From the NCBI GenBank assembly GCA_033439265.1, contig JAVTVX010000031.1, forward strand, positions 17,094,001-17,158,000: a DNA stretch of 64,000 nt, read 5' to 3'. A program made the position numbers and the translations under genes. Below are positions 1 to 64,000 of this stretch, one piece after another. Within the stretch, counting starts at the first letter, position 1. Each line of letters opens with the position of its first letter. This stretch comes from Dillenia suffruticosa (Eukaryota > Streptophyta > Magnoliopsida > Dilleniales > Dilleniaceae). A model generated the notes under the pieces. The model saw nothing but the letters and a program-made list of their open reading frames with translations. It searched no databases and was not told the DNA's origin.

Positions 1-180
1 ATTTCAAGTGGGTAGAGAAGAGTCAGAAGTTTGTACAATTCTTCTACTTTGTTTGGTGGGAGTTTAGCATAGATTAAATTGACAATTATATTTATATTTA
101 CATATCGGTAGAGTTGTTACCAGTTGGGAATTGTCTTTCTAATATTTGAACTTTATTTTGTTTATTTGTATTAGCTTTAT

Positions 181-1190
181 TGGTTCTAGAATTTCATTCT
201 TTCTTTTAGATTTTGGAGGGTTGTGTTCTGTTCAAATATAATTGCTCTTTATAAGGAGTTTTTTTTTTTTTAATCAAAAGATCAAATCTTTTGCTTGGCA
301 TTCTTTTGAATTCTCTCTTCAATTTTCTTTTATATTTTTTTCTTGAACTCTTCATTCATACGATTTCATGAAAAGCTTTGGTTTGTAAAGAAATGAGGTT
401 TCAAATTTGTAAGCAAATTCTAATATATATACTTTGTTCTCTGTTTCTTTGCCGGAAAGCAGATTTTTAAAGAAACATTAAGCAAAAAATCTAAAATTTT
501 CATTTTTGAAAAATAATATTTTTGGTAGTAACCTAAACTACAAATGTCGAACCAATATCGTGATAAATTATCTCTGTTTCTTTTCCTGATTTGTGGGAAA
601 GTAGATTTTAGGGAAACATTAAGCAAAAAATCAAAAATTTTTATTGGTTCTACAATTTCATTCTTTCTTTTAGATTTTGGAGGATTGTGTTCTGTTCAAA
701 TATTATTGCCCTTTATATTTGGAATTTGAAAGGGTTTCGAAAGGAGTTTTGTTCTTTTTTTTAATCAAAAGATCAAATCTTTTGCTTGAAATTCTTTTGA
801 ATTCTCTCTTCAATTTTCTTTTATATTTTTTTCTTAACTCTTCATTCATACGATTTCATGAAAAGCTTTGGTTTGTAAAGAAATGAGGTTTCAAATTTGT
901 AAGCAAATTCTAATATATATCCGTTGTTCTCTATTTCTTTGCCTGATTTGTGGGAAAGCAGATTTTTAGGGAAACATTAAGAAAAAAATTTAAAATTTTC
1001 ATTTTTGAAAAATAATATTTTTGGGAGTAACCTAACCTACACGTCAAAACAATATTGTGATAAATTATCTGTTTCTTTGCCTGATTTGTGGGAAAGTAGA
1101 TTTTTAGGGAAGCATTAAGCAAAAAATCTAAAATTTTCAATTTTGAAAATAATATTTCTGGAAGTAACCTAACCTGCACCTATCTATCCA
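181..1190. repeat. Nested duplication inside the left flank
   Basis: The block starting 'tggttctagaatttcattc' at 181 recurs at 645, and the stretch 'cgatttcatgaaaagctttg' at 361 recurs at 851, giving a tandem duplication of about 465-490 bp. Inside each copy a shorter unit of about 140 bp is itself doubled: the 'aaacattaag' landmark lies near 473, 613, 973 and 1,110. So a local dimer was formed first and then duplicated with its surroundings. Confidence 0.75.
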
Positions 1191-4100
1191 ATATCGTGAT
1201 TATTTATACTTTTATCTATTGTAAAGAATATTAGCATGATATTTGCTCAACAAAAAACAATGTTTTTAAAATGATTGTCATCCAACAAGGGTATGGTTGT
1301 GGATTTAATTGCGAATAACTTTTATAAGCTTCCTCATTTCAAGTGGGTAGAGAAATATGGGAAGTTTGTATGATCATTATAATTCGTTGGGAGTTTAGCA
1401 TAAATCTAGATCACAATTACCAATTAACTTTAAAAATGATGGACATATAATTTTCTTACCTAAATTGCTCTTAACAACGAGCAACATGTGCTGCTAATGG
1501 GTTGATCTATATTTTATTTCAATAGTACTAACTTCATTAGGGGGTGATGGAACTATAACAGGAGGAGGGGAAGATTTGGTTGGGGAAGAAATACCATTTA
1601 CAAATCAAGTAATCAATCTATAAGATCTATCCTTTCTTCTACATTCTTTCTTTGATTTTTTGGAAAGTAGATTGCTTGGGGAAAGATTGTGCAAAGAAGA
1701 TTTTGAGATTGTGAAAAATCTTTTGAATATGCACCTCTCTTTAAATTTGGTAGAGAATAGATTTTTTGGGGAGGAGGAATATTAGTCACAAAGACTTCTT
1801 AATGAAAAATAATTTTTACATGGCCTACCTTTGACATCAAATTTGGATTTCTTTTTTAGATATGTTATAAAAGAAGCTAGATTGATATATGTTCACAACA
1901 AATAGCAGTTTTACAATGAATATGATTATCATAGGAAGCTTGTAGATTTATGATCGAGACTAGAAAATTTAAGTTACCTCATTTTTCTTCAAGTGGGCTG
2001 AGAAGTGATGAGAAGTTCATACAATCCAATATTCTTTTGTTGGGAGTTTAGAATAGATTTCAAGGATAATTGCTATTTTTCAATGTTCCATTTGTATTCA
2101 CTTAGTGGTAGAGACCATTTGGGAAGTGATGGTTAAACTTTATTTTGTATTAATTGTATTAACTTCATTGATGATAGAAATTTCATCATTATTTTAAAGA
2201 TTGTTTCTTTTGTGTCCAAATATAATTACTCTTGGTTTTCAGAATTTTACAAGGTTTTGATGGTTTCTTTCTGATCGCATAATGGAATGTAAATTTGTTG
2301 GAATTTTTTTTTGAATTTTCTCTTAATTTTTTTAAACTCTTCATAAGATTTGGGGAAAGTTTTGGTATGGTAAGAATGGCATAAACAAATTGTAATATGT
2401 ATGCATCGTTCTCGCTTTGATTTGTGGAAGAGTAGAAATTTTGGGAAAGATTAGGAAAAAAAAAATTTCAAATTTTATTTTTTGAAAATTATTATTTTTG
2501 GGAGGAAGCTGCCTTATTTATATTCTTTTATCTTGGAAGAGTAGAAATTTTGGGAAAGATTAGGAAAAAAATTTTCAAATTTTATTTTTTGAAATTTAGC
2601 ATAGATCTAGAAGATAAATATTAATTTACAAGATTAGGGTGGATTGGGTCTCAATGATGCGATATCTAAGAACATTCCAAAGACCATGGGAGGTTTCTTT
2701 TAGAAATTCCCATGGTGCATTTGGAGAGAGGAAAATGCTAAATTTTCCATAACAAAGCTATTGACACCTCTCTTTAATTAGACAATTGTTTTTATACTTT
2801 CTTGTAAGCTTACACCTCATGGATTAGTAGCAGTGCATTAGCTTTTATTTTGTAATCATGCTTTTTAACTTATAAGAATTGGTATACTTGAGTTTTGTAC
2901 ATTCTTTCAATCTTCTAACTTTGCAGGGAATTTTTTCAATTCTCTCTTTCAATTTTTTTTTTTTTTTTTTTTTGGAACTCTTCGTTCATATGATTTCACA
3001 AAAAGATTTGGTTTGTAAAGAAATGAGATTTCAGAATGATAAGCGAATTCTAATATGTATATTTTTTGTTTCTTTGGCTGATTTGTGGGAAAGCAAATTT
3101 TTAGGGAAATATTAAGCAAAAAATCTAAAATTTCCACTTTCTAAGAATATTATTTTTTGGAGTAAGCTAACCCGCACCTATCTCTCTGAAATCGTGATTA
3201 TTCATACCTGTATTTAGTGTAAAGAATATTAGCTTGACATTTGCTAACAAAAAATACAATGTTTTTAAAATAATTGTCATTTGACAAACACATGGTTGTG
3301 GATTTAATTGAGAATAAATTTTATAAGCTTCCTCATTTCAAGTGAGTAGAGAAGTATGGGAAAGTTTGTATAATCCTCATACTTTGTTGGGAGTTTAGCA
3401 AGATCTAGATCATAATTACCAATTATCTTTAAAAATGATGGTTTTAAAATTTTGTTACCTATATTGTTCTTAGAATGAGTAAACTGTGCTGCTAATGGGT
3501 TAAACTGTATTTTGTTTTAATAGCACTAACTTCATTAGTGTTAGTTTGGTTCATATTTTAGATTTTAGATTGTTGCTTTTTATTTGCACTTTTCTTTTTT
3601 TTAGAATTTGAGATAGCATATTATTTCATGATGGGTATAGAACCGTAACACGTGGAGGGAAAAGATTCGGTTTGGGAAGAAACAAGATTTACAAATCAGG
3701 TAATCAATCAATAAGATCTATCAGATCAGGTAATCAATCTATAAGATCTATCCTTTCTTCCGAATTCTTTCTTTGATTTCTTAGAAAGTAGATTGTTTGG
3801 GGAAAGATTGTGCAAAAAAGATTTTCAGATTGTATGAAATCTTTTGAATATGCACCTTTCTCTTTAAATTAGGTAGAGAACAGATTTTTTTCGCCGGGGG
3901 GAATATTAGTCACAAAAACTTCTTTACGAAAAATAACTTTTGAATAGAAAACCAACCTATGCTTCTCTATGACATCAAATTTGGATTACCTTTTTAGATA
4001 TATTTTAAAAAAAGAAAGATCGATACTTGCCGACAACAAATAGCATCTTTATAATCAATGTGATTATCATAGGAAGCTTGTAGATTTACAACCCAGATCA

Positions 4101-7100
4101 AAAAATTTAAGTTTCCTCATTTTTCTTCTAGTGGGCTGAGAACTAATGAGAAGTTCATAATATCCAAAATGCTTTGTTGGGAGTTTAGAATAGATTTCAA
4201 AGACAATTCTATTTTTCAATGTTCAATTTGTATTAATTTCATTAATGCTAGAAATTTCATCATTATTTTAGATTACAGATTGTTGCTTTTATGTCCAAAT
4301 ATAATTACACTTGGTTTTCAGGATCTTACAGGGTTTTGAAAAGGGGTTTTTTTGATCGCATAATCAGAATGTAACTTTGTTGGGATCTTTTATTTTTTTT
4401 AACTCTTCATTCATATGATTTTGGGAAAAGTTTTGGTCCGTCAAGAATGGGGTAAGCAAATTCTAATATGTATGCCTTGTTCTCTCTTTGTTTGATTTGT
4501 GGAAGAGTAGAAATTTTGGAAAGAATTAGGAAAAAAAATTTCAAAATATATTATTTTTGGGAGGAAGGTGCCCCAGTTTCACTAACATCATGTTTATTTA
4601 TATTTATTTTATGTATTTAAAATATATTAGGGTGATATTTGCCAAGAACAAAATAGTGTATACAAAATGATTGTCTCAGCTATGGTTGTGGATTTAATTG
4701 AGGTTAAATAACATAAGTCTCCTCATTTCAAGTGGGTAGAGAAGTGTTGGTTAATACAATCCTAATCTTCATTGGAAATTAGCATTGATCACGAAGATAA
4801 TTACCTATTTCACAATGATAGGTCTATAATTTAGTTACCCATATTGTTCTTACAATATGCAAACTGTGTCGCTAATAAGTTGAAAATTTCTTTGTTTCAA
4901 CAATACTAACGGTAGAACTTTTGGTTCTTATTTTAGATTATGGAATGTTGCTTTTATGTACAAATGAGCCTTTTCTTTTATTAGAATTTGAGAGGGTTTT
5001 GAAAGAGGTTTTTACTCTTTGCATATGATTTCATGATGGGGAAGAAATTGTAGCAGCTGGAGGAGAAAGAGTTGATTTGTGAAAAAAAGTCACAAATCAG
5101 GTGATCAAAAGATAAAATCTATACTTTATCCTCGCTTTATAAGAAATTGAGAGGGTTTTGGAAGAGGTTTTTACTCTTCACATATGATTTTATGATCGGG
5201 ATGAAATTGTAATAGGTGGAGGAGAAAAAGTCGATTTGTGAAAAAATGAGTTACAAATCAGGTAATCAATATATAAGATCTTTCTCCTCGCTTTCTCTGA
5301 TTTGGTGCAAAATAGAATGTTTGGGCAAATAACGCATAAACAAGGTTTTTAGATCGTAAAAAATATTTTGGATGTGCCCCTCTTCCTCTTTAAATTTAGT
5401 AGAGATTTGATTTTGAAGAAAAATTTTAGATAAAAAGATTTCATTCCAAAAATAATTTTGGAGGAGAAAACCAAAATGTGCCTCTCTCACACAAAGTATT
5501 GGAATTTTTTTAGATATATCTTAAAGAAAGTCAAATTGATATTTGGTGATAATAAAATTGTGTTTTTACTATGAATGTCATCACTATAGGTGTGCTTGCG
5601 ATTTACAACTGAGATTAAAAAATATAAGTTTCCTCATTTTTCTTCATGTGGACTGAGGAGTCTAAGGAAGTTCATACACTCCATATAATTTGTTGGGAGT
5701 TTAACATAGATTTAAAAGATAATTCTCTATTTTACAATGTTTGATTTATATTACCAATGGGTATAGTTGTAACCATTTGGGAAGTGTTTTGCTGATAGTT
5801 GAATTTCATTATGCTTTAATTGTATTAATTTCATTAGTGTTAGAAGTATCATTATTATCTTAGAATTTAGATTTACTTTTTTGTTCAAATATAATCCTTT
5901 TTTATTTTAAATTGTTGATTTCATATTACGACGGAATTGTAAAGCTAGGAAGGAGAGGGTAAAGTTTTGATTTGTGAAGAAATGGGATTCACAAATTAGG
6001 TAAGCAAGGAATTGTAGAACTAGGAAGTGGAATGGAAAGATTTGGTTTGTGAAGAAATGGGATTTCCAAATTAGGCAGGCAATCCATAAGATCTTTCCTT
6101 TCTCTTTCTTTCTTTGATTTAGTTGAGTGTAGAAATTTTTGGAACAAAAAAGATTTTAGATTGTTAAAAATCTTTTAGATGTCTCACCCTCTCTTTTTTA
6201 TTAAGTGGTGATTAGTTTTCAGGGGAAAGATTCAAAAAAAAAAGAAAAAAGATCTCAAATTTCATTTTCTGAAAAATATTATTTGAAGGGGCACAAATTT
6301 GCAAACAAAAAATATGTTTTTAAAGCGATTGTCATAACTAGATTTAGGATTGGAGATTTGATTGAGATTTAAGAAATATAAGATTCCTCATTTTTCTTCA
6401 AGTGGGCAAAGAGTCATTGGAAAGTTTATACAATCAATAAATCTTGTTGGGAGTTTAGAATAGACCTAGAAGCTAATTATGTACATTACGATGTTGGGTT
6501 TATAATTTAGTAACCAACACAATGTCACCTTCTGTGAAATCTATTAGTATTTGCTTTTATCTTTTAGAGCTTCTCATGGGTTTCTCTCATTCGACAATTA
6601 AATCTATTGTTGTTGGATATTTATTTTTTTCTCTCATTTTAAATTTTCATTTTTCTTTTTGTTATTACTTTCATATAAGCACAAAAATTGTAAGAGGTTC
6701 AAGAGAAAGATTTGGTTTGTCATCAAATGGGACTTAAGGGAACCAATCTCTAAAGTCTATCCTATCTTCTCTCTTTATATCTTTGATTTAGTGGAGAGTA
6801 ACTCTTTGAGGAAAGATTATATAACAATCATGTCAGACTGTAACATATATTGGATGTCACCCTCTCCCCCCTTATTATTTGGTAGTGAATTGATCTTTAG
6901 GGGGGGAAATTAGGCAAAATGATTTCAAATTTCATTTTATGGAAAATATTTTGTGAAGAAAACAAACATGCACTTCTCTGTTTGACATCATGCATTTTTT
7001 TTTTTAATATTTTAAAGCATGGTAGACTGATATGTGCCAACATCATAACTGTTTTTGGAATGATTGTATCATTTAGATTTGGAAGAAAATATAAGCATCC

Positions 7101-8574
7101 TCATTTTTCTTCAAATGGGCACAAAAGTGTTGATAAGGTTGTATGATTCTTATACGTTGTTGGAAGTTTAGTATAGATCCGGAAGATAACAACTATTTTA
7201 CATTGTTTGGTTTATAATTTAGTTAGCAATATTGTTCTTGCAATATGCTAGCTTCATTAGTTTTAGAAATTTACAATTTGTTTAGCGTGTTGCACTTTTG
7301 TGCAAATGTACTTGCTTTTTAATTTTTAGAATTTGAAAGGATTTCAGAGTGGTTTTTCTCATTAGATGATTTAACATTTTTTTTTAATCTACTTTCACTT
7401 ACTCTTCCTCATAAGATATCATAATGGGGACTATAGGTGGAGGGGAAGGATTTATTTTGTGGACAAATGTGATTTAGAAACCACATGAACAAACTCTAGG
7501 ATCTATCCTTCTACTTTCTTTGATTTGGTGGATAATAGATTTTTTGAAAAAAAAAAAAAAGAATGTAGTAAGAAGATTTTTAGAATATAAAAAATATTTT
7601 GGATGTGGATAAAGGTTAGGGGGAAGGATTAGACAAAAAAAAAAGATTATATTCTAAATAATATCATTTCTATAGAGAAAACTAAAGGGCACCACTTTCT
7701 TCAACATCGTATTTGATTTTTTTTTCAAACATATATTTTGAAGTGTGTTATATTAATATTTGTTGAGAATAAAAGTGGTTTTCAAATTATCATGATCATT
7801 ACTAGTAATGTTGTAGATTTGAATGAGGTTAAAAAATGCAAGCCTCCTTATATTTCTCAAGTGAGCAGAGACGTGTTGGGAAGTTTAACAATCCACATAC
7901 TTTCTTGGGAATTTAGCATAGATTAAGAGGATGAACTTTTTGCTCTTTGTTGTGGAGAGTTGAAATTTATCATGTTTTAATTGTGCATTAACATAGATAG
8001 TAGGAGAAATTTAATTATTATTTTCAATTCTAGGTGGTTGTTTTGCCTTCAAAATATATTTCCCTTTTTGTTTTAGAATTTGACACGACTTTGAAAGTGT
8101 TTTCCTCTTAGAAGATTGAATGAAATTTTTTTTGGTGATTTTTATTTTGAATTTCTTATTTGATATATTTTTTTTTACTCCTCATTCATATGATTACATA
8201 AGAAGGATGGAATTGTAGAAGGTGGATAAGAAAGAACTGCAGAAGGTGGTCAGTACCTGTTTGAACATGATCTCTAGGTCGGGTGATTTCACAGTTTCCC
8301 CACAATTTTTAGAATTTAGATAGTTGCCTTTCTATGAAAACATATTTACATCATTTTTGTTTTACAAAATGGAGGCTTTGAAATGGATTTTTCTCAACGG
8401 AGGATCAAATCTAACTTTGTTGGGATTCTTTTTTTTTTTTGAATTCACTCTCTTTTTCCCCCCTTTTATGATCTTCGTTCTTATGATTTCATTATAGAAT
8501 ACAATGGTAGAAGTTGGACGGAAAAGATTTGGTTTGTCAGAAAATGAGATTTACAAATCAGGTAAACTATTTCA

Positions 8575-9300
8575 TTATAGAATACTTATTTTCAATATAA
8601 TTATTAAATAAGTTAAAATTATTATTAAAATTCAAACTCATTTTTTATAAAAAAATTATTTGGTGCAGCAACAGCTAAATTATATTTGCTCACACTATAC
8701 TCTAATTATTTATTTTTAATAAAATTATTTTTTTATTAGCAACGGCCAAATACCAAGACTTTTAATAATTTGAGTTGAATTCAAAGAAATAATATGTAAT
8801 ATTATATTTAGAAGTCCTCAGAATTGTAGAAGTTGACACTAATGAATTCATTCAAAAGAATAGTATCTATGAAATAGAGGCCTTTTTTTTTTTTAGTAAA
8901 AGACAAAAGAATAGTTCGTTATGTAATAGAGACATTTTTTTTTAGTAAAAGATAAAAGAATAGTTCGTTATGTATTTATCGCAGGGCTGCGTGAAATAGA
9001 GGCCTTTAATAGTGTATTATCCCCCGGGGGAGATAAAGCTTTTGCTCCCCATATCGAAGAGTTTAACATTCAATATTCAAAATTAAGGCACATTTAGTTA
9101 AATAAATCGAAATCAAGAATCTGATTAAAAACTATATGATGTGTTTAGACTAATGAAATGAGAATGGAGTTTTCATTCTAATGATATTTCAGAAATTGTG
9201 AAAACATGGATTTTTGTCGATACCAACATGGATTTTTGAAATTTATTCGCAAAAAATTTAATTTCAAATCCAATTTTGATTGGTTCCGAAAACGGTTTTT
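8575..9300. repeat. Non-satellite interruption with a ~50-bp triple repeat
   Basis: Satellite landmarks stop near 8,575 and resume near 9,300. The interruption is very AT-rich. Positions 8,853-9,007 contain three head-to-tail copies of a unit of about 50 bp that starts 'aaaagaatagt' and runs through 'tagag' and a T-run to 'agtaaaaga'; the third copy ends differently, with 'gcagggctgcgtgaaatagagg'. A perfect GC palindrome, cccccggggg, lies near 9,021, unusual in this AT-rich context. No coding signal is seen. It may be a degraded insertion in the array, but I could not define ends or a target duplication. Confidence 0.5.
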
Positions 9301-12199
9301 CATATCAGCCTATCAACTTTAATCTTGTTGTGATCTTTTTCTAAATTCTTCATCATTTTTCTTTTTGGCCCTTGTTCGTACAATTTCATAATGGGTACAA
9401 AATTGTAGGAGGTTGGAGGAAAAGATTTGGCTTGTTTGGGATTTACAAATCAGGTAAACAATCTCTAAGATTAGAACCCCAGAGAAGAGACAAAAGTTTG
9501 GTTCACATACTTTACATTTTAGATTGTTGCCTTTTATGCGCACTTTCACCCTTTTTTTAGAATTTAAGACAGCATATTATTTCATGGTGGGGATAGAACA
9601 CTTACGGGTGGAGGGGAAAGATTTGGTTTGGGAAGAAATACCATTACAAATCAGGTAATCAGTACTTAGTGGAAGAGCTGTTACCATTTGGGAAGTGATA
9701 GTTAAACTTTATTTTGTTTTAATTGTATTAACGTCATTGGAGATCATTTTAGATTATAGATCGATGCTTTTGTGTCCAAATATAATTGCAATGTTTTCAG
9801 AATTTTACAGGGTTTTGAAAGGAGTCTTTTCTGATCATATAATCAAATGTAACTTTGTTGGGATTCTTTTTTCTTTTGGAATTCTCTCTTCATTTTTTTT
9901 TAACTCTCTGTTCACATGATTTTGGGCAAAGTTTTGGTCTGTCAAGAATGGGGTAAGCAGATTGTATTATGTAAGCAAATTGTATTAGGAAAAAAAATTG
10001 AAATGTTATTTTTTGAAAGATATTATTTTTGGGAGGAAGCCGCCCCAGTTTCAGTAACATCATGTTTATTTATATTTCTATTATCTATTTTAAAATATAT
10101 TATATTGATATTTGCTAACAACAAAACTATATTTAAAATGATCGTCAAAGGGGTTCTTTTTTTATCACATAATCGAATGTAAATTTTTTCACCAAAAATA
10201 ATAATAATAATCGAATGTAACTTTGTTGGAATCTTTTTTTTTTCGGAATTCTCTTCAATTTTTTTTTAAATCTTCATTCGTATGATTTTGGGAAAAGTTT
10301 TGGTCTGTCAAGAATGGGGCAAGCAAATTGTAATATGTATTCATGCTTCTCTCTTTGATTTGTGAAAGAGTAGAAGTTTTGGGAAAGATTAGAAAAATAT
10401 TTTCAAATGTTATTTTTTGAAAATATTATTTTTGGAGGGGGAAGTTGCCCCAGTTTCGGTAACATCATGTTTATTTATATTTCCTTTATCCATTTTAAAA
10501 TTTATTAGGTTGATATTTGCGAACAACAAAAGAGTATTTTTAAAATGATTGTCAAAGTATGGTTGTGGATTTAATTGAGGTTAAATAATATAAGCATCCT
10601 CATCTCAAGTGGGTAGAGAAGTATTGGTTAATACAATCCATAAGTTTTGTAGGTAATTAGCATTGATCTAGAAGATAATTACCTATTTTACAATGATGGG
10701 TTTATAATTTAGTGACTGACATTGATTTTACAATATGCAAACCGTGTAGGTTAAAATTTATTTTGATTTAATATTACTAATGGTAGAACTTTGGGATTCT
10801 ATTTTAGATTATGGAATGTTGCTTTTATGTGCAAATGAGCCCTTTTCTTTTTTCGAATTTGAGAGGGTTTCAGAAGGGGTTTTTACTTTTCGCATATGAT
10901 TTCATAATGGAGAAAAAATTGTAATAGGTGGAGGAGAAAGAGTCAATTTATGAAAAAATAAGAGTTATAAATCAGGTAATCAATATATAAGATCCATCCT
11001 TTCTCCTTGCTTTCTTTGATTTGGTGAAAAATGGAATGTTCGGCAAATATTGCATAAAGAAGATTTTTAGATCGCAAAAAAGAATTTGGATGAGCCCCTT
11101 TTCCTCTTTAAATTTGGGGGAGATTTGATTTTGAGGGGGAAATTTAGATAAAAAAATTTCATTCCAAAAATAATTTTGGAGGAGAAAACTAATATGTGCC
11201 ACTCTCACACAAAGCATTGGAATTTTTTTTAGATATATTTTAAAGTCATCTTGATATTTGGTAATAATAAAATTGTGTTTTTATAATGAATGTGATCATT
11301 ATAGGTATACTTGTCGATTTACCACTGAGATTAAAAAATATAAGTTTTTTCATTTTTGTTCAAACAAGCTAAGAAGCCAATAGAAGTTTATACACTCCAA
11401 ATAATTTGTTGGGGGGCTTAGCTTAGATTTAAAAGATAATTTTCTATTTTATAATGTTCAGTTTACATTACTAATTGGTAAATTTGTTACCATTTAGCAA
11501 GTATTTTGCTAACAGTTGAATAAATTTTATTTTAATTGTATTAAAATAAAGGTTTTAGGAGAAAGAGTCGATTTATGAAAAAATAAGAGTTATAAATCAG
11601 GTAATCAATATATAAGATCCATCCTTTCTCCTTGCTTTCTTTGATTTGGTGAAAAATAGAATGTTCGGCAAATATTGCATAAAGAAGATTTTTAGATCGC
11701 AAAAAAGAATTTGGATGAGCCCCTTTTCCTCTTTAAATTTGGGGGAGATTTGATTTTGAGAGGGAAATTTAGATAAAAAAAATTTCATTCCAAAAATAAT
11801 TTTGGAGGAGAAAACTAATATGTGCCTCTCTCACACAAAGCATTGGAATTTTTTTTAGATAAATTTTAAAGTCATCTTGATATTTGGTAATAATAAAATT
11901 GTGTTTTTATAATGAATGTGATCATTATAGGTATACTTGTCGATTTACCACTGAGATTAAAAAATATAAGTTTCTTCATTTTTGTTCAAACAAGTTAAGA
12001 AGCCCGTAGAAGTTTATACACTCCAAATAATTTGTTGGGGGCTTAGCTTAGATTTAAAAGATAATTTTCTATTTAATAATGTTCAGTTTATATTACTAAT
12101 TGGTAAATTTGTTACCATTTGGCAAGTATTTTGCTAACAGTTGAATAAATTTTATTTCAATTGTATTAAAATAAAGGGTTTAGGAGAAAGAGTCGATTT

Positions 12200-15100
12200 A
12201 TGAAAAAATAAGAGTTATAAATCAGGTAATCAATATATAAGATCCATCCTTTCTCCTTGCTTTCTTTGATTTGGTGAAAAATAGAATGTTCGGAAAAATA
12301 TTGCATAAAGAAGATTTTTAGATCGCAAAAAAGAATTTGGATGAGCCCCTTTTCCTCTTAAAATTTGGGGGAGATTTGATTTTGAGGGGGAAATTTAGAT
12401 AAAAAAAATTTCATTCCAAAAATAATTTTGGAGGAGAAAACTAATATGTGCCTCTCTCACACAAAGCATTGGAATTTTTTTTAGATATATTTTAAAGTCA
12501 TCTTGATATTTGGTAATAATAAAATTGTGTTTTTATAATGAATGTGATCATTATAGGTATACTTGTCGATTTACCACTGAGACTAAAAAATATAAGTTTT
12601 TTAATTTTTGTTCAAACAAGCTAAGAATCCCATAGAAGTTTATACACTCCAAATAATTTGTTTGGGGGCTTAGCTTAGATTTAAAGATAATTTTCTATTT
12701 TATAATGTTCAGTTTAAATTACTAATTGGTAAATTTGTTACCATTTGGCAAGTATTTTGCTAACAGTTGAATAAATTTTATTTTAATTGTATTAAAATAA
12801 AGGGTTTAGGGAAAGAGTCGATTTATAAAAAAATAAGAGTTATAAATCAGGTAATCAATATATAAGATCCATCCTTTCTCCTTGCTTTCTTTGATTTGGT
12901 GAAAAATTGAATGTTCGACAAATATTGCATAAAGAAGATTTTTAGATCGCAAAAAAGAATTTGGATGAGCCCCTTTTCCTCTTTAAATTTGGGGGAGATT
13001 TGATTTTGAGGGGGAAATTTAGATAAAAAAAATTTCATTCCAAAAATAATTTTGGAGGAGAAAACTAATATGTGCCACTCTCACACAAAGCATTGGAATT
13101 TTTTTTAGATATATTTTAAAGTCATCTTGATATTTGGTAATAATAAAATTGTGTTTTTATAATGAATGTGATCATTATAAGTATACTTGTCGATTTACCA
13201 CTGAGATTAAAAAATATAAGTTTTTTCATTTTTGTTCAAACAAGCTGAGAAGCCCATAGAAGTTTATACACTCCAAATAATTTGTTGGGTGCTTAGCTTA
13301 GTTTTAAAAGATAATTTTCTATTTTATAATGTTCAGTTTATATTACTAATTGGTAAATTTGTTACCATTTGGCAAGTATTTTGCTAACAGTTGAATAAAT
13401 TTTATTTTAATTGTATTAAAACAAAGGGTTTAGGAGAAAGAGTCGATTTATGAAAAAAAAAGAGTTATAAATCAGGTAATCAATATATAAGATCCATCCT
13501 TTCTCCTTGCTTTCTTTGATTTGGTGAAAAGTAGAATGTTCGACAAATATTGCATAAAGAACATTTTTAGATCGCAAAAAAGAATTTGGATGAGCCCCTT
13601 TTCCTCTTTAAATTTGGGGGAGATTTGATTTTGAGGGGGAAATTTAGATAAAAAAAATTTCATTGCAAAAATAATTTTGGAGGAGAAAACTAATATGTGC
13701 CTCTCTCACACAAAGCATTGGAATTTTTTTTAGATAAATTTTAAAGTCGTCTTGATATTTGGTAATAATAAAATTGTGTTTTTATAATGAATGTGATCAT
13801 TATAGGTATACTTGTCGATTTACCACTGAGATTAAAAAAATATAAGTTTCTTCATTTTTGTTCAAACAAGTTAAGAAGCCCGTAGAAGTTTATACACTCC
13901 AAATAATTTGTTGGGGGCTTAGCTTAGATTTAAAATATAATTTTCTATTTTATAATGTTCAGTTTATATTACTAATCGGTAAATTTGTTACCATTTGGCA
14001 AGTATTTTGCTAACAGTTGAATAAATTTTATTTTAATTGTATTAAAATAAAGGGTTTAGGTGAAAGAGTCGATTTATGAAAAAAAAAGAGTTATAAATCA
14101 GGTAATCAATATATAAGATCCATCCTTTCTCCTTGCTTTCTTTGATTTGGTGAAAAATAGAATGTTCGACAAATATTGCATAAAGAACATTTTTAGATCG
14201 CAAAAAAGAATTTGGATGAGCCCCTTTTCCTCTTAAAATTTGGGGGAGATTTGATTTTGAGGGGGAAATTTAGATAAAAAAAATTTCATTCCAAAAATAA
14301 TTTTGGAGGAGAAAACTAATATGTGCCTCTCTCACACAAAGCATTGGAATTTTTTTTAGATATATTTTAAAGTCATCTTGATATTTGGTAATAATAAAAT
14401 TGTGTTTTTATAATGAATGTGATCATTATAGGTATACTTGTCGATTTACCACTGAGACTAAAAAATATAAGTTTTTTAATTTTTGTTCAAACAAGCTAAG
14501 AATCCCATAGAAGTTTATACACTCCAAATAATTTGTTCGGGGGCTTAGCTTAGATTTAAAGATAATTTTCTATTTTATAATGTTCAGTTTAAATTACTAA
14601 TTGGTAAATTTGTTACCATTTGGCAAGTATTTTGCTAACAGTTGAATAAATTTTATTTTAATTGTATTAAAATAAAGGGTTTAGGGAAAGAGTTGATTTA
14701 TGAAAAAATAAGAGTTATAAATCAGGTAATCAATATATAAGATCCATCCTTTCTCCTTGCTTTCTTTGATTTGGTGAAAAATAGAATGTTCGACAAATAT
14801 TGCATAAAGAAGATTTTTAGATCGCAAAAAAGAATTTGGATGAGCCCCTTTTCCTCTTTAAATTTGGGGGAGATTTGATTTTGAGGGGGAAATTTAGATA
14901 AAAAAAATTTCATTCCAAAAATAATTTTGGAGGAGAAAACTAATATGTGCCTCTCTCACACAAAGCATTGGAATTTTTTTTAGATAAATTTTAAAGTCAT
15001 CTTGATATTTGGTAATAATAAAATTGTGTTTTTATAATGAATGTGATCATTATAAGTATACTTGTAGATTTACCACTGAGATTAAAAAATATAAGTTTTT

Positions 15101-18100
15101 TCATTTTTGTTCAAACAAGCTGAGAAGCCCATAGAAGTTTATACACTCCAAATAATTTGTTGGGTGCTTAGCTTAGTTTTAAAAGATAATTTTCTATTTT
15201 ATAATGTTCAGTTTATATTACTAATTGGTAAATTTGTTACCATTTGGCAAGTATTTTGCTAACAGTTGAATAAATTTTATTTTAATTGTATTAAAATAAA
15301 GGGTTTAGGAGAAAGAGTCGATTTATGAAAAAAAAAGAGTTATAAATCAGGTAATCAATATATAAGATCCATCCTTTCTCCTTGCTTTCTTTGATTTGGT
15401 GAAAAGTAGAATGTTCGACAAATATTGCATAAAGAACATTTTTAGATCGCAAAAAAGATTTGGATGAGCCCCTTTTCCTCTTTAAATTTGGGGGAGATTT
15501 GATTTTGAGGGGGAAATTTAGATAAAAAAAATTTCATTCCAAAAATAATTTTGGAGGAGAAAACTAATATGTGCCTCTCTCACACAAAGCATTGGAATTT
15601 TTTTTAGATATATTTTAAAGTCATCTTGATATTTGGTAATAATAAAATTGTGTTTTTATAATGAATGTGATCATTATAGGTATACTTGTCGATTTACCAC
15701 TGAGATTAAAAAATATAAGTTTTTTCATTTTTGTTCAAACAAGCTAAGAAGCCCATAGAAGTTTATACACACCAAATAATTTGTTGGGGGCTTAGCTTAG
15801 ATTTAAAAGATAATTTTCTATTTTATAATGTTCAGTTTATATTACTAATTGGTAAGTTTGTTACCATTGGGCAAGTATTTTGCTAACAGTTGAATAAATT
15901 TTATTTTAATTGTATTAAAATAAAGGGTTTAGGAGAAAGAGTCGATTTATGAAAAAATAAGAGTTATGAATCAGGTAATCAATATATAAGATCCATCCTT
16001 TCTCCTAGCTTTCTTCGCTTCGGTGAAAAATAGAATGTTCGGCAAATATTGCATAAAGAAGATTTTTAGATCGCAAAAAAGAATTTGGATGAGCCCCTTT
16101 TCCTCTTTAAATTTGGGGGAGATTTGATTTTGAGGGGGAAATTTAGATAAAAAAAATTTCATTCCAAAAATAATTTTGGAGGAGAAAACTAATATGTGCC
16201 TCTCTCACACAAAGCATTGGAATTTTTTTTAGATAAATTTTAAAGTCGTCTTGATATTTGGTAATAATAAAATTGTGTTTTTATAATGAATGTGATCATT
16301 ATAGGTATACTTGTCGATTTACCACTGAGATTAAAAAATATAAGTTTTTTCATTTTTGTTCAAACAAGCTAAGAAGCCCATAGAAGTTTATACACACCAA
16401 ATAATTTGTTGGGGGCTTAGCTTAGATTTAAAAGATAATTTTCTATTTTATAATGTTCAGTTTATATTACTAATTGGTAAGTTTGTTACCATTGGGCAAG
16501 TATTTTGCTAACAGTTGAATAAATTTTATTTTAATTGTATTAAAATAAAGGGTTTAGGAGAAAGAGTCGATTTATGAAAAAATAAGAGTTATGAATCAGG
16601 TAATCAATATATAAGATCCATCCTTTCTCCTAGCTTTCTTCGCTTCGGTGAAAAATAGAATGTTCGGCAAATATTGCATAAAGAAGATTTTTAGATCGCA
16701 AAAAAGAATTTGGATGAGCCCCTTTTCCTCTTTAAATTTGGGGGAGATTTGATTTTGAGGGGGAAATTTAGATAAAAAAAATTTCATTCCAAAAATAATT
16801 TTGGAGGAGAAAACTAATATGTGCCTCTCTCACACAAAGCATTGGAATTTTTTTTAGATAAATTTTAAAGTCGTCTTGATATTTGGTAATAATAAAATTG
16901 TGTTTTTATAATGAATGTGATCATTATAGGTATACTTGTCGATTTACCACTGAGATTAAAAAATATAAGTTTTTTCATTTTTGTTCAAACAAGCTAAGAA
17001 GCCCATAGAAGTTTATACACACCAAATAATTTGTTGGGGGCTTAGCTTAGATTTAAAAGATAATTTTCTATTTTATAATGTTCAGTTTATATTACTAATT
17101 GGTAAGTTTGTTACCATTGGGCAAGTATTTTGCTAACAGTTGAATAAATTTTATTTTAATTGTATTAAAATAAAGGGTTTAGGAGAAAGAGTCGATTTAT
17201 GAAAAAATAAGAGTTATGAATCAGGTAATCAATATATAAGATCCATCCTTTCTCCTAGCTTTCTTCGCTTCGGTGAAAAATAGAATGTTCGGCAAATATT
17301 GCATAAAGAAGATTTTTAGATCGCAAAAAAGAATTTGGATGAGCCCCTTTTCCTCTTTAAATTTGGGGGAGATTTGATTTTGAGGGGGAAATTTAGATAA
17401 AAAAAATTTCATTCCAAAAATAATTTTGGAGGAGAAAACTAATATGTGCCTCTCTCACACAAAGCATTGGAATTTTTTTTAGATAAATTTTAAAGTCGTC
17501 TTGATATTTGGTAATAATAAAATTGTGTTTTTATAATGAATGTGATCATTATAGGTATACTTGTCGATTTACCACTGAGATTAAAAAAATATAAGTTTCT
17601 TCATTTTTGTTCAAACAAGCTAAGAAGCCCATAGAAGTTTATACACACCAAATAATTTGTTGGGGGCTTAGCTTAGATTTAAAAGATAATTTTCTATTTT
17701 ATAATGTTCAGTTTATATTACTAATTGGTAAGTTTGTTACCATTGGGCAAGTATTTTGCTAACAGTTGAATAAATTTTATTTTAATTGTATTAAAATAAA
17801 GGGTTTAGGAGAAAGAGTCGATTTATGAAAAAATAAGAGTTATGAATCAGGTAATCAATATATAAGATCCATCCTTTCTCCTAGCTTTCTTCGCTTCGGT
17901 GAAAAATAGAATGTTCGGCAAATATTGCATAAAGAAGATTTTTAGATCGCAAAAAAGAATTTGGATGAGCCCCTTTTCCTCTTTAAATTTGGGGGAGATT
18001 TGATTTTGAGGGGGAAATTTAGATAAAAAAAATTTCATTCCAAAAATAATTTTGGAGGAGAAAACTAATATGTGCCTCTCTCACACAAAGCATTGGAATT

Positions 18101-20200
18101 TTTTTTAGATAAATTTTAAAGTCGTCTTGATATTTGGTAATAATAAAATTGTGTTTTTATAATGAATGTGATCATTATAGGTATACTTGTCGATTTACCA
18201 CTGAGATTAAAAAATATAAGTTTCTTCATTTTTGTTCAAACAAGTTAAGAAGCCCGTAGAAGTTTATACACTCCAAATAATTTGTTGGGGGCTTAGCTTA
18301 GATTTAAAATATAATTTTCTATTTTATAATGTTCAGTTTATATTACTAATCGGTAAATTTGTTACCATTTGGCAAGTATTTTGCTAACAGTTGAATAAAT
18401 TTTATTTTAATTGTATTAAAATAAAGGGTTTAGGAGAAAGAGTCGATTTATGAAAAAAAAAAGAGTTATAAATCAGGTAATCAATATATAAGATCCATCC
18501 TTTCTCCTTGCTTTCTTTGATTTGGTGAAAAATAGAATGTTTGGCAAATATTGCATAAAGAAGATTTTTAGATCGCAAAAAAGAATTTGGATGAGCCCCT
18601 TTTCCTCTTTAAATTTGGGGGAGATTTGATTTTGAGGGGGAAATTTAGATGAAAAAAATTTCATTGCAAAAATAATTTTGGAGGAGAAAACTAATATGTG
18701 CCTCTCTCACACAAAGCATTGGAATTTTTTTTAGATAAATTTTAAAGTCGTCTTGATATTTGGTAATAATAAAATTGTGTTTTTATAATGAATGTGATCA
18801 TTATAGGTATACTTGTCGATTTACCACTGAGATTAAAAAAATATAAGTTTCTTCATTTTTGTTCAAACAAGTTAAGAAGCCCGTAGAAGTTTATACACTC
18901 CAAATAATTTGTTGGGGGCTTAGCTTAGATTTAAAATATAATTTTCTATTTTATAATGTTCAGTTTATATTACTAATCGGTAAATTTGTTACCATTTGGC
19001 AAGTATTTTGCTAACAGTTGAATAAATTTTATTTTAATTGTATTAAAATAAAGGGTTTAGGTGAAAGAGTCGATTTATGAAAAAAAAAGAGTTATAAATC
19101 AGGTAATCAATATATAAGATCCATCCTTTCTCCTTGCTTTCTTTGATTTGGTGAAAAATAGAATGTTCGACAAATATTGCATAAAGAACATTTTTAGATC
19201 GCAAAAAAGAATTTGGATGAGCCCCTTTTCCTCTTAAAATTTGGGGGAGATTTGATTTTGAGGGGGAAATTTAGATAAAAAAAATTTCATTCCAAAAATA
19301 ATTTTGGGGGAGAAAACTAATATGTGCCTCTCTCACACAAAGCATTGGAATTTTTTTTAGATATATTTTAAAGTCATCTTGATATTTGGTAATAATAAAA
19401 TTGTGTTTTTATAATGAATGTGATCATTATAGGTATACTTGTCGATTTACCACTGAGACTAAAAAATATAAGTTTTTTAATTTTTGTTCAAACAAGCTAA
19501 GAATCCCATAGAAGTTTATACACTCCAAATAATTTGTTCGGGGGCTTAGCTTAGATTTAAAGATAATTTTCTATTTTATAATGTTCAGTTTAAATTACTA
19601 ATTGGTAAATTTGTTACCATTTGGCAAGTATTTTGCTAACAGTTGAATAAATTTTATTTTAATTGTATTAAAATAAAGGGTTTAGGGAAAGAATTGATTT
19701 ATGAAAAAATAAGAGTTATAAATCAGGTAATCAATATATAAGATCCATCCTTTCTCCTTGCTTTCTTTGATTTGGTGAAAAATAGAATGTTCGACAAATA
19801 TTGCATAAAGAAGATTTTTAGATCGCAAAAAAGAATTTGGATGAGCCCCTTTTCCTCTTTAAATTTGGGGGAGATTTGATTTTGAGGGGGAAATTTAGAT
19901 AAAAAAAATTTCATTCCAAAAATAATTTTGGAGGAGAAAACTAATATGTGCCTCTCTCACACAAAGCATTGGAATTTTTTTTAGATATATTTTAAAGTCA
20001 TCTTGATATTTGGTAATAATAAAATTGTGTTTTTATAATGAATGTGATCATTATAAGTATACTTGTCGATTTACCACTGAGATTAAAAAATATAAGTTTT
20101 TTCATTTTTGTTCAAACAAGCTGAGAAGCCCATAGAAGTTTATACACTCCAAATAATTTGTTGGGTGCTTAGCTTAGTTTTAAAATATAATTTTCTATTT
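12200..20200. repeat. Higher-order copies of a 1-1.5 kb block at offsets of 1.88 and 5.0 kb
   Basis: The variants 'cctcttaaaatttgg', 'gagactaaaaaa', 'cattataagtatac' and 'gggtgcttagcttagtttt' occur together in order at about 12,355-13,300, 14,231-15,180 and 19,231-20,180. The last two also share 'gttcgggggc', 'gtttaggtgaaag' and, upstream, 'cattgcaaaaat' (13,663 and 18,664). The offsets are 1,876 bp (3 monomers) and 5,000 bp (8 monomers). Multi-monomer blocks have therefore been copied as units. Confidence 0.8.
15740..18150. repeat. Run of four near-identical monomers (variant block)
   Basis: Four successive monomers share private variants not found in most others: 'tagctttcttcgcttcggtg' (near 16,007, 16,633, 17,258 and 17,883) instead of 'ttgctttctttgatttggtg', 'acacaccaaataat' (near 15,765, 16,390, 17,015, 17,640) and 'accattgggcaag'. 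The same variants reappear together once more near 20,230-20,400, joined to another monomer type. This is the signature of recent local amplification and of recombination between monomers. Confidence 0.85.
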
Positions 20201-20969
20201 TATAATGTTCAGTTTATATTACTAATTGGTAAGTTTGTTACCATTGGGCAAGTATTTTGCTAACAGTTGAATAAATTTTATTTTAATTGTATTAAAATAA
20301 AGGGTTTAGGAGAAAGAGTCGATTTATGAAAAAATAAGAGTTATGAATCAGGTAATCAATATATAAGATCCATCCTTTCTCCTAGCTTTCTTCGCTTCGG
20401 TGAAAAATAGAATGTTCGACAAATATTGCATAAAGAACATTTTTAGATCGCAAAAAAGAATTTGGATGAGCCCCTTTTCCTCTTTAAATTTGGGGGAGAT
20501 TTGATTTTGAGGGGGAAATTTAGATAAAAAAAATTTCATTCCAAAAATAATTTTGGAGGAGAAAACTAATATGTGCCTCTCTCACACAAAGCATTGGAAT
20601 TTTTTTTAGATGAATTTTAAAGTCGTCTTGATATTTGGTAATAATAAAATTGTGTTTTTATAATGAATGTGATCATTATAGGTATACTTGTCGATTTACC
20701 ACTGAGATTAAAAAATATAAGTTTCTTCATTTTTGTTCAAACAAGTTAAGAAGCCCGTAGAAGTTTATACACTCCAAATAATTTGTTGGGGGCTTGGCTT
20801 AGATTTAAAAGATAATTTTCTATTTTATAATGTTCAGTTTATATTACTAATTGGTAAATTTGTTACCATTTGGCAAGTATTTTGCTAACAGTTGAATAAA
20901 TTTTATTTTAATTGTATTAAAATAAAGGGTTTAGGAGAAAGAGTCGATTTATGAAAAAATAAGAGTTAT

Positions 20970-23900
20970 GAATCAGGTAATCAATATATAAGATCCATCC
21001 TTTCTCCTTGCTTTCTTTGATTTGGTGAAAAATAGAATGTTCGGCAAATATTGCATAAAGAAGATTTTTAGATCGCAAAAAAGAATTTGGATGAGCCCCT
21101 TTTCCTCTTTAAATTTGGGGGAGATTTGATTTTGAGGGGGAAATTTAGATAAAAAAAATTTCATTCCAAAAATAATTTTGGAGGAGAAAACTAATATGTG
21201 CCTCTCTCACACAAAGCATTGGAATTTTTTTTAGATAAATTTTAAAGTCGTCTTGATATTTGGTAATAATAAAATTGTGTTTTTATAATGAATGTGATCA
21301 TTATAGGTATACTTGTCGATTTACCACTGAGATTAAAAAATATAAGTTTCTTCATTTTTGTTCAAACAAGTTAAGAAGCCCGTAGAAGTTTATACACTCC
21401 AAATAATTTGTTGGGGGCTTAGCTTAGATTTAAAATATAATTTTCTATTTTATAATGTTCAGTTTATATTACTAATTGGTAAATTTGTTACCATTTGGCA
21501 AGTATTTTGCTAACAGTTGAATAAATTTTATTTTGATTGTATTAAAATAAAGGGTTTAGGAGAAAGAGTCGATTTATGAAAAAATAAGAGTTATGAATCA
21601 GGTAATCAATATATAAGATCCATCCTTTCTCCTTGCTTTCTTTGATTTGGTGAAAAATAGAATGTTCGGCAAATATTGCATAAAGAAGATTTTTAGATCG
21701 CAAAAAAGAATTTGGATGAGCCCCTTTTCCTCTTTAAATTTGGGGGAGATTTGATTTTGAGGGGGAAATTTAGATAAAAAAAATTTCATTCCATAAATAA
21801 TTTTGGAGGAGAAAACTAATATGTGCCTCTCTCACACAAAGCATTGGAATTTTTTTTAGATAAATTTTAAAGTCGTCTTGATATTTGGTAATAATAAAAT
21901 TGTGTTTTTATAATGAATGTGATCATTATAGGTATACTTGTCGATTTACCACTGAGATTAAAAAATATAAGTTTCTTCATTTTTGTTCAAACAAGTTAAG
22001 AAGCCCGTAGAAGTTTATACACTCCAAATAATTTGTTGGGGGCTTAGCTTAGATTTAAAATATAATTTTCTATTTTATAATGTTCAGTTTATATTACTAA
22101 TTGGTAAATTTGTTACCATTTGGCAAGTATTTTGCTAACAGTTGAATAAATTTTATTTTAATTGTATTAAAATAAAGGGTTTAGGAGAAAGAGTCGATTT
22201 ATGAAAAAAAAAGAGTTATGAATCAGGTAATCAATATATAAGATCCATCCTTTCTCCTTGCTTTCTTTGATTTGGTGAAAAGTAGAATGTTCGACAAATA
22301 TTGCATAAAGAACATTTTTAGATCGCAAAAAAGAATTTGGATGAGCCCCTTTTCCTCTTTAAATTTGGGGGAGATTTGATTTTGAGGGGGAAATTTAGAT
22401 AAAAAAAATTTCATTCCAAAAATAATTTTGGAGGAGAAAACTAATATGTGCCTCTCTCACACAAAGCATTGGAATTTTTTTTAGATAAATTTTAAAGTCG
22501 TCTTGATATTTGGTAATAATAAAATTGTGTTTTTATAATGAATGTGATCATTATAGGTATACTTGTCGATTTACCACTGAGATTAAAAAATATAAGTTTC
22601 TTCATTTTTGTTCAAACAAGTTAAGAAGCCCGTAGAAGTTTATACACTCCAAATAATTTGTTGGGGGCTTAGCTTAGATTTAAAATATAATTTTCTATTT
22701 TATAATGTTCAGTTTATATTACTAATCGGTAAATTTGTTACCATTTGGCAAGTATTTTGCTAACAGTTGAATAAATTTTATTTTAATTGTATTAAAATAA
22801 AGGGTTTAGGTGAAAGAGTCGATTTATGAAAAAAAAAGAGTTATAAATCAGGTAATCAATATATAAGATCCATCCTTTCTCCTTGCTTTCTTTGATTTGG
22901 TGAAAAATAGAATGTTCGACAAATATTGCATAAAGAACATTTTTAGATCGCAAAAAAGAATTTGGATGAGCCCCTTTTCCTCTTTAAATTTGGGGGAGAT
23001 TTGATTTTGAGGGGGAAATTTAGATAAAAAAAATTTCATTCCAAAAATAATTTTGGAGGAGAAAACTAATATGTGCCTCTCTCACACAAAGCATTGGAAT
23101 TTTTTTTAGATAAATTTTAAAGTCGTCTTGATATTTGGTAATAATAAAATTGTGTTTTTATAATGAATGTGATCATTATAGGTATACTTGTCGATTTACC
23201 ACTGAGATTAAAAAATATAAGTTTCTTCATTTTTGTTCAAACAAGTTAAGAAGCCCGTAGAAGTTTATACACTCCAAATAATTTGTTGGGGGCTTAGCTT
23301 AGATTTAAAATATAATTTTCTATTTTATAATGTTCAGTTTATATTACTAATCGGTAAATTTGTTACCATTTGGCAAGTATTTTGCTAACAGTTGAATAAA
23401 TTTTATTTTAATTGTATTAAAATAAAGGGTTTAGGTGAAAGAGTCGATTTATGAAAAAAAAAGAGTTATAAATCAGGTAATCAATATATAAGATCCATCC
23501 TTTCTCCTTGCTTTCTTTGATTTGGTGAAAAATAGAATGTTCGACAAATATTGCATAAAGAACATTTTTAGATCGCAAAAAAGAATTTGGATGAGCCCCT
23601 TTTCCTCTTTAAATTTGGGGGAGATTTGATTTTGAGGGGGAAATTTAGATAAAAAAAATTTCATTCCAAAAATAATTTTGGAGGAGAAAACTAATATGTG
23701 CCTCTCTCACACAAAGCATTGGAATTTTTTTTAGATAAATTTTAAAGTCGTCTTGATATTTGGTAATAATAAAATTGTGTTTTTATAATGAATGTGATCA
23801 TTATAGGTATACATTTCGATTTACCACTGAGATTAAAAAATATAAGTTTCTTCATTTTTGTTCAAACAAGTTAAGAAGCCCGTAGAAGTTTATACACTCC

Positions 23901-26900
23901 AAATAATTTGTTGGGGGCTTAACTTAGATTTTAAAGATAATTTTCTATTTTATAATGTTCAGTTTATATTACTAATTGGTAAATTTGTTACCATTTGGCA
24001 AGTATTTTGCTAACAGTTGAATAAATTTTATTTTAATTGTATTAAAATAAAGGGTTTAGGAGAAAGAGTCGATTTATGAAAAAATAAGCTTTGGTGAATC
24101 AGGTAATCAATATATAAGATCCATCCTTTCTCGTTGCTTTCTTTCATTTGGTGAAAAATAGAATGTTCGACAAATAATGCATAAAGAAGATTTTTAGATC
24201 GCAAAAAAGAATTTGGATGAGCCCCTTTTCCTCTTTAAATTTGGGGGAGATTTGATTTTGAGGGGGAAATTTAGATAAAAAAAATTTCATTCCAAAAATA
24301 ATTTTGGAGGAGAAAACTAATATGTGCCTCTCTCACACAAAGCATTGGAATTTTTTTTAGATATATTTTAAAGTCGTCTTGATATTTGGTAATAATAAAA
24401 TTGTGTTTTTATAATGAATGTGATCATTATAGGTATACTTGTCGATTTACCACTGAGATTAAAAAATATAAGTTTCTTCATTTTTGTTCAAACAAGTTAA
24501 GAAGCCCGTAGAAGTTTATACACTCCAAATATTTTGTTGGGGGCTTAGCTTAGATTTAAAAGATAATTTTCTATTTTATAATGTTCAGTTTATATTACTA
24601 ATTGGTAAATTTGTTACCATTTGGCAAGTATTTTGCTAACAGTTGAATAAATTTTATTTTAATTGTATTAAAATAAAGGGTTTAGGAGAAAGAGTCGATT
24701 TATGAAAAAATAAGAGTTATGAATCAGGTAATCAATATATAAGATCCATCCTTTCTCCTTGCTTTCTTTGATTTGGTGAAAAATAGAATGTTCGGCAAAT
24801 ATTGCATAAAGAAGATTTTTAGATCGCAAAAAAGAATTTGGATGAGCCCCTTTTCCTCTTTAAATTTGGGGGAGATTTGATTTTGAGGGGGAAATTTAGA
24901 TAAAAAAAATTTCATTCCAAAAATAATTTTGGAGGAGAAAACTAATATGTGCCTCTCTCACACAAAGCATTGGAATTTTTTTTAGATAAATTTTAAAGTC
25001 GTCTTGATATTTGGTAATAATAAAATTGTGTTTTTATAATGAATGTGATCATTATAGGTATACTTGTCGATTTACCACTGAGATTAAAAAATATAAGTTT
25101 CTTCATTTTTGTTCAAACAAGTTAAGAAGCCCGTAGAAGTTTATACACTCCAAATAATTTGTTGGGGGCTTAGCTTAGATTTAAAATATAATTTTCTATT
25201 TTATAATGTTCAGTTTATATTACTAATTGGTAAATTTGTTACCATTTGGCAAGTATTTTGCTAACAGTTGAATAAATTTTATTTTAATTGTATTAAAATA
25301 AAGGGTTTAGGAGAAAGAGTCGATTTATGAAAAAATAAGAGTTATGAATCAGGTAATCAATATTAAAGATCCATCCTTTCTCCTTGCTTTCTTTGATTTG
25401 GTGAAAAATAGAATGTTCGGCAAATATTGCATAAAGAAGATTTTTAGATCGCAAAAAAGAATTTGGATGAGCCCCTTTTCCTCTTTAAATTTGGGGGAGA
25501 TTTGATTTTGAGGGGGAAATTTAGATAAAAAAAATTTCATTCCATAAATAATTTTGGAGGAGAAAACTAATATGTGCCTCTCTCACACAAAGCATTGGAA
25601 TTTTTTTTAGATAAATTTTAAAGTCGTCTTGATATTTGGTAATAATAAAATTGTGTTTTTATAATGAATGTGATCATTATAGGTATACTTGTCGATTTAC
25701 CACTGAGATTAAAAAATATAAGTTTCTTCATTTTTGTTCAAACAAGTTAAGAAGCCCGTAGAAGTTTATACACTCCAAATAATTTGTTGGGGGCTTAGCT
25801 TAGATTTAAAATATAATTTTCTATTTTATAATGTTCAGTTTATATTACTAATTGGTAAATTTGTTACCATTTGGCAAGTATTTTGCTAACAGTTGAATAA
25901 ATTTTATTTTAATTGTATTAAAATAAAGGGTTTAGGAGAAAGAGTCGATTTATGAAAAAAAAAGAGTTATGAATCAGGTAATCAATATATAAGATCCATC
26001 CTTTCTCCTTGCTTTCTTTGATTTGGTGAAAAGTAGAATGTTCGACAAATATTGCATAAAGAACATTTTTAGATCGCAAAAAAGAATTTGGATGAGCCCC
26101 TTTTCCTCTTTAAATTTGGGGGAGATTTGATTTTGAGGGGGAAATTTAGATAAAAAAAATTTCATTCCAAAAATAATTTTGGAGGAGAAAACTAATATGT
26201 GCCTCTCTCACACAAAGCATTGGAATTTTTTTTAGATAAATTTTAAAGTCGTCTTGATATTTGGTAATAATAAAATTGTGTTTTTATAATGAATGTGATC
26301 ATTATAGGTATACTTGTCGATTTACCACTGAGATTAAAAAATATAAGTTTCTTCATTTTTGTTCAAACAAGTTAAGAAGCCCGTAGAAGTTTATACACTC
26401 CAAATAATTTGTTGGGGGCTTAGCTTAGATTTAAAATATAATTTTCTATTTTATAATGTTCTGTTTATATTACTAATCGGTAAATTTGTTACCATTTGGC
26501 AAGTATTTTGCTAACAGTTGAATAAATTTTATTTTAATTGTATTAAAATAAAGGGTTTAGGAGAAAGAGTCGATTTATGAAAAAAAAAAGAGTTATAAAT
26601 CAGGTAATCAATATATAAGATCCATCCTTTCTCCTTGCTTTCTTTGATTTGGTGAAAAATAGAATGTTCGGCAAATATTGCATAAAGAAGATTTTTAGAT
26701 CGCAAAAAAGAATTTGGATGAGCCCCTTTTCCTCTTTAAATTTGGGGGAGATTTGATTTTGAGGGGGAAATTTAGATAAAAAAAATTTCATTCCAAAAAT
26801 AATTTTGGAGGAGAAAACTAATATGTGCCTCTCTCACACAAAGCATTGGAATTTTTTTTAGATAAATTTTAAAGTCGTCTTGATATTTGGTAATAATAAA

Positions 26901-28960
26901 ATTGTGTTTTTATAATGAATGTGATCATTATAGGTATACTTGTCGATTTACCACTGAGATTAAAAAATATAAGTTTCTTCATTTTTGTTCAAACAAGTTA
27001 AGAAGCCCGTAGAAGTTTATACACTCCAAATAATTTGTTGGGGGCTTAGCTTAGATTTAAAATATAATTTTCTATTTTATAATGTTCAGTTTATATTACT
27101 AATCGGTAAATTTGTTACCATTTGGCAAGTATTTTGCTAACAGTTGAATAAATTTTATTTTAATTGTATTAAAATAAAGGGTTTAGGTGAAAGAGTCGAT
27201 TTATGAAAAAAAAAGAGTTATAAATCAGGTAATCAATATATAAGATCCATCCTTTCTCCTTGCTTTCTTTGATTTGGTGAAAAATAGAATGTTCGACAAA
27301 TATTGCATAAAGAACATTTTTAGATCGCAAAAAAGAATTTGGATGAGCCCCTTTTCCTCTTTAAATTTGGGGGAGATTTGATTTTGAGGGGGAAATTTAG
27401 ATAAAAAAAATTTCATTCCAAAAATAATTTTGGAGGAGAAAACTAATATGTGCCTCTCTCACACAAAGCATTGGAATTTTTTTTAGATAAATTTTAAAGT
27501 CGTCTTGATATTTGGTAATAATAAAATTGTGTTTTTATAATGAATGTGATCATTATAGGTATACTTGTCGATTTACCACTGAGATTAAAAAATATAAGTT
27601 TCTTCATTTTTGTTCAAACAAGTTAAGAAGCCCGTAGAAGTTTATACACTCCAAATAATTTGTTGGGGGCTTAGCTTAGATTTAAAATATAATTTTCTAT
27701 TTTATAATGTTCAGTTTATATTACTAATCGGTAAATTTGTTACCATTTGGCAAGTATTTTGCTAACAGTTGAATAAATTTTATTTTAATTGTATTAAAAT
27801 AAAGGGTTTAGGTGAAAGAGTCGATTTATGAAAAAAAAAGAGTTATAAATCAGGTAATCAATATATAAGATCCATCCTTTCTCCTTGCTTTCTTTGATTT
27901 GGTGAAAAATAGAATGTTCGACAAATATTGCATAAAGAACATTTTTAGATCGCAAAAAAGAATTTGGATGAGCCCCTTTTCCTCTTTAAATTTGGGGGAG
28001 ATTTGATTTTGAGGGGGAAATTTAGATAAAAAAAATTTCATTCCAAAAATAATTTTGGAGGAGAAAACTAATATGTGCCTCTCTCACACAAAGCATTGGA
28101 ATTTTTTTTAGATAAATTTTAAAGTCGTCTTGATATTTGGTAATAATAAAATTGTGTTTTTATAATGAATGTGATCATTATAGGTATACATTTCGATTTA
28201 CCACTGAGATTAAAAAATATAAGTTTCTTCATTTTTGTTCAAACAAGTTAAGAAGCCCGTAGAAGTTTATACACTCCAAATAATTTGTTGGGGGCTTAAC
28301 TTAGATTTTAAAGATAATTTTCTATTTTATAATGTTCAGTTTATATTACTAATTGGTAAATTTGTTACCATTTGGCAAGTATTTTGCTAACAGTTGAATA
28401 AATTTTATTTTAATTGTATTAAAATAAAGGGTTTAGGAGAAAGAGTCGATTTATGAAAAAAAAAGAGTTATGAATCAGGTAATCAATATATAAGATCCAT
28501 CCTTTCTCCTTGCTTTCTTTGATTTGGTGAAAAGTAGAATGTTCGACAAATATTGCATAAAGAACATTTTTAGATCGCAAAAAAGAATTTGGATGAGCCC
28601 CTTTTCCTCTTTAAATTTGGGGGAGATTTGATTTTGAGGGGGAAATTTAGATAAAAAAAATTTCATTCCAAAAATAATTTTGGAGGAGAAAACTAATATG
28701 TGCCTCTCTCACACAAAGCATTGGAATTTTTTTTAGATAAATTTTAAAGTCGTCTTGATATTTGGTAATAATAAAATTGTGTTTTTATAATGAATGTGAT
28801 CATTATAGGTATACTTGTCGATTTACCACTGAGATTAAAAAATATAAGTTTCTTCATTTTTGTTCAAACAAGTTAAGAAGCCCGTAGAAGTTTATACACT
28901 CCAAATATTTTGTTGGGGGCTTAGCTTAGATTTAAAAGATAATTTTCTATTTTATAATGT
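20970..28960. repeat. Six/seven-monomer duplication within the core
   Basis: Rare variants recur at multi-monomer distances: 'ccataaataa' at 21,791 and 25,542 (3,751 bp, 6 monomers); 'acatttcgat' at 23,811 and 28,188 (4,377 bp, 7 monomers); 'attttgttgg' at 24,531 and 28,907 (4,376 bp, 7 monomers). The step from 6 to 7 means one additional monomer (about 26,600-27,224) lies in the right copy or was lost from the left one. The pattern fits unequal exchange between duplicated blocks. Confidence 0.8.
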
Positions 28961-29670
28961 TCAGTTTATATTACTAATTGGTAAATTTGTTACCATTTGG
29001 CAAGTATTTTGCTAACAGTTGAATAAATTTTATTTTAATTGTATTAAAATAAAGGGTTTAGGAGAAAGAGTCGATTTATGAAAAAATAAGAGTTATGAAT
29101 CAGGTAATCAATATATAAGATCCATCCTTTCTCCTTGCTTTCTTTGATTTGGTGAAAAATAGAATGTTCGGCAAATATTGCATAAAGAAGATTTTTAGAT
29201 CGCAAAAAAGAATTTGGATGAGCCCCTTTTCCTCTTTAAATTTGGGGGAGATTTGATTTTGCGGGGGAAATTTAGATAAAAAAATTTCATTCCAAAAATA
29301 ATTTTGGAGGAGAAAACTAATATGTGCCTCTCTCACACAAAGCATTGGAATTTTTTTTAGATAAATTTTAAAGTCATCTTGATATTCGGCAATAAAAAAA
29401 TTGTGTTTTTATAATGAATGTGATCATTATAGGTATACTTGTCGATTTACCACTGAGATTAAAAAATATAAGTTTCTTCATTTTTGTTCAAACAAGTTAA
29501 GAAGCCCGTAGAAGTTTATACACTCCAAATAATTTGTTGGGGGCTTAGCTTAGATTTAAAAGATAATTTTCTATTTTATAATGTTCAGTTTATATTACTA
29601 ATTGGTAAATTTGTTACCATTTGGCAAGTATTTTGCTAACAGTTGAATAAATTTTATTTTAATTGTATTA

Positions 29671-32215
29671 ACTTCATTAATGCTAGAAATTTCATTATTA
29701 TTTTAGATTTTAAATTGTTGCTTTTTTGCTCAAATATAATTGTTCATTTTAGATTGTTGATTTCATATTATTACCGAATTGTAGAAATAGGAAGGGAAGG
29801 GTACAAATTTGTTCAGGGGTGATTTTGCAATTTCCATTCATTTTTTAGATTTTTGATTGTTCCTTTTCCATGTAAACATATTTGCATCATTTTTGTTTTA
29901 GACTATGATGGAGGTTTTGAAATGGATTTTTCTCATTGGAGGATCAAATCTAACTTTGTTGAGATTTTTTTTGAATTCATTCTTTTTTTTTTTCTGCTCT
30001 TTGTTCTTATGATTTCATAATAGGATACAATTGTAGAAGTTGGAGGGAAAAGATTTGGATTGTCAAGAAATGAGATTTACAAATTAGGTAAACTATTTCT
30101 AAGACCTTTTCTCTCTTTCTTTTATTTAGTGGAAAGTAGATTTTGTGGAATGAAAAAGGTTTTAGATAGTTAAAAAATCTTTCTGATGTGTCCTCTTTTT
30201 TATTTTGTGGATAATTAATTTTTGGCAGAAAGATCAGGAAAAAAATTCAAAATGCATTTTCTGTGAAATATTATTTTTGGAATGATACTAATGCGCAGCT
30301 GTCTCTCTTTCACTCTCTTTGTGACTTTGCATTTGATTTTTTTCCTTTTTGTTTTACAATATAAAGGGTGGAAGATTGATATCTACCAACAAAACAATTG
30401 TTTAAAAATAGTTATTGCCATCATTAGATATATAGTTGATTTGACTGAGATTAAAAAGACATAAGTTCTGTCAATTTTCTTGTTGAAGGTGGTAGAGAAG
30501 TGTTGGGAAGTTAACACAGTCTTTATACCCTTTTGGAGTTTAGCATAGATCTTGAAGATAATTATTAATTTACAAGATTAGGGTGGATTAGGTGTTAGCA
30601 ATGTGATATCCAAGAATATTTCTTTGGCAACCAATGGCCATGAAGACTCCCTTTGGAAACTCCTATGTTGCATTTGGAGAGGGAAATGCTGAATTTTCCA
30701 TGACTCCTCTATTTTATTAGGCAAAATTGTTTTTATACTTTCTTGTAAGCTTACACCACAAGGGTTGTAAAGATTATAGGTTATGAGATTTTAAGAGAGA
30801 CAGGAAAATAGCAGTGCATTAGTTTTTACGTTGTAATCATTAGTAGTGCATTAGTTTTTATTTTGTAATCATACTTTTTTACTTCTAAGAATTTGTATCC
30901 TTGTGTTTTGTACATTCTTTCATTCTTCTAATATACAATTTTTTTTCTATCAAAAAAAGTTGGGAAATATTGTTACCATCTGTGAATCATGTTGCTCATA
31001 GTTGACCTTTATTTTATTTGGATAATATTAACTTTGAGTGAAAGAAAATATTATTTTTAATTTTAGATTGTTGCTTTTATATCCAAATATATTTTAATAT
31101 TTTGAAGGGAGCTTTACTTATTCAACGATCTAATCTAATTTTATAGGGAATTTATTTTTGGATTCTCTCGTATTTTCTTTTTTGTTTTAACTCTTTGTTC
31201 ATATGATTTCATAATAGGGACAGACTTGTAGACCGATGGGGATAGAATTGATTTATCAGGAAATGGGATTTAAAGCAATCTTTAAGATTTATATTTTCTA
31301 AAAAAATATAATTTTGGGGAGAGTGCCTCTCTCACTAATATTTTTTTCATTTTTTGATTATATATATATTTAAAGGGTGTTAAATTAATAATTGTTAACA
31401 ACAAAATAATTTTTTTAGGATAATAGTTATCATTAGAGGTAAAATTGTCATTTTTATATTAAATATACAAACATCCTGATTTTCCTTCAAGTAGGCTGAG
31501 AAGTGTGAGTCTAACATAAATTTAAAAGATAATTATTAATTCACAGCGGGGACAAAATTTAACAATTTTACAATGGGGACAAAATTGTAGGAGGTTGGAG
31601 GTAAAGATTTGGTTTGTTTGGGATTTACAAATCTGGTAAACAATCTCTAAGATTTATACTTTCCTCCATCATTTGTTGGGGAAGATTGCACAAAATAGAT
31701 TTTAAATCGTAAAAAATCTTTTTGGTTGTGTCCCTCTCTCTATTTTTCCTTTTGATTCAATGGATAATTGATATTTAGGGAAACGATTGGGCAAAGATAT
31801 TTTCAATTTCATCTTTTGAAAAATATAAGTCTCTCTCATTGTGTTTTAATTTTTTCAGTAGTTTAATATTTTAAAGGGTGTTGGAGTGATTTTTGCCAAC
31901 AATAAACAGTGTTTTTAAAATGATTGTCATCATTAGAGGTATTGTTGTAGATTTGATTGAAATAAAAAAAATATAAGCTTCCACATTTTTCTTAATATGT
32001 GTAGAGAAGTGTGGGGAAGCTTATACAATTGTTATATTTTATTGGGAGTTTAACAAAAATTCAGAAGGTAATTACAAATTTATAATGTTGGATTTATCAT
32101 TTAGCACTTGCTATGTGTTATCATCTGCCAACTGTCTGGATTGAATTTTATTTTATTTAACAGTATTTTCATTACGATATTAGAATTCAGATTGTTGCTT
32201 TTTTGTGCAACCATC
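29671..32215. repeat. Diverged right flank of the satellite domain
   Basis: From 29,671 the sequence continues into the segment missing from core monomers ('acttcattaatgctagaaat', then a stretch like 'tagattttaaattgttgctt'). Degenerate full-length units follow, with the 'gatttacaaat..ggtaaac' landmark near 30,075, 31,265 and 31,625, and 'gttgggagttta' relatives. The 30,570-30,960 part closely resembles 2,620-2,900 in the left flank, including a shared 'acaagattagggtggatt'. Divergence is similar to that of the left flank. Confidence 0.8.
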
Positions 32216-32700
32216 TAATACTTTCCCTTCTGTAGGCATCCCTATCAGGCAATTTGAACCTATGGCTCAACATCCCCAAAATCCACCTTAAATCCATATT
32301 AAAGAAAAAAGAAGCAAAACAAATAAAATGAAATTCTAGAAAAAAAGAAAAACAGATTCTGCTTTAGGCATTTTGGGAAGCTGATACATGGCATTGACAT
32401 AATACATATGGAGATCACATAAAATTTGTCCCAAAAAATACAACTATTCCATTACATGATTACATTGTACTTTTTCCTACATAATCACAAATTTAAACTT
32501 AATATCCAATCCAGAACATGTATAAACTTTAAAACTTTAAACACAGAAATCAGAAAGTACATGAAAAGAATGAACTAATTGATTCACTTCACCAATCCAG
32601 AACATGCATCAGCTTTAAAACCTTAGAAAAACAGAAAGTACATGAAAAGAATGAACTAATTGATTCATTTCACCAATGAACTAATTGATTCATTTCACTA
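32216..32700. other. Non-satellite transition sequence
   Basis: Satellite similarity ends near 32,215. The stretch is A-rich on the plus strand and carries a short local repeat: 'gaatgaactaattgattca' occurs near 32,567, 32,650 and in part at 32,685, with 'agaaagtacatgaaaagaat' before the first two. If the minus-strand transcription unit described next is real, this is its downstream part. I see no open frame of note. Confidence 0.4.
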
Positions 32701-32867
32701 ATCGAGAACATTTACAAACTTTAAAACCTTAATATCCAATTAAAATTCAAAGAGACTTGAGAAACCAAACACAAATATACGACTATGTCTAGAAATTTCA
32801 ATGCAGGTATTAGAAACCCGAGAGAAGAGACATACAATCATTCAAAATTTTAAACAAAAAGCCTTAC

Positions 32868-32942
32868 CTTGCATTTGAGAGACTCAAGAAACCAAATCCA
32901 GACACCAAAACCCTAATCGCCGCCAGAAACAACCGTTGAATT
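32868..32942 (-). other. Duplicate copy of the minus-strand leader exon
   Basis: Read on the minus strand, this 75-bp segment is bounded by an acceptor-like 'ttttgcag' and a donor-like 'ggtaagg'. It matches the leader exon at 33,195-33,292, sharing 'aattcaacggttgt' and 'gattagggttttggtgtctg'. Flanking sequence on both sides is duplicated too: 'agaaca' through 'taatatccaattaaaat' at 32,705 matches 33,019, and 'tctagaaatttca' follows in both. The offset rises from about 314 to 341 bp through indels. No long open frame runs through it, so a 5' untranslated exon is the best guess. Confidence 0.4.
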
Positions 32943-33194
32943 CTGCAAAATTATTCTCCAATTAAAACTCCAAATGAAACACAAGAACAGAAAATACATG
33001 GAAAGAATAAACCGATCCAGAACATGTATAAGATCTAAAACCTTATTATCCAATTAAAATGTAAGAGACTTGAAAAACCAAACACAATTATACGACGATG
33101 TCTAGAAATTTCAGTACAGGTATTAGAAACCCTAAAGAAAGAGAAAATATTGCGATCACTTCACCGATCATACAAAATCTTAAAGAAATCTTAC

Positions 33195-33495
33195 CTTACA
33201 TCCGATCGCTGATTGCCGAGAGTCTCAAGGAACCAAATCCAGACACCAAAACCCTAATCACCCCAGAGACAACCGTTGAATTCTGCAAAAAGAAGAGAAG
33301 AAAGAATTCTCTCTCTCTCCCTCTCCCTCCCCCTCCCCCTCTCTCTCTCTCTCACCTACTCTCTGTCTCCCTCCTCCCTCTCTCCCCCACTCACCCCCTC
33401 AATGCCTCTGAAAAAGTGATCTGAAAAAGTGACCGACCGGCCGTTTCAAAGAAGAAGAAAATGGAGAAAAATGGAAGCACCAAAATATCTCAAAG
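33195..33495 (-). other. Probable 5' leader of a minus-strand transcript
   Basis: Minus-strand reading from a TATA-like box gives a leader with an extended GA-rich tract (33,307-33,400), then 'gattagggttttggtgtctg', then a good donor 'ag|gtaagattt' at 33,194. CT/GA tracts followed by a 'tagggtttt' exon and a first intron are typical of plant 5' untranslated regions. The transcript would run leftwards towards the satellite, but I cannot identify a coding exon, so the gene it belonged to (or a non-coding RNA) is unknown. The plus-strand open frame over this stretch (33,098-33,424) is low-complexity and not accepted. Confidence 0.4.
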
Positions 33496-33529
33496 GTCGT
33501 AAGGTTGGTGACAGCTGTACAAGCAAGGG

Positions 33530-33537
33530 TATATAGG
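33530..33537 (-). promoter_or_regulatory. TATA-like box for the minus-strand leader
   Basis: The minus strand reads 'cctatatacc'. It lies about 35-40 bases before the start of the leader with its GA tract. Position and sequence suit a plant TATA box; no transcript evidence is available. Confidence 0.4.
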
Positions 33538-33539
33538 TA

Positions 33540-34130
33540 ATTATGATGACACGGTCGCATGACCTTTATTTATTTATGGTTTCTTAACGTTTCAATAATT
33601 TTCTTTTTTCTTTTATTTCATATATTTCTTTTGTATTTTTTTAAGTTTGTACCTTATAAAATAACTAATTATATATGCACCCTTTTATGTCGGTCTATAT
33701 TTATTTTATTATATTAGCTCTCTAATCTTGTGGCATTTTTCTTAAAGAATACGTAAATCGTATATAATGAAAATATAATATTTATTATTTTTTATAAGAA
33801 AAATGTGTTTTCAATTTTATTATTATTAATATAAATTAATGATCCTACCATATTTGATATTTAATTAAATTATGATTTTTGAAAAAAAAAACGTTAAATA
33901 CCATAAAACTAGTGTAAATAATGATCAATTCAAATGAACCATAACCCAAGTATATAAATAAGTAGAAATAGAACACTCACTTGTGACTTTGCAGGAGGAA
34001 AAAGCAAAGAAGAAGAGGAGGAAGAACAAGATGTTCTCTATCTAGAGATTAGATTAGCAATTTATGGATGGTAAAAGTGCTTCAAACCCTTTTTTCTTCT
34101 TTGATATTTTACTTTATTTTATTATTTTTA
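33540..34130. other. AT-rich intergenic stretch with a rightward promoter-like end
   Basis: Mostly featureless AT-rich sequence. At 33,951 the plus strand has 'tatataaata', followed about 40 bp later by a purine-rich leader-like run (33,992-34,030, 'gaggaggaagaacaag'). This resembles a plant core promoter and 5' leader, but retroelement sequence begins at about 34,130 and no coding exon follows. It may be the remains of a divergent promoter shared with the minus-strand leader. Confidence 0.3.
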
Positions 34131-37100
34131 AAAAATCTTAGTTTCTTGTAATATTATTCTACCAATGACCAAGTTGATTAAAGTCAGTTCATCAATGATG
34201 ATAAAAAGCAATACAAGTCCCTTGAGCCAAATACAAGGGAAAGCGAGTATAGTGCAAGTAGTCAACTTATTAAGTGATTGATAATAACAAAAAACGTTAA
34301 CACTTGTGGCACCTTTTGATAAATGCATTCGTATCATCTTTCATGGTAAGCCATAAGAATTCTTGATGCAAGGCTTTGTTGGTCGGATTTCGTGCACCCA
34401 AATAGTTGCCACATATTTCTTCGTGTATTTCCCTAAAGACACAGTCTCTTTTCTCGAGAGTGAGGCATTTGAGGTATGGATGAGTAAAAGGTTTTCTATA
34501 GAAAGCTCCGTTAATGATGGCATATTATTTTGCCTTTTGTTTGATCTTTGTTGCTTCTGTAGATGACTTTGACAATTGGCTGTTGCTCAAGTAGGCATGT
34601 GTAGAATCTTTCTAGCTCAACGAGTCATATGCCAACAAGATTTGTTCTGGCTCATTGATGCTCAAGTAGGGAAGGCTCTCGATGTATACTGTTCTATTTG
34701 TAGCCATCGAATTCAAATTGGCCAATTTAGAGAGTGTGTCAGCTCTAACATTCTCTGACCTGATAATTTGTTATGTGTCAACATTGTCGAATTCGCGCAT
34801 CACCTCTTGTAACTTTGCCAGATATTTTACCATTTTCAGTTCCTTTGTTTCATGGATTCGTTCAATTTGTTTAACTATAAGCTGGCTATCAGTAAATACC
34901 CTAATATCTTGGTCTTCCAATGATGCTGCAATCCACAGCTCTATCAAAAGTGCCTCGCATTCAACCTGGTTGTTAGTGGCTTGGAAGTCAAAGTGAAGTG
35001 TATACTTTGCTTTGAAGTTATTCGAACCCATGAGAATGAGTGCGGTGTCACTTTCCGACGAGTTAGGGGATTCGTCTACATGTAATGTCCAGACTTGCAA
35101 TATGCACCCTTCTTGAGGACTAACGAGTGCTTGCTTGGTGTAGTTAGAAAGCGTGCATTTAAAAATGAAATCGGCAAGTTTCTGACCTTTAATGGCTGGC
35201 CTTGGATGGCACTTGATGTCAAATTAGTCGAGGTCAATGCTCCATTTGATCACCGACTAGAGATATTCCTTTTCTATAGGATTTACTTCAGTAGTTGATC
35301 AGTTAGCACTACAATCGTATGCGCTAGGAAGTACAAGCAAAGGCGGTGAGCCATTATAACAAGAACAAAGGCCACTTTTTTGATAGACTTGTAGTTGATT
35401 TCTGCTTCCTGGAAGACTCAGCTAACATGATATACAGGCCTTTGTATGCCGATCTCCTGTTTTACTAGCACAAAATAAAGGGTATGGTTAGAAATAGATA
35501 GGTAGAGATAAAGTTTCTCATCAAGTGTAGGCTGAGAGAGTAGCGTGGGTGATGAAAGATACTCTTTGAGTTTATCGAAATCAGTTTGACATTCTGATAT
35601 CCATGCGAATTTTTGTGACCTCTTCAAAGTATCAAAGAATAGTTTGTATTTTTTTATGACTTTTCACATGAACCACCAGGGTAGTGATCCATCCCATGAG
35701 ACATTGCATCTCCTTTAGTATTTTAGGCAACGCCTGTGTTAGTTTCAATCCATTGGTTTGTGATCAAAAATCCTAAAAACTTATCAGATGTGATTCCAAA
35801 TGTACACTTTGCTGGGTTCAGTTTCATATTATAACATTTCAGTGTTTGAAATGTATCCTACAAGTCTACTACGTCACCTTCTGGGCTTGTGCTCTTGATG
35901 ACCATGTTATATACGTAGACTTCCACATTCCTGTCAAGCTACTTGCTGAAGACCATGTTGACCAATCATTGAAATGTCATTCACATGTCTTTTAGGTCGA
36001 AGGGCATAATTTTGTAGTAGTAAGTACCGAATTCTGAAATAAAACTCGTTTTCTCTTCGTCTTCTGGGGCCATGCGTACTTGGTTATAATTAGAATATGC
36101 GCCCATAAAACTTAAGAGTTGATGAGCTGACGAATTATCTGCAAGCTTATCGATATTAGGGAGATTGTCGATATTAAAGAGTGGATAGCTATCTTTCAAG
36201 CACGCTTTGTTGAGATTACTAAAGTTGATACACATTCTCCATTTGTCATTTGCCTTTTTTACCATGATTTCGTTGGCCAACCATTCTATATACTTTACTT
36301 CTCTGATAGAGCCCGTTGCTAAAAGTTTTTGGACTTCTTCGTGTATTACTTGTTAGCATTCTAGTGCGAACACCCCTTTCTTTTGTTTCACGAGCTTGTG
36401 GCTCACGCTCATAGTCAATTTATGGACAATCACTGAGGGGTAGATCCCTGACATGTTTTCTAGCGACCATGCGAAACTTTAGAATGATAACAAAGGCAAT
36501 CAATAACAGCTTCACATAATGGTGACGATAGGTAAGCTCCGATTTAGACAGTTTGTCCTGGAGTATCCGTGATTGGAATCTCAACTACCTCTTCAGTGGG
36601 CTATGGGTTGGCTACTTGTTCATTATCATCCCTGAATTCGCCAACCTCTATTGAGAGGTTCTTTCTATTTTCTTCTGATGAAGAGATAGTTTGTGAAAAA
36701 TAACCGCAATTGAGGGTTGCAATACCCTTAGCCATTCTGAATCTAATTCTGATCTTCATATGTTTCGTGTCTGGCAAAGCCACCAAACTATTTAAACTAG
36801 GTGGCCTAGGATAGCATTGTAGAAAGATAGAAGTTTGATTATGTTAAATGTGGTCAAGGCGGTAGCATGATTTAGGGGTGTCCCCAAAGTTACAGGAACT
36901 GAAATGGTACCTTTGGGGTATAGCCGTTCGCCAGAGATTCCTCTTAGGGGAGTGATTGGGGGTTGTAGATATGTTGAGGCAAAATCCATCTGTTAAAAAG
37001 TATCCCAAGAGAGGAGATCACGATCTACTCCCTGATCGATGAGAATTCTCCTCACAGGGTATGGACCTATTAATAACTAGTGGAGCATGGCCATCTAAGA

Positions 37101-37232
37101 TAACTTTGATTAGATCGTTATCATCAAAACCAATTGGTGGTCTCTTTCCCTTTTGTGGCATAGTGGCAAAGGGCAACAAAAGACAAGGCACAAAATGAGT
37201 CTCTTCCTAGACTATTCTCATGTACGGCACCA
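34130..37232 (-). mobile_element. Ty3/gypsy (Tat-lineage) retroelement fossil, pol region
   Basis: Minus-strand reading shows recognisable pol parts in the usual order. A protease-like part lies at about 36,790-37,180 ('YNAILG' type motif). Reverse transcriptase is at about 35,640-36,300 ('KWRMCINFSNLNKAC', 'YSNYNQVRM', 'EKTSFISEFGTYYYKIMPF'). RNase H is at about 34,760-35,630 ('WTLHVDES', 'TNNQVECEALL', 'FTDSQLIVKQI'). The zinc-binding start of integrase is at about 34,270-34,480. The RNase H and RT wording is that of the Tat branch of plant Ty3/gypsy elements. No gag and no integrase core are seen, and no right-hand partner LTR is found. It is broken many times (roughly ten or more) and is old. 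At its upstream end, next to the LTR, the minus strand reads 'ttggtgccgt', like the primer-binding site of this lineage. Confidence 0.85.
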
Positions 37233-37745
37233 ATCTATTTGAGGTGGGTTTACCCTCTACAGATAACTGCTCCATCGATCTGAGGATGGAGTCGATGTCG
37301 ATGTCGATGTCGATGAGATTCTTTGCTTGTCCTGAAAGATTGGACCTCCAAAAGACCGCTAAAAGTTGTTTCAGCGGAGAAGATTTCGACGCTCAAGTCA
37401 AAAGGAGTAATTTAGATGAAGAAAGAAACAGACTTAGGAGAGCTATAAAGTAGCCCTATGTAGTCTTATGTGCTTTGTGTAGAGTTAGAGAGCATACTTG
37501 GGAGGTTGTCTCTGCATAATATATATAGTATGCCCGTATGACAAGTTTCGCATTCTTTTGGGGGTGTAAAAACTCTACTCTCCTTGTAGAGAGAATTCAT
37601 GAGAATTCTTCGACATTACAGAATGGCGAATTTAGACTTTCCTTATTGGGTGAAATTACAACATATTTGATTAGACTAAGGAAGGTTTAAATTCGTTAAA
37701 AATTTCTTTTATTATTGAATAATTATAATTTAGACTTATCACGTA
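37233..37745 (-). mobile_element. LTR-like block of a Tat-type element
   Basis: This stretch matches, in degenerate form, the LTRs of the element at 42,578-46,818: 'ctctacagataactg' near its start, then 'aaggttt...tttcttttattattgaataattataa' in two parts near its end. It includes a small (tcgatg)n run at 37,290-37,316. It directly adjoins the pol fossil, with the primer-binding-like sequence between them, so it is best read as that element's 5' LTR on the minus strand. The far end is uncertain. Confidence 0.55.
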
Positions 37746-38019
37746 ACAAGAATTACTTTCGTAGTTGCTTGGCAAGGCACGTGAGAGCCAAGAGCTAAAA
37801 TGATCAAGGGGTCAAGAAACCGAGAAACTGAGAAACCAAGAGACATAAGTAATGGCATTACACTAAGAGCACATCAACCGGGACAATGTCTAGCCGAGTG
37901 ACCAAGGATGAGAGGGGAATTTCAGCCAAACGGAAACCAAGAGCGTGCTCAATTGTTCATGGGTTTCACAATCTAATGGACTCGATGATATGAACCATTG
38001 GATCGTATACCACCAGCAA
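37746..38019. mobile_element. Internal sequence of a related LTR element
   Basis: 'acaagaattactttcgtagt' near 37,747 and the following 'gagaccgag'-like wording match the interior of the non-coding LTR element near 43,965 and its GA-rich repeats. LTR-like sequence thus has internal element sequence on both sides. The remainder to 38,019 is unassigned. Confidence 0.4.
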
Positions 38020-38248
38020 TCATCCTAGATTCGTAGTTTTAACTCTTAGTCTTAGTTTGTGATTTGTAATTTCTTTTGTTTTTTTGTCAAAAAAGTTGAT
38101 CATAAACACTAATAAATATGTTGGCAAACAAATTAATCAGTATCAACTCCTTCACAATGGACAACTCTTCAAATACTGAAGCATTCGATTTCTAAATGAG
38201 TTTTGACTGCCCTCCTAAGAGGATATTAAGAAGTTCAAGAAATTCACT

Positions 38249-38292
38249 GCATGCATGCATGCATGCATACATACATACATACATACATACAT
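38249..38292. repeat. (ATGC)n-(ATAC)n microsatellite
   Basis: Compound tetranucleotide run. It lies exactly where copy B of the segmental duplication contains about 1.2 kb of extra sequence (41,060-42,230). Confidence 0.95.
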
Positions 38293-39344
38293 TTCCAAAA
38301 AACTGGCTAACAAGTGCCAATAATTTTTGTCTATGATCAATTAAGTATAATTAATTTGCAATCCACTTTAATCCTCAATGCTTAAGACAATATGGTTGGG
38401 TTCAAATGTATAGACTCTTAACATGAAAACCTAAAGGCAATCAGGTGAAGTGCATTATTTGAGACATTCCTTGCATTTTCAAACTTGTAATATATCATTG
38501 TAATCTAAGTTTTTCAATAAATAATTGCATCAAAAGAGGCAATTTTTCATGGCAATTATGGTATCCATGTGCGACTCCCATCATGTAAAGTTTAACTAAC
38601 GAAAGATGTGCTTTCGGCACTCCAACAATCCTTCCATTGTCTAAACCCAATTCATTATTAGTTGCTAATTCTTGTTTATTTTTTATTACTTAAGATAAGA
38701 GTGTGAATGAATGATAAGTATTGCTTTCATTATTTTAAGGATCATCTTATTATAAAATATTCGATTTGAGTTATAATTTTTGTATTGTAAAGCAATATAT
38801 CACCACGACTCAATAATATTTAAAACTTATAAAGTCTTTTGTGGCTTGAACTGTGATAAGTCTACCGATCGATAGTCTTTGTGTTTCCATGACCTGTATT
38901 ATATATTCTATCAAAAAACCCACCAATTATTATTGTAATTCTTTCATTTTGTATTTTTTGTCTTTTAAGTAGCGATTTTCTACGATTATCATAAGTATTG
39001 AAATCATAAAGTTTCTAACGTTGAATCATCATTTAGAGAAATAAAATACTAAAATGATATGTGGTTGTTCGATAATGTTTTAAAGGTCACAAATCAGATC
39101 TAATGATTATAAATTATATGAGTATTAATATTTATGAAATTGTAGGACTCTCAAAGGAAAGTAATGCATTAAATCAACTTCTTGATCAATTTTGCCAAGT
39201 AAAGGCAATTTGCGATCTTTGGCTCACAAGTGGGATCATATATTTATTTAGCTGATTTTAAGAATTTAGTTGCTAAAATATTCAAATGTTGCTCAATTTT
39301 TGCACAAAATTGGAATAGCCTTGGAGAGTCAAATCGACAAAGTT

Positions 39345-39370
39345 AAAAAAAAAAAAAAAAAAAAAAAAAA
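39345..39370. repeat. A26 homopolymer
   Basis: Twenty-six consecutive A. The matching place in copy B (near 47,485) has only four, so the run grew after the duplication. Confidence 0.95.
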
Positions 39371-40575
39371 GTTTAGGTTATCTTTGGAATCAAATAAAAT
39401 TCACAAAAATTGGGAATTTTAAATTTTTTTTTTGTTATTTTGAATTAGTAAAATGGTGTGTTCAACTTATAAATCATAAAGAAAGTAATAATTCTGAAGA
39501 ACATTAGTGGAGTCAATCACCGCTTATTGTTTGATTAATAAGTATAATATAAATATCAAATTTAGAACTGATCGAAAAATTATTTTAGATGTCTAAAAAT
39601 ATGGATTTCAATTGAATATGCTAATTTACATTTTTTTTAATAAAAAAATTATTTCAGAACGAAATAAATTAAGTAATTTAATTCAACAAAGTTAAATTTC
39701 TTAGGATGATACTGCACAGGGAACCTCTCTAATTAAATTCTACTTTTAGTTTCTTTTGTGAGGTTTTATGGGTAAAATCAAATAATAATAATAATAATAG
39801 TGGAAATTGAATAAGGCCAACCTCCTTGTGTAATCATAAGTCCCTCGCGACATTGACAATAAAACAAAGGGTATTTCTTTTCAAACATGAGGACAAGACA
39901 ATCTGTCGAAAAAAACAAATAAAACATTAATTATGTATTCCAGTTTCATCTTATCACAATCCCAACATATGACTTTAGCATTTGACTTATTAACATCTGA
40001 CCAAGTGACTTTGAAAAAAAAAAAGAAGAAAGAAAAAGGGCTGATATTGTTATCTCTCATTAATTGTATACAAATATTAAAAAAAAAATCAATGGAATCA
40101 ATGGCATGCTGTCACAATCTTATAATAAAAGTCAAATAAAAATGCTCAAATCTTTAATACTAGAAATCACCTTTCTTTGCAAACTTTTCTTAGTAATTAT
40201 TTAAAAGTCACAATTTTTGAATTTTAGTCCATTGTTACTTATACAAACCATGTTTGTATAATTTTTGATAACCAAAATTATTATGTTTTCTACAAAATAT
40301 GTTGGCAAGCTTGTTATTAAGTACAAATTAAAGGACAAAACATTGCACAAATAGTTTACCATTGAAAACTTTCAAGCACAAAGAGGTGTAATTTAATTAT
40401 GATTATGCATGGTATTATGATTATTGTTTGTTTAAAAAATCTTATTTTGGATGGACTCATTTTTATTTTGTTTTTATTATATTAGTAATATTTTTAATTA
40501 AAATAAAAGATTTTTAATTAAAAAATGGAAATTTTCTAGTATATTTGTCACAGGGCTTAATTTCGGGCTCACCCC

Positions 40576-40743
40576 ATTTTTTCCAACGTCGGAGGAGCTT
40601 ATCGAGTCAACCACCGGAAAGAAACACAGGCTAATGCCAACAATCTCTAGCTAGCTCCAACCTCCAGCAGGTCGAAGTTCTCAACCACGCGCAGGAAGAA
40701 TGCCTAAAACCTAATGCACTCCTCCAATGTAGGAAGAAGCCAT
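40576..40743. other. Unassigned spacer between the duplicated copies
   Basis: GC-richer than its surroundings, with 'aacgtcggaggagc' and 'accacgcgcaggaagaatgc'. It could be a degraded coding fragment on either strand, but no family is recognisable. Confidence 0.3.
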
Positions 40744-41204
40744 TCTAGATTCGTAGTCTTACCTCGTTTTTTTTTTTTTTATATAAGAATTTGAATATGA
40801 ACTTATTAGATTGGGGGAGGAAGTTTTTACCATTAAATTGTCCCGTTTGGGAACATTCATAGTCTTACCTCTTAGGTTGTGATTTGCAATTTCTTTTATT
40901 TTTGTCAAAAATACTAATAAATATAATAAATATGTTGACAGACAAACTAAGCAGTATCAACTCCTTTACAATAGACAACTCTTCAAACTCTGAAGTGTTC
41001 GAATTAGTTTTGGCTTCCCTCCCGAGACGATATTAAGAAATTCACTGCATGAGTGATCAGGTTTCCCATCCCCTCCCCCCAAATAATTTAACTCAAAACC
41101 TAGATGAGAAAGGTAGAAGAAATATCCCTTCGCATAATTTTTTATTATTTATCTAAATTAACATTTTAAATGTCATACATACATTCATACATACAACTAT
41201 ACAT

Positions 41205-41290
41205 GCCAATGACTTATAACTTCCCTTTTGTAAAGGTATCAAGTTCAAGCCTCATTTTGTAATAAATAAATAAATAAATAAATAAAATAA
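41205..41290 (+). repeat. SINE-like fragment with (AATA)n tail
   Basis: 'ggtatcaagttcaagcctc' resembles a tRNA-type B box (GGTTCAANCC) and is followed by an (aata)n tail at 41,262-41,290 and by (cata)n. A short non-autonomous retroposon fragment is likely; the 5' end is not clear. Confidence 0.4.
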
Positions 41291-41367
41291 AAAATACATA
41301 CATACATACATAGTTTTGTTGGTAGTTAAAGTGAAAGAGTTCATTACCTGCCAAAGAACATTTTTAC

Positions 41368-42169
41368 GAGATGATCACGGCCATAATTATCTAGAGCAAG
41401 TTTGAGTTAGCGTTTATCTAGACTGCCTTGGTTGACATGGTGCCAAGTATTTCTTACTATTTAGTACCAAGACAAAAGACATCTCACATTTTAGGAACAA
41501 GGAGGGCCTCGTGGGCAATCATGATGTGTGTGACCAGCAAATGGGTGGCCAATCTCTTGGTAGATAAGCAAAGAGCACTTGGAGATATCTCCTTTAAGGT
41601 TGAGACGGTGGCTTCTATCAACTAACATAACTCACGACTTGGTCTGTGTTCTCTTCCTGATGAGATCAATCAAAATCAGGCTTCTGATGCATCAAGACAA
41701 AGGAAACTAAACCAACCTAATTGTCACATGAATGTGCCCTTATTCTTTCTAATTTTGTTGCACTGCATGATTGACCGCCAAGGAAATACAAGTAATTCAA
41801 CTTACCAAATGAGAAATGGACTGTTTTTATGGTTTTATATCGCAGTTTATTAATAAAAGATAAAATTTATTAAATTTAGCAAGATATCTATAAAATCATA
41901 TAATAAAATTAAAGCATACTTATTTGCTAATGGTTCAAATCATGCTGTGCAACTAGTTTGAAGGAATAAGATGAGGGCATATTCATTTTTTTTTACATAA
42001 AAGGAACTCAAAATTTTTAAAAAATATATAATAATATCAATTGGATTATAGTTTATCAACACGATGGCATATTCATATGAGAATGGTTAGCGGAGTTAAA
42101 TAAATTAAAAATATATTTGAACAAAAAAATATATTTATTATTATAATATAAGTCAATTCTACCGGCGTC

Positions 42170-42170
<1 letters not shown>
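41368..42170. repeat. Duplicated block, copy 1
   Basis: Matches 55,212-56,104 over its length, e.g. 'ccataattatcta', 'gtgggcaat', 'aaatgggtggccaatctctt', 'cttggagatatctcct', 'caggcttctgat', 'catcaagaca' and 'aactaaaccaacctaatt'. It contains short open frames, but both copies lack a shared conserved frame, so coding is not supported. Inside this copy a 14-16 bp direct repeat, 'gatg(ag)ggcatattcat', flanks about 85 bp starting with T8 (41,967-42,077), which looks like a small retroposon insertion on the minus strand. Confidence 0.75.

Positions 42171-42173
<3 letters not shown>

Positions 42174-42203
<30 letters not shown>
42174..42203. repeat. (TA)n microsatellite
   Basis: About 15 TA units. 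Confidence 0.95.
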
Positions 42204-42206
<3 letters not shown>

Positions 42207-42577
42207 AAAGAAATCAGCTCCTCCTTTGTTGGTTTCCAAGCAACTGGCTAACAAGTGCCAATAATTTATGTTTATGATCAATTAACTGTAATTAATTTGC
42301 AATACAGCTTAGTCCTCAATGCTTAAAAAAATATGGTTGGATTCCTTGCTTTTTCAAACCTTTAATATATCATTGTAATCTAAGTTTTTCAATAAATAAT
42401 TGCCTCCAAAACGGGACATTATTTCATGGCAATTATGATTTCCACGAGCGACTTCCACCATGAAAAGTTTAACTAATGAATATGTGCTTGGCACTCCAAC
42501 AATCTTTCCATTGCCTAAGCCCAATTCATTATTAGTTGCTAATCCATATTTATTTTTATTACTTAAAATAAAAGGGC

Positions 42578-43409
42578 TGTTGAAACTAAAATTTGATTCC
42601 ATAAATAACTGCTATTCCGACTCGAACAGAGAACCAGTGTCGAGATATTTATCGGATCATCTCAGATAGGAAACCCACAAGAACCTCACTGGGGCAAGCC
42701 CAGCAGGGCCCCAGCAAGGGACTCCAATATTCAAATCAAATAGAGTGATAAAAGAAAAATCGAGAAGTCTAGCCTTATATTATATGTGTAGAATTCGCCG
42801 GTGTGTACTATGTGTAGAGTATTGCACAATAAGTGATGTGTCTTAGAATATATTGTATGCTGCATATGTAATGTCAGGTAATGTATGTATGTAGAGTTAA
42901 GTAATATATTGTGTATGTATAATTTAGTATGGAGGCATGCCAGAATATATAGAATTGAGTATAAAATCGTACCTCTGATGGTATAGATTAGATATGAAGT
43001 CATACCTCTTATGGTGTATAATTAGGTATGAAGTTGTATTTGTTATGGAGAATTGAGTTGCTTTCTTATGGTATATGTAGGGTTGAATGGCTCCTGATGG
43101 GTTGCTTTTACTCTGTTTATATAACCTTTCAAGGGGTGTACAAATTTACTTTTTATTCATATGAGACATTCCAAAATAGTAGAAATTAATCGAAAAAACT
43201 TTTAGAAAATTTAGAATCTCTCAAGATTAAAGAGGTTTAAGATTAAAGAAAATTTTCCTTTCTTATTGAGAATACAAGAGAATTAGAATTCTATAGGGTT
43301 AATGAAGGTTTGAGTTTGTCTGGAATTTCCTTCCTTATTGGATGATTATAAGGGAATTAGGATATCACAGGAATAAGAAAAGTTTTCGCTGTTAAACCTA
43401 ATACCATAA
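42578..43409 (-). repeat. Left LTR (3' LTR in element sense)
   Basis: Begins 'tgttgaaac'. It is collinear with 46,002-46,818 throughout: 'agtgataaaaga', 'taatatattgtgtatg', 'ggagaattgagt', 'tctctcaagattaaa', 'cttattggatgattataa'. About 832 bp. Confidence 0.8.
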
Positions 43410-43539
43410 TTTGCCCCCGCTCCTAATGGCATTTTAAAAAAATGATATTAAGAGCATTAAATGTGAAATGTGCCGGTAATAGATTGAGAGAATTGCTTAA
43501 GAAAAAATTTTGATTCTAGGGTTTGTGAAATTTAAAGGT

Positions 43540-43830
43540 GACCAAGAGGTCGAGAGACCGAGAGGTTGAGTAGTAGGGAGGTTGAATGATCGTAAGGTTA
43601 AGAGACCAAGAGATCGAGTAGTCGGGAGGTTGAATGACCGTGAGGTAGAAACCGAGAGATTAGGTGAATGAGAGGTCGAGAGACCGAGAGATCAAAAAAT
43701 CGGGAGATCGGGTAAACGAAAGGTCAAGAGACTGGAAGGTCAAGAGACCAAGAGGTCTGGTGAACGAGAGGTTGGGAGATCGGGAAGATGGGAGACCAAG
43801 AGGTTTAGTGACCAGGAGGTCAGGTGACCA
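43540..43830. repeat. GA-rich degenerate short tandem repeat in the element interior
   Basis: About 290 bp of imperfect units like 'gagaccgagaggtcgag', 8-16 bp long; similar wording returns near 44,120-44,165. Translation in one plus-strand frame gives a charged repetitive peptide, which is a by-product of the repeat. Confidence 0.7.
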
Positions 43831-44481
43831 AGGTATACTAGAGAAGATGGCTAGGTAAAGTGTATCTAGAGAGATAAAGGATTGATTAGGAGTTTTGATA
43901 GCCGATAGGTCACTTTGTGGGTTTTGTGAAGGGTATTGAATCTCAACTTAAACCTATTATGTAACGAGAATTACTTTCGTAGTAACCGAGAGTGTTTGAT
44001 AGGGTGTTGAAGTGACTAACGAGTCAGAAGAATGAAAGATCGAAAGGTGGTCGAATAAGTAAAGTGTACTAAGAAAGGGTGACTGGGCAATGCAAAGAGA
44101 GGAGTAAGGTAGGGACTGAGAGGTTGAGAGACAAAGAAGTTGAGAGACCGGGAGGTCGATAGACTTAAGTGAGAGTATTTGACCAAACAGTGGCTGAGAG
44201 TACGGAGTGCTTGTGTAATGAAAAGAGAAGTAGAAGATCTGAAAACTGACCTAGAGTTGTAGCTCTCGGTGAGTATGAGAGGCTAGAGACCGACACGATA
44301 GAGAATTTTACTTCCTTCACTATACCATGCAGTGTATAAGAACTTGTGTGAATGAAAAAGAGATTTGTTTATTACCTTTGAATTCTTGTTTCCATATTGA
44401 TCATGTATTGGAGTGACTTAAGCGTTGGGTTGTTGTCACATGCGTTGTAGCAGAGAGAGTATTGGCATCAGAACATAGAGA

Positions 44482-44508
44482 ATATATATATATATATATA
44501 TATATATA
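44482..44508. repeat. (TA)n microsatellite in the element interior
   Basis: About 13 TA units. Confidence 0.95.
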
Positions 44509-44546
44509 CCGAAGCAAATGGTGCAATTGGTATAGAGTAGTACCAA

Positions 44547-44716
44547 GAGAAAGGGAGTTGATTCCATCCGGGCGTCGTGGTAGCATATTAAATAGAAAAT
44601 CGAGAGAAAGAGAATTAAATCCTGTCCAAGCACCGGGATCCATATAATACAAAAAACTGAGAAAAGGGAGTTGAATTCCATCCGAATGCTAATACCCATA
44701 TCATATAGAAAATTGA
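44547..44716. repeat. ~57-bp tandem repeat, three copies
   Basis: Units starting 'gagaaaggga', 'gagagaaaga' and 'gagaaaaggg' (near 44,547, 44,603, 44,660), each running through 'ccatccg' or 'cctgtcc' to a 'catat..atagaaaa' end. Degenerate. Confidence 0.6.
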
Positions 44717-44742
44717 CAAAGTGTGTGTAGAACCTATATGCA

Positions 44743-44950
44743 GCATGAAGCCAAGAGTGGGAGTTAGATCCCATGTCGAATCAGGCATAAAGCCAAAAGT
44801 GGTAGTTAGATCCCGAGATTAATCAGGCATAGAGTCGAGAATGGGAGTTAGATCCAGAGTCAAATTAGGTGTATAGCCGAGAGTGGGAGGTAGCTCCCAA
44901 GATGAATCAAGCATATAGCTGAGAATGGGCCGTGTCTATCCTGTCGGGTG
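44743..44950. repeat. 42-bp tandem repeat, five copies
   Basis: Units beginning 'gcat(g/a)aagcc' start at 44,743, 44,785, 44,827, 44,869 and 44,911, an exact 42-bp step, each with 'gagtgggagttagatccc' or a close variant. Such arrays are usual in the non-coding part of Tat-type elements. Confidence 0.85.
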
Positions 44951-46001
44951 CCAAGACCTGTATTGACAACACTTTTCAAGGCGTAAAGCTAAGAGAATGG
45001 GCCTGCAAAAGAGATAGAGTAATAGACTGGACCCTTGTGAGTACAAAGACCTGAATCTTGGTTAGTCAAAGATGTAATGAAAAAGTAACAGAATACGTAG
45101 AAAATTGACAAAGCAATAGTAGGTAGTGAACACAAATTGTCGAGAGAATACCCATGTAAGGTTGAGAGATTGGCCTGCAAGAGAAAGAGAGGGTGACAGA
45201 CTAGAGTTTTATGGGTGCAAGAGCCTAAGTTTCACGGTTGATCCAAATGTAATGAAAAAGTTACGGAGTGAGTAGAGATATTAGTATCCTAGTGGTCGTA
45301 AAGAAAAATTCCAAATTGAGCCAACCAACTGAAAATGCTAAAAGATTGATAGAATAGTAACAAGCAATGGATAAGAATTATTAAATAGGGGCTTTCGATG
45401 GATTCGGATCACAGTTGGTCACTCCAGTGTCATGAGAATGTTGCCTTCCAAAGTTGCTGACTATTGGGTGTAAAGGTCAAGTCTCACAATTGCTCAACAG
45501 AATCGGATTCGGGAGTAACTCAACAAGATTGATCTTCTTAGTTTCCCGACAAAGGGGTATTCCTAAATGCGTTATCATCGGCTGAAAATTGTTTTTGATT
45601 GTTACTCAGCCGACATAATCAAAATGTTACAAAAAAGAGTCAAAGTATGTAAAATAAAGATATTACTAGTATGATAATCATATGACAAGATCCAAGATTA
45701 GAATGACTAGTTAAGAGTATTAAAATATTGTCAAAGTAATAATAGGCTGTGAGTAGATATTATTGAACTGAGACATTCGATAGATCCGAATCACAGTTGT
45801 GCACCAAGAGGAGTCCTAGATCAAGCTGTTGGTGCCGAGTAAGGCAAAAAGTTAAACTTTCGTCCCCGCTTTGTAGATGGCTTTAGAGGTATCGTCTCCA
45901 TTTTTTTTCTTTGGTGGAATGGTGCTAGGAGAGAGGAAATAAAGAAGAGCATGAAATTTTTATAGCTAGTCGGTCAATCTTTCCTATGGACAGCACTAAT
46001 G

Positions 46002-46818
46002 TGTTGAAACCAAAATTTGACTCTACAGATAACTATTCTTCCGACTTGAACAGGGAACCTATGTCAAGGTATACACTAGATCTTCTCATATAGGAAACCT
46101 GAAAGAACCCTGTCAGGGCTAGCTCGGTCGGGGAACTTTGACACTGAAGTCAAATAGAGTGATAAAAGAAAGACCAAGGAGTCTCAGATATAATCTTATG
46201 TTATGTGTGTAAAATTTATCTCCATGTGTATTGTGTGTGAAGTATTATACAATAAGTGTTGTGTATAAGATCATATTGTATGTTGCATATATAATGCTAG
46301 GTGATGTATATACATAGAGTTAAGTAATATATTGTGTATGCATAATTGAGTATGGAGCTATGCCGGAATGTATAGAATCATGCATGAAATCGTACATCTA
46401 ATAGAATAGAATTGGGTATGAAGTCATAAATCTCATGGTGTATAACTGGGCATGAAGTCAACATCTCTTGTGGAGAATTGAGTAGCCTTCTTGTGATATA
46501 TGTTAAGTAGAATGTGTCTAGATAAATTGTCTTTACTCTGTATATGCAGAAAATCTTATTTTCCTTTTTTATAAGATCTTCCAAAATAAAAGCAATTAAA
46601 GTAAGACTTTTAAAAGATTTAAAATCTCTCAAGATTAAAAAAGATTTAAAATTTAAGAAAGATTTCATTTCTTATTGAAAATACAAGAGAATTAAAATCT
46701 TATAAAGTTAAGAAAGATTTGAAATTGTTAGAGATTTTCTTTCTTATTGGATGATTATAAAAGAATTAAAATCTCACAAAAATAAGGAAAGTTTACGATA
46801 TTAAACCTGGCACCATCA
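46002..46818 (-). repeat. Right LTR (5' LTR in element sense)
   Basis: Begins 'tgttgaaac', ends 'ggcaccatca'; about 817 bp and collinear with the left LTR. It is followed by AGTGT at 46,819-46,823 and then by host sequence matching copy A from 38,705. Confidence 0.8.
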
Positions 46819-48233
46819 AGTGTGAATGAAAGATCATTATTGTTATCATTGTTTTAAGGATCATCGGTTATTATAAAATATTCTATTTGAGTTATAATTA
46901 TTGTATTTGAAAGGAATTGATCACCACAACTTTATAATATTTAAAACTTATAAAATCTTTTGTGACTTGAATTGTGATAAGTCTATTAATCCATAGTCTT
47001 TGTGTTTTCACGATCCATATAATACATTCCATCGACAAACCCACAAATTGTTATTCTTCCGTTTTGTATTTTTTTCCGAGCAGCGATTTTCTACAATTAC
47101 CATGAGTATTGATATCATAAAGTTGCTTAACGTTAAATCTTCATTCAACAATTATTATGTCGAGAGAGACAAGATACTAAAAATCATATGTGCTCATTAG
47201 ATTTTGTTTTAAAGGTCACAAATCAGATCTAATGATTATAAATTATATAAGTATTAATATTCATAAGATTGTAGAGGGACTCTCAAAGGAAAGTTATGTA
47301 TTAAATCTACGTCTTGATCAATTTTGTTAAGTAGAGACAATTTTGCGAACTTTGGCTTGCAAGTGGGATCTTATTCTTATTTTTATTTAGCTGATTGTAA
47401 GAATTTAGTTGCTAAGGTATTCAAATGTTGCTCAATTTTTGGACAACATTAGGAACAACCTCGGAGATTCAAATCCACGAAGTTAAAAGGGTATGGGCAA
47501 TATTTGGAATCAAATAAAATTCACAAAAATTGGGAATTTTAATTTTAATTTTTTGTTATTTTGAATTAATATAACGGTGCAGAGTTCATTTTATAAATCA
47601 TAAAAAAAGGATTAATTTTGAAGAACGTTAGTAGAGTCGACACCGGTAGTTGTTTGATTAAAAAGTATAATATAAATAACAAATTTAGAACCGATCGAAA
47701 GATTATTTCAGAATGAAGTAAATTAAGTAATTTAATTCAACTATGTTAAATTTCTTAAGATGATACTGCAAAGGGAACCTTTTAGTTTCTTTTGTAAGGT
47801 TTTATGGGTAAAATCAAAAGATGATGATGATGATGGTAATAGTAAAACTTGAACAAGGCCAACCTCTGTGTAATTATAAGTCACTCGTGACATTGGCAAT
47901 AAGACAAAGGGTATTTTCTCAAATACGAGGACCAGAAAATGTGTCCCAGAAAACAAATAAAACATTAATAATGCATTATGGCTTCATCTTACTGCAATCT
48001 CAACATATGGCTTTAACATTTGACTTATTAATGTCTGACCAAGTAATAAGCATTTAATCTATATAATGTGAACTAAAAAAAAAAGAAAAGAAAAAAGGGT
48101 TGATATTTTTATCTTTCATTAATTATATATTCTATATTTATCTCCCAAACGATAAACTCCGAAAATTTAAAATTAAAATTCAGATTATTGTTATATTAAT
48201 TATTTACGTGTATTAAAAAATTTAAATTAACAT

Positions 48234-48410
48234 CTGGTTGGTCTAGTGATTAACCACTTGTATAGTTTAAATAAGATTTTAAATTTAAGTTTGTATATGG
48301 TAAAAATAGATACTAGAAAAGTTTTATCGGTGTAACGCGAATCGAATCTAATTTAATAAGATTAAATGTAATTATAAGATACATTAGTTTATTAAAAAAA
48401 ATTAAAAAAT
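48234..48410 (+). repeat. tRNA-derived SINE-like copy
   Basis: 'ggttggtctagtgattaacc' resembles a tRNA-type A box. A weak B-box-like 'cgaatcgaatc' lies about 100 bp on, and the copy ends in an A-rich tail. The sequence is absent from the matching place in copy A (near 40,080). It shares layout with copies at 54,774, 55,830, 58,895, 60,395 and 61,805. Confidence 0.55.
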
Positions 48411-48569
48411 CTTGGGACAAACAAGTCAACAACCCTCCGTGTACTTAAGAAATTCAACAAGTTAGAATTCAATGAAATCTATGGCTTGCGGTCGTAATCT
48501 TATTATAAAAGTCAAAAAAATGTTAAAATCTTTAATTCTAGAAGTCACCTATTTTGTAAACTTTTCTTA

Positions 48570-49312
48570 AAGGATGTTTGACAGAATATTTTTTCTCCTT
48601 ATTTCTTTCTTTTAAGAGAAATAAAAATTAATTTCTTTTAAAATAAAATTAAAAATTATTTAACATTTTTAATTTTAAAAAATACTTTTATACTCATTTT
48701 TATAAATAAGTTATTTGACAAAATTTTTTTTATAAAGTCTATTTTTAATAAAATTATCATAAATGGTACACATATAAAATATAATTTTTCTTTTTACCAT
48801 CGATTGATTAAAATTCATATATCTATATGTTAAAAATAAAATATATAAGTACTAATAATTAAAATAAAAATAAATTAATTATTTTTCTAAACTATTAAAA
48901 TCAAACAATTATAAATATAAAATTATTTTTATATAACATAAGGAATTAAGAAATTCAAAAATAATATAAATCATATATTTATGAATACCTAAATCATATA
49001 AATGGAATAAAAAAATATTTATAAACATATTTGTAATTTATAAAAAAAATATTTAAATCCATCCAAATCATTAACATTTATGAATACATTTATGATATAA
49101 ATATATTTAAAAATTTATATCATTCAAATGAACATATAAATTAAATAAAAAAATATGATTATGAAAAAACTATAGTAATATAAAAAAGAAAAGAAAAATC
49201 TCTTTTTAATACTTTTTCCTTTAAAACTATTTTTTCTATTTCTTGGAGAAACGGACTTCTACTTATAAAAAGAAGAGAAATTGAAAAAAAAAAAAACTTA
49301 TCAAACCGACAT
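48570..49312. mobile_element. 743-bp terminal-inverted-repeat element (MITE-like)
   Basis: The left end 'aaggatgtttgacag' and the reverse of the right end 'aatgtcggtttgata' are imperfect inverted repeats. The insert is flanked by TTA (48,567-48,569 and 49,313-49,315). Copy A has the uninterrupted site near 40,190, with one TTA between 'cttttc' and 'gtaattatttaaaa'. The interior is very AT-rich with no transposase. A 3-bp TTA target suggests the PIF/Harbinger group, but the inverted-repeat sequence alone does not decide this. Confidence 0.65.
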
Positions 49313-49329
49313 TTACTAATTATTTAAAA

Positions 49330-49864
49330 CAACAATTATTATCTTCCCAAAAATACATAGGCTCATTTTTTTCCGAAATTAAAAAAAAATCATTTTTAAA
49401 TAGTGATAATAAATTTTCTTTTTTTTTTGGTAAGTTTTTTATCAAATATGAGTTCTAGCACCTAAATTTATCTAGCAAAAAAAAATATTTTAAATTTTAA
49501 TATGAAACATTCATTATTTTCCAATTGCCTTTGATGATGGTACGTAAGTGGAAAGAGCAACTTCAATCCCTAATTTGATCAGTACAAATCTCCAAAATAT
49601 GCGTCTTGTGACCTAAACCTTACTCATCTATGAATTTTCTTGGTGTTTCTTGGTGGGTCGGCAACCACAACACATTTTGTTTTTAGTGTCATCAAGTAAT
49701 TTTTTATTGATCAATATCTAAAATTATAATTTAATTAATTTATTTTGAGTCACGATCAAATTTATTTTTAAAAAAAAAAGAAATTTAATATAATTTATTT
49801 TATTTTTAAAATTTAAATCCAATGTAAACCCTCCGCCAATGCAGCCACAACTTCCCTCCCCCAC

Positions 49865-49899
<35 letters not shown>

Positions 49900-50650
49900 G
49901 CGCACGCGCGCGCGCATCATCTCTGAATTTTGTGGGTAGGTCGGCAGCCACCGTCTCCCTCCCTCCCACACGCGCACACGCACACGCACACCAGATTAGA
50001 ATTTGACTCCTTTTACGGCGTCCCTAAAATGCCGTTGACAGGCCTTGGCGGAATGATTAAGTAGATATCACGACTCCGAATGCATCATGCAATGCAAAGC
50101 ATTTCGTATACGAAATTATACATTTTCAGTGTCTTGGTGGATGCTAATTTTGACTCTATAATATGCTATTTCTCCTCTTTTTGTGTTGTATATGAAATTA
50201 AATCTTATTTATGTAAATAATATAGACTTTTAAAATGTGCATAATAATTTACAAAATTTTGTATCTTTTCCGTTTCATTTCCGGTATTATTTAAAATTAT
50301 ATAAAAATACAATGATTAAACAACAGTAATTTTAAAAAATGAAAATTTATTTTTATTATGTTATAGTTGAACATTTAGTTAAGATAATAAGAAATAATTG
50401 TAAAGTTCAGAAAAAATTAATGTTTCCTTAATTTTTTTAAATGGCACTTGAATTAAAATAAAAAAGACACTTGAAATAAAGTTGAGAGAGTATAAGAATA
50501 TATTAGATTTAAAATTCGAGTAATCTCATCTGAATTTTTCCTTTCATCATTGATCATAATGTGATTACAGTAATAATGCATGAGTTGACTAAATGATGTT
50601 TCTTGTACTTAAAAAAAATTGTTGATAACCCGAATTATTATGACTTTATA
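49330..50650. other. Extra 1.3-kb intergenic sequence in copy B
   Basis: Has no counterpart in copy A, which passes from about 40,205 to 40,215 at this point. AT-rich except for the C/CT/CG/CA stretch at 49,857-49,992. Near 50,042 'ggccttggcggaatgattaa' recalls the first half of a tRNA-Leu, but no matching acceptor or T arm follows. No gene is seen. Confidence 0.5.
49857..49992. repeat. Compound C-run / (CT)n / (CG)n / (CA)n tract
   Basis: In order: a run of 11 C within 'ccctcccccacccc...', (CT)n to about 49,899, 'cgcgcacgcgcgcgcgc' at 49,899-49,916, then 'cacacgcgcacacgcac' at 49,967-49,992. Strand-asymmetric and alternating purine-pyrimidine parts stand side by side. Confidence 0.9.
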
Positions 50651-50659
50651 CCAAAAAAA

Positions 50660-50820
50660 TTGTTACCGATACAAACTATTTTTGTATAATTTTTTATAAC
50701 CCAAAATTATTCTGGTTTGCACAAAATTTGTTGGCATGCTTGTTAATAAGTACAAATTAAAGGGCAAGACATTGGACAAATAGTTGACCATTGAGAACTT
50801 TCAAGCACCACCCTCAAAGA

Positions 50821-50863
<43 letters not shown>

Positions 50864-50901
50864 GTTTGGAGAACACTTTTCCTGCATCACCTTCTACAAC
50901 C
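50660..50901 (+). promoter_or_regulatory. LecRK upstream region with (CT)n leader
   Basis: 50,660-50,808 is conserved with copy A (40,215-40,390), including 'aagtacaaattaaag' and 'gagaactttcaagcac', so it may hold the core promoter. A (CT)n run at 50,824-50,862 lies about 40 bp before the start codon and is a common feature of plant 5' leaders. No clear TATA box was found. Confidence 0.5.
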
Positions 50902-53189
50902 ATGAAGAAGCACGAATCGCTACTTCTCCCATCATTTCTCAACATCATACTCCTCTCACTGTTAACCCACTTCACATCATCAACTGAATTCATCTTCAAC
51001 GGATTCAATGATGATGATCTCTTACTCTATGGTAACGCCACAATTGAATCCAAAATCCTCAGACTCACAAACAGAACAAGTTTATCTATTGGGCGTGCTT
51101 TGTACCCCACAAAAATCCCGACGAAATCTCCAGATTCTTCACATGTACTTCGATTCTCAACTTCTTTCATTTTCTCTATGGCTCCTTTTAAAGGTGTTCT
51201 TCCTGGCCACGGATTGGTTTTCATTTTTGTTCCCACAAAGGGTATTAATGGCACAAGCTCTTCTCAGCATTTGGGTCTTTTCAATTTCACAAATGATGGA
51301 GATCCAAATAACCATGTATTTGGGGTGGAATTCGATGTATTTCAGAATCCCGAATTCAACGACATAAATAACAACCATGTTGGAATTGATTTGAATTCTC
51401 TGACATCTGTGGCTTCATACAAGGCCGGTATGTGCTCAAGTCTTTTGACCGTTTTTGTGTTCTTTTATAATTTACTATTGTCCCTTCCTTTCTGATTTTC
51501 TCCCCCACAAATTCACATGACTTTGAATATTTTTGGTGCAAAGCCCACATTAGCTTGTATCATAAAGTTAATATGTATATGTTTTATTCATTATATGAAT
51601 AATGCTATATCTACGTCAATATAAAAACTTTTTCAATTTGCACAGGGTATTGGGTTGTTGACACAAGTGATGAAAAGAAATCATTCAAGGAATTGAAGCT
51701 GAATAATGGCAAAAATTACCAAGTTTGGATTGACTATGCGGATTTCCAAATTAATGTAACCATGGCTTTAGCTGGCAAGCCTAGACCTTTAAAGCCACTT
51801 TTGAGCTATTCTGGGAATTTTTCTAGCGTTTTTGAGGATGAAATGTATGTGGGTTTTACCAGTTCTACCGGAAGACTAGTTGAAAGTCATATAATTTTGG
51901 CTTGGAGTTTTAGTAACTCAAATACATCAATTAGTGAAGCATTGGTTGCCACGGGTTTGCCTTCATTTGTTCTTCCTGCGGATTCAGTTTTCAAATCCAA
52001 AGGATTCATTGCGGGTGTTACAGTGGGAATTTTCTGTAGTGTTAGTGTTTGTGTTGTTATTTCTTGGATATTAGTTCGGAGGAAGAGAAGGAAATTGAGG
52101 GAGAGAGAGGATTTGGAGGAATGGGAATTGGAATTCTGGCCTCACAGAATTAATTATTCAGAGATTGATCGTGCAACAAGGGGATTTTCGGAGAAAAATG
52201 TGATTGGAATTGGAGGGAATGGGAAAGTGTATAAAGGGGTTATGGAAGGAGTTGAGGTTGCTGTGAAGAGGATTTCACAAGAAAATGATGGTGGGGTGAG
52301 GGAATTTTTGGCTGAGATTTCAAGTCTTGGGAGATTGAAGCATAGGAATTTGGTGGGGTTGAGTGGTTGGTGCAAGAGAGAGAAAGGGAGCTTGATTTTG
52401 GTTTACGACTATATGGAGAATGGGAGTTTGGATAAAAGGGTATTTGAATGTGATGAAAGTAATATGTTGGGCTACGAAGATAGAGTAAGAGTACTAAAAG
52501 ATGTGGCAAGTGGGTTGTTGTATTTGCATGAAGGTTGGGAGGCTAGGGTTTTACATAGGGACATTAAGGCTAGCAATGTTTTACTTGATAAAGACATGAA
52601 TGGGAGGTTAGGTGATTTTGGGTTGGCTCGAATGTATAGGCATGAGCAACCGGCTAGCACATCTCGAGTCGTTGGGACGGTAGGTTATTTGGCACCTGAA
52701 TTGTTACAAACTGGGCGGGCCTCTGGACAAACTGATGTGTTTGGTTTTGGAGTACTAATTTTGGAAGTCATGTGTGGGAGGAGGCCTATAGAGGAGGGTA
52801 AGCCTCCTTTAGTAGATTGGGCATGGGAGTTGATGTCCTTGGGGGAATTGGTTAACGCCCTTGATCCTAGATTAAGGGCTCAAGGGATGTTTGATATAGA
52901 GGATACCGAGAGGGTGCTTCAATTGGGCTTGTTGTGCGCGAATCCAGACCCTAATGGAAGACCAACAATGAGAGAGGTGGTGGAAATTTTGGAAGGGCAA
53001 TGGAAGCCATGTGAGGCTGAGAGTGAGGACATGGACACATCTTTACTAAAGAAAATAAATTCCAAGGCAATGTGGTCTAGGCGCAAAAGATGGAGCCGTG
53101 GGTTGCATCCAACATTTGAAGATATTCGACAATCCCTCTCTTCATCAATCTCGCTCACTTCATCCGACACTATCTTGGAAGGCAGATGA
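50902..53189 (+). CDS. L-type lectin-domain receptor kinase, LecRK-VII type
   Basis: Two exons, 50,902-51,427 and 51,646-53,189, joined across a GT-AG intron of 218 bp give 689 residues, the usual length for this subfamily. An in-frame ATG exists at 50,791, but it would add a (Ser-Leu)n run read from the CT tract; the ATG at 50,902 has a good context and starts a signal peptide (about 1-27). The legume-lectin domain covers about 28-270, with 'VEFDVF' (142-147) and 'NDINNNHVGID' (153-163) for metal and sugar binding. One membrane span is at about 295-319. The cytosolic Ser/Thr kinase has its glycine loop at 363-370, Lys383, Glu399, HRD 479-481, DFG 499-501 and APE 525-527, so it should be active. 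The end 'ILEGR' and the wording around 'SIGRALYPTKIPTKSP' match my recollection of Arabidopsis LecRK-VII.1. It should act at the plasma membrane as a receptor; the ligand is unknown. The intron within the lectin domain is unusual, as most of this family lack introns. Confidence 0.93.
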
Positions 53190-53382
53190 AAACCACACCG
53201 ATTTTGAGGAGTCAAGATTTGAAATATACTTGTTAGATATGATTGCGGATGCTATATAGAAAGTCACAATTCATTTAATTGATGCTTGAATGTATAGTTG
53301 CACAAAGGATTGGAGATTCTTTTTTGTAAGTATAGAGAGATCGAGGCACTTGTGCTCTTGTATATTTGTAAACATTCCTAGC

Positions 53383-53388
53383 AATAAA
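53383..53388 (+). terminator. Poly(A) signal of the LecRK gene
   Basis: AATAAA about 195 bp after the stop codon, preceded by T/TG-rich sequence ('cttgtgctcttgtatatttg'). A usual plant 3' end layout. Confidence 0.5.
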
Positions 53389-54062
53389 TGAGTGAGAAAA
53401 TGTAAAGTGAAATGCAAAATTACATTGATGGTTTTGCTTAATAGGTTGGTAAGTCAATTTGTGGTTTTCCCGTCTAAAGTAAGTTTATCAATCACAATTC
53501 AAGTAAAAGAGAAATGTAACTATAATTATGATTATTAATAAGTTTTTGTAAAATAACTTCAATGAAAAGAGAAAAGAAGACGTTAAGAGATCCTCTTGAC
53601 CCAACCCTAAACACTTCAAGATCCGTTTTCAAACCTGTTCCCATTTTGAGTGAAAAGATGGATAAATAAAAACATTTCATTCCATTGATCAAAAGTATTC
53701 GTAATGACCGAAGGGATCAAAGATCAAGAAGTAAGGTATTTATATCAAGTATTTATCTAAAAAATATTAATTTAATTGATTAATTTGTATTTTGTTTTTC
53801 TAATATTTATAATATTTTTTAATTAAAATAAAAGATTTTTAATTAGAAAAAGGAAATTTTCTAGTAAAATCCAATTTATTTATAGAAAGGATTTAAAAAT
53901 TATTATCACCTTAACATATTAGTATTAAAATTCTATGAAATTAGGCCCTTATTGGTGTATGATTTTGGAATAAAAAATCAAAAAGTACGGATGATTTAGT
54001 AATAGAATAGTATCCGGTCACGATAGAATAGTACCTGACACGGTACAAACCCGGATTTGATT

Positions 54063-54106
54063 AGGTGGCATAGCTCGGTTAGGAGATCGACCGTAGGTCT
54101 GAAACT
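54063..54106 (+). repeat. tRNA-like sequence (possible SINE head)
   Basis: 'tggcatagctcgg' fits the A-box pattern TRGYNNARNNG, and 'ggtctgaaact' about 30 bp on is a weak B box. It does not fold into a full tRNA by eye. It is absent from copy A. Confidence 0.3.
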
Positions 54107-54773
54107 TGTGCGTTGGATCTATGCTCACCGCATGTTTGCCAACCTTTTTCTATCCCCCTGTTCACTGGGCTTAATTTCGGGCTCAGAGCACCACGAAACA
54201 CAAATCACTCCCAAAACAATCATAGGTCATAAAAGCTGGTCCAATGTATATCTCATCCTAAACACATCATGTCATGCCTTCACAACACATCATAGGTCAT
54301 AAAAATCATAGGTCATAAAAGCTAATCCAACGTATATCTCATCCTAAACCAAGTGTCCTAGCAATCTCTTTCATTTTTTTTTAATGGTAATAAAAAGAGA
54401 CCGGCAATCTTTTTCACTTTATTTTCATTATTGATATTAAGATATTATCGAATTAATTTAATTCAAATAATAAAATTTTATTTTAAAAATTAACTCTTTT
54501 ATATCATTTTTCCCGCTTAATCTTTTTTTCTTTGTTTGGAGGCCGCAACACCAACAACAAAATACTGCCGGCTCAATAAAGCACCAACCATTTCACCAAA
54601 ATAAATAAATAAATAAATAAAGCACCAACCCAAAAGAACCTAATACCCACCCAAAGGCAAGGCCCAACAAGACCAAACAAAACAGAACGAGCATAAACAG
54701 GACAACAGAAAGGCAATAAAAAACAAATACTTATCGACGTAAATATGATAGACACATTCATTTTTTAGTCAGA

Positions 54774-54925
54774 TCAAGAATTCAATTCTTTATAGGTATA
54801 GAAAAAATAATATTAGGAGACTCGTCCTCACAAAATGAAATCTACAATAATCAATTCAGATGAATCGAGACGAAATTTTAAATATTTAGTGATAACCAAA
54901 TTATCGTAAAAAAAAAAAAGGAAAG
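54774..54925 (+). repeat. SINE-like copy
   Basis: Shares the family layout: 'gaattcaattctttataggt', 'aggagact', 'aattcagatgaatcgag', then an A-tail of 11-12 A at 54,910. The 5' part is not recognisable. Confidence 0.5.
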
Positions 54926-55211
54926 GCATTAAAAAAAATGCTATTTCTTTCCCAAGTTAATAAGAGAATTCCATCAAGAGTTTAGCGTAAACTTATAAAA
55001 CATGTGTACTTAAAAGAACCTTTTTACATCCCCAAAAGGGATAAATTAGTTGTCACAATCTTTCTCTCATGATCTCAGTTTCAAATATCTAATAAAAAAT
55101 ATTTTTTCACAAAATAATCATTTTTTTATATACAAAGATATCTAATTAAACGGAATTAAATGGAAAAAGAAAAAATAAAAGTGGGAAGGCTCTACTGATG
55201 TAGGGATTTAT

Positions 55212-56104
55212 GAGATAATCACTGCCATAATTATCTAAAGCAAGTTTGAATTGGTGTTTATCTAGTCTTCCTTGGTTGACAAGCTGCTAGGTTTTTCTTA
55301 CTATATAGTACCGAGACAAGAGACATCTCACGTCGTAGGAACAAGAAGGGTCTCGTGGGCAATAATGATGTGTGTGACGCAGCAAATGGGTGGCCAATCT
55401 CTTGGCAGATAAGCAAAGCACTTGGAGATATCTCCTTCAAGGTGGAGTTTGTTGGCTTCTATCATTTTACATAAACTCATGTCTTGGTCACAAAATCAGG
55501 CTTCTGATACATCAAGACAGAGGAAACTAAACCAACCTAATTCTCACATGAATATGCCCTCTTTATGCCCTTATTCCTTCTAATTTTATTGCGCTGCATG
55601 ATTGACTGCCAAGGAAGTACATGTAATTCAACTTTCCAAATGAGAGGTAGACTATTTTTACGGTATTATATGGCAGTTTATTCATTAAAAAAGTTAAAAT
55701 ATTTTTAATTTAAATAATGTTAAATTTATTAAAATATTTATAAGCTTATATAATTAAATTAAATTAAAGCATACTGCACGAGTCAATCATGCAATGTAAC
55801 TGGTTTGAAGGAATAAGCGCATCACGTGGATATATTTTTTTTATAAATTATTGGTATTCGATAATTATATTAATTTTGATTAAATTCGATTTGAATTGAA
55901 TTGAATTTTTAAGAAATAAAACTCTTCCAACACCTATTTTATTCATACATAAGATTTGAATTCAAAATCATAATTGATATCAGTATTTAGTTATTGAACC
56001 AATTAAAGATCAATAATGAGGGCATATTCTCGTGAGAATTGTTAGTGGAGTTAAATAAATTGAATATGAATTTAATTTTATATTTTATTTATTATTGCGT
56101 CAAA
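55212..56104. repeat. Duplicated block, copy 2
   Basis: Partner of 41,368-42,170 in the same orientation. It is interrupted at 55,818-56,015 by a minus-strand SINE; the uninterrupted site reads 'ggaataagatgagggcat' near 41,957-41,974. The short open frames in the two copies are not conserved, so there is no support for coding. Confidence 0.75.
55830..56015 (-). repeat. SINE-like copy inserted in the duplicated block
   Basis: On the minus strand: 'aattggttcaataactaaat' (A-box-like head), 'gaattcaaatcttatgtatg', 'ggtgttggaagagttttat', 'ttcaaatcgaattt', then an A-rich tail. The other copy of the host block lacks it, which proves insertion. Confidence 0.65.
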
Positions 56105-57290
56105 TGAAAAAAAAAGATTTATTTCCGGGGACAATACCTCAATCTCTAGCTAATTGAAGAATTGAATCAAACTAAATTCTCAAACTCGTTATGATTTAAA
56201 TTCAGATCAAATCGAATTATTTTATAAATAAATTAAATTTGAATATGTTTTAATTCAGTTTGATTTAACTAGTTTCATGAATTTGATAAATTGTGAATTA
56301 AAAAAAAAAAAAAAAGGCAATGGCAAGACGCCGCGTTTCCACAACATTCGGTGATCCGGTGAATAAACTTAAATTGTTGTCAACTTGTACGAGGCCAATC
56401 ATACGTTGTTTCGCGACACAAAATGTGGGTCCCAGATCCTACCTGATTGTAATGACCAACCGTGATCAACCGGCCAGGAAACACCAAGGATCGTATCAAA
56501 TCAAAATCATCCAACAGGGTTCACTGACAAGGGATTGTACATTGACGTGAACCTGAAAATTTGGATGTAACATAAAGGCATAAAATATGGTATCGTATTT
56601 ATCCGAATATTTTCTAGTATATCCGGATAATTGAACAGGATTCAATTATTAGATGGAGACTGACGTGGATCCTCGCAGTCTCATCCCCAAAATGTCCAGA
56701 AAAACAAATTACCCCTCACGATCTGTTTGCCTGTCCTGACTCGCCATCCAGATCGTTGTCGTGTTCTAATCATGTTTAATATGCCTAAAATCATGTAAAA
56801 CTGGGTAATATTTGGTTTTAAAAAAATCAAAAATCATATAGAAAATCATATAGAATAAAAATGAAAGTTTAGAAATAAAATTTCAAATAAAAATATGAAT
56901 TTTGTAAATTTCATATCAAGATCTCTGAATCCGAATCTGATTCTGAAACCAAACACCTCCAAGTTTTTTCGATTAAAAATGTTTGTTGGGCAGAGATTTA
57001 AAATCATTTAAACATGTGTTTTTTAAGAAATAATACTAGTTAGAAACTAAATAAATAAAAAATTTTGTCATAGATTATATGAATATATTTTAAAAATATT
57101 TTTATTTGATTAATATGGTTGTACTCCTTTTACCTTAAACTCTGTTACTTTTTTAAAAAAATAATAATGATTTTCTCCATGATTAGAAATAGTGTTTTCC
57201 CCTTTTACCGATAAGGATACCAACTTATGATATATTCTGTATTATGCCTCTGGATGACACCGTCTTGAGTCAACCTCTTAGTAAACTGAC
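56105..57290. other. Upstream region of the DUF506 gene
   Basis: Contains an A15 run (56,299-56,314) followed by a GC-richer patch (56,320-56,770). Two ACGT-core sites, 'ttgacgtgaac' (about 56,541) and 'ctgacgtggatcc' (about 56,663), look like bZIP-type binding sites. The 76-residue open frame at 56,320 has no recognisable domain and is not accepted. From 56,790 the sequence is plain AT-rich. Confidence 0.4.
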
Positions 57291-57292
57291 AT

Positions 57293-57300
57293 TATAAAAA
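57293..57300 (+). promoter_or_regulatory. TATA box of the DUF506 gene
   Basis: 'tataaaaa', 64-71 bases before the start codon, which leaves a short 5' leader of about 40 bp starting near 57,325. Confidence 0.6.
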
Positions 57301-57363
57301 CCCAATATTGAATTTCCATTCTAGTGCCACATGTGCTCCTCTGCTCTCCATAGACCCACCACC

Positions 57364-58604
57364 ATGGCTGCTTCAACGGTCAAAACTCCGGCAACTCTCC
57401 GATTCTTAAGACAAAACAGCGACGAAATCGTGTTTTCCGACGATGATCAATCGGTGAGTCTCTCCGATATGGTCCTCGGGTTCTTCGAGGACAAAACAGA
57501 GGTTGGCTTCTCTCAAACATCTAGTGAGTCCCTGGGGAATGAAGATTTAGATGTCGGAGATGAAGATGCAGAGCAATCTGAAAATGTTGAAGAGAGAAAA
57601 GCTTTCTGGGAGTCACAACATCAGCTTCTTCAGGTTCTTTTCTTTACTACATTTCATAATTCTCCGATTTCTAAAATTTAAAATTAATTTAGTAATTTAT
57701 TTTCTTGAATTATTTCATCATGAGTAAAGTGATAGATAAATGGTACAATATTTATTTATTGATTTTTTTTTTAACAGGGCACATTGTACAGGAGCAGTTC
57801 ATTGGAGACAAAGATCCGAAATGCAACCAAGGAAGCACTGAAGGACATGAAAATGAGAGGCAATTTCTGCCAATGTCAAAGACCGGTGGGCGACGGCTGC
57901 CGGAATTGCCTCATGGGAGAAATCTCCGGCCATTTAAGAAACGCAGGATACAACTGTTCCATTTGCAAGACAAAGTGGAAAAGTTCACCATATATTCCGT
58001 CAGGTATGTTTAAAATTAAGATTATTTCCTCATACATTTTGATTATTACTATGAAAAAATACTAGAATAATTTTTTTATTAATTTGAGGACGCGGCGACA
58101 TGACCTGCTTTTATTAAAAAAAAATAATAATAATTTCCATTAATTTATAAGTCCTTGGCATGATATGCAGGGGAACACACATTTTTGGATGTAATAGACA
58201 ACTCGGATCCTAAAAGGGGGGAAATAAGGATCATCATAGAGCTAAATTTCGGGGCAGAGTTTGAGATGGCAAGGGCAAGCCAAGAATACAAGGAGCTCAT
58301 TAGCAGACTCCCAGAAGTATACGTAGGAAGAGTCGAAAGACTAAGTAGTTTAATCAAAATCTTATGTTCAGCGGCCAAAAAGTGCATGAAGGAGAACAAA
58401 ATGCACCGGGGTCCATGGAGGAAGCAAAAGTATATGCAAGCCAAGTGGCTTGGGGCCAGTCAAAGAACGGCGCCTACGTCAGTAGCACGCCTTAGCGAGG
58501 ATTCTGGCCGGCTGCCAAAGCCCAAGGCGTCCAAGTTAACCATGGACTTGCTAGAGAAGGTGCCTGTTAAGAGTATGGTTCGGAGTGCAGTTGAGGTTGT
58601 GTAA
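57364..58604 (+). CDS. DUF506 family protein (PDDEXK-like, function unknown)
   Basis: Three exons, 57,364-57,633, 57,778-58,003 and 58,171-58,604, with GT-AG introns of 144 and 167 bp, give 309 residues. The ATG sits in 'accaccATGgct', a strong plant context; an in-frame ATG at 57,331 is less likely. An acidic, low-complexity N-terminal part (1-80) precedes the conserved region, which has cysteine pairs 121/123, 131/134 and 150/153 ('CQCQRP', 'NCLMGEI', 'CSICKTKW'). Then come 'SGEHTFLDVID' (165-175), 'RIIIELNFGAEFEMAR' (185-200) and the C-terminal signature 'PWRKQKYMQAKWL' (247-259). These are the hallmarks of the plant DUF506/PDDEXK-like family (PF04720), usually about 250-400 residues. The fold is related to nucleases, but activity is not established; known members are stress- or nutrient-responsive. 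The gene looks intact. Confidence 0.9.
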
Positions 58605-58894
58605 ATAGAAAAGGAAATGGAATGCTTGGAAGGTCTTGTGTCATGGTATGCCAATGGTGGAAAAATTTTGGTGTGCTTGTTTTGTTTGGATTGGATATTT
58701 AACCCTGGTTGAGTATACATAGAGTGACCTAGTAAATTTTTCTTACTACTATTTGTTTACCCCTTATTGCATTATTTTTGGCCTATTGATAGACTACTTT
58801 GAAAACTATATAAGCTTTTTAATTCGAGGTGAGTCCACAAATAGGGGCAAAGGAAGTATACATGTATACACACATATATTTATACAATTCCGAA

Positions 58895-58975
58895 CGATGA
58901 CACTCAGATCAGATTAGTCGAAATATAATTCTGAATACCAGTTGATTATAAAATAAATAAAAAATGCTCCCACCA
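58895..58975 (+). repeat. SINE-like 3' fragment
   Basis: 'cagatcagattagtcgaa', 'ataattctgaatacca', then an A-rich tail, matching the 3' part of the family seen at 55,830 (minus). Confidence 0.45.
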
Positions 58976-60394
58976 AAATTATAAATCACGTCCCATTAAA
59001 TTCTAATCTCAAATAATTCATAAACCAAAAGAATTAAATCTATCACGACAATTATTATTAACAAAAAATCAAAATTTTAGATTGATTAAAATATGTTTTA
59101 AATAATAAAATTTAAAATATATTAAGATAAACTACTGCTACAACAACAAAAGTATTTATCTCATTAAATGGAGTCAACTAATAAATTTTTATCTTAATTG
59201 TATATTGGTTGGCTATTAACCATTTTTCTTTATCCGAGTTTATGACCGTTCATGGTGGAATTTATATTACGACAAATTATCATATAAAATTTAATTAATT
59301 TAATTAATTTAATTAATTTAATTATGCACTAACTCGGCTGATATGAATGTATGGGCACCTCCTCTGGTCGCTGATCAACTCGATTGCGGTTCCACATGAT
59401 ATTCATTTTGCTAATTAGTGCCATTGGGCGATGGTGTGGGCCTCCTTGTCTTACCAAAGCTTTCTTTTTTTCTTCTTCTGAACAGTAGGAAGAAAAAGGC
59501 GGACAAGGAATTTAGTGAACGAGGACGGATCAGCGGAGAAATTGGCATTGTATTCTAGTTGAGGTTTGGTCCATTTTGTCGGCTTCTGAGAATTGAAATT
59601 TCTTAATATATAAAATTAAGGTTGGTAGAACCCTTTTTTGGTGGCTAAGATAAGCATGAATTAGTAAGAAGAGAAAAGTATAATATACCGATGAAAGCGT
59701 CAGGAGATTTAAAAGAAAAATAAATAAATAAATAAATGTAATCTTAAATTTCAGTAGGAAAAGACTAGTTTATTGTCCCATGTGGTCTTCTCCCCTCGAA
59801 AGGGAAAGACGAAATTGAAATTGGAATGCAGTTGCATGGGCCGCCAAATTGTGAGGCTTTTCTTCTAGTCTGGTTGGCTGACCATCGGAGGGCCTGCCTT
59901 GGCCTGTGGTTTGGGCTCAACTTTGATTTTTTTTTATAGGGATTTGAATATAAAATTATCAGATTGGGAAAGAAAATTTATACCACTGATCTGTTTTCTT
60001 AGGAACGTGCTCCACTTTGATGGGGACAAAGCAAGTTGAAAATGATTCCCAAAGGAAGAGCTTGGTCACAATCCTTATTCCCTAATTTGATAATCCTAAA
60101 TTAAAAAAAAAAGAAATTAAAATTGTGTTCTCCAAAGATTACTTTCCATCGTTAAAAACCTCAAAAGGAAATTAAAAAGTGCACGGTGCCCATTTTTTTT
60201 TTCTTTTAGTGAAGGGTTTGGAGAGAGAGAGAGAGAGCGAGAGAGAGAGGGAGGGAGGGAGGGAGAATGTTGTGAGCGTAAATTCTTTTAGTGTATAAAG
60301 TAAATACCTTCAATTTAGTCGATTCATTTTGTGGTAGAATAATGCGCATCTTCCCATGAAAAGAGCTAAGAGGAATTTGGTATAGATAAGTGAT

Positions 60395-60560
60395 ATCTAA
60401 TAATAATATTCAAATCTGACTAAATTCGATTTGAATTAAATTTGAATTTTAAAAGATAAAACTCTCTTGACATTTATTTTCTCTATACATAAAAATCAAA
60501 ATCAAAATTTTAGTTAAGAATTCTAATATCTGATCACTGAACCAATTAGATATTGATAAT
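60395..60560 (-). repeat. SINE-like copy
   Basis: Minus strand: 'ctaattggttcagtgatcag', 'atgtatagagaaaataaatg', 'aagagagttttatc', 'ttcaaatcgaatttagtcag'. Same family as 55,830. Confidence 0.6.
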
Positions 60561-60584
60561 TACTTTCATACTTGTATGTAGAGA

Positions 60585-61350
60585 TTGCATAATGTAGGTC
60601 GAAGATGTATATATTATATTGGATAATATTAGATTTGAGCTATATTATAGTGAAAACTTAACTGAATTATAGAGTCAAATTTTCCTTTTTTGGATGGTGT
60701 TAATTAAACTCAATAAAGTTTTCCACAACAATGAACCTGAAAATGAAAAGAGCCCAAAGAAATTATATACTTTTTTTTGTACTATAACTAATTTAGTTCA
60801 AAATTTACGATAACTTATTTAAAAAGTCTACTCTCCCAGTATAATCTGTTCATGTTCAATTTACGAGTCGAATTTATGACCTTAATTAAACGATATAATA
60901 TCATATCTTACCAATCAATTGACTGTTGGTGACTAGAGAAATCATATATACTTCAGTTTGCATGATATAGATTGAACATATGTATTTCGTGTTAGGTGAT
61001 ATTAGATTTGGACGATATTAAAGTAAAAATTAAACTCACCTACGGAGTAAGTTTTTCAATTTTTTTATTCTAGACTAAAAAGGGTAAACTTCCGAATACT
61101 TCTATGGGTTGGCCACATAGGCCACACAGTACAACCATGAAGTCAAGTTTTCTATTTTCGGATGTTTTCGATTAAATTTAATAAATTTTTCTTGGATGGT
61201 ATACCAAAAATAGGAATGGAAATTTTTTTCTCAAAATTTCTATTTTTTGGATGTTTTCTATTTGAGGGTGTGTATTTTGTGTGGGATAGTATTAAATTTG
61301 AGCTATACTAAGGTAAAACTTAAATTCTATTACGAGTCAACTTTCCATTT
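60585..61350. repeat. Three spaced copies of a ~100-bp sequence
   Basis: A sequence of the form 'gatattagatttgagctata', followed by 'aaacttaa' and 'gagtcaa.ttttcc', occurs near 60,630, 60,995 and 61,290. A companion piece, 'ttcggatg.tttt.gattaaa', lies near 60,690, 61,157 and 61,245. Probably a degenerate tandem duplication of about 300-380 bp. Confidence 0.55.
60845..60945 (-). repeat. SINE-like head fragment
   Basis: Minus strand: 'caattgattggtaagatatg' (A-box-like), then 'aaggtcataaattcgactcg'. A tRNA-derived layout, truncated. Confidence 0.4.
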
Positions 61351-61449
61351 GTCCCATGTCGACCTGAGGCTATTAGGAGTTAAAATTATGGATTCAATTT
61401 AAAATATAGTTGATTTACTCATAATGCTTTCATGGAGCACGATACCAAA

Positions 61450-61590
61450 TGTTAATCGGCGTAGTGGGAAGCGCTCTGCGTCCCAAACGCTCGGGTTTAA
61501 ACCTTCTTGAGAACGGAAAATATTATTTTGGGAGATCTCTCTCTTTATAGGATGCTTAACAATCAGGCTAATTTGAATTAATTAGAATGA
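61450..61590 (+). repeat. tRNA-derived SINE-like copy, second family
   Basis: 'ggcgtagtgggaagcgctct' (A box) and 'ctcgggtttaaacc' (B box) are correctly spaced (about 35 bp) for a tRNA-derived polymerase III promoter. No complete tRNA structure follows, so a SINE head is more likely than a tRNA gene. Confidence 0.5.
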
Positions 61591-61804
61591 AATTTTGGGA
61601 GGTTAGGGACAGAAAAAAATATTTGTATATATATATATATATATATATGGAGCACGATTTGGAGACGGGACTGTAATTACATGCAAATGGCCTTGCACAA
61701 TGGATCTCTATTGGGCCTACTAGATATATGTTGGCCCCTACACAAAAGTCAATTTAAGCCCATCTCAAGAACTTTCCTTCTAAGGTCCAATAAAGATTTT
61801 TTTT

Positions 61805-61985
61805 TAATAATCTTCTGATATCTGAAATTATATTATGATTAATTCAATTTGAATATTATTGGATCTAATTTAGTGAAAAACTCTCTTAACATAATCTTTT
61901 CTATTCACAAGTTTCGAATTCAAAATTTAGTTAAAAAATTTAACACCTTTACCCGATAGAACGACTGTCCATTAGTAAGATCCAA
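61805..61985 (-). repeat. SINE-like copy
   Basis: Minus strand: 'cttactaatggacagtcg', 'aattttgaattcgaaac', 'gttaagagagtttttcac', 'ttcaaattgaatt'. Same family as 55,830 and 60,395. Confidence 0.55.
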
Positions 61986-62907
61986 TAAATATGTAATCAA
62001 TAATATAGAAGTATTATTTATTATGATTCATGTTCAAAACGAAAATTTTCATGTTTAATATGATAAATGAAAACTAATGATTATTTTAAATATATTAGAT
62101 GTATGGTTGTTTATAAATCTTTTTTTTTTTTTTTGGATAAAAAAGAAAGACTAGAGTTACAAGCATTATACCATTTGGAATACTGAGAATGGAAAAACAA
62201 GCATTGGAAGAGTGACTCCCTAAATTGGACTCCATAACTGGTTGAACTAGTTTAGTTAAGTTTCTGAATACTCGTGATAAAGTAAATATATATATATATA
62301 TATATATTCATATTTTTGTTTTCTGTATTCGTATAAGGTATCATTTTACCAGATCGTTTGGTATCCGTTTCCATTTCCCTCATTTATTTTATAAATGTCA
62401 TTTTTGAGAATACTGACTCTCTAAATGGTATGATTCTCCTCCCCTAGTTGATAGAATCTCAAGAATAATGTAATTATAATAAACCATTTTTGGGATGGAT
62501 AAGTCTTTTGTTTTTGGTCTAAAAATTCTAAAAAGGAGTTTAACTATATTTTGGATCAATTCCATTTACCCGCACAAAATGCCTGTATTATTGCTCTAAC
62601 CTAGATCATAGGTCAATTTATCACCATTAAAGATTAAAAAAGTATTAAAATGAGTTATTTGTTATGTTATAGGTATTGATATGGGAAACTATGGTAAGTA
62701 TTGAATGATAGTTAAAAAAGATTTTGATTATTGAAGGCATTTCTAATTATCATTTGACTTTCATTATCTTAACATAATTAGCAAACTCTGATAATTTAAG
62801 ATTTTTCGATCGTTAATGGTTATTCTCCGCTTGCAACAAACAGCCTTATCCGTCGAGATTTTCTCTTGTTCAACTTAAACCCTAACAAACCACATTATCC
62901 TATAAGT

Positions 62908-63033
62908 GAGAGAGAGAGAGAGAGAGAGAGCGCGATTGGGCCAACAAACGAAGTGGGCAAGGTTTTGTGCAGTTCTATATTAGATTAGCCCTACTTTGAA
63001 TGACACGTATCCGTGCGGTCACCGTACCACTTG

Positions 63034-63074
<41 letters not shown>
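62908..63074. repeat. Two (GA)n runs upstream of the right-edge gene
   Basis: (GA)n at 62,908-62,930, followed by 'cgcgattgggcc', and (GA)n at 63,037-63,074. Such runs often mark the promoter/leader zone of plant genes. Confidence 0.9.
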
Positions 63075-63076
<2 letters not shown>

Positions 63077-63399
63077 TCATTATCTGAAAGCGACGCTGCG
63101 ATTCCTCTTTTCCTCATTTCATCATTCTCTCTCTCTCTCTATGTCCCCGTCTTTGCTGACTTTTTAACGGGGACCCACAGACCACTATTGCAAGACCGAA
63201 AAGAATCAAAAGCAAAAAATTTGACACGAAATCAACGGTTGTTATCGTACACGATACGATACGGACGTTTGTACATGATTTAGCCGTCCGATTAATTCAT
63301 TGAAATCAGAATCAGGGAAGCACACGGAAAACGAATCCAAATCAAACCCCTCCTCCAAAATTTCCTCCCTGTCTCTCTCTCCTTCGAAAGATCCAGTCT

Positions 63400-64000
63400 T
63401 TCAACATTCATCATTCTTGTTTTTCTCTGAGAGAGAAGGAGAGAGAGAGAGAGAGAGAAGAGAGAGCTTTTGTTATTCTGACGCAGAAAAAGCTTTCGTT
63501 TCAGGCGAGTTCCTTTCTTTCACTTCTTTTACAAGTTTTTGTATTATAATCATGATATTTTGGTTGTTTGTGGATGTGGGTGTTCTTTTGTTTTTCATTT
63601 TCTGTTCGGTTTTTACGTGTTCTTATTATTTCAATTATTTTTTGATGTGGTGGATATTCTTTAATTTTTCATTTTTATTCTTCAATTGCGTTTTCTATTA
63701 TAATACTCATTTTCTTGATTGTGGAGGTGGGTATTGTTTAAACCTAAGTTTTCATTTTTGTTATTTTATTGCGTAGGATTATTTTAGTCAATAATTGAGC
63801 TTGTCGTGTGATTAATGTGTTTTATAATCATGGGTGCTTCTTAATTTCTTTTTCCTTTTTTTCTTTTTTAATTTTCTGTGAGATCATTTAATTGGGGTTT
63901 GGCATTTTTTTAATACGGGCATGTGTCTGTGATTTTCCAGGCTTTTACGGAGGTTGGTATTTTGACTTTGAAGAGTACTATTAAAAAAGGACAACAAAGT
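63400..64000 (+). other. 5' leader and first intron of a gene running off the window
   Basis: A leader with (GA)n at 63,428-63,466 is followed by 'gcttttgttattctgacgc' and, from about 63,500, a strongly T-rich stretch typical of a first intron. The stretch ends in 'gattttccag' at 63,931-63,940, a good acceptor. The exon from 63,941 reads 'gcttttacggaggttgg' and continues past 64,000. The donor is not certain: 'tttcag|gcgagtt' near 63,504 would be a GC-type donor. The 158-residue open frame at 63,300-63,776 runs through leader and intron and is low-complexity, so it is not accepted. The product is unknown. Confidence 0.4.

Follow-up and report, generated by a model that had tools for sequence, protein, structure and literature searches.

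Layered nesting is already known from centromeric satellites. In human alpha-satellite DNA, according to the parts of PMC12321929 and PMC12046899 that deal with layered expansion, a young homogeneous array lies within older diverged relatives, and the same arrangement is found in the core array described here, which is located in a window of 64,000 nucleotides of Dillenia suffruticosa DNA (the whole stretch analysed). However, in comparison with the human arrays as these excerpts present them, the core measures tens of kilobases rather than megabases, lies between protein genes, lacks a regular higher-order repeat and has unamplified sister sites in the same genome. For arrays that evolve by the unequal exchange of Smith, as outlined in part of PMC8997354, a founding duplication without extensive homology is followed by out-of-register exchange and homogenisation, a course that the core would share, although here the founding breakpoints can still be read and a clear older edge is not seen. 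In the sections concerned, PMC8997354 also gives microhomology-type repair as a proposal for centromeric repeats of maize and human. The likeness consists in short or absent homology at the joints (4 bp in a sister run on C24, about 12 bp inserted in the core), whereas in the present case such repair would have created a tandem array anew, outside any tested centromere. The Salicaceae arrays treated in part of PMC12046899 resemble the core in that tandem repeats of a plant have been homogenised away from the centromere (for the core a putative location), but they mix monomers between chromosomes, while the 625-bp junction was found at one locus only. My literature search returned no 625-bp plant satellite, and I do not claim that the array is unpublished. 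The start of a new satellite-like array is usually unreadable, as turnover erases the founding event; this genome has kept the founding breakpoints, the junction and, in addition, several sister sites without amplification, and it is these preserved sites, along with repeated nucleation in sister loci, that are unusual.

The core consists of 30 monomers arranged head to tail (Table 1), with 30 anchors, the first at 10,986 and the last at 29,114, spaced by 624-626 bp. Pairwise identity among the monomers averages 97.9% (minimum 96.0%, maximum 100%), in a comparison where the row of the first monomer, M01, included 26 bp of left context; with this context removed, monomer pairs differ at 14.0 of 618 shared columns on average (range 0-24). 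The original prediction of thirty near-identical monomers of about 625 bp is thereby confirmed, for a copy number taken from one assembly. Its sharp edges were also recovered, at 10,932 and at 29,671, one base off the proposed 29,670, and no gradual gradient is observed inside the core (distance to the edge against mean difference of a monomer, Spearman -0.06, p = 0.74). It is very improbable that the core is an assembly artefact, as the monomers carry distinct combinations of variants, only 3 of 435 pairs are identical, the window is without N and the block structure described below is non-random, even though a tandem pair without substitutions on C10 indicates that very recent duplications, or artefacts, do exist in this assembly.

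Table 1. Coordinates of the features of the array locus, in positions of the window
Feature	Position	Strand	Remarks
Homogenised core	10932..29671	+	30 copies of a 613-bp segment, 29 junctions of ~12 bp, period 624-626 bp
M01, left edge monomer	10932..11544	+	left side runs on into old unit
M30, right edge monomer	29059..29671	+	right side runs on into old unit; start approximate
Left context, front part of founder unit outside the amplified segment	10847..10931	+	82.4% identical to paralog at 5.1-5.2 kb, 87-89% to four sister sites
Right context, back part of founder unit	29672..29811	+	82.6% identical to paralog at 5.8-6.0 kb, 91-93% to four sister sites
Single paralogous unit in the window, including both contexts; the core site in unamplified form	5135..5969	+	alignment
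Decayed array, left	1..10931	+	continues ~5.1-5.3 kb to the left of the window (profile and by eye)
Decayed array, right	29672..32215	+	profile pieces and self-comparison
Conserved flank common to sister blocks	32216..33607	-	exon-like, internally duplicated; gene reading and strand by eye

The diverged relatives on both sides of the core are real as well: in the stretch with the core collapsed, 31 profile pieces show a mean pairwise column identity of 0.68, against about 98% within the core, which is young relative to its flanks. The old tandem array is T-rich, its units align in pairs at about 64-87% over longer stretches, and the young array is nested in these older units of the same family. 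The flanks are older on both sides, with pairs of approximately 82-87% and 64-75% similarity interleaved. The spacing of the old units, taken where the starts of two consecutive units are preserved, is about 640-770 bp, so that the core monomer, proposed to be a shorter type, is indeed shorter, but only modestly. The old array had been assumed to start at base 1, while in fact it extends beyond the left end of the window.

When the core is collapsed to a single monomer, the locus aligns through both edges to the paralogous single unit elsewhere in the window, with 86.8% identity in the segment, somewhat lower values in the contexts (Table 1) and 27 gap columns in total. In the same 596-Mb assembly, four sister sites (two on C10, one each on C24 and C15) contain one unit each with both edges intact; their segments measure 568-639 bp, against 613 bp here, and are 89-92% identical to it. 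In a fifth sister block, on C9, the site is lost. These five close sister blocks were compared, and others on C17, C11 and C10 (a third copy) are known from search matches only. Kimura two-parameter (K2P) distances within the core average 0.022 (maximum 0.040), against 0.095-0.121 to the sister units. Taking as ancestral the state on which at least four of five outgroup rows agree, two of these rows being the C10 pair without substitutions between them, all 30 monomers have the derived state at 21 sites, and 61 polarised sites are variable.

The unamplified sister sites are the strongest evidence for amplification in place. Alternatively, the array could be ancestral, and the sister blocks could have lost it or retained a single unit after contraction. 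The sister sites are strictly compatible with such loss, as contraction to one unit would restore an identical single-unit site. However, losses would be required repeatedly, on C10, C24 and C15, the in-window paralog is also single, and the diversity of the core is far below its divergence from the sisters, although homogenisation alone could lower diversity. I therefore regard an ancestral array as rather improbable, and a gain at this locus as the probable course.

The original prediction that a single shortened copy took over and expanded holds for the expansion of a single founder only. No shortened copy is needed, because the 613-bp segment is present within full units, at the in-window paralog and at the C10 (twice), C24 and C15 sites. 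Nor did a takeover of neighbours occur, as the adjacent old units are still there, collinear with the sister blocks apart from some indels; the sister blocks differ by further indels beside the core. The edges owe their sharpness to being breakpoints of the duplication, and are compatible with unequal exchange.

The monomer combines 613 bp from the interior of one ordinary unit with a junction of about 12 bp. With at most two mismatches allowed, the junction pattern has 29 matches in the 596-Mb assembly, all 29 of them in the core, compared with 2 for a reversed-pattern control; an array with a different junction would escape this search. The array is thus a head-to-tail series of near-identical monomers, as in a satellite, but the same monomer was not found in many arrays over the genome, and it looks like a one-locus array rather than a dispersed satellite. 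As the junction pattern is found at one locus only, 'satellite' is too broad a term. A search for a template of the 12-bp junction gave, in other parts of the window, three sites with one mismatch each, of which none is convincing. By eye, these 12 bp partly resemble the left flank; one reading of them is as 'filler'.

In one form of the original prediction, the spacer between two neighbouring old units would have been deleted and the resulting short unit would have expanded. The junction does sit at the place expected for a spacer, of which the 12 bp could be a remnant, and some old units are already about 640 bp apart. Yet between the same contexts the sister sites and the in-window paralog have one unit, not two, and while pairs of old units show the divergence given above, M01 and M30 have the same base at 597 of 612 positions, with neither outer end strongly diverged. 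Spacer deletion is hence quite improbable.

Amplification in place, presumably by an end-joining-type tandem duplication followed by homology-driven expansion and exchange, is by contrast very likely. Repair with little or no need for homology would have placed a second copy of a 613-bp segment head to tail next to the first within one unit of the old T-rich array, with about 12 bp of additional sequence between the two. Homology between these copies could then have permitted out-of-register exchange or break-induced replication, and the array may have grown to about 30 copies as groups of several monomers were duplicated and variants became mixed among monomers. The remainder of the founder unit still lies at both ends, which makes the edges look abrupt.

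Variation within the core bears on these later steps. Runs of similar monomers exceed those in shuffled order (p = 0.0005, 0.0025 and 0.012 at thresholds of 2, 3 and 4 differences); they are 2-4 monomers long, with offsets of 1, 6 and 7. M09-M10 resembles M10-M11, and M20-M21 resembles M27-M28, at all three thresholds, whereas M17-M19 resembles M23-M25 at thresholds 2 and 3, and M17-M20 resembles M23-M26 at 4. Multi-monomer duplications are thus present, as in unequal-exchange arrays; a regular higher-order unit was looked for across the 30 monomers and not found. The four-gamete test is failed by 177 of 666 pairs of biallelic sites, which suggests exchange within monomers. A different origin would start with excision of the segment as a small circle, followed by rolling-circle replication and reinsertion at its source through homologous recombination. 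It would predict the same edges and one common junction, and the relevant part of PMC12321929 includes amplification via circles in its general mechanisms. However, the duplicated blocks and the mixing of variants indicate that many steps followed the founding, though these could come after a circle too, and the circle would in addition have to return exactly to its source; I consider this origin unlikely.

Initially, M01 showed the lowest identity and seemed to form an older edge, which was gone once the left context was removed. There is no clear edge effect, because its mean difference of 18.3 is equalled by M03, M14 and M15 (18.2-18.5) and M22 has more private substitutions (6) than M01 does (5); M30 has a mean difference of 14.4, and its outer half does not differ from the core consensus. 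M01 carries 7 derived alleles and M30 carries 11, with an interior mean of 10.6. The classic edge signal of unequal exchange is weak in M01 and M30. Among the monomers, these two alone have a run of seven A, as do the sister units on C24, C15 and C10, while 27 of the other 28 have eight A and M13 has a G in the run; as a homopolymer, this is weak evidence.

Two sister blocks contain runs of their own. The C24 block has 572 bp repeated five times, with a 4-bp microhomology joint and about 94-95% identity, and the C9 block has approximately 738 bp repeated seven to eight times at about 90-94%. Both are younger runs and derive from segments other than the 613-bp one. Tentatively, the T-rich block could be a satellite nursery, a sequence prone to small repair-type tandem duplications, whose segmentally duplicated copies keep seeding private arrays from different segments; if so, one genome would contain several independent array births along with unamplified sister sites. 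As the runs on C24, on C9 and in the core involve different segments and ages, array seeding can be tested through junctions, segments and populations.

No function was found for the core. A 102-aa minus-strand frame in M01 and M30 was rejected as coding, as its mismatches to the 5.2-kb paralog are even by codon position (9, 11 and 11, counted for one frame of one pair), and it has no Pfam match. The window contains no tRNA and no Rfam match at gathering score, nor do the 10 of 46 retrieved loci that were checked for Rfam. Substitution rates are 0.051 for A to G against 0.061 for T to C, and 0.058 for C to G against 0.025 for G to C. Transcription-linked strand bias is expected in the direction opposite to the observed excess of T to C over A to G, and the rates are not interpretable as a sign of transcription. 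The block was also considered as part of a lectin-kinase duplication; a search with a single frame from the lectin kinase and another from the PDDEXK_6 gene gave no match at 1e-10 in the stretches of C24, C15, C9, C10 and C34. In 3 kb of a distant copy of the 32.2-33.6-kb flank, on C29 (L046), only short frames and no RNA family were found. A conserved binding box in the old units is not supported: the highest value of any 30-column stretch is 0.79, whereas the permuted maximum reaches 0.81 at the 95% level. In one stretch of these units near column 256, conservation drops to 0.50, below the permuted minimum of 0.54.

The core of the array holds thirty monomers (M01 to M30, from left to right) arranged head-to-tail with periods of 624 to 626 bp by anchor spacing in the window, and identity over all monomer pairs averages 97.9% (range 96.0-100%), or 14.0 differences per pair in 618 columns once the left context is removed from M01. 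In the collapsed stretch, the decayed relatives around the core form 31 profile pieces with a mean pairwise column identity of 0.68. Both the thirty near-identical monomers of about 625 bp and the far more diverged relatives on either side that were originally noticed are confirmed, and the edges are as abrupt as proposed; differences among the 30 monomers do not rise with distance from the edge. All 368 profile pieces, from six stretches scanned together and turned to the window's orientation, lie on a single strand.

Features of the array, its surroundings and related blocks (window C31:17,094,001-17,158,000; window positions unless a contig or fetched stretch, L, is named)
Feature	Location	Remarks
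Core	10,932-29,671	
Left context	10,847-10,931	
Right context	29,672-29,811	
Paralog (single unit)	5,135-5,969	
Old units	right limit 32,215	left limit ~5.1-5.3 kb outside the window, to its left
Strand asymmetry	1-32,215, plus strand	G > C and T > A in each kilobase; reverses at ~32.2 kb
Mostly without array similarity	8,573-9,418	C24 block has ~2.6 kb of extra array units there
Conserved flank	32,216-33,607	exon-like pieces with internal duplication; assembly has 114 matches, those on C29, C26 and C30 being among the more distant
Paired fragments	2,587-2,918; 30,531-30,931	duplicated together with old units; resemble a LINE 3' end
Broken retrotransposon pieces	34,774-36,352, minus strand	reverse transcriptase and RNase H matches
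Lectin-domain receptor kinase genes	L009:4118-6412; 50,788-53,189	same orientation
Exons	57,775-58,604	Pfam PDDEXK_6 match
572-bp run, C24	~9,346-12,201, reverse complement, L011-L013	
738-bp run, C9	~9.7-15.4 kb, reverse complement of L028, L017-L019, L037	
PPR-repeat gene fragments	L013:8782-9273; L020:5870-6490	near or inside C24 and C10 blocks

It had also been proposed that a single shortened copy took over and expanded. However, the joined left context, M01 and right context align through both edges to one unit, the paralog (identity 82.4%, 86.8% and 82.6% for left context, segment and right context, which contain 0, 22 and 5 gap columns respectively). A longer alignment over two units reaches 87.5% across 1,389 gap-free columns. 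Three gaps on the collapsed side (135, 13 and 11) correspond to a duplication local to the paralog, and a single gap of 9 falls on the paralog side. The core thus derives from one founder segment, and in all probability it arose by in-place amplification of the interior of one unit and not by takeover of a shortened copy. What the alignment indicates to be the remainder of the founder unit sits at the two edges, which are abrupt because they are breakpoints. Each monomer comprises a 613-bp segment and a junction of about 12 bp; the junction 12-mer is identical in 27 of 29 cases and differs by a single base in the other two.

The junction turned up at a single locus. In the assembly (596 Mb, 37 contigs), its pattern with up to 2 mismatches, which is blind to 625-type arrays with a different junction, gave 29 matches, all inside the core (reversed control, 2). 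A query of 701 bp taken at the start of the core matched at least 65 times across seven contigs; the count is a lower bound, very common words being skipped, and none of these matches is one of the core's own monomers. I compared stretches on C24, C15, C9 (plus one more on C9), C10 and C34; at ≥92% identity and ≥80% unit coverage, C31 has 30 matches of the 625 type and the five other stretches none (best 85.3%, on C15).

Blocks on C24, C15, C9 and C10 are for the most part collinear with the old array and with its right flank as far as about 33.6 kb or a little further. Identity is mostly 82-90%, as read in part from the top 24 of the 145-274 matches in each stretch; C34 is more distant. C10 carries two tandem block copies 26.7 kb apart (12.25-12.30 Mb). 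The core site is unamplified in these sisters, being one unit with both edges intact on C10 (638 and 639 bp), C24 (568) and C15 (584), and has been lost from C9, where the alignment skips from about 11.2 to 30.1 kb. The C10 units differ by no substitution and one base in length, so that they are not independent witnesses, and represent one very recent duplication or an assembly duplicate. The K2P distance is 0.022 within the core versus 0.095-0.121 to the C10 (both), C24 and C15 units, and among polarised sites all 30 monomers share the derived state at 21, while 61 are variable.

Blocks of monomers were duplicated later. Monomer order is non-random (p = 0.0005, 0.0025 and 0.012 at thresholds of 2, 3 and 4 differences); M09-M10 resembles M10-M11, and M20-M21 resembles M27-M28, at each threshold; M17-M19 resembles M23-M25 at the two stricter thresholds (2 and 3), and M17-M20 resembles M23-M26 at 4. 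Pair differences climb slightly with separation (Spearman 0.21; pairs non-independent). Of the 666 site pairs, 177 show all four allele combinations. This suggests that monomers have exchanged internal parts, but recurrent mutation can also add to the number. With the paralog as reference, M01 departs from the core consensus at 14 sites, of which 6 are ancestral, 7 derived and 1 neither; M30 does so at 8, with 3 ancestral and 5 derived, all of them outside its outer half. At the sites polarised in the sister comparison, M01 has 7 derived alleles, M30 11 and the interior on average 10.6. Private substitutions in the 30 monomers peak in M22 (6), above M01 (5) and M30 (4), so no clearly older edge emerges. 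Among monomers only M01 and M30 have a run of seven A, as do the C24, C15 and C10 units; 27 of the 28 others have eight, and in M13 the run is interrupted by a G. As an edge signal this is weak evidence, the run being a homopolymer.

The founding duplication probably occurred by end joining or template switching, given the ~12 bp inserted at the core and the microhomology of 4 bp on C24. The array would then have grown through out-of-register exchange or break-induced replication, two routes that one assembly cannot separate. Reviews describe the two growth models, repair of the microhomology type in centromeric repeats, and the nesting of centromeric satellites in layers (PMC12321929, PMC8997354, PMC12046899). 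Events of this kind are already known; this one is a useful variant because sister sites have been preserved and nucleation has recurred.

Counting the core, younger runs that derive from different segments are present in at least three blocks. C24 has five copies of a 572-bp unit (93.7-95.5% to one copy), with AAGA by eye at the left edge, joint and right edge alike, which reads as a 4-bp microhomology at the joint; its best match in the other five stretches is 91.8% (C10), just below the 92% threshold. On C9 a 738-bp unit is repeated in seven full copies plus a partial one (89.6-94.4% to one copy); a search of the other five stretches at 80% coverage found no match to this unit, although portions of it match old units elsewhere. 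The T-rich block could conceivably be a satellite nursery, prone to repair-type tandem duplications that seed private arrays, although I consider this rather doubtful. The weakened claim on edge age and the 91.8% C10 match slightly reduce my confidence in this idea and in amplification in place.

Coding, Pfam, RNA-family and conserved-box tests revealed no function for the array: the single frame tested shows neither coding constraint nor a Pfam match, no RNA family matches the window or 10 of the 46 fetched loci at gathering score, and no conserved box was found in old units. Lectin-domain receptor kinase genes flank the array on both sides, which places it among genes.
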